This document shows positions 1 through 20,108 of a stretch of DNA of 20,108 nt, one piece after another. The stretch comes from a virus. Position numbers and translations under genes: made by a program. How positions within the stretch are numbered: the first letter of the stretch is position 1; every line of letters starts with the position of its first letter. The DNA is taken from positions 1 through 20,108 of the IMG/VR virus record IMGVR_UViG_3300020207_001472; one strand, written 5' to 3'. The notes under the pieces were generated by a model. It was given only the letters and a program-made list of their open reading frames with translations. It made no database searches and was not told the origin of the DNA.

Positions 1-28
1 ACGGCATCTCGTCGTTCTTTCTACTCAT
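1..28 (-). CDS. Start of an unidentified gene, cut by the window edge
   Basis: An ATG at 28 opens a frame (MSRKNDEMP) that runs off the left end of the window. It lies 8 bases beyond the stop of the DUF454 gene, in the same direction, which fits the tight packing of this operon. No clear Shine-Dalgarno sequence precedes it, and nine residues cannot identify a family. It is a candidate only. Confidence 0.3.
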
Positions 29-36
29 AAATCTAT

Positions 37-453
37 TTATCTAAATAATCCAATTTTCTTACCGTCTTTTATTCTTTGGTCATATTCTTCTGGGCTTGAA
101 GGATACTGCCAACCCCACCAGGCACCAAATGCCATGAAGGAACCAGAATAAAGGACTGCTTTCCAATTTCCTGTAAATACAATCATTAAGATTAAAGCTA
201 ATGCCATAAATCCTAACATTCCATATTTTGCCTTTAAAGGAAATACTTTCTTTGTTTCCCAGTTTGTTAAAAATGGTCCAAAGATTTTGTGGCCATATAA
301 CCACTTGTGCATACGCTCAGAGCTTCTTGCGAAACAATAAGCGGAGAATACAGCCGGAATACTAAAAGGTATACCAGGCATTATAACACCTATGTATGCA
401 ATTCCTAATAATACAAATCCTGCCGCCATCCATAATAATTTTTTTAAGTTCAT
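37..453 (-). CDS. DUF454 (YbaN-like) inner-membrane protein
   Basis: A 138-aa small membrane protein. The N-terminal half has the DUF454/YbaN pattern: a first helix at about residues 7-25, then PGIPFSIPAVFSAYCFARSS (residues 26-45), then a conserved R-M-H-K-W-L and H-K-x-F-G-P stretch at about 47-60. Two more hydrophobic helices lie at about 78-94 and 99-115, and the tail is charged. The family is widespread in proteobacteria and its biochemical function is not established. Its ATG at 453 overlaps the stop of the preceding membrane-protein gene by 4 bases (ATGA), so it is probably translated by coupling. It ends a run of four genes coupled this way, after 5-aminolevulinate synthase and alternative oxidase. 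A role in the membrane linked to heme or respiration is a guess from position only. The family call is fairly sure. Confidence 0.82.
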   Translation of the reverse strand: MNLKKLLWMAAGFVLLGIAYIGVIMPGIPFSIPAVFSAYCFARSSERMHKWLYGHKIFGPFLTNWETKKVFPLKAKYGMLGFMALALILMIVFTGNWKAVLYSGSFMAFGAWWGWQYPSSPEEYDQRIKDGKKIGLFR

Positions 454-1274
454 ATTGGTCTTCTGTTTATAGTTGTAGTTAATCCACTACGTTGTTCTTC
501 AACTTCCATGTTCATAATTTGTTTTTCATCAACAAGAGGTTTCGTAGGGCGTTCACGGTCTCTTTTGAATGCTGCGGTTGATACAATCAACAACATAATC
601 GCAAGAGGGTCAAATACAAAGATGATAGTTAAGATAACCCAACGAACAGCATTGTCATACATAGACTCTGCTTCTTCACCGTATATCATATCAGCAATAT
701 ATTTTACAGGACCTAGTTCAGCTTCTTGTTCTAATTGTAATCGCTGAATAGGCATCTTCTGTTCATTTAATTCTACAATCTCTGCTACTAAAACATCAAT
801 TGCTTCATTGATTTCATTTCTCTCTGTGGTCTGAACTCTGTTGACATAATTACGATCTTCAGGTTTACTTGTTTGTAAAACATAATCTAAGTTTTCCAAT
901 CTTCCTGTGAGATTGTCTAATTGTAATTGTTTACCGTCTAATCTTTTATCAACAATACTTGCTTCGAGTGAATAAGTATCTCCAGTCACCGCGCTGTCAA
1001 TATGAGCTTTAGATAAGAAACCAAATATTCCCATACTTGTAATTAACATAAGTACCACGACAGCGGTGGTGAAATATGCTCGGACCAAATTATTGATTCT
1101 GTCCCATTCATAATGGAGCCAGGCTGCAGATACAACTTTACCAAATTCTAATATACTTGCCATGAAAGCAATTGATAAAGCAGCACCACTGAATATTGTC
1201 ATCAGTCCTATAATACTAAAATACGCAGCTGTTCCTGCGAGTGATAATGATGTAAATAGTGTTAACCATTTCAT
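450..1274 (-). CDS. Phage membrane protein, four helices with a coiled-coil loop
   Basis: A 274-aa protein whose function I do not recognise, although similar proteins recur in marine T4-like phages. Hydrophobic helices lie at about residues 3-25, 28-50, 64-85 and 210-235. Between helices 3 and 4 is a long charged segment (about 95-190), rich in Leu, Glu and Gln and likely coiled coil. The last helix contains FDPLAIMLLIV, and the cytosolic-looking tail is charged. I chose the ATG at 1274 over the TTG 15 bases upstream because GGAGG sits 8 bases before the ATG. The ATG also forms an ATGA overlap with the alternative oxidase stop. The downstream DUF454 gene is joined in the same way. The layout of short helices plus a long coiled loop could suit a membrane scaffold or sensor, but nothing shows catalysis. 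Confidence 0.8.
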   Translation of the reverse strand: MKWLTLFTSLSLAGTAAYFSIIGLMTIFSGAALSIAFMASILEFGKVVSAAWLHYEWDRINNLVRAYFTTAVVVLMLITSMGIFGFLSKAHIDSAVTGDTYSLEASIVDKRLDGKQLQLDNLTGRLENLDYVLQTSKPEDRNYVNRVQTTERNEINEAIDVLVAEIVELNEQKMPIQRLQLEQEAELGPVKYIADMIYGEEAESMYDNAVRWVILTIIFVFDPLAIMLLIVSTAAFKRDRERPTKPLVDEKQIMNMEVEEQRSGLTTTINRRPI

Positions 1275-1834
1275 TGTGAGTACCTCCAATTCACATCACT
1301 GTGTTTTTGTTCGTCTGCACGGACATGTAATATCATATCTCTTAAAGTTGCGTCATTGTCCATTGTATAATAATTTATTGCTAATCTCGGTGCAGGCGGA
1401 TTAGGTAATATTCCTTTGTCTATTAATTTTATATATTCCGTATAACTCTTAACTGCTTCTTCCTCAAAGTAATGTACCATACGATGAGCGGTCTTTGGAA
1501 AGAATACATACATTAGGAAATAAAAATTCCAAAAGATACCTTGAGCTGCTAATATTAATAGCCTTTCAAATAAATTTGGTTTCGCGATTTCAATAAAGAA
1601 CATTAAATGCATTCTTTCGTTTTCAGCTTCTTCAAGCAATTCGCGAATCATTGGTCCATATCCTGTTTTCATTTGTCTTAAACTTCTCAAATGAACCCAC
1701 ATACCTGCGACCATACCTGGGACACCTGCTATAGTTTCTAGAACTACTGCTCTATGTCCATATCTTTTAGCAAAGAATGTATCGGCAAAGAACCGAAAAA
1801 ACTTTGTCATACTTCTTGCTACGGTATCCTTCAT
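1271..1834 (-). CDS. aox: Alternative oxidase (ubiquinol:oxygen oxidoreductase)
   Basis: A 187-aa non-heme diiron oxidase that passes electrons from ubiquinol to oxygen without proton pumping, bypassing heme-containing bc1 and terminal oxidases. All diiron ligands are visible: E33 in [12 protein letters not shown]73 and H76 in ENERMH, one of E124-E126 in [14 protein letters not shown], and E175 and H178 in [11 protein letters not shown]. The family-typical [10 protein letters not shown] and the conserved tyrosine near residue 131 are present. The two hydrophobic stretches (about 34-48 and 91-112) suit an interfacial membrane protein. It is shorter at the N terminus than mitochondrial enzymes but keeps the whole catalytic four-helix core. 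Its start forms an ATGA overlap with the 5-aminolevulinate synthase stop, and the nearest GGAG is about 15 bases upstream, so coupled translation is likely. Related plastoquinol oxidases (PTOX) are known in cyanophages. This copy sits beside a heme-pathway gene instead of photosynthesis genes. Confidence 0.93.
1283..1287 (-). promoter_or_regulatory. Ribosome binding site that fixes the start at 1274
   Basis: GGAGG on the minus strand lies 8 bases before the ATG at 1274 and inside the last codons of the alternative oxidase gene. It argues against the longer TTG-initiated reading frame beginning at 1289, which would place this GGAGG inside the coding region. Confidence 0.75.
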
Positions 1835-3033
1835 TCGTATTCTTTAAACGTCTCCTTCAACGCAATTACTAAATCGTCCATCATACCATTGGTGTGTAAT
1901 GGAGTTGGTGTAATTCTAAGCCGCTCTGTACCCACATCGACTGTTGGATAATTAATTGGCTGAATATAAATTCCATACTCATTTAATAACCTATCTGACA
2001 TTACTTTACATTTCTTTGCATCTCGTACCATTACAGGTAAGATATGAGTACACGCTTTATCATGTATCTCAATATTATTTTCAATCAACAAAGATTTTAA
2101 TGTTGCTGCTCGTTCTTGATGTTGTTCTCTAAGTTCGTTGTGTTCTTTTAACCATCTTATTGAAGCAATTGCTCCTGCGCACATAACAGGACTTAAAGAA
2201 GTTGTAAAAATAAATCCTGAGGCTACGGAGCGAATGGCATCGAGAACAATACTATCACCAGCAATATAACCACCGTGACAACCAAACGCCTTTCCAAGTG
2301 TTCCATTTATAATATCTACTCTATCAGAGAGTCCTAACTTTTCGCAGTACCCAGCTCCTGTGTCACCATAAAGTCCTACTGCATGAACTTCATCAATATA
2401 TGTCATTGCTCCATAAGCATCAGCAAGATCACATATTTGTTCGATTGGTGCAACATCTCCATCCATACTATATACGCTTTCAAATACAACACATGGAACT
2501 TGATTATTCATTTTAGCTGTTTGTAAGGCAAGCTCAAGTTCGTCCATGTTATTGTGTTCCCAAATAATCTTATCAGCTCTTGAATGTTTAATACCCATAA
2601 TCATAGAAGCATGATTTTTATTGTCGGATATAAAACAGATATTTGGTATAATACGGCTCAGTGCAATTAACGTCCACTCATTAGCAACATATGCTGATGT
2701 AAATAATAAACCTTTTTCTTTTTTGTGGAGTTTTGCTAATGTTCTTTCAAGAGTGACATGATAATGAGAGGTACCGCCAATATTACGTGTACCTCCACTA
2801 CCACTTCCTGTTTTTTCAAGTGCAGTTGCCATCGCATCGATGACATACTTGTTTTGTCCTTGACATAGGTAATCGTTAGAACACCAATTCACAATTGTCT
2901 TTGGTGAATACTTTGAATACCATGTTGCTTTAGGAAAGTTTCCCCTCTCCCTTACAATATCATTAAAGACTCTATATCGACCATCGTCTTTAAGTGAGTC
3001 AATTAAATCTTGAAAGATTTGTTTGTTTATCAT
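1831..3033 (-). CDS. hemA: 5-aminolevulinate synthase (Shemin pathway)
   Basis: A 400-aa pyridoxal-phosphate enzyme that condenses glycine with succinyl-CoA to make 5-aminolevulinate, the first committed step of tetrapyrrole (heme, corrin) synthesis by the C4 route. The length matches alphaproteobacterial enzymes. Visible features are SNDYLCQGQ (52-60), the glycine-rich [17 protein letters not shown] (76-92), H141 for cofactor stacking, D214 and H217 in YIDEVHAVG, the Schiff-base lysine K248 in GTLGKAFG, and ERLRITPTP near residues 370-378. The sequence TRNIGGT favours this enzyme over the related 2-amino-3-ketobutyrate CoA ligase and 8-amino-7-oxononanoate synthase. The start has AAGG 7 bases upstream, overlapping the NrdB stop codon. 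It is the first of four genes joined by ATGA overlaps. Phage copies of this gene have been reported from aquatic sequences as I recall, and they point to alphaproteobacterial hosts. No active-site residue appears lost. Confidence 0.93.
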
Positions 3034-3042
3034 ATCTACGCC

Positions 3043-4251
3043 TTAAGCTGCGTAGGCATCATCCCATTTTCCGGATAAACCAGCAACTTCATATTCCGTC
3101 ACACGGTTTTCAAAGAAGTTTGTATGGTCGGCACCATTCAGTACCCATTCTAACCAAGGTAATGGATTTTCTTTTACCTTGAAATTAGTTTTCATGCCTA
3201 ACTGAAGTAATCTTCTATCTGTTATATATCTTATATATTCTTTTACTTCGGATTTATCCAGACCTTCAATAGTACCTAACTCGTAAGCAAGGTCAATGAA
3301 CTTGTCTTCAAGGTCAACAATATCTTTTGACATTTCATAAATTTCGCGTTTGAAATCGTTGTCCACGACACGAGAATGTTCTTTTACAAATGCTTTGAAT
3401 AATTTAGAATTACCTTCAACGTGAATAGACTCGTCTCGTATACTCCACTCAACTACTTTACCCATACCTTTCATTTTACCGAAACGTTGAAAGTTAAGTA
3501 ACATAACGAAAGAAGCAAAGAGAGCAACACCTTCGTTAAATACAGATTTTGCTAAAGACAGACCAAGACCACGTAAAGTGTTTGTATCTGCTTGTCTCAT
3601 ATAATCAATCTTGTCTGCCATTTCAGAATACTCTAGGAATGCGTGGTATTCAGAATCAGGTAAACCTAAAGTTTCGTTTAACAATGCATACGCTCTTTGG
3701 TGAATACCTTCTCGAGCAGCAAACGAACCTAACATATTACGGACTTCGTTATTTTTAAACTTTGGAATAAATTGGTCATAATAGTTTTGACCTACAGCAA
3801 CATCAGACTGAGTAAACAATCTTAAGATGTTTGTAATATATTCTTTTTCAATCGGAGTGATCTTACCACCTTTCCAATCAGCTACATCTTCAGACAAGTC
3901 AAGTTCATCTTCAATCCAATGAGCTTTTTCATGTCTTGTTGTAATTTCAACAGCCCAAGGATAATGAAACGGTTTATATGTTTCAGAGAATTCCAATAAG
4001 CCACCTTGTTTCTTTACAAGTTTATCAGAGATTGCCATCAAATCATTATAGGTACCGATATGTTCATCGTTAATCCAAATCTGAGGTACAGATTTAACGG
4101 CTTTACCATTACTATGTTTTTGATAAAAAGCTAATCTTTGTTCTTCATCATCTAATAACACTTGAGTATAACCAAATCCATGTTGTGTAAACCATGCTTT
4201 TGCCTTTTCACAAAAAGGGCAATTTGATTTGGTATAAATTAGTACTTCCAT
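3043..4251 (-). CDS. nrdB: Glutaredoxin fused to class I ribonucleotide reductase beta subunit
   Basis: A 402-aa fusion. Residues 1 to about 80 are a glutaredoxin, with the dithiol site CPFC (C11, C14) and the cis-proline stretch KSVPQIWIN near 53-61. From about residue 100 on it is the NrdB diiron subunit. Ligands matching the E. coli set are D150 (FTQSD), E181 and H184 (EGIH), E240 (FNEG), and E274 and H277 (RDESIH). Y188, four residues after the histidine, is the expected radical tyrosine. The enzyme and NrdA reduce ribonucleotides to deoxyribonucleotides, and the attached glutaredoxin could re-reduce NrdA directly. The start is the ATG at 4251: AGGA precedes it by 6 bases and the glutaredoxin fold begins there. 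A longer frame to 4353 would overlap nrdA. The gap to nrdA is 19 bases. The fusion replaces the separate glutaredoxin found in most T4-like phages. Confidence 0.94.
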   Translation of the reverse strand: MEVLIYTKSNCPFCEKAKAWFTQHGFGYTQVLLDDEEQRLAFYQKHSNGKAVKSVPQIWINDEHIGTYNDLMAISDKLVKKQGGLLEFSETYKPFHYPWAVEITTRHEKAHWIEDELDLSEDVADWKGGKITPIEKEYITNILRLFTQSDVAVGQNYYDQFIPKFKNNEVRNMLGSFAAREGIHQRAYALLNETLGLPDSEYHAFLEYSEMADKIDYMRQADTNTLRGLGLSLAKSVFNEGVALFASFVMLLNFQRFGKMKGMGKVVEWSIRDESIHVEGNSKLFKAFVKEHSRVVDNDFKREIYEMSKDIVDLEDKFIDLAYELGTIEGLDKSEVKEYIRYITDRRLLQLGMKTNFKVKENPLPWLEWVLNGADHTNFFENRVTEYEVAGLSGKWDDAYAA

Positions 4252-4257
4252 TTTCTT

Positions 4258-4261
4258 TCCT
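4258..4261 (-). promoter_or_regulatory. Ribosome binding site that fixes the nrdB start
   Basis: AGGA on the minus strand lies 6 bases before the ATG at 4251, in the short gap after the nrdA stop. It supports translation from the first residue of the glutaredoxin domain. The 34-residue extension encoded over the end of nrdA is therefore unlikely to be used. Confidence 0.65.
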
Positions 4262-4270
4262 GTTTTTCTA

Positions 4271-6061
4271 TCATCCTTCGCAGGCGATGCACTCATCTTG
4301 TTGTTCCTCCGAGCCGTTGCTGAACTTAATTGAGTCTGGGTTAATAATATCATCTAACTTTTCACGTTCGATTTTTTGCGATACATTCTCTGCACGGTTA
4401 GATGTTTCTGTTCTTAAATAATATAGTCCTTTACATCCTTGTTTCCAAGCTTGGTAATGTACTTGATGTAAGGTTCTTTTATCAGCTCCAGCAGGGAAGA
4501 AGATATTTAGCGACTGACCTTGACATAGGTACTTTTGTCTTTCTCCTGCTAATCGTATAAGAGCTAACTGATTAATTTCAATTGCTGTTTGGAATACCTC
4601 TTTCACATGGTCATGTAAAAAATCTAGGTGTTGCACTGAACCACCGTTTGTAATAATCGTTGACCATACCTCTTCGGTATTCTTTCCAATTTTTTCCAAT
4701 TCTGCTTCGAGATATGGATTTTTATTTAGGTGAGATCCCACCCTTGTTCTAGAAGTAAATGCATTTGCTTTCCAAGGTTCAATACTTGGACTTGTATTTA
4801 CAATCATAGAACTATTTGCGTTTGGAGCAATAGCTAACATATGAGCGTTACGACGACCTGTTCCTTTCATATCAGGAGCTTCACCTCGACGCTTACCCAT
4901 TTCTAAAGTAGCTGCTAATGCTTCATCTTTAATATGTTTAAATATTGCTTCATTAATACCAACAGCCTGTTCGCAGTCAAATGGTACTGAATGCTTTTGT
5001 AGATACGAATGAAAACCCATCGCACCTAAACCTAATGATCTTTCTTGTTGTGCTGAATATCTTGCTTTGCTAATTTCGTCGCCTGCATGGTCAATAAAGA
5101 ACTGTAATACGTTATCTAAAAATACAGTTAAGTCTTTGACCATCGGAGTGCCAACCCATTCGTCATACTTTTCAAGGTTAACCGATGATAAACAACATAC
5201 TGCTGTTCTATCTTCAGAGGTCACTAAATGAATTTCATTACATAGGTTAGACCCCTTAATTGTTAAACCCTTTGCCTTTTGTGCATCAGGTAAAGCACGG
5301 TTTGCTGTATCAATAAAGTTAAGATACGGTTCACCTGTTCTATAACGTGTTTCTAAAATCAACTCCCATAGTTTACGAGCTGACATTGTATCACGGACTG
5401 ATTTGTCATTTGGGTCTAATAAGTTCCAATCAGAACCTGACTCAACCGCTTCCATAAATTTGTCTGTAATATTCACTGCGTGGTGTAAATTTAAATTCTT
5501 ACGGTTTACATCACCTGTAGGAATACGCATATTAATAAATTCTACAATGTCAGGATGGTCAACATCCATATATGCAGCATAAGAACCTTTTCTTGTTCTT
5601 CCTTGACGGTAAGCAACCATATCAGCATCAACAGTATGTAAGAACGGCATAGGTCCTGGAGCTTTCTTTGATACAGCACGAATATCAGACCAATGACCAC
5701 CTACTCCACCACCTTTAACAGATAGCCACCTAAGTTCTGCGGTATGGTCTATAAGACCGTCTAATGTGTCTGGAACATAAGTAAGAAAGCAGCTGATTGG
5801 TAATGCTTTAATTGGTTCTCCTTTAATTGGGGCATTTGATAAGACAGGAGATGCATACATAAACCAGCCTTTTGAAACGTAATCATAAATTCTCTGTGCA
5901 AGTTTTAAATTACCATTACAAAAAGCAACTGCTGCTCGAGCATATGCCATCTGAGGTGACCTTTCATCGTCACGACAATAGTAATCTTTTAACAATTTAA
6001 ATGATTGTTCAGAAAGATCCTTATCTCTCTTTGTTTCAATTTCAATACCTAAGTGCTGCAT
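4271..6061 (-). CDS. nrdA: Class I ribonucleotide reductase alpha subunit
   Basis: A 596-aa catalytic subunit. The active-site set is complete: C91 (LPISCF) and C289 (AVCCL) for the redox pair, N272, C274 and E276 in SNLCNEI for radical chemistry, and Y547-Y548 (LYYLRT) for radical transfer. The C-terminal tail carries a closely spaced CIAC pair (C591, C594), which would shuttle reducing power from glutaredoxin. It is much shorter than E. coli NrdA because the N-terminal ATP-cone allosteric domain is missing: the protein starts almost directly with the helical region. That predicts a lack of dATP feedback inhibition, useful to a phage that needs high dNTP pools. Its Shine-Dalgarno (TAAGGAG) overlaps the thyX stop codon, with 5 bases to the ATG. 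It sits between thyX and nrdB in one operon. Confidence 0.95.
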   Translation of the reverse strand: MQHLGIEIETKRDKDLSEQSFKLLKDYYCRDDERSPQMAYARAAVAFCNGNLKLAQRIYDYVSKGWFMYASPVLSNAPIKGEPIKALPISCFLTYVPDTLDGLIDHTAELRWLSVKGGGVGGHWSDIRAVSKKAPGPMPFLHTVDADMVAYRQGRTRKGSYAAYMDVDHPDIVEFINMRIPTGDVNRKNLNLHHAVNITDKFMEAVESGSDWNLLDPNDKSVRDTMSARKLWELILETRYRTGEPYLNFIDTANRALPDAQKAKGLTIKGSNLCNEIHLVTSEDRTAVCCLSSVNLEKYDEWVGTPMVKDLTVFLDNVLQFFIDHAGDEISKARYSAQQERSLGLGAMGFHSYLQKHSVPFDCEQAVGINEAIFKHIKDEALAATLEMGKRRGEAPDMKGTGRRNAHMLAIAPNANSSMIVNTSPSIEPWKANAFTSRTRVGSHLNKNPYLEAELEKIGKNTEEVWSTIITNGGSVQHLDFLHDHVKEVFQTAIEINQLALIRLAGERQKYLCQGQSLNIFFPAGADKRTLHQVHYQAWKQGCKGLYYLRTETSNRAENVSQKIEREKLDDIINPDSIKFSNGSEEQQDECIACEG

Positions 6062-6070
6062 GTCTTCTCC

Positions 6071-6739
6071 TTATTCTTGTACATATTGTTCTGATAAAGG
6101 AAAGATAGCTGCGATGGCTTCAGCAACAGCTCGTGCAAGTTCAATATGTTCTAATTGTGTTCCATGACCACTGCGAAGTTCGATGTAATGAATCCAACTT
6201 CTTAATGTACCGTTTACATACAGACGAGAGACGGTATTTCCTTCAGGTAAAACTGCTCTTGCTTGCTCTTTCGCAATTCCTTTATCAATTGCCCATTTAT
6301 ATAATTCTTTTGCTTGGCGTATAAACGCCATTTGTTTCATTCGCCAATCTTCAGCGATTCTTCTTTCTTGTTCGTTATCTCTATCAATATCAATAGAATT
6401 TTGACGATTCTTTGGATCTTGTAATCTTGCTTCTCTTGCGACAAATTCTAAATCATCAACCGGGTCGGCATATCTTTGACTGAATTCCTGAAAAGAAAAA
6501 GAACGATGTCTCAATAATTGTCGAGCAATATCTCGTGTCGTTTCAATTTCTAAACAAGCACTCACCATTTCAAATGGAGACCAATGCTTATGTTTAGCAA
6601 GGTACTTCAAAAGTTTTTCCGATGTCTCTTTATTATTTTGGTTTGATGGATTACTCACTCTTGCGCAGTAAGCAATTAAGTCCTGAGCTGATTCGTTGTA
6701 CTCAGGGGATTGACTATAACTAATCAAATTAACCTTCAT
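6071..6739 (-). CDS. thyX: Flavin-dependent thymidylate synthase
   Basis: A 222-aa ThyX that methylates dUMP to dTMP using methylene-tetrahydrofolate and NADPH with FAD. The diagnostic RHRx7S motif is intact at residues 77-87 (RHRSFSFQEFS), followed by QRY. The substrate-binding region near 164-186 has LPEGNTVSRLYVNGTLRSW, with the arginine expected to contact dUMP. The length is typical. The gene starts 3 bases after the primase stop, and the Shine-Dalgarno AAAGGA lies in the last primase codons. Unlike ThyA it does not release dihydrofolate, so the phage need not carry its own dihydrofolate reductase. Placement directly before nrdA fits a deoxynucleotide supply operon. Confidence 0.95.
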   Translation of the reverse strand: MKVNLISYSQSPEYNESAQDLIAYCARVSNPSNQNNKETSEKLLKYLAKHKHWSPFEMVSACLEIETTRDIARQLLRHRSFSFQEFSQRYADPVDDLEFVAREARLQDPKNRQNSIDIDRDNEQERRIAEDWRMKQMAFIRQAKELYKWAIDKGIAKEQARAVLPEGNTVSRLYVNGTLRSWIHYIELRSGHGTQLEHIELARAVAEAIAAIFPLSEQYVQE

Positions 6740-6742
6740 TAT

Positions 6743-7765
6743 CTATGTCCTTTTCCATTGTTGAAATTTCAATTTAGCCTCTAAACCTTTATAAGTAATT
6801 GTTCTCATTAAACTCTCTACACATTTTATATTACCGCTAAGAACCATTTCATTGATGTCCTTCCCAGGTATATCGTTTGGCCATATTACAATCTGATGAC
6901 CCATGTCAATAATTTTTTCCATACGCTTATGAATCTCGCGATTACGAGGTTCAGCGTCAAACACAAAGACGGCATTCCCTACATGGTCAAGTGCATTCGT
7001 ATTGCCATCGGCTCCTGCCATCGCAACAGCGTTTGATAAAAACATACTATCCAACGCACCTTCGACCACGTAATACTTTTCTTTAAAGTTTACTTTGTCG
7101 AGTCCAAATATTTTAGGTACTTCATCAAACATGATGGTAATATACCTAAGGCCCTCAGGGTCAAACCCTCGAGCTGAGACTCCGAAACATTTTCGGTCTT
7201 TGTCTAAAAAAGGAATAACTAAGCGAGGCTCGTCTTTCTTTACGTTCTCGAACTTATTTGGAATGATTCCGTTAATCCATTCTTTAAATCTTGGTGCGAA
7301 ATAAAGACGGTAATGATGCTTAGAAGGAATACTCCTTTTATCTATATATTTCTTTACTGGGTGATTATGTGGGAGCTGACTGATTTTTTTTAAGTTTTTT
7401 AAGACATCACTGTGAGAGAATTTTGGTTGCTCAAATTTAGTATCATCTAGAGTTGATGTTTCTGTTTTTGGAGCATTGTTTGCATTGTTGATAAATTTCT
7501 CTGCGACATAATCATTGTAGGAAATGGGGTCGACTGCTCTAAGAAAGTTGGAAAAGGAATGACTTTCACCGCAGTTATGACAGTAAAAGTAAAAGTTGTT
7601 TTCTTTCTCAAGCAGCCAACCCCGAGCTTTAGATTTACTTTTCTTTGAGTCACCACAAATGGGACAACGAAAGTTAATCTTGTAAGGGTTACGATTCGTT
7701 ATTTTGTATCTGTCCAGGCGACCAGCCAAATGCTGTGCGTACTGAATATCCACAAAGTCAAGCAT
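6743..7765 (-). CDS. 61: DNA primase, T4 gp61 type
   Basis: A 340-aa primase that makes RNA primers for lagging-strand synthesis, normally with the gp41 helicase (not in this window). An N-terminal zinc-binding domain has CPIC (C34, C37) and CHNC (C62, C65). The TOPRIM core follows: VVEGALDS with E235 and D239, then VFVFDAEP with D270 and E272, then D303 in GKDINEM. The length is close to T4 gp61. The ATG at 7765 has only a weak GGA about 10 bases upstream. The gene is the first after the perfect promoter at 7801-7829 and so opens the DNA-precursor and metabolic operon. The C-terminal 30 residues are basic. Confidence 0.9.
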   Translation of the reverse strand: MLDFVDIQYAQHLAGRLDRYKITNRNPYKINFRCPICGDSKKSKSKARGWLLEKENNFYFYCHNCGESHSFSNFLRAVDPISYNDYVAEKFINNANNAPKTETSTLDDTKFEQPKFSHSDVLKNLKKISQLPHNHPVKKYIDKRSIPSKHHYRLYFAPRFKEWINGIIPNKFENVKKDEPRLVIPFLDKDRKCFGVSARGFDPEGLRYITIMFDEVPKIFGLDKVNFKEKYYVVEGALDSMFLSNAVAMAGADGNTNALDHVGNAVFVFDAEPRNREIHKRMEKIIDMGHQIVIWPNDIPGKDINEMVLSGNIKCVESLMRTITYKGLEAKLKFQQWKRT

Positions 7766-7800
7766 AATATAAAATCCAATTTTTGTTAATCTTTCAGGCT

Positions 7801-7829
7801 ATTATATACTAATATAGGTGAGATGTCAA
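7801..7829 (-). promoter_or_regulatory. Perfect sigma70-type promoter for the replication/metabolism operon
   Basis: On the minus strand a consensus -35 TTGACA (7829 to 7824) and consensus -10 TATAAT (7806 to 7801) are separated by exactly 17 bases. Transcription would start near 7794 and run into the primase gene, about 29 bases before its ATG. Such a full match suggests recognition by the unmodified host RNA polymerase. The -35 element is embedded in CCATTGACAT, a decamer shared with the second promoter at 8385-8413. Confidence 0.85.
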
Positions 7830-7830
7830 T

Positions 7831-7851
7831 GGTTATTTTTGAAAAATAACC
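7831..7851 (-). repeat. Inverted repeat at a gene end, possible weak terminator
   Basis: Two 10-base arms, GGTTATTTTT and AAAAATAACC, flank a single central base. With a realistic loop the RNA stem would be about 8 pairs. It covers the stop codon of the gene at 7833-8363 and stops 1 base before the -35 box of the next promoter. No run of U follows it, so a classical intrinsic terminator is doubtful. It may instead protect the 3' end of the transcript from the upstream promoter. Confidence 0.5.
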
Positions 7852-8363
7852 GATAGGTCAGCATAGTTTAAAATGAAAGTGATAATTGCGAATGCTCCTA
7901 GCATCCACCACTTTAGATTTTCCAAAGAACGGATTTGTTGTTCTTGTATGTTTACTTTATCTTTAACGTCACGTACTATATTATCAATAATTGCCAAAGT
8001 TTCAGTATGTCTTCTTTCGTGTGCAGCTTTTGTTTCTTCTGCCATTACACGATGTTGTTCTTTGCCTTCGACCATTGCATTTAACATTTCTTCTTTGAAA
8101 GCTTGCTTGTATTCATCAAGTTCTTCCTTCATAGCAAGACGAGCTTCCATGTTCATGCGTCTTTGGTCGGCAAGCCTTTCATCCATGTATTCAATTTTGG
8201 TCTGAAAGTTCTCCATGATTTGCTGCTGCACAGCAAGGGACTTGGCAATGTCTGCCATCCCATCTACTGCTTCATCAACCTTATCAAAGAATTTTCCAAT
8301 TGATTGGATGTCTTTTTTAATAAGGGCAATATCGGTCTTAACGTGGTTAAGGTCGTCAGACAT
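7833..8363 (-). CDS. Coiled-coil protein with C-terminal membrane anchor (holin-like candidate)
   Basis: A 176-aa protein of unrecognised family. Residues 1 to about 145 are charged and strongly helical with heptad-like leucines, rich in Met, Glu, Lys and Arg. One hydrophobic helix at about 149-167 (WWMLGAFAIITFIL) follows, then a short tail. The layout recalls XhlA-type lysis-associated proteins, with a soluble coiled coil followed by one anchor near the C terminus. It sits just after the spanin pair, so a lysis or lysis-timing role is possible but not shown. It has its own perfect promoter (8385-8413) and a good Shine-Dalgarno TGGAG. An inverted repeat covers its stop codon. Being the only gene between two strong promoters suggests high or early expression. 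Confidence 0.75.
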   Translation of the reverse strand: MSDDLNHVKTDIALIKKDIQSIGKFFDKVDEAVDGMADIAKSLAVQQQIMENFQTKIEYMDERLADQRRMNMEARLAMKEELDEYKQAFKEEMLNAMVEGKEQHRVMAEETKAAHERRHTETLAIIDNIVRDVKDKVNIQEQQIRSLENLKWWMLGAFAIITFILNYADLSVIFQK

Positions 8364-8384
8364 ATTTACTCCAGTTAGTTTGTT

Positions 8385-8413
8385 ATTATACCACTAAATC
8401 CATTATATGTCAA
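8385..8413 (-). promoter_or_regulatory. Second perfect sigma70-type promoter
   Basis: On the minus strand consensus -35 TTGACA (8413 to 8408) and -10 TATAAT (8390 to 8385) lie 17 bases apart. Transcription would begin near 8378, about 15 bases before the ATG at 8363. The -35 lies in CCATTGACAT as in the promoter at 7801-7829. Bases 8400-8416 also form a 5-base inverted repeat (CCATT and AATGG, 7 apart) around the -35 box, which could be an operator. Confidence 0.85.
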
Positions 8414-8454
8414 TGGATATTTATTAATAAGTTGGGGTTAAACGGAGAGATATG

Positions 8455-8997
8455 TCAATTATTGTTCTGATTATTTCTCTCAATTGCTAAGCCTTGCGCA
8501 GGCTCGTCATCTATCGTCACATTACGATAATATACAATAACCTCTCCAAGTTCGCGAATGTATCTACGGAGCTCCTGAGTGTTTTTAGCCATCATTTGAT
8601 AGTCACCGATTGTCATTGCGACAAATACAACATCTCCATTGTTGAGCTTTTTCATTTCATCAAGAAAACGGTCAAGATACGTATATCCTACAGGCCATTC
8701 TGGATGCTCTCTTTCTTCTAAGGTACAATCCTTCGGCCTTTTGGTTTTGGGTGTTCCATCGTCCTTATATTCACCTGTGGGGAGGGCCTTACAAGGATTA
8801 GTAATTACTGCTTCAGATACAACATACCATTTAGGATTTTCTAATTCAATAGGACGAGGTAAAGTTGGTTGTATAATTTCTATTTTTACAGGTTTCGTAA
8901 TAATCTCGACTTCTTTTTCGCCGAAGATATTCTGTAATGTACTACAACCGCTAAGGAATGTCAGGAGCGTTAAGCTCGCTAATAGCTTTGCTGTCAT
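8455..8997 (-). CDS. Outer-membrane lipoprotein spanin (o-spanin) candidate
   Basis: A 180-aa secreted lipoprotein. The N terminus is a lipoprotein signal, with a short basic start, a hydrophobic core and lipobox LSGC, so that C18 would be lipidated. The mature part is proline-rich at first (about 35-55) and then has a globular or helical region without a family I can name. Its start lies 47 bases inside the end of the i-spanin gene in another frame, the nested or overlapping arrangement typical of Rz/Rz1 pairs. Shine-Dalgarno TTTGGAG is well placed. Working with the i-spanin it would fuse inner and outer membranes at the end of lysis. It is longer than classical Rz1, so an extra function for the C-terminal 100 residues is possible. 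The lipoprotein call is firm, and the spanin role comes from context. Confidence 0.75.
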   Translation of the reverse strand: MTAKLLASLTLLTFLSGCSTLQNIFGEKEVEIITKPVKIEIIQPTLPRPIELENPKWYVVSEAVITNPCKALPTGEYKDDGTPKTKRPKDCTLEEREHPEWPVGYTYLDRFLDEMKKLNNGDVVFVAMTIGDYQMMAKNTQELRRYIRELGEVIVYYRNVTIDDEPAQGLAIERNNQNNN

Positions 8998-9334
8998 TTT
9001 CTATATCTCCAAATACTTCAGCAGTTCCATTATTAAAAGTTGGTTCAATCAATCCTGGTTTAGCAACTGCAAGTTTATTTAAATTGTGTCGAGCAAATAT
9101 AGCAAGATACTGATCCTTCTCTTGCTCTATTTGATTATAATTACGTTGAAGGTTTGCTAACGATTGTCCTTGTCTCTCATAAGATTCTTGCATAGCAGCC
9201 ATAGTTGCTTTCTGTTCTTCAACAGCAGCTTCCAATTTGACTGCGTTCTCTTTAAGAGTCACATTTTCGTTATATAACCAATATGAACCTAGACCAAGAA
9301 CCAATATAATTCCTATGAATAATTGGTTAAACAT
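8951..9334 (-). CDS. Inner-membrane spanin (i-spanin, Rz-like) candidate
   Basis: A 127-aa protein with an N-terminal membrane helix at about residues 5-21 (IGIILVLGLGSYWLY), a long coiled coil at about 25-75 with heptad spacing, and a low-complexity tail. This is the topology of Rz-type spanins, which cross the periplasm from the inner membrane. Its 3' end overlaps the lipoprotein gene at 8455-8997. I chose the ATG at 9334 because it follows the preceding stop codon by one base (TAAAATG). A longer frame to 9388 exists but overlaps the preceding gene by 53 bases and adds only basic residues. The endolysin lies two genes upstream, completing a lysis set. Confidence 0.78.
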   Translation of the reverse strand: MFNQLFIGIILVLGLGSYWLYNENVTLKENAVKLEAAVEEQKATMAAMQESYERQGQSLANLQRNYNQIEQEKDQYLAIFARHNLNKLAVAKPGLIEPTFNNGTAEVFGDIENDSKAISELNAPDIP

Positions 9335-9335
9335 T

Positions 9336-9575
9336 TTAGTCTTCTTCGGTAGGAATCTCTTCAGCAACTTCAGGCGCTTCATCGGCAACAGGTTCGGCTG
9401 CTAGGTCAGCGGCCATAGTTTCTACTTCTGCTACTTCAGGGTTTTCCTGAGTCATGTCTTGATACTTTTGATTTAATGCAGCTCTTACTCGAGTTGTCAT
9501 TTCATCATCAAAAGCTTTCTTGAGGTTAAGTGGATTGTTATCCAACGCTTGCGCGATAATATCATTTACTGGCAT
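9336..9575 (-). CDS. Small acidic prohead-core-like protein (T4 gp67-like)
   Basis: A 79-aa protein. The first 40 residues form an amphipathic helix (DIIAQALDNNPLNLKKAFDD, residues 5-24, followed by R-V-R-A-A-L). The remainder is strongly acidic and rich in Glu, Ala and Pro. T4 gp67 (PIP) is also about 80 aa, with the same order of a helical N-terminal I-x-x-A...N...K-F...M...R pattern and an acidic tail. That protein is a prohead core component cut into internal peptides. The match is by recalled pattern and composition only. A TATAAATA late-promoter-like box lies 31 bases before its ATG, and its Shine-Dalgarno is TGGAGA. It separates the endolysin from the spanins, an unusual position for a head gene, so a lysis-related role is not excluded. 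Confidence 0.6.
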   Translation of the reverse strand: MPVNDIIAQALDNNPLNLKKAFDDEMTTRVRAALNQKYQDMTQENPEVAEVETMAADLAAEPVADEAPEVAEEIPTEED

Positions 9576-9605
9576 TTGTATTCTCCATTCATTATTTAAA
9601 AAAAT

Positions 9606-9613
9606 TATTTATA
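9606..9613 (-). promoter_or_regulatory. T4-type late promoter box TATAAATA
   Basis: TATAAATA on the minus strand overlaps the endolysin stop codon and ends 31 bases before the ATG at 9575. This is the consensus -10-like element used by T4 late sigma factor gp55. The same box at the same distance precedes the gene at 12684-12983. A few chance copies are expected in DNA this AT-rich, so the repeated spacing is the main support. Confidence 0.55.
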
Positions 9614-10076
9614 CTGATTCCAAACGTGACATCAAACGTTCTGCTCGATTCGTCACTTGTTTGTACCATCTTGAATCACGACCTTCTACTGCAGCCGTTT
9701 TCCAATCTTCATCAAGAATTGCTGCGTGCATTTTCTTGAACTTACTTAAACGCGTTCTTCCCATGTTGAACATCATATTAACTAAGATTTGTTGTACTTC
9801 ATCAGGTAGGTCTCCAAAGACTCCTTCTTCATACAATAATTCGCATTCACTGATTGCGATATCTAAATCCTTCTCGAAACATTCTTTAACTCTTTCTTCC
9901 GAGACAGGCGTACCAACTTCAGCTCCATGTTCTGGGTCTGATTCTAATACTAAGTGACCTACACCAAATGTAGGATAACCAAGGTGGTCGAGATATACTT
10001 CATTCACTACACCTTCGTCAATTTTTAATTGTTCAAATACTGCTTCTCTGTCCAATTTTGTATCTTTAAAAAACAT
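9609..10076 (-). CDS. e: Endolysin, T4 lysozyme type (muramidase)
   Basis: A 155-aa lysozyme that cleaves the N-acetylmuramic acid to N-acetylglucosamine bond of peptidoglycan. The catalytic triad of T4 lysozyme is clear: E21 in KIDEGV, D30 in VYLDHLGY and T36 in PTFGVGHL, with the same spacing as E11, D20 and T26 of T4. Further family signatures are LVNMMFNMG (117-125) and a C-terminal NRAERLMSRL near 142-152. There is no signal peptide, so release through a holin is expected. The length suits a free endolysin, not the gp5 tail lysozyme, which is a larger fusion. Shine-Dalgarno GAGGT precedes the ATG by 4 bases. It begins the lysis group that continues with the spanins. Confidence 0.93.
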   Translation of the reverse strand: MFFKDTKLDREAVFEQLKIDEGVVNEVYLDHLGYPTFGVGHLVLESDPEHGAEVGTPVSEERVKECFEKDLDIAISECELLYEEGVFGDLPDEVQQILVNMMFNMGRTRLSKFKKMHAAILDEDWKTAAVEGRDSRWYKQVTNRAERLMSRLESV

Positions 10077-10084
10077 TTTTACCT

Positions 10085-10435
10085 CTATGTTAATGTTGTA
10101 ATATCAACTGCAGATGTACCTTGGAATTCTAAAAGTCCTGCTACGATACTCTCTGCATTTTCTTTAATAGTGTTATCATAATAAGTATCACCGCCTGCAT
10201 ATTCATATCCCCACAACGCAATATCAACTGCTGTGTTTGCTGTAGAGACTTTTGAGATTGATGTATTGGAATAATCCTCGGAACTTAATACAGCAACCAT
10301 AGGTGACACTGCATAAATATTACTTCCGACTGCTACATCATAAGTTTTAATATTAAGCGTTACTTTCTTAATTGTGTTATCAGAGTCAAACTTGAGTACT
10401 TCAGCTAACTCTAATACCTTATCATAAGTTGGCAT
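10085..10435 (-). CDS. Hypothetical phage protein, probably structural
   Basis: A 116-aa protein I do not recognise. It has no membrane segment or signal peptide, is rich in Thr, Ser, Val and Asp, and looks mainly beta-stranded in the middle (about 25-75). The C-terminal region is acidic with a short helix (NAESIVAGLLEFQG). There are no cysteines. It starts 2 bases after the stop of the 150-aa gene, with no obvious Shine-Dalgarno, so coupled translation is likely. It is followed 8 bases later by the endolysin gene. Its place at the end of a virion-gene run suggests a capsid- or tail-associated protein, but this is inference. Confidence 0.7.
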   Translation of the reverse strand: MPTYDKVLELAEVLKFDSDNTIKKVTLNIKTYDVAVGSNIYAVSPMVAVLSSEDYSNTSISKVSTANTAVDIALWGYEYAGGDTYYDNTIKENAESIVAGLLEFQGTSAVDITTLT

Positions 10436-10437
10436 AA

Positions 10438-10890
10438 TTAACCGTAATTAGCTTCCCAATCAGTTCTTGGGAAATTAGCAAAAGATTTTAATTTACCTAA
10501 CTCGTTTACCATATCGCTAAAATCTATTTCCTTTGGCTCAACGCCTCTTGGAAGTTGTGGATTTTTACCTGAAAAGCCAGGATAGATATCTAATGCAAAA
10601 TCTAAATTACCACCACCGACTTTCAATCTTTCGCCTTTAGCAACATCCATAGGACCAACTAAAACTTCCTCTTCTTTAAATCTCATTCCTAATTTTTTGA
10701 AATGCTTTTCTACAATTTTTAAAGCGGCTTTAACATCTTTAATAACAGGTGCTGATACATTATCTGCATGCATTGCTTCCTGCTTGATTTTAAATTGTGC
10801 TCTAAATCCTGTAAGAGGTGCATCACGAAACGGCGGCTTATGTGTAAACTTTTCGTCTATTGTTTCTTCCCACTGTTTAAAAGATTTCAT
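10438..10890 (-). CDS. Hypothetical protein with capsid-targeting-like leader
   Basis: A 150-aa protein without a recognised domain. It begins MKSFKQWEETIDE, a leader like that of T4 internal proteins (MKTYQEFIAE), where the prohead protease gp21 cuts after an (I/L)xE motif. Here the likely cut is after E13 (IDE). The mature part is basic in the first half (about 50-75, Lys-rich helix KAALKIVEKHFKKLGMRF) and ends acidic. It has no cysteine or membrane segment. Shine-Dalgarno AAGGAAGAG is strong. At least four other proteins in the window share this kind of start, so I infer it is packaged inside the head. Function is unknown. Confidence 0.75.
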   Translation of the reverse strand: MKSFKQWEETIDEKFTHKPPFRDAPLTGFRAQFKIKQEAMHADNVSAPVIKDVKAALKIVEKHFKKLGMRFKEEEVLVGPMDVAKGERLKVGGGNLDFALDIYPGFSGKNPQLPRGVEPKEIDFSDMVNELGKLKSFANFPRTDWEANYG

Positions 10891-10906
10891 AACTCTTCCT
10901 TTTTAA

Positions 10907-11665
10907 TTAACCTGCAGCTGAACCCATAGCTTGTTTTGCCGCAGCACGCTCTTTATCGCGTTCTTGTTTACGTTTCTCACGCTCTTTTTCGACTTCGTCT
11001 TGATTCTTTTGCCTTTCGGCTTCAGCAGCGTGCTTTAACTTAATTCTTTCTTTTTCTTTCTCTTGACGTTGTTTCATTAACTCGACTTCAGTTGCTTGCC
11101 TTGCTTTTAGCTGAGCTTGTGCAACCGCATCTTCATCAACCATTATTGCGCCAATCAAATCACGAACACGTTTCTTGTGTTTCTTTTGATTCTTTTTAGA
11201 AACGCCGGGTTCACCTTGAGGACCTACTCCTAGGCCGGCAATGTTTCCACCACCTACACTATTTACAGGTTCTTCTTCCATTTCACGTTTTGCTATTTCA
11301 GCAATAACCGCGCCGTATTCATCCAAGAATCTTTTTAAAGCCAATTCCAAATCTTCATCAACAGATTCTTCTGTTAAATAATTTGTAGCTTCAATTCTTT
11401 GCTGCTCTTTAATTAACCAAAGAGCTGCTGCATAACTTGCCAGTTTTGTTTGACCACCAGGTAGTTTACTTAAAAGCTTTTTGATATTTAATATCATTTG
11501 GTCAAACACACCAAAAGCTTTCTTTTGCTCATTCTTACCAAAGTCCTTACGCTTAATGAGAATATTGCCTTTTTCATCAATGATTCCCAACTTATAAGCA
11601 GGCCACTTATTAAAAGGTTTTACCAACCTCTTAATAAAAGAATAAGCTAAAAATAAATCTACCAT
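10907..11665 (-). CDS. Conserved phage protein with C-terminal coiled coil
   Basis: A 252-aa protein of a type I recall from many marine T4-like phages, without assigned function. The N-terminal domain (about 1-110) has the conserved pattern LFLAYSFIKRLV...KLGIIDEKG and LPGGQTKLASYAAALWLIKE. A glycine-rich linker with a collagen-like piece (GVGPQGEPG) lies at about 138-155. Residues 160-252 are highly charged, with long runs of Lys, Arg, Glu and Gln, and should form a single long helix or coiled coil. The ATG follows the stop of the next gene upstream at once, with Shine-Dalgarno AAGGAAA. It is probably a virion or assembly protein, as judged by its neighbours. Confidence 0.78.
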   Translation of the reverse strand: MVDLFLAYSFIKRLVKPFNKWPAYKLGIIDEKGNILIKRKDFGKNEQKKAFGVFDQMILNIKKLLSKLPGGQTKLASYAAALWLIKEQQRIEATNYLTEESVDEDLELALKRFLDEYGAVIAEIAKREMEEEPVNSVGGGNIAGLGVGPQGEPGVSKKNQKKHKKRVRDLIGAIMVDEDAVAQAQLKARQATEVELMKQRQEKEKERIKLKHAAEAERQKNQDEVEKEREKRKQERDKERAAAKQAMGSAAG

Positions 11666-12040
11666 TTATATTTCCTTAAGCCTTAGTTTGATAAGTTCAT
11701 CTCCTTTAATAGAATCTGAATTTATCATCATATCATCGTATACTAATACCTCAGGCATAAAATTTAAATACTCCACGAATGGTTTTAAATACTCGTGATA
11801 TTCGTGCAACCTCATGAATAACATGTTCGTTGCGCCTGGACCAAACACATTGAATATTACAATGAGATGGTTCAAAATCAACCTTTCTTTCAATTCAGAA
11901 TCTTGCCTATAACGACTGAAGAGTTTACGAAGATATTGAAATCTTTTAATATCCTCTTCGAACTCCGACATCTCAGTACACTGAGGATTGTCATAGTGTT
12001 TCATCGCATATAGCAGAAAGGTTGATTCTGTCAAATTCAT
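11666..12040 (-). CDS. Conserved small phage protein of unknown function
   Basis: A 124-aa protein whose sequence pattern (TESTFLLYAMKHYDNPQC, then LKERLILNHLIVIFNVFG) I recall from many marine T4-like phages, always paired with the coiled-coil gene that follows here. It is helical, with a hydrophobic central helix (about 53-66) too mixed to be a clear membrane anchor. There is one Cys at residue 21. No Shine-Dalgarno is apparent. A weak hairpin with a T-rich tail lies just upstream of the start. The pair is probably co-translated, as one stop and the next start are adjacent. Role unknown, perhaps in tail or head completion. Confidence 0.75.
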   Translation of the reverse strand: MNLTESTFLLYAMKHYDNPQCTEMSEFEEDIKRFQYLRKLFSRYRQDSELKERLILNHLIVIFNVFGPGATNMLFMRLHEYHEYLKPFVEYLNFMPEVLVYDDMMINSDSIKGDELIKLRLKEI

Positions 12041-12043
12041 AAC

Positions 12044-12071
12044 AATAAAAGGCTAACTATTTAGAATTAGC
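12044..12071 (-). terminator. Weak terminator-like hairpin
   Basis: On the minus strand a 5-base stem (GCTAA with TTAGC; 12067-12071 and 12052-12056) closes a 10-base loop and is followed by CTTTTATT. It overlaps the stop of the 98-aa gene. The stem is short and AT-rich, so termination would be partial at best. Confidence 0.3.
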
Positions 12072-12363
12072 TGTCAGCTACAACTGTATCGTCACCAGTT
12101 CCTGTCACACCTAAGTCACCAGCATCAACTGCAGATACCTTCATAGGTACCAAGCATTCTGCATAATGACGTCCGTTTGATGTGTGGTATAACCACCAAC
12201 CAGGACCTTTGAGACCTTTAGCTCTGTTAGCAGCAACACCTGCCTCTGTTAAGTCAACGAATACTGCGTTGTCTTTATCATGAGACTTGTTAGTGTTATC
12301 TGCACTGTCTTCGAGCCACTTAGGTACGGAAGCTGCCGCGTCTGTTTTTCCCCATAGTGCCAT
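12067..12363 (-). CDS. Conserved small phage protein, likely virion-associated
   Basis: A 98-aa protein. The start MALWGKTDAAASVPKWLED, and the middle VFVDLTEAGVAANRAKGLKG with GPGWWLYHTSNGRHYAE, resemble a family I recall from T4-like marine phages and some jumbo phages, where it is listed as a structural or hypothetical protein. It has no transmembrane segment, two tryptophans at residues 76-77, and an acidic Asp/Gly/Val/Thr tail (about 80-98). A strong Shine-Dalgarno AAGGAG precedes the ATG, consistent with high expression of a virion component. Its upstream gap contains a 16-base palindrome. Function is not established. Confidence 0.75.
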   Translation of the reverse strand: MALWGKTDAAASVPKWLEDSADNTNKSHDKDNAVFVDLTEAGVAANRAKGLKGPGWWLYHTSNGRHYAECLVPMKVSAVDAGDLGVTGTGDDTVVADS

Positions 12364-12383
12364 TGTTATCTCCTTGTTTTATT

Positions 12384-12399
12384 TTATTAACGTTAATAA
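12384..12399. repeat. 16-base perfect palindrome TTATTAACGTTAATAA
   Basis: A perfect dyad in the 43-base gap between the 83-aa and 98-aa genes, 8 bases from the Shine-Dalgarno of the latter. A dyad without spacer fits a protein-binding site better than an RNA hairpin. The surrounding bases are nearly pure A and T. Confidence 0.6.
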
Positions 12400-12406
12400 T
12401 AAATTT

Positions 12407-12658
12407 TTATTTTAGAACTTTATATAGTTCATCGACTAAGTCGGCTTTCTTTTTACGTTTGTCCAACTCAATTCCTGCCTTACGACCTTCAGCCTCAAGT
12501 CCAGCTTTTGTTAGTTTACCTAACGCAGCTTTAGTAACTTTAGGACCTTTAGCAACAGCAGCCTTTTTAGGTTCTGCTTTTGCTTTTACAGGTTGTACTT
12601 TAGCAGGAGCTTTGTCTTCAACACCAAAAAGCTTTTTAATCCAATCAATCAAAAACAT
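12407..12658 (-). CDS. Small basic protein with SAP/HeH-like C-terminal domain
   Basis: An 83-aa protein in three parts. An N-terminal amphipathic stretch (MFLIDWIKKLFGV) comes first, then a Lys/Ala/Pro/Val linker (about 15-45) typical of flexible nucleic-acid-binding tails. The C-terminal helix-loop-helix (about 46-83: L-x-K-A-G-L-E-A-E-G-R-K-A-G-I...K-A-D-L-V-D-E-L) matches the spacing of SAP/HeH/Rho-N-type DNA or RNA binding motifs. I infer nucleic-acid binding, possibly DNA condensation in the head. Shine-Dalgarno AGGAG precedes the ATG. The protein is strongly basic in contrast to its acidic neighbour at 12684-12983. Confidence 0.72.
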   Translation of the reverse strand: MFLIDWIKKLFGVEDKAPAKVQPVKAKAEPKKAAVAKGPKVTKAALGKLTKAGLEAEGRKAGIELDKRKKKADLVDELYKVLK

Positions 12659-12667
12659 AATTTACTC

Positions 12668-12681
12668 CTATTATATAATAG
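12668..12681. repeat. 14-base palindrome CTATTATATAATAG
   Basis: A perfect dyad in the short gap after the 99-aa gene. On the minus strand its last two bases (AG) run into the Shine-Dalgarno AGGAG of the 83-aa gene, and it contains a TATAAT on each strand. It may be a chance AT-rich dyad, a small RNA structure touching the ribosome site, or a -10 element. Confidence 0.4.
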
Positions 12682-12683
12682 AA

Positions 12684-12983
12684 TTAACTGCCGCAGTTGC
12701 TAGCAGCTAATTTCTTTTTCTTTGCATCAGGCTCGAGAGTATCAGATGCTTCTGTCTCATCGAGGTCTTCTGCCTTTTCGTTGTCTCCTTTCCAGTTTGC
12801 ATCAACGTAATTAAAGAATTCTTTCTTCTTCTCATCGTCGAGCTCTGCTGGAGATTCAACTCCAAACTTTTTCAAAGCAGCTTGGAAAAACTTTTCATAT
12901 TCTTCCTTGTCGCCAGATTCGGCTTCTAATTTAGCCATAACCTTTTGCTCAATCTTGCTTTCAATAATTTCCTTCCAATCCAT
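12684..12983 (-). CDS. Small acidic phage protein, likely head-assembly related
   Basis: A 99-aa very acidic protein. The segment EEYEKFFQAALKKFGVESPA followed by ELDDEKKKEFFNYVDANW (about 27-64) is a recurrent module in T4-like marine phage proteins, as I recall it. The tail is Asp/Glu-rich, then Lys-rich, ending in NCGS. There is no membrane segment or signal peptide. A TATAAATA box lies 31 bases before the ATG and AGGAG is well placed, so late expression is likely. An assembly-core role is inference. Confidence 0.72.
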   Translation of the reverse strand: MDWKEIIESKIEQKVMAKLEAESGDKEEYEKFFQAALKKFGVESPAELDDEKKKEFFNYVDANWKGDNEKAEDLDETEASDTLEPDAKKKKLAASNCGS

Positions 12984-13013
12984 TTTGGACTCCTAATTCT
13001 TGTTTAATATGTT

Positions 13014-13021
13014 TATTTATA
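13014..13021 (-). promoter_or_regulatory. T4-type late promoter box TATAAATA
   Basis: TATAAATA on the minus strand overlaps the stop codon of the cupin-like gene and ends 31 bases before the ATG at 12983, the same geometry as the box at 9606-9613. It matches the gp55 late promoter consensus of T4. The shared distance makes it more credible than an isolated match. Confidence 0.58.
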
Positions 13022-13358
13022 ACAGTTTGGTTATTCTAACTTCCAAATTGTTTACACCTTTAATTAATCTATGGTATTCACCTTTTCTTATTGTAAAGCC
13101 AATACCGGGTTTTAATAATACAGGTAAAGAGCCTTCAGGTTGAAATTGCCAACCATCTCCACTCAATACTTCAACAATTCTATCTTCATTATCTCTATGC
13201 CAAACAAACTCTTCATCGGATTGTTCAACATCAAATATACGAATATCTTCTATATCCTTATATGGCTTACCAGAAATAATCTCCGCCACCTTTGAGTCCC
13301 AATTCTTTTGCGTACTTCGGTAATCGACATGCCCAGTATCCTGCACTGAATTTGTCAT
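13017..13358 (-). CDS. Small cupin-like phage protein, start uncertain
   Basis: The conserved part, from about 13276 leftward, reads as a compact beta-rich protein: EFVWHRDNEDRIVEVLSGDG, then LPVLLKPGIGFTIRKGEYHR and a final L-E-V-R-I. The alternating strands with H-R and Y-H-R positions fit a double-stranded beta-helix (cupin) fold, and similar short proteins are common in T4-like marine phages as I recall. The start is a problem. The first in-frame ATG near the domain (13358) overlaps the DUF5872-like gene by 92 bases. No Met exists after that gene's stop. A GTG at 13283 is another option. A +1 frameshift from the preceding gene would join the two. Function is unknown; the longer frame to 13514 looks spurious. 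Confidence 0.6.
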   Translation of the reverse strand: MTNSVQDTGHVDYRSTQKNWDSKVAEIISGKPYKDIEDIRIFDVEQSDEEFVWHRDNEDRIVEVLSGDGWQFQPEGSLPVLLKPGIGFTIRKGEYHRLIKGVNNLEVRITKLL

Positions 13359-13638
13359 CTTTAGTATCGCAATTATGTCTTGATGCAAAGTTCGCCGCTG
13401 CCTCTCTATCATTAATTTTAGCAGTGAGTCCACCTTTTTCATCACCGAACTCAATTTTTTTAATATTACCTGTGTCAGGGTTTCTAACATAGACAACATA
13501 TTTCTTATCTCCACTTGAACGCTTTGGTTTATTTAATTCAGGTTCTTCGTCAAGTTCAATCATCGGAGTTTCTAAAGGAACGGTCACTCCTTCATATAGT
13601 CCGAAGTTTTCGTATTTCCAATCTGCTATCTTTTTCAT
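13267..13638 (-). CDS. DUF5872-like phage protein
   Basis: A 123-aa protein. After an N-terminal part of about 40 residues comes a well-known phage module: KKYVVYVRNPDTGNIKKIEF (residues 45-64), then F-G-D and FASRHNCDTKD...SAGYWACR, with cysteines at about residues 90 and 104. I recall this as DUF5872, found in many T4-like phages, alone or fused to other head proteins. Function is unknown. The start MKKIADWKYENFGLYEG could be a variant internal-head leader, with LYE then G as the cut site. Its ATG overlaps the stop of the ATP-grasp gene by one base (TAATG). The downstream cupin frame overlaps its 3' end. Confidence 0.78.
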   Translation of the reverse strand: MKKIADWKYENFGLYEGVTVPLETPMIELDEEPELNKPKRSSGDKKYVVYVRNPDTGNIKKIEFGDEKGGLTAKINDREAAANFASRHNCDTKDDKFSAGYWACRLPKYAKELGLKGGGDYFW

Positions 13639-15086
13639 TAGTGATCCGATGGGTCGTTTCTTGCTGTTTTGTTTGATAATATAAATCGCCTATTTGGATT
13701 CACAGCAACTTTAAATTTTGTCATTAACTTTCTATTCACTAACATCTCTGATGCGGTATCTTTTAAAGACAATCCAACTTCAGCAATATGCTTTTTATTA
13801 TTAAAGAATATTTCGCGCTCAATTACTGGTCTTTCATCAAATGCTTTTTGACCTCTCATTGGTTTTGAGATGTATAATATCTTATCTTCAAACTTGTATC
13901 CGTTCTTTTCCCAAGTAACTTTACCGTTTTTCATTTCCATTTTATCAACGTGCAACATACTTGCTTGTGCACTATTACCCGTATCAAACTTTGCACGGAC
14001 AGGATTCTTTTCCATACCTTTAAATATAATCGTTTCTATATATCCTGCTTCTTGTCTAAATACAGGCCTACGATTAACATCTTTAGCAAAGAATTTAATT
14101 ATTCTTTCTAATACTTCTTTATCTGTAATTTTACCTTGTCTCTCTTCAGTCCAAGGATCATATCCTTCAAAGTGAGAACGAATACCAGGTGAACCGTTTA
14201 CTTCCAAGATATAAGGTTTGCCGTCAACCATTGCGTGGTCAACTCCACAATACATTGCACCACTTGCACGAGCCGCTGCTTTAATTACAGCAATTTCTTT
14301 AGGTGATAATTTATATGGTTCTGTTGTTGCACCGAGGTGAACGTTATTTCTAAAGTCTTTGTTTTCCTTTTCACGAATCCTTTCTGCTGATGCCAATATT
14401 TTACCACCAATTACAAGGGTACGTATATCAGAATTCATTTCTTTAAATTCTTGTAATAACAAATCAGCGTTATATTTCCATAAAGCTTGACATACACCTT
14501 TGAGAGATGATTCACTGTCAACCTTCATAACACCAACACCTTGTGTACCTTTCAAGGTTTTTACAATAACAGGGAATTTACCACCGACTCTTTTATGCGC
14601 ATCTTGAATAGATTGTTCGTTTGATATAATTGATGTTTTTGGAATCGGAATATTGTTTCTTTCCATCATTAAAGCATTGGACATTTTGTTATCACAAACT
14701 AACATTGAATCCAAATCGTTGACAACTAAGAAACCAATATCTTGTAAAGAAGAAACCATTGATTGGGAGGATAAAGTCTCAATGGCTCCTGCTCTAACAA
14801 AGATAATTGAATTATGAATTTCTGCTTCGCAGTCGTTGTCTTTTCCGTCAATATTACGAATCTTTACAGAACCGATGTCAATATCAGAACCAGCAATCCA
14901 AGCTTTCTTAACATCAACAAAGTCGTATCGTATATCTCTTTTAGTACATACTTCTTCCATTAGGCCTGCGAAAGTTTTTTCACCTTCACCTGTACCTAAT
15001 ACAACACAATGTAATTCGTCAAAGCTTAGTTCAGAACTGGCTTCTTCCTCTAATAGGCGACTTCTGTATTCAGATATACTTTTCAT
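13638..15086 (-). CDS. RimK-type ATP-grasp ligase fused to retropepsin-like domain
   Basis: A 482-aa fusion. Residues about 125-335 are an ATP-grasp ligase close to RimK glutamate ligases: VIVKTLKGTQGVGV (173-186) for ATP binding, FRNNVHLG (245-252), D283, and metal ligands in EVNGSPGIR (295-303). Residues about 345-475 resemble the RimB/RimK-associated retropepsin-like protease: a catalytic-type DTG at 368-370, S-L-H-like contacts, then EVGLSLKD and a closing R-R-F-I-L-S. In bacteria RimK adds glutamates to ribosomal protein S6 and RimB trims them. Here both are one chain. The N terminus MKSISEYRSRLLEE looks like a capsid-targeting leader with an LxE cut site, which suggests packaging in the virion. 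The target is unknown. It has no clear Shine-Dalgarno. Confidence 0.85.
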   Translation of the reverse strand: MKSISEYRSRLLEEEASSELSFDELHCVVLGTGEGEKTFAGLMEEVCTKRDIRYDFVDVKKAWIAGSDIDIGSVKIRNIDGKDNDCEAEIHNSIIFVRAGAIETLSSQSMVSSLQDIGFLVVNDLDSMLVCDNKMSNALMMERNNIPIPKTSIISNEQSIQDAHKRVGGKFPVIVKTLKGTQGVGVMKVDSESSLKGVCQALWKYNADLLLQEFKEMNSDIRTLVIGGKILASAERIREKENKDFRNNVHLGATTEPYKLSPKEIAVIKAAARASGAMYCGVDHAMVDGKPYILEVNGSPGIRSHFEGYDPWTEERQGKITDKEVLERIIKFFAKDVNRRPVFRQEAGYIETIIFKGMEKNPVRAKFDTGNSAQASMLHVDKMEMKNGKVTWEKNGYKFEDKILYISKPMRGQKAFDERPVIEREIFFNNKKHIAEVGLSLKDTASEMLVNRKLMTKFKVAVNPNRRFILSNKTARNDPSDH

Positions 15087-15106
15087 AATATTAATTTCAA
15101 CAGGTT

Positions 15107-16228
15107 TTACTTCTTACGCTTATTCGCAGGAAGGCTATCGTCTAATGCTTTTTCAACTTCTTTATATTGCCTGATATATTGTAAGGATCCGTATTGTACC
15201 TTTTCTAATTTTTTGAATTCTCTTTTAACCTTTGGGTCTTTAGATGAACGCATATCAGACAAATCGTATCTTGCTTTCAATTCTTTAAGAAGATTTTCTT
15301 CAGCAATAATATCGTTTCTTGTTGGTGTAAAACTTGCATTTAGAATAATATCAATAAAGTCTTCCATATCTTCATCGTCGTTACGGACTTCACCGTTATC
15401 CAATGCCCAAGTTAATAATTCATCTTCAACATTTTTAGGTAAATCTTTACGACCTTTTTGGAATGCGTCAATATGTCTTGCATGTTTCTTAATAAGTTTA
15501 CGCCACTCAGATGCGCGGAAACCAAACATGTTTTCAACTTCTCTAACACCTTCGAGTAATTCTGGGAAAAGATCTTCGATATCTTCATCGTCCATTGCAT
15601 ATGCATCACCTTGTAAGAACTTAACAATATCGCCTTTCTTACCAGTGACATCAGCCATTTGACGTCCTGTCATTTTAATTTTAATTTTATGCTTTCTTTC
15701 TGACTGTGAACGATCACTTGAATTACCGATATAGTCAATATCAATCGTTGCTAATTCGTTTGGCTTTTTGACTCTTAACTTTTCAGTTATAACCGATTCG
15801 TCCAAAGAAAGTGTAAATGCTTCTTCGTTAACATCTTCGATAATATTACCTTCCATAATAGAATCAACTGCAAGTTTAGAAACTTTTAATAAATCTTTCT
15901 TTTCGCCATTTAATTCTACAGTAAAGACTGTTGAACTACCTAGTTTAATACCTGTAGGCGGATTAGCATCTACAACTCTACTAGCTTTACTATAAAATTT
16001 CTTAGCTTCAGGCATGGTGTTAAACCAATAACCTACATTAGCTTCTTCAAGAGATTCTTGTACTTTGTCCTGATACGGATATCCTTTACCTTTTAAAGGC
16101 TCAGCTTCAGGCGAAAGTATTTGTTTAGCCTTTTCGTAAGCTAGCTTAGCAAGCTTTTCTTTAAATTCTTTGGTGCGGCCGTCAATAGTCTTTTTGATTT
16201 CCGCATCCATTCTTTCTTTTCTATCCAC
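15107..16228 (-). CDS. Conserved hypothetical phage protein
   Basis: A 373-aa protein without a recognised domain. The N-terminal 40 residues are a charged helix rich in Lys and Glu. A mixed alpha/beta part follows (about 60-190). An acidic patch lies at about 210-225 (MDDEDIEDLFPELLEG), and the rest is charged and helical with a very basic end (PANKRKK). One SLEE-A sequence near residue 62 could be a prohead-protease site. The start is a GTG at 16228, supported by GGAGG five bases upstream, which overlaps the preceding stop codon. The first ATG, six codons later, has a poorer site. There is no membrane segment. Neighbours on both sides carry capsid-leader-like starts, so a head role is likely but unproven. 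Confidence 0.75.
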   Translation of the reverse strand: MDRKERMDAEIKKTIDGRTKEFKEKLAKLAYEKAKQILSPEAEPLKGKGYPYQDKVQESLEEANVGYWFNTMPEAKKFYSKASRVVDANPPTGIKLGSSTVFTVELNGEKKDLLKVSKLAVDSIMEGNIIEDVNEEAFTLSLDESVITEKLRVKKPNELATIDIDYIGNSSDRSQSERKHKIKIKMTGRQMADVTGKKGDIVKFLQGDAYAMDDEDIEDLFPELLEGVREVENMFGFRASEWRKLIKKHARHIDAFQKGRKDLPKNVEDELLTWALDNGEVRNDDEDMEDFIDIILNASFTPTRNDIIAEENLLKELKARYDLSDMRSSKDPKVKREFKKLEKVQYGSLQYIRQYKEVEKALDDSLPANKRKK

Positions 16229-16229
16229 G

Positions 16230-16613
16230 TTATCCTCCGAATTCGTGTCCTGCGACTCGCTTCATTTGTTTCTTAAATTCAGCAAAGTCAGGTTTTGATT
16301 TATATAATTTAATAGAAAGGTGGTCTTTATCTTTGCCTTTAATGCGCCAATTATAGCCGTCCTTTTTATGTTCTGGTTTTGTTGTTTTTACAACACGTCT
16401 TTTGAATCCATCTTCCCACGATTCGGATCCTTCGTCAAGTTTACCACCTGCAGCGGTAAAGGCTGCGATTGCCATATCTCGACGCTTTTCTTTGTCTGCA
16501 TCTTTAAATTGTGGAGCATCTGATTTCATAAAGTCATCAATCCAAGCTCCGAGTCCATCAGAGACTTTTAACTTTTCTTCTAAATTTTCTAAAAGTTCTC
16601 TGAACGTTTTCAT
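16230..16613 (-). CDS. Small internal-head-type protein
   Basis: A 127-aa protein. It begins MKTFRELLENLEE, a T4 internal-protein-like leader with an LEE cut site at residues 11-13. The next part, GLGAWIDDFMKSDAPQFKDA (20-39), followed by K-E-K-R-R-D-M-A-I-A-A, is a module I recall from several T4-like marine phage proteins, including prohead core proteins. A second candidate cut lies at about residue 61 (KLDE then G). The C-terminal half is basic (about 70-127, many Lys and His), as expected for a DNA-facing head protein. It starts directly after the stop of the 533-aa gene. Exact function is unknown. Confidence 0.76.
   Translation of the reverse strand: MKTFRELLENLEEKLKVSDGLGAWIDDFMKSDAPQFKDADKEKRRDMAIAAFTAAGGKLDEGSESWEDGFKRRVVKTTKPEHKKDGYNWRIKGKDKDHLSIKLYKSKPDFAEFKKQMKRVAGHEFGG
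16234..16238 (-). promoter_or_regulatory. Ribosome binding site supporting a GTG start at 16228
   Basis: GGAGG on the minus strand overlaps the last codons of the 127-aa gene and is 5 bases from GTG. It is the strongest Shine-Dalgarno in this part and favours the GTG over the ATG at 16210. Confidence 0.65.
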
Positions 16614-18215
16614 TTAATCTCTATCCATATCTATGATACCGTCATAATGTCCTCTTTCGATACCACCCATGTAATCAAATATTGCATCTTCAGCACTTCT
16701 TAGACTTTGATGTATTGCATGTGGATTACCAATTCTAGGTGTTCCACCTGTTTCAGCAGTGTATTGCATATCGTCTTGCATCTTTGCTATTTTTACAATT
16801 GCACTATGCATGGTCTTTAAAGCTCTGAGTTCTTTCTTTCTATCGAACTCTTTACCTTCAAACTTAGTAGGTTTATACTGAGGTATTCTTGCTTCTTGTA
16901 AGCCTTCGTTTCCTATTACCTGTGTTTCTTCAGGCAATATCTTCATAAGCTTATCACTATTCTTTTTAATCAGATTTGATAAATCGCGACCAAACATAGG
17001 ACTTGGAGAAGAAAGCGTTGTATGTTCTTTATCCGTTTGTTGTTTATTAACATAAGCATCGTGTTTTTTCATTAATTGTGCCAATCCTAATTTTGTAATG
17101 GCATCATACATTAATGTAGATATAACTATTCTTGCTTCGTTTAAATTGTCTTCTTCTTCTTTAAGCTTTGCTAAATATTGCATTGCTTTCTTTTCTTGGT
17201 CAAACTTGCCGTGATCTTTTCCGTTAACTTTTAAATGAAATGTTGGTTTTGTAGAAGGACCTGATTTAGTAATTTCAATCTTTCTACCGTCACGATTAAA
17301 TTTCATTTCAATAATTGATTCTTCGTGTAATCCATCAGTTGCTTTTAGAAACTTTAATAGATTTCCACTATTACCACCATCATCAACACTTAGGTAATAA
17401 TAATCTCTTCCTGTTTCACTATCTGTTTTCATTCCTAGTTGTTGTGCAATCTTTTCAGCCTTAGATAGATTTACTGCTTTATCAAATACAAATCTATGAC
17501 GCATTTCGTTAAGACCTTCACGAGTTAAACGATTGTTCTTAACCATTCCATTCTTGTTGAATAAAGTAATCATACCGTCACGAACGTCAGTGTCCAATTT
17601 GTCAATATAATACTTCATTTGAATAAACAGTTGGTCTTGTTTATTTACATTAGAGTTTTTACCGATATCACGAAGGAATCCGGCAACTCTCAGAAAGTCC
17701 TTCTTATCTATACCGCCATGCTTTCTTGCATAATTTTCAAATTCTTTTGCGACCTTAAACATGTCAGCTTCTTGTAAATCTTCGTTAACAATTTTACTTA
17801 CTCTATCGCCTTGTTTTGCTTTAGGATACATTGCCTTTAATAACGCGTTATATCCAACGACAACATTTAGTAAATCGCCTTGAATTTCTAAGGTACTAAT
17901 ACCTCGCATTACTTTCTTTGCACCTTCGATATCTCTCTTCTTTAGTGCAGCAGCAAGAGCTAAATAATCTTTCTTATTTTGACCTGATTCCTGGCGTGCC
18001 AATCGCTCAATGTTTTTATAAGCAAGCGTTAAATCCTGATTTAAATTTTCCACAACAACAGTATGAGGTCTACCGTTGATATGAACAATAGGATTACCAT
18101 TCTTATCTACGTTGCCGTCCCAGACTCCGTCTTTATGAGCCTTTCTTGCCTTTTTAACTAGAGGATGAGTTTCTAAACTCCTTACCTCATTTAATGCTTC
18201 TCTTAATGATTTCAT
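16614..18215 (-). CDS. Large head-type protein with repeated prohead-protease-like sites
   Basis: A 533-aa protein with no recognised enzyme domain. It begins MKSLREALNE, which has the same length and cut position as the T4 internal-protein leader MKTYQEFIAE. Further L-x-E motifs, several followed by Ala, are spaced through it: DLQE149-A, GLNE237-M, GLHE298-E, NLNE360-A and GLQE441-A. Cutting at all would give pieces of about 139, 88, 61, 62, 81 and 92 residues. Several pieces begin with a new helical unit, for example ADMFKVAKEFENYARKHGG. It is Lys-rich overall, without Cys or membrane segments. Its ATG overlaps the stop of the 225-aa gene by one base (TAATG), with AAGG about 11 bases upstream. 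I infer a precursor of internal head proteins; the polyprotein idea is untested. Confidence 0.78.
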   Translation of the reverse strand: MKSLREALNEVRSLETHPLVKKARKAHKDGVWDGNVDKNGNPIVHINGRPHTVVVENLNQDLTLAYKNIERLARQESGQNKKDYLALAAALKKRDIEGAKKVMRGISTLEIQGDLLNVVVGYNALLKAMYPKAKQGDRVSKIVNEDLQEADMFKVAKEFENYARKHGGIDKKDFLRVAGFLRDIGKNSNVNKQDQLFIQMKYYIDKLDTDVRDGMITLFNKNGMVKNNRLTREGLNEMRHRFVFDKAVNLSKAEKIAQQLGMKTDSETGRDYYYLSVDDGGNSGNLLKFLKATDGLHEESIIEMKFNRDGRKIEITKSGPSTKPTFHLKVNGKDHGKFDQEKKAMQYLAKLKEEEDNLNEARIVISTLMYDAITKLGLAQLMKKHDAYVNKQQTDKEHTTLSSPSPMFGRDLSNLIKKNSDKLMKILPEETQVIGNEGLQEARIPQYKPTKFEGKEFDRKKELRALKTMHSAIVKIAKMQDDMQYTAETGGTPRIGNPHAIHQSLRSAEDAIFDYMGGIERGHYDGIIDMDRD

Positions 18216-18892
18216 TATTTTATTACCTTTGCTAAATCAGCTAATGTCATAGTATTAATATTACCAAACTCATCAACTGTGCCAAACTTTAATACACCGC
18301 CGTCAATTCTTGGTTTAATACTATAAGCAGAACCCATTTTCTTTCCTGGGATATTGTGGATAGTCCCATCTTTGTCTAATTTTAATTTTTCTCTATGACT
18401 TGGATTTTTATTTCCTAATGCTTCATCAATTGTTGATTCATCAAGATCTTCATCAAACATACCTGAGGCTTTCATATGAGCAAGAGCATCTTTCTTTACC
18501 TTTTCAGCATTTGCCCTATTGAGTTTCTCAACTGCTTGTTTGATTAATAGTAATCTTTTCTTTTTCTCAGCAGGAGACATTGCTTCTTGAACATCGTCCT
18601 TAAGACCGCCCATCATTTTGCCATACATATTTCCTTTGGCAGACTTATGAGACATGCTTGAACGTGATTTACCTGAAGCTTTACGTTCACGCTCTTTATC
18701 TTTTTTGATTTCAGCTGCGGTAGGTTTGCGATATGCTTCGTCTATACCTGTTAATACGTCTTTAAAAGTTTTCATCTTTTTCCCTTTGGTAATTTCTTGA
18801 CCCGGAGTGTCCTTTTGTAATCTTGCACGAGCCTTATCAGTTCCCCAATCTCCGGCTCCACCAGTTTCGTTTAATTTATTTATATCATCCAT
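18215..18892 (-). CDS. Lys-rich head-type protein with two possible starts
   Basis: A 225-aa protein from the ATG at 18892, which overlaps the preceding stop by one base (TAATG). A second ATG at 18775 has a much better Shine-Dalgarno (AAAGGGA, 5 bases away) and begins MKTFKDVLTGIDEAYRK, a typical capsid-targeting-like leader with an IDE-A cut. This gives a 186-aa form. Further candidate sites are DVQE-A and TIDE-A in the middle. The body is basic and helical (KKKRLLLIKQAVEKLNRA and similar), and the C terminus is a small beta-rich unit with KLDKDGTIHNIPGKKMGSAY. The first 39 residues are polar and contain GGAGDWGTDKARARL and DTPGQ, which look like genuine coding sequence. Both starts may be used. 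Function is unknown. Confidence 0.72.
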   Translation of the reverse strand: MDDINKLNETGGAGDWGTDKARARLQKDTPGQEITKGKKMKTFKDVLTGIDEAYRKPTAAEIKKDKERERKASGKSRSSMSHKSAKGNMYGKMMGGLKDDVQEAMSPAEKKKRLLLIKQAVEKLNRANAEKVKKDALAHMKASGMFDEDLDESTIDEALGNKNPSHREKLKLDKDGTIHNIPGKKMGSAYSIKPRIDGGVLKFGTVDEFGNINTMTLADLAKVIK

Positions 18893-20108
18893 TATTTAAC
18901 TTTATCAGCCAAGTCTTTATCAGCTTTACCCCAAGTTCCTGGTGATTTTGTAGCAAAACTATTTACTCTTGCTAATCCCCACTGAACAGGAGTTGTCCCA
19001 GGTCTGTGACCTGTTCTCCATGCAGCAACACCTCGGTCAAATACCTTTCTTAAAATTGCTAAAGGCATTCCACTCTTTTCTGCTTTATCTTTTAAAGCTT
19101 TCTCTGGGCTACTATCTTCATTTACAAATTCTATTTGCTCAATTAAATTATATAATTCATTAATCTTTTGTTCTGTAATTTCGGCTTCAACTTCAGCTCT
19201 TTGTTTTTCAACAGCTTCCATTTCTTTTGCTTTGCCGTACATTTTAAATCTATAATCAAAATTTACAGTATTATCTTGTCTTAGTAATTGGTGAGGTCTT
19301 TTTAAACCTGCGCGTTCCATATTGCCTTTAACTGCTTCACCAAACATTTTCTTAAATTTATTTGAATGCTTGGATGGTTTTGTATCAGCAGTTGCATCGC
19401 CAGGAGCAGGTTTGTAAGCATTAGGATTGTCATCATCCATCTTGGCTTGCTTTGCGAATTGTGCTTGTCTTTTATCTTTTGTAGAACCACCTAGGCCTTT
19501 ATAATATCCAGGCTGCTGCTTTTGTTTCTTTGATTCTTTATCGTCTTCTTTTTGTAAACGTTCTTGAATAGAAGCTGCTCGATATAAATCTGGATTAACT
19601 TCTTCATTTGCATGTCTTAATGCTTTTTGAACTTCGGGATGTTTTGAAAGGTTTCTTTTGAGTTTATCAATTTCTTTAATTGCGTAATTCATATTACCTG
19701 AAAGGTCTAACGCAATCTCAATTCCTAACTTAACTGTTTTATCGCGATTGGCTGCAGACTTTGCTCTAGGATTATTTTTATAATATTGAGCAACCTCAGC
19801 ACCTGTTAGTTTTGTTTTACCCATAGGTGATAAAGGATCCACTTTACCATCTTTAACTCTTTCAGCAAGGAATTGGTCTACAGCAAAATTTAACTGTTCG
19901 TTAATACCCATTCCTTTACGAACATCATTAAATAAAGATTTAATAATAGATTCGTTTCTTGTAGGTACACCTTTTTTGAAATTTACATAATCGTTATCAG
20001 CGGCATAACCTCTCATCTTACTCGCTGACATTCCTGAAACATCGTCAGCATCGGGATCTCTGTCACCAGCAGATACAACATTAATATCATCAAATGTATA
20101 ATCTTTTC
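18892..20108 (-). CDS. DUF5824-type phage protein, 5' end beyond the window
   Basis: The frame stays open to the right edge of the window, so the gene is partial. The Met at 20031 is probably internal: sequence before it reads as normal coding (DDINVVSAGDRDPDADDVSG) and the only AGGA there is too close. At least 405 residues are present. The C-terminal 60 residues form a compact module, SGMPLAILRKVFDRGVAAWR, then TGHRPGTTPVQWGLARVNSF, which I recall as DUF5824, common in T4-like phage proteins. The middle is long, charged and rich in Lys and Gln. A helical pair (about 285-300 of the visible Met frame) has E-I-T-E and F-V-N-E sites that could be cut by a prohead protease. It is likely a virion or head protein. 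Confidence 0.78.
   Translation of the reverse strand, partial: KDYTFDDINVVSAGDRDPDADDVSGMSASKMRGYAADNDYVNFKKGVPTRNESIIKSLFNDVRKGMGINEQLNFAVDQFLAERVKDGKVDPLSPMGKTKLTGAEVAQYYKNNPRAKSAANRDKTVKLGIEIALDLSGNMNYAIKEIDKLKRNLSKHPEVQKALRHANEEVNPDLYRAASIQERLQKEDDKESKKQKQQPGYYKGLGGSTKDKRQAQFAKQAKMDDDNPNAYKPAPGDATADTKPSKHSNKFKKMFGEAVKGNMERAGLKRPHQLLRQDNTVNFDYRFKMYGKAKEMEAVEKQRAEVEAEITEQKINELYNLIEQIEFVNEDSSPEKALKDKAEKSGMPLAILRKVFDRGVAAWRTGHRPGTTPVQWGLARVNSFATKSPGTWGKADKDLADKVK

Follow-up and report, generated by a model that had tools for sequence, protein, structure and literature searches.

We propose, with a probability of about 0.6, that the metabolic operon of this T4-like phage consists of two modules, a 5-aminolevulinate synthase (ALAS) paired with a small membrane protein of the DUF454 family, and a separately acquired alternative oxidase (AOX), with a second membrane protein (M274) settled between them. 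In the first module, the phage ALAS would form 5-aminolevulinate from glycine and succinyl-CoA, and DUF454 would act with it in membrane tetrapyrrole or iron handling, a role to which the steady pairing of the two genes points. In the second, AOX would be an auxiliary gene whose product keeps the quinone pool of the infected cell oxidised without heme or copper. Given the three gene overlaps, co-translation of the four genes is likely.

The gene row and its products

The window, that is, the whole 20,108-nucleotide stretch that was analysed, is a virus record that encodes a lysozyme, a spanin pair and a head protein. It comes from a T4-like phage, a bacterial virus, whose host is not fixed by the nearest bacterial AOX (72% identity) or by the nearest primases, which are those of Sinorhizobium phages (47%). 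The gene order on the minus strand is nrdB, ALAS, AOX, M274, DUF454:

4271..6061, minus strand: nrdA, upstream operon gene (PF02867)
3043..4251, minus strand: nrdB with an N-terminal glutaredoxin domain, upstream, start inferred at 4251 (PF00268, PF00462)
1831..3033, minus strand: ALAS, 400 aa (TIGR01821; alignment with R. capsulatus 2bwn and with 7x98)
1831..1834, minus strand: ATGA overlap ALAS/AOX, the DNA reads GAATGAAGG
1271..1834, minus strand: AOX, 187 aa, predicted heme-free diiron quinol oxidase (PF01786; ligand alignment with 3vv9)
1271..1274, minus strand: ATGA overlap AOX/M274, the DNA reads CAATGA
450..1274, minus strand: M274, 274 aa membrane protein of a phage family (hydrophobic stretches, phage matches)
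450..453, minus strand: ATGA overlap M274/DUF454, the DNA reads ATATGA
37..453, minus strand: DUF454 (YbaN family), 138 aa small membrane protein (PF04304), adjoining ALAS in most ALAS contigs

The sequence-only reading had described four genes joined by 4-base overlaps and preceded by operon genes 3 to 19 bases apart. The DNA bears out the overlaps, the downstream ATG having four bases in common with the upstream stop at all three junctions, and the coordinates bear out the spacing for nrdB, nrdA, thyX and primase, with the nrdB start taken as 4251. Among the relative contigs from the AOX and ALAS scans (window excluded), the -4 overlap is retained in 12/20 at the ALAS/AOX junction, 11/21 at AOX/M274 and 6/39 at M274/DUF454. 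Such overlaps are ordinary and partly conserved among relatives, and they suggest co-translation, not common function.

The identities given to the two enzymes were upheld by TIGR01821, PF01786 and active-site alignments. ALAS scores 562.1 bits against TIGR01821, an NCBIfam equivalog with a cut-off of 338.55, and this exceeds the scores of the sister acyltransferases (KBL, BioF, SPT), the next families reaching at most 311.9 bits and remaining under their own cut-offs. Over almost its full length it can be aligned to 7x98 and to 2bwn from R. capsulatus, with the NGTL-x-KA(F/Y)G motif and its PLP lysine included. From the family and from published tests on another phage ALAS, we infer that the window enzyme makes 5-aminolevulinate from glycine and succinyl-CoA.

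AOX scores 245.3 bits against PF01786 (cut-off 22.7, E 7e-73). Six iron-ligand positions (four Glu and two His) align with those of T. brucei AOX 3vv9, and the motifs LET, NERMH, EEEA and ADE-x-x-H, which contain these ligands, are all present. In all likelihood the protein is a ubiquinol oxidase that turns oxygen into water and needs neither heme nor copper for it, and the phage would benefit from this activity. Bacterial AOX close to it reach 72% identity, the top one being from a 1.3-Mb gammaproteobacterial genome. Among 50,697 phage records, C48C1 is the only one to match the window AOX at E 1e-5.

The ALAS-DUF454 pair and the distribution of AOX

The widely conserved unit is ALAS-DUF454. 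The ALAS scan (best 80 of 165 stretches) gave 79 distinct viral contigs, and DUF454 is in view in 67 of them, 64 times downstream on the same strand. Of the 12 contigs without DUF454 in view, eight run out in less than 1.1 kb, and a ninth carries DUF454 elsewhere in its record; DUF454 is wholly absent from three ALAS records, which are 12-32 kb fragments (L153, L156 and L159). The 15-kb contig of L031/L105 has two ALAS genes, one of them followed by 10.6 kb, and DUF454 is absent from it. Searching from the other side (best 80 of at least 564 DUF454 stretches), we found ALAS in view beside 61 of the 80 viral DUF454 genes, and every record longer than 31 kb among these 80 has ALAS. Sixteen of the 19 records without ALAS in view were searched whole: ALAS was present only in one of 280 kb, the 15 others being 4-30 kb long. 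The remaining three contigs, of 8-15 kb, break off near the cassette.

ALAS precedes DUF454, follows it or lies on the opposite strand; hence, the pairing is not one frozen arrangement. In a mirror-tree test of 45 loci, the distances of DUF454 correlate best with those of ALAS (0.759), the other five of six tested genes giving 0.533-0.726. For ALAS distances, the correlation with DUF454 (0.759) is no better than that with the backbone NrdA (0.766) or spanin (0.865). As there is no excess over backbone genes, the test gives no sign of co-transfer beyond common descent.

AOX is an independent gene and an optional passenger next to ALAS. It is in view in 6/79 contigs of the ALAS scan (best 80 of 165 stretches) and absent from view in 73/79, and it is present in 10/38 close relatives of the window. 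Thirty large ALAS records, of which 27 were chosen without AOX in view and three for having it, are an unfair sample for AOX, and show only that it is not hidden elsewhere in the 27, where a whole-record search did not find it. Conversely, the AOX scan gave 56 contigs without ALAS in view, and 23 records of 30-200 kb from these, searched whole, contained ALAS in 0/23 and DUF454 in 0/23. The control consisted of 46 of 80 terminase-picked records (those >7 kb), fetched through a Pelagibacter phage, so that their lineage may differ from that of the ALAS phages; AOX was found in 0/46 with a query that worked in bacteria but had no positive control inside this set. Against it, the ALAS-scan frequency of 6/79 gives p 0.08, and the 10/38 close relatives give p 0.0002 in a test that treats clade members as independent and on which we do not lean. 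A first tally of AOX in 26/99 ALAS contigs (Fisher p 3e-5) was discarded together with its test, since 24/26 had entered through the AOX scan.

The four-gene unit is only partly supported. Of the gene linkage proposed from the sequence, what stands is that DUF454 follows ALAS in most ALAS contigs and that AOX, as we read its tree, entered ALAS phages repeatedly; what falls is the constant company of AOX and ALAS, which are apart in most phages seen. By the refuting criterion that came with the sequence-only reading, the row of four does not hold as a functional unit, with AOX out of view in 73 of the 79 contigs from the best 80 of 165 stretches, and M274 in 13 other phage records.

A rival explanation is positional, and we consider the odds on it to be even. 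It holds that accessory genes preferentially land behind nrdAB, and that AOX and ALAS both arrived at this hot spot, with no functional coupling. Relatives do have other inserts between ALAS and DUF454, namely Cpn10 (L013), a 2OG-Fe(II) oxygenase (L027), a Clp protease (L047) and Fe-S_biosyn (L131); AOX also lies between nrdA and nrdB in L053, L056, L057, L062, L070 and L072, and the complete lack of AOX in the 27 large records fits as well. However, the AOX genes of ALAS phages are scattered over the AOX tree (window clade, L047, L053 type, L133/L165/L288 and L307). By our reading, AOX would have joined ALAS phages at least four times, although many forks have weak support and part of the pattern could come from losses. 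The frequency among the window relatives, as compared to the terminase-picked records, also speaks against mere position, with the proviso that these contigs are not independent.

DUF454, M274 and iron

The assignment of one of the two membrane proteins to DUF454 proved correct, with 93.3 bits against PF04304 (gathering cut-off 35.1, E 1.3e-26). Its score of 49.4 under the equivalog NF007818 is below the cut-off of 163; hence, we assign the protein to the family and stop short of calling it a YbaN ortholog. Its structure model (pLDDT 79.7) has no PDB match at E 0.001, and its profile matches no solved chain. Like E. coli YbaN, it is a small membrane protein of this Pfam family. It differs from the family in bacteria in its company: ALAS was near 0/74 bacterial DUF454 loci, searched up to 8 kb on each side, E. 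coli not being among the 74. For ALA, E. coli uses the C5 path.

The best-matching bacterial set has HemN_C in 9/99 neighbours and heme oxygenase in 6/99, with 20/74 loci lacking a gene call. The six heme oxygenase neighbours are Pseudoalteromonas loci, judged by mutual identity, and the nine HemN_C neighbours are taken to be mainly from Rhodobacteraceae. In samples of two classes (best 30 loci each), the neighbours are mixed with few heme genes, NnrS accounting for 3/125 frames and Sdh_cyt for 2/132 (top 25 families per scan). A heme link of bacterial DUF454 neighbourhoods, strong in the best-matching set but weak in the two class samples, was therefore not adopted.

No Pfam or NCBIfam family reaches its cut-off with M274, and PHROGs gives no match at E 0.1. 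The protein has several hydrophobic stretches, with hydrophobic ends and a helical middle, and its structure model is of low confidence (pLDDT 61.6). It matches 13 other phage records, 0/13 of which also match ALAS. Within the window's clade the order ALAS-M274-DUF454 is kept, M274 preceding DUF454 in 38/38 with ALAS in view in 35. As a phage membrane protein M274 is thus more widely distributed, and it would have settled between ALAS/AOX and DUF454.

A different role for DUF454, which we regard as somewhat improbable, is iron economy: phages would add it because ALAS-driven heme and their iron enzymes (NrdB, AOX, 2OG oxygenases) load the iron pool, and the tetrapyrrole path would be left untouched. 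As far as the sources present it, ybaN is among the Fur-regulated genes of E. coli (PMC7157518) and stands in a table that we take to be a core set of such genes (PMC10164565), and another family member is induced under iron restriction in Avibacterium (PMC7970244). A worm-diet study, in the part available, has an E. coli ybaN mutant among the diets ascribed to low iron, which is suggestive only (PMC12706066). Iron-related inserts are also recurrent between ALAS and DUF454. On the other hand, AOX-only phages carry an iron enzyme too, and DUF454 is absent from 23/23 of their searched records, so that it tracks ALAS and not iron enzymes in general.

The role of AOX, known systems and wider reading

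In two AOX-only phages (L004 and L008), AOX overlaps with a gene for an SdhB-type iron-sulfur subunit, which makes a respiratory role more likely. The link between AOX and dihydroorotate is known from parasite biology, and AOX might serve nucleotide supply and not heme, its quinol re-oxidation letting the host quinone-linked dihydroorotate dehydrogenase and succinate oxidation run at full speed for phage DNA synthesis. That would account for AOX being often beside nrdA, nrdB and thyX, as in phages of the window and L053 types, where it can even separate nrdA from nrdB, and about 1.36 kb after nrdB in the AOX-only L011, L012, L015, L019, L022, L030 and L037; we nevertheless find it unlikely, as L133, L165, L288 and L307 combine AOX with ALAS but show none of the profiled nrd genes in view, and other AOX-only phages place AOX by clamp-loader (C48C1, as annotated), SbcCD-like (by eye) or SdhB-type genes.

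Phage ALAS has been published as the auxiliary gene valaS, found in hemO-pcyA/X-valaS cassettes, and one such enzyme was demonstrated to be active, as reported in the available text of Wegner et al. 2024 (PMC11480375), in whose neck-protein tree the contigs retrieved there cluster with two pelagiphage isolates of myovirus form. Our phages resemble those in having a phage-borne ALAS, and 11/30 of the large ALAS records also have heme oxygenase. The window differs in that the Pfam scan of 28 of its proteins found neither hemO nor a bilin reductase, beside ALAS or elsewhere, the window being a fragment whose sequence stops 36 bases beyond DUF454. Furthermore, alternative oxidase, AOX, DUF454, nrd and ribonucleotide are absent from the main text of PMC11480375. 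The cyanophage PTOX, in the text available (PMC3037559), is likewise a phage-borne diiron quinol oxidase, there accompanied by a further electron-transport gene in what is presumed to be a mobile cassette. The window AOX is instead near bacterial AOX, no cyanophage matches it at E 1e-5 among the 50,697 phage records, PTOX similarity was not detected, and no photosynthesis family was found among the 28 window proteins in the Pfam scan. Marine viral carbon genes are reported to include sdh (Hurwitz 2013, PMC4053976), but the word oxidase is absent from the available text of that work, whereas here the SdhB-type gene overlaps AOX. In summary, the kind of auxiliary cassette is known; we found nothing in print on DUF454 in phages or on respiratory AOX in phages.

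Taking the two-module reading further, we tentatively suggest, at rather long odds, that DUF454 is a hitherto unrecognised membrane partner of ALA or heme synthesis, exposed by the near-constant presence of its gene in phages that take over ALA synthesis. The AOX-bearing subset would keep respiration and TCA flux, with succinyl-CoA for ALAS, running while heme is diverted, and the few AOX phages that add an SdhB-type subunit would have a phage-built route from succinate to oxygen.

The widespread DUF454 family has no known function, and its nearly constant pairing with ALAS in phages of varied gene order, together with Fur control in E. coli, provides a direct and testable lead towards heme or iron. 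Relatives of AOX are encoded on 190 stretches of one viral collection; a respiratory-type alternative oxidase is thus not rare in phages, and viruses may thereby open a heme-free route to oxygen inside infected bacteria.

The operon and its enzymes

The main operon of the window, a virus record of 20,108 bases, lies on the minus strand and ends in genes for 5-aminolevulinate synthase (ALAS), alternative oxidase (AOX), a 274-aa membrane protein (M274) and a membrane protein of the DUF454 (YbaN) family:

Minus strand, 5' to 3': spanin pair, protein without assignment, primase, thyX, nrdA, nrdB, ALAS, AOX, M274, DUF454
3043-4251, minus strand: NrdB with an N-terminal glutaredoxin domain (domain match)

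The three ATGA overlaps that the sequence-only reading had described are exact in the window DNA. Elsewhere (13638-15086, minus strand), a 482-aa fusion joins a RimK-like ATP-grasp domain to a putative zinc-protease domain, which we take to be RimB-like. The primase adjoins nrdA and nrdB in the cyanophage S-RSM4 record, as in the window, and the closest primases among annotated phage records are those of Sinorhizobium phages (47%). We take the window to be a T4-like phage.

Family models and alignments of motifs and ligands agree with the enzyme identities proposed earlier. The window ALAS scores 562.1 bits against its equivalog model (cut-off 338.55), far over sister acyltransferases, and its PLP-lysine motif aligns with that of solved ALAS. 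Its translation contains no Cys-Pro pair, the core of the heme-regulatory motif. The window AOX passes PF01786, and alignment with T. brucei AOX finds all six iron-ligand positions conserved. The ALAS is very probably active, and the AOX is very likely an active oxidase. The closest cellular AOX found (72%) adjoins a plastocyanin-like gene in a 1.3-Mb gammaproteobacterial genome (L410, G728).

Pairing of DUF454 with ALAS

Three queries, AOX, ALAS and an alignment of DUF454, were run against IMG/VR, and genes were then mapped by profiles around the best 80 of 190, of 165 and of at least 564 stretches, respectively, which are the nearest relatives. Among the 79 distinct contigs of the ALAS scan (best 80 of 165 stretches), the mapped view contained DUF454 in 67 (64 on the same strand downstream), M274 in 29 and AOX in 6. 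Of the proposal that the four genes form one functional cassette, the association of DUF454 with ALAS stands, whereas that of AOX and M274 does not extend to most of these contigs. In 8 of the 12 contigs without DUF454 in view, the sequence ends within 1.1 kb of that ALAS; one of these (L105, the same contig as L031) has a second ALAS followed by 10.6 kb, and its 15-kb record contains no DUF454. Of the other four (L153, L156, L158, L159), DUF454 is present elsewhere in the L158 record and absent from the whole records of the remaining three. The L031/L105/L115 contig carries two different ALAS genes, at 78% and 76% identity to that of the window; one of them comes with AOX and M274 and without DUF454. 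Either duplication or an assembly join would explain the two copies.

In the DUF454 scan (80 loci, best of at least 564 stretches), ALAS was in view in 61, M274 in 40 and AOX in 12; for the 38 closest DUF454 genes (at least 70% identity) the counts were 35, 38 and 10. The AOX scan (80 contigs, best of 190 stretches) gave ALAS in 24 and DUF454 in 22. Sixteen DUF454 records without ALAS in view were searched whole: ALAS occurred in the 280-kb one and in none of the other 15 (4-30 kb each). Fifty-six AOX-scan contigs had no ALAS in view (AOX-only), and the 23 of these records spanning 30-200 kb, searched whole, contained neither ALAS (0/23) nor DUF454 (0/23); as a control, the ALAS query was positive in 7 of 22 DUF454 records. 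Thirty large ALAS records (33-280 kb) comprised 3 picked for AOX in view (L056, L307, L047) and 27 picked for none; AOX was found in those 3 and nowhere in the 27. Heme oxygenase occurred in 11 of these 30 versus 0 of 8 AOX-only records. No AOX was present in 46 terminase-picked records (1.08 Mb). Among 50,697 annotated phage records, AOX matched one (C48C1), DUF454 five, by eye bacterial sequence under phage names, and ALAS 19, all below 60% identity, with the annotated ones named KBL or BioF. DUF454 therefore tracks ALAS rather than AOX, and phages in general do not seem to carry it.

Five contigs binned with bacterial genomes (L164-L168; Flavobacteriales, Neomarinimicrobiota, Rhodobacteraceae Water_Bin34) carry the pair as well. 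These are probably phage, since their ALAS-DUF454 is of the phage kind and three of the five have phage-like primase or nrd genes. The Rhodobacter-like bin described in PMC11480375 as grouping with phage ALAS may be of the same kind. Between ALAS and DUF454, L013 has a gene for Cpn10, L027 one for a 2OG-Fe(II) oxygenase, L047 one for a Clp protease and L131 one for an IscA-type Fe-S_biosyn protein. In another DUF454 phage group (L292, L296, L297, L303, L304, L314), an HNH-like gene, not ALAS, precedes DUF454 and is itself preceded by an AlgH/YqgE-like gene (both named by eye); in some other contigs, ALAS is 1.6-4.4 kb off on the opposite strand.

No solved fold or sequence matching DUF454 was found. 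Outside phages, its printed link is iron: in E. coli CFT073, Fur controls ybaN directly, and 34 of the 35 core-genome operons in that direct regulon reportedly have the same regulation in MG1655 (PMC7157518); ybaN also stands in a table taken to list targets common to nine strains (PMC10164565); and iron restriction raises a DUF454 gene in Avibacterium (PMC7970244). ALAS adjoined bacterial DUF454 at 0 of 74 loci. Heme oxygenase and HemN_C radical-SAM genes are among the neighbors of DUF454 at its best-matching loci in bacteria, but samples of two bacterial classes showed no strong heme neighborhood. Over 45 loci, DUF454 distances correlated with those of ALAS at 0.759, above five other genes (0.533 to 0.726). 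However, ALAS distances matched those of NrdA (0.766) and spanin (0.865) at least as closely, so that these data do not demonstrate co-transfer of ALAS and DUF454. We consider it likely that the two are a functional pair.

AOX, a probable separate acquisition, and M274

In a tree of 58 AOX sequences, in which bootstrap was not settled and 20 of 55 inner branches are open, the AOX genes included from the window-type cassette, L047 apart, form one supported clade (97/92, 8 rows). The L047 contig has ALAS, AOX and M274 ordered as in the window, yet its AOX branches elsewhere. Another lineage lies near ALAS in L133, L165 and L288, the L307 AOX is separate, and in the L053 type AOX sits between nrdA and nrdB. 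By our reading of the tree, AOX would have joined ALAS phages at least four times, although losses could account for part. Such repeated joining is suggestive of a benefit; AOX nevertheless remains a minority passenger among ALAS phages, and a functional tie between the two enzymes is doubtful.

M274 has matches in 13 annotated phage records; these range from Pelagibacter phage Mosig (41%) up to phages above 300 kb, and the neighbors of M274 in Mosig, the one record looked at, differ from the window's. A GLTTTLNRRPI-type terminal tail is retained in several relatives. The likeliest reading is that M274 is a membrane protein of phages in general.

Candidate genes for electron input directly precede AOX in 3 of the 80 AOX-scan contigs (best 80 of 190 stretches), of which L004 and L008 are AOX-only phages:

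L004:8948-10570: iron-sulfur assembly protein, then SdhB-type gene (Pfam for both)
L008:8933-10555: iron-sulfur assembly protein, then SdhB-type gene (Pfam for the latter)
L007 near 9415: SdhB-type candidate (same cysteine motif, motif only)

In L004 and L008 the SdhB-type protein has Fer2_3 and 4Fe-4S domains, and the ends of the assembly protein, SdhB-type and AOX genes overlap. This arrangement supports a respiratory role for the oxidase, and a phage succinate-to-oxygen route is possible in the three contigs. Earlier work had already described sdh as a viral gene (PMC4053976).

Proposed roles

Phage ALAS is already published (PMC11480375), and viral alaS is also named in PMC13390420; alternative oxidase and phage meet in print as PTOX (PMC3037559) and in a cited title (PMC7472177). 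In the main text of published open-access papers, we found no report of respiratory AOX in phages, most papers being judged by title, or of DUF454 in phages or viruses.

The gene identities, motifs, overlaps and ALAS-DUF454 pairing are shown by the analysis. We give a probability of about 0.6 to the whole explanation, a two-module operon in which an ALAS-DUF454 pair was joined by a separately acquired AOX. ALAS would raise ALA in the infected cell, DUF454 would work alongside ALAS in the handling of tetrapyrroles or iron, and AOX would hold quinone oxidized without heme.

What the first reader, a model, noticed from the sequence alone, without database searches (positions are those of the whole stretch)
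10438..18892. At least five proteins share a T4 internal-protein-like N-terminal leader
Starts MKSFKQWEETIDE (10438-10890), MKSISEYRSRLLEE (13638-15086), MKTFRELLENLEE (16230-16613), MKSLREALNE (16614-18215) and the internal MKTFKDVLTGIDE (18775 start) have MK, then Ser or Thr, a hydrophobic residue, and an [IL]xE triplet at about residues 8-14. MKKIADWKYENFGLYE (13267-13638) may be a sixth. T4 internal proteins use MKTYQEFIAE as a capsid-targeting leader cut by gp21 after LxE or IxE. I infer a set of proteins packaged in the head and possibly injected with DNA.
Basis: partly seen in the sequence, partly recalled or inferred. Interest (0 to 1): 0.7.

Follow-up and report, generated by a model that had tools for sequence, protein, structure and literature searches.

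The report
Phage head-targeting tags on mosaic proteins
A marine relative of phage T4 appears to tag a whole set of proteins, some of them strings of small swappable modules, with a short leader that sends them into the virus head, where the head protease would cut off the leader and cut the strings apart before the virus carries the pieces to the next cell.

Summary
Six window proteins (starts 18775, 18215, 16613, 15086, 13638, 10890, - strand) carry an N-terminal leader that meets the published rules of the T4 capsid-targeting sequence (CTS). Shuffling predicts about 0.03 such proteins here, and 3 of 548 other genes in four T4-like genomes pass the same test. Relatives show leaders being exchanged: one leader sits on unrelated bodies, and one body carries different leaders. 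A 156-kb relative encodes the head protease gp21 with its catalytic triad.

An independent test supports packaging. In cyanophage S-CREM2, all four proteins with a T4-register leader were found in purified virions. One is a cytidylyltransferase, homologous to the gene at the window's edge. The gene set sits behind a T4-type late promoter in 17 of 17 relatives.

Beyond the finding: four of the proteins look like gp21-cleavable strings of small modules. Module breakpoints cluster at [LIV]xE sites. One module is preceded by [LIV]xE in 14 of 14 contexts and followed by [LI]xE in 12 of 12.

I judge this a new variant of the T4 internal-protein system. Packaging and cleavage are inferred for this phage. 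Injection is untested.

The parts
18892..20031 (-). C-terminal part of a nucleotidyltransferase (cytidylyltransferase-like) gene, cut by the window end; homologues are virion proteins in cyanophages
   Evidence: Full-length homologue L019:5439-7220 matches phrog_3041 cytidyltransferase and PF01467; tblastn to cyanophage cytidylyltransferases; virion detection in PMC3037559, PMC10665884, PMC9146016
18737..18775 (-). CTS-like leader MKTFKDVLTGIDE|A (start 18775; internal to ORF 18215-18892)
   Evidence: leader-first versions in relatives
18584..18736 (-). predicted basic module 1 of the 18215-18775 protein (51 aa, ends DVQE|)
18437..18583 (-). mobile module AMSPAEKK...SGMFDEDLDE (49 aa); preceded by [LIV]xE in 14/14 contexts and followed by [LI]xE in 12/12 across relatives
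18218..18421 (-). C-terminal basic module of the same protein (68 aa)
18186..18215 (-). CTS-like leader MKSLREALNE|V of the 533-aa mosaic protein
16614..18215 (-). 533-aa mosaic (candidate polyprotein): modules aa 11-56, 57-149, 150-237, 238-303, 304-360, 361-441, 442-533 separated by VVE, LQE|A, LNE|M, IIE|M, LNE|A, LQE|A
   Evidence: module homologues in different contexts; AlphaFold model with [LI]xE sites in low-confidence linkers
16575..16613 (-). CTS-like leader MKTFRELLENLEE|K
16230..16574 (-). two-module body KLKVSDG...KLDE | GSESWEDG...GHEFGG; the second module carries at least six other leaders in relatives
15107..16228 (-). 373-aa mosaic protein without the leader; conserved own N terminus (aa 1-58); KH-like domain aa 155-212; several [LIV]xE junctions
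15045..15086 (-). CTS-like leader MKSISEYRSRLLEE of the RimK-like protein; all 17 leader variants keep [LI]xE although the spacer varies in length
13638..15086 (-). RimK-like ATP-grasp ligase fused to a PF05618 zinc-protease-like domain; YerA41 homologue is a particle protein
   Evidence: PF08443 8.5e-33, PF05618 2.3e-7
13591..13638 (-). CTS-like leader MKKIADWKYENFGLYE|G
13267..13638 (-). body of the 123-aa protein; in phage Melnitz-3 the same domain is the C-terminal end of a 650-aa fusion with the nucleotidyltransferase, joined at LLE|G
12067..12363 (-). neighbouring head protein (phrog_613); an S-SZBM1 protein that looks like its homologue is a virion protein
   Evidence: resemblance to SSZBM1_136 judged by eye
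10852..10890 (-). CTS-like leader MKSFKQWEETIDE|K; 10/13 identical to the leader of an unrelated protein at the same place in L009
10438..10851 (-). body of the 150-aa protein, replaced by an unrelated body in many relatives
18877..18884 (-). TATAAATA (T4-type late promoter element); others at 13014-13021 and 9606-9613. In relatives TATAAATA lies 41-44 nt before the nucleotidyltransferase gene in 17/17

Best explanation
The locus is a late-expressed cargo operon of a T4-like marine myovirus. Each leader binds the assembling prohead core, with hydrophobic residues 4 and 7 doing the targeting. Once the prohead is closed, gp21 cuts after [LI]xE, frees the body from the leader, and also cuts the mosaic proteins at internal [LIV]xE junctions into small modules of about 45-95 residues. 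The pieces stay in the head with the DNA and probably enter the next host with it. Shown here: the leaders, their exchange between bodies, modules flanked by [LIV]xE, a conserved gp21 and conserved gp23 site in a near relative, late-promoter linkage, and leader-bearing proteins in cyanophage virions. Inferred: packaging and cleavage of these very proteins, use of the internal sites, and injection.
For: Leader statistics: 6/28 window genes against 0.03 expected, 3/548 in control genes, 42/343 distinct N termini in related contigs against 0.6 expected. Leader exchange: near-identical leader on unrelated bodies; six or more leaders on one body; RimK leaders keep [LI]xE in 17/17 variants, including MQVQPFKNYLEE|A in Mosig and MTQKFSQFITE|E in Melnitz. 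gp21 in the 156-kb relative (PF03420, E 3.8e-37) with H/S/D kept and the gp23 site aligned to T4 E65. Prediction test in S-CREM2 (PMC10665884): 4/4 T4-register leaders are virion proteins, P = 3.7e-4 among non-structural genes; with the looser rule fixed beforehand 5/9 against 23/184, P = 0.004. S-SZBM1 virion cytidylyltransferase begins MRFRQFIIE|A. Modules: nonredundant start breakpoints within 8 aa of [LIV]xE 63% against 30% by chance (z 6.1); [LI]xE 46% against 22% (z 4.6) while reversed E.x.[LI] is at chance, 26% against 23%. [LIV]xE[AGS] is 8.6 per 1000 aa against 3.6 in other genes. One module is preceded by [LIV]xE in 14/14 contexts and followed by [LI]xE in 12/12. Late promoter TATAAATA: 136 on the coding strand, 0 on the other; 17/17 before the first gene.
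Against: No proteomics exist for this phage, which is known only as a metagenomic fragment without its head genes. Some leader-like N termini in relatives lack a canonical site (MKTFKQYCEADGCW, MKSFKQFLEADGCW). Gene 15107-16228 has no leader. Module linkers are rich in E, so part of the [LIV]xE enrichment could be composition: E.x.[LIV] is enriched too, though E.x.[LI] is not. The strict form of the motif, with residue 3 restricted, finds only 2 of the S-CREM2 cargo proteins (2/2 virion, P = 0.02), and the T4-register form was written after seeing those sequences. AlphaFold models are mediocre (mean pLDDT 61 and 57). No body resembles T4 IPI, IPII or IPIII.
Confidence: 0.8

Rival explanations
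1. The leaders target the proteins to the prohead core, but the proteins are assembly or scaffolding components, like gp22, gp67 and gp68, degraded and lost during maturation; nothing is delivered to the host and the internal sites only help clearance.
For: gp22, gp67 and gp68 are cut by gp21 to short fragments (PMC9026906, PMC5694885). A CTS-like protein (MKNFKDLVSE|V) sits between portal and gp21 in G001, in the position of T4 gp67/gp68. Multiple cuts in propeptides are known in SPN3US.
Against: Predicted fragments are mostly 45-95 aa, larger than the small peptides that leave T4 heads. The set includes enzymes (RimK-like, cytidylyltransferase), and such enzymes are found in mature virions. 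Module content differs between close relatives, as expected for cargo and not for scaffold.
Confidence: 0.12
2. The mosaic proteins are uncut multi-domain proteins; recombination happens to join domains at E-rich flexible linkers, and only the N-terminal leader is cleaved.
For: Linkers are acidic and low in predicted order. E.x.[LIV] is also enriched at breakpoints. No cleaved product has been seen.
Against: The direction and spacing fit gp21: [LI]xE is enriched while E.x.[LI] and [LIV]xD are not. P1' favours A, G, S and Q about two-fold. P3 and P1 are kept in 14/14 and 12/12 module borders while P2 and spacing vary. The same domain occurs as a separate leader-bearing gene in one phage and inside a fusion in another (13267-13638 and Melnitz 650-aa protein).
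Confidence: 0.2
3. The shared N termini are chance or reflect a general preference for MK[ST] starts, with no targeting role.
Against: Shuffles keep composition and give 0.0009 per protein; 3/548 in control genes. Leader exchange and virion enrichment.
Confidence: 0.03

Closest known systems
T4 internal proteins IPI, IPII, IPIII and Alt with the capsid-targeting sequence (CTS) and gp21
   Same: Leader with hydrophobic residues 4 and 7 and [LI]xE cut site; shared leader on unrelated, fast-changing bodies; gp21 (Peptidase_S77) in a relative; late promoter; T4 IPI in the record begins MKTFKEFTSTTTPVSTITE|A, close to MKTFKDVLTGIDE|A
   Different: Bodies are unrelated; the set includes enzymes (RimK-like ligase, nucleotidyltransferase) and mosaic proteins with up to ten internal [LI]xE sites, which T4 internal proteins do not have as described in PMC9026906
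Virion-associated 'regulatory' proteins of cyanomyoviruses (cytidylyltransferase/NMNAT, APH-like kinase, SAM hydrolase; PMC10665884, PMC9602691, PMC9146016)
   Same: Homologous cytidylyltransferase beside the cluster; S-CREM2 proteins carry the same kind of leader (MKNFSSFLTE|A, MKDFDSFLEE|F, MKDLHSFLTE|Q, MKRFDAFLTE|E)
   Different: In the passages I read, those papers report no leader or packaging route, and the S-CREM2 authors leave open whether the proteins are contaminants
Polyvalent proteins (Iyer et al. 2017, PMC5512222)
   Same: Multi-domain proteins thought to be delivered with invading DNA and released as separate parts by proteolysis
   Different: There the release is ascribed to peptidase domains inside the protein; here the sites match the separate head protease, modules are tiny, and a CTS-like leader is present
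Giant phage SPN3US/phiKZ head proteins with propeptides cut by the prohead protease (PMC5694885, PMC10052503)
   Same: Paralogues with identical N termini cut after xxE by the prohead protease; several cuts in one propeptide
   Different: Long propeptides, motif AxE; cuts serve removal of the propeptide, not separation of several modules

Membership tests
T4 CTS-bearing internal (ejection) proteins | N-terminal leader with hydrophobic residues at 4 and 7 | tested here: met
   Six window proteins; rule from PMC9026906
T4 CTS-bearing internal (ejection) proteins | [LI]xE gp21 site ending the leader (about 10-19 residues) | tested here: met
   E at residues 10, 13, 13, 13/14, 13 and 16
T4 CTS-bearing internal (ejection) proteins | Phage encodes gp21 prohead protease of that specificity | tested here: met
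   Tested in the near relative G001 (its RimK is 87% identical): PF03420 hit, triad kept, gp23 site [LI]xE aligned to T4 E65. The window is a fragment without head genes
T4 CTS-bearing internal (ejection) proteins | Same leader on unrelated bodies | tested here: met
   Window 10438-10890 and L009:11592-12083 share 10/13 leader residues, bodies unrelated
T4 CTS-bearing internal (ejection) proteins | Present inside virions, leader removed | not testable with these tools
   No proteome of this phage; proxy met in S-CREM2 and YerA41 RimK homologue
T4 CTS-bearing internal (ejection) proteins | Injected into the host | not testable with these tools
   No data
T4 CTS-bearing internal (ejection) proteins | Late expression with head genes | tested here: met
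   TATAAATA 41-44 nt before the first gene of the set in 17/17 relatives; also before gp21, gp22, tail tube and tail sheath genes in G001. Promoter element only; no expression data
Polyvalent proteins | Multi-domain protein with its own peptidase domain for release | tested here: inconclusive
   Pfam finds no domain above its cut-off in 16614-18215 or 15107-16228; only the RimK-like protein has a protease-like domain (PF05618)

The most novel reading that the evidence does not exclude
The head protease works as a dispenser. This phage group carries cargo polyproteins whose small modules are shuffled as cassettes bordered by gp21 sites, so that any module placed behind a leader or between two [LIV]xE sites is packaged, freed inside the head and delivered. 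Fusion, fission and order of modules then cost nothing, which would explain the fast turnover of this locus between close relatives.
Probability: 0.6. Interest if true: 0.78.

Novelty: new variant of a known kind. Interest (0 to 1): 0.68.

Why it matters
T4-like phages are among the most abundant viruses in the sea, yet what they carry into cells beside DNA is mostly unknown. Proteomic papers have found enzymes in cyanophage virions and could not say whether they were cargo or contaminants. A readable leader with a published cutting rule makes that question testable from sequence alone, and here it predicted virion proteins in an independent data set. If the internal sites are used, one capsid protease would release several cargo modules from one gene, which I did not find described for T4 or for polyvalent proteins. 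The leader would also give a way to find fast-evolving anti-defence proteins that have no homologues.

Tried and rejected
A nucleotide pattern for the leader in the window's own record was useless. Pfam and PHROGs give no family for the leader-bearing bodies apart from the RimK-like protein and a weak PHROG match for 13267-13638. tblastn of the 533-aa mosaic against 50,697 phage records found nothing, so the modules are known only from metagenomes. A first breakpoint test counted divergence inside close homologues and gave weak effect sizes; it was replaced by nonredundant breakpoints with unrelated flanks. The fold search with the 533-aa model gave only common helical arrangements, best Z 7.4, no family named. 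The KH-like match of 15107-16228 residues 155-212 (Z 6.7, rmsd 1.5, 53 aligned; most of the top rows KH domains) is suggestive only. YerA41 RimK, a particle protein, has no clear CTS-like start, so it supports packaging of this enzyme family but not the leader. I considered signal peptides, homing elements and inteins and saw no sign of them in the sequences.
Full report
The window is a 20-kb fragment of a virus record, and the genes used here lie on the - strand. Relatives are 57 marine viral contigs fetched through the RimK-like gene. One of them, G001, is a 156-kb contig with gp21 (Peptidase_S77, E 3.8e-37), gp22, gp23 and a portal in T4-like order. The nearest isolates are T4-like phages of the Kyanoviridae: Mosig, HTVC008M and Melnitz.

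Observation. The six starts are at the stated places. The rule applied came from T4 mutational work: residues 4 and 7 of the CTS matter for targeting, 8 and 10 for cutting, and gp21 cuts after L/I-X-E (PMC9026906). Six of 28 window genes pass, all between 10438 and 18775; shuffling residues 2-20 predicts about 0.03. Control genes of four T4-like genomes give 3 of 548, and 343 distinct N termini in related contigs give 42 against 0.6 expected. In the T4 segment examined, IPII and IPIII pass; IPI, whose E is at residue 19, does not.

Leaders behave as exchangeable tags. At the 10438-10890 locus many relatives have a different protein with almost the same leader: MKSFKRWEETLNE and MKSFKQWEETIDE match at 10 of 13 residues, and BLAST finds no similarity in the bodies. 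Conversely, the C-terminal module of 16230-16613 (GSESWEDG...GHEFGG) occurs behind MKTFRELLENLEE, MKTFKQYCEAD, MKSFKQFLEAD, MLSYNQFVTE, MKSYSTFVTE, MKTFRDILESIEE and MLSYKQFVAE. The RimK-like protein keeps [LI]xE in all 17 leader variants although the spacer before it changes in sequence and length; distant homologues start MQVQPFKNYLEE|A (Mosig) and MTQKFSQFITE|E (Melnitz). A DUF6267 protein upstream in relatives starts MKSYNQYLAE|A and MKRFNEFLTE|A, close to T4 MKTYQEFIAE|A.

The cutting enzyme. G001 gp21 keeps the H, S and D that align with T4 gp21. The gp23 cleavage site of T4 (after E65, PMC5694885) aligns with LLSE|T in G001 and FLSE|A in Melnitz and Mosig. So the [LI]xE specificity is very likely shared.

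Independent test of packaging. In cyanophage S-CREM2, 52 proteins were found in purified virions (PMC10665884 Table 3). I read 217 annotated genes of that genome. Four have a leader in the exact T4 register: SAM hydrolase MKDFDSFLEE|F, a 78-aa protein MKDLHSFLTE|Q, an APH-like kinase MKRFDAFLTE|E and the cytidylyltransferase MKNFSSFLTE|A. All four are virion proteins (P = 3.7e-4 among genes not named structural). With the looser rule fixed before I saw this genome, 5 of 9 against 23 of 184 (P = 0.004); with the strict rule 2 of 2 (P = 0.02). The register rule was formulated after seeing the sequences, so the 0.004 figure is the fairer one. The Cas9-like virion protein contains RFASFMAE|A near residue 19. 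S-SZBM1's virion cytidylyltransferase starts MRFRQFIIE|A. The S-CREM2 authors said they could not exclude contamination. The cytidylyltransferase family is homologous to the gene cut by the window's end (18892-20031), and T4-GC190, a putative citidylyltransferase, was also found in S-SM1 virions (PMC3037559). The window's 12067-12363 gene belongs to a head-protein family (phrog_613); an S-SZBM1 virion protein resembles it by eye. A RimK-family homologue is particle-associated in Yersinia phage YerA41, though without a clear leader.

Timing. TATAAATA, the T4 late promoter element, occurs 136 times on the coding strand and never on the other in 522 kb of related contigs. It sits 41-44 nt before the nucleotidyltransferase gene, first of the set, in 17 of 17. 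In G001 it precedes gp21, gp22, tail tube and tail sheath genes. In the window alone its count is at chance level, so the argument rests on conservation.

Modules. Proteins between the nucleotidyltransferase and RimK genes are strings of small modules in different orders in different phages. Examples: MTHRFVFDK... follows a leader directly in L003 and lies inside the 533-aa window protein after EGLNE|. GIKDLKNYKDRNRRGEA... follows a leader in L032 and L018, is internal in L034 after SVEVNE|, and is fused to another gene in L056. The body of 13267-13638 is the end of a 650-aa Melnitz protein, joined at LLE|G. Nonredundant module starts lie within 8 residues of [LIV]xE in 63% of cases (30% at random positions, z 6.1), and of [LI]xE in 46% (22%, z 4.6). 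The reversed motif E.x.[LI] is at chance, and so is [LIV]xD. Residues after the sites favour A, G, S and Q about two-fold, and [LIV]xE[AGS] is 2.4 times denser than in other genes of G001. The module AMS[PED]xxKK...SGMFDE is preceded directly by [LIV]xE in all 14 real occurrences, with differing upstream sequence, and followed by [LI]xE at varying distance in all 12 (two further regex matches there belong to other proteins). AlphaFold models of 16614-18215 and 15107-16228 are of medium quality; [LI]xE sites fall in low-confidence stretches (mean pLDDT 47 against 61 overall, and 40 against 57), as expected of linkers, though shallow alignments lower confidence there too.

Mechanism proposed. 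Late in infection the operon is made with the head proteins. Leaders bind the core. gp21 removes them and cuts the strings into pieces, mostly 45-95 residues, many basic (pI above 9). Pieces and enzymes are sealed in with the DNA and probably delivered. Packaging by the leader is strongly supported by analogy and by the S-CREM2 test. Use of the internal sites is supported by sequence pattern only. Delivery is inferred from T4 (PMC3012670, PMC9026906).

Relation to known systems. It works like the T4 internal-protein system and meets every membership feature that could be tested. It differs in its enzymes and in its cleavable strings of modules. Polyvalent proteins (PMC5512222) are the nearest published idea for multi-part delivered proteins, but there release is ascribed to built-in peptidases. 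Searches of an open-access library found no paper describing capsid-targeting leaders in marine T4-like phages or cargo polyproteins cut by a prohead protease; that library is incomplete.

Limits. The host and head genes of this very phage are unknown. Homologous sequences are not independent; I deduplicated but did not model the phylogeny. Some leader-like starts lack a canonical site. No experiment bears on this phage directly.

Noticed in passing
L065:2383-3051 (G001, the 156-kb relative): A PAP2-superfamily phosphatase with a textbook leader MKTYKEYINED lies far from the cluster in the 156-kb relative: another cargo candidate.
   Followed up: partly
L062:16855-17523 (Melnitz-3): A zeta-toxin/polynucleotide-kinase-like P-loop protein starts MKTFAELQEGVYDPNIFKAIFLAGGPGSGKT; the HTVC008M counterpart starts MIPFILKEGLYDPG: possible packaged kinase.
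   Followed up: partly
L067:737-1732 (G001): A 331-aa protein MKNFKDLVSEVAQPKAP between portal and gp21, in the place of T4 gp67/gp68, with no Pfam or PHROG match: candidate core protein with a CTS-like start.
   Followed up: partly
window 18776-18892; L061:14914-16866; L084:10390-11478: A GTD...TPGQ segment is the N-terminal extension of the 18215 protein here, but lies inside or at the end of the nucleotidyltransferase in Melnitz and S-SZBM1, each time followed by a CTS-like stretch (MKTFKDVL, VSFKEHL, KKFSDY). Role unknown.
   Followed up: no
window 16614-18215, aa 57-149 and 150-237: Two neighbouring modules look like diverged copies of one helical domain (xNKKDY / xDKKDF motif; local score 57 against 26 +/- 5 for shuffles).
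   Followed up: partly
L082:4205-6814 (S-CREM2 ORF12): The virion protein annotated as Cas9-like has a CTS-like stretch RFASFMAEA near residue 19 and may start further downstream than annotated.
   Followed up: no
window 9606-9613, 13014-13021, 18877-18884: TATAAATA late-promoter elements on the coding strand, conserved before the 12684 and 9336 genes in 21/21 and 25/25 relatives.
   Followed up: yes
window 7801-7829 and 8385-8413: Two perfect 12/12 sigma-70 promoters (TTGACA-17-TATAAT) on the - strand just before the 6743-7765 (primase) and 7833-8363 genes, suggesting an early/middle transcription unit that starts there.
   Followed up: no
window 3043-4353: The RNR beta-subunit gene is fused to, or preceded in frame by, a glutaredoxin-like domain (CPFC).
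   Followed up: no
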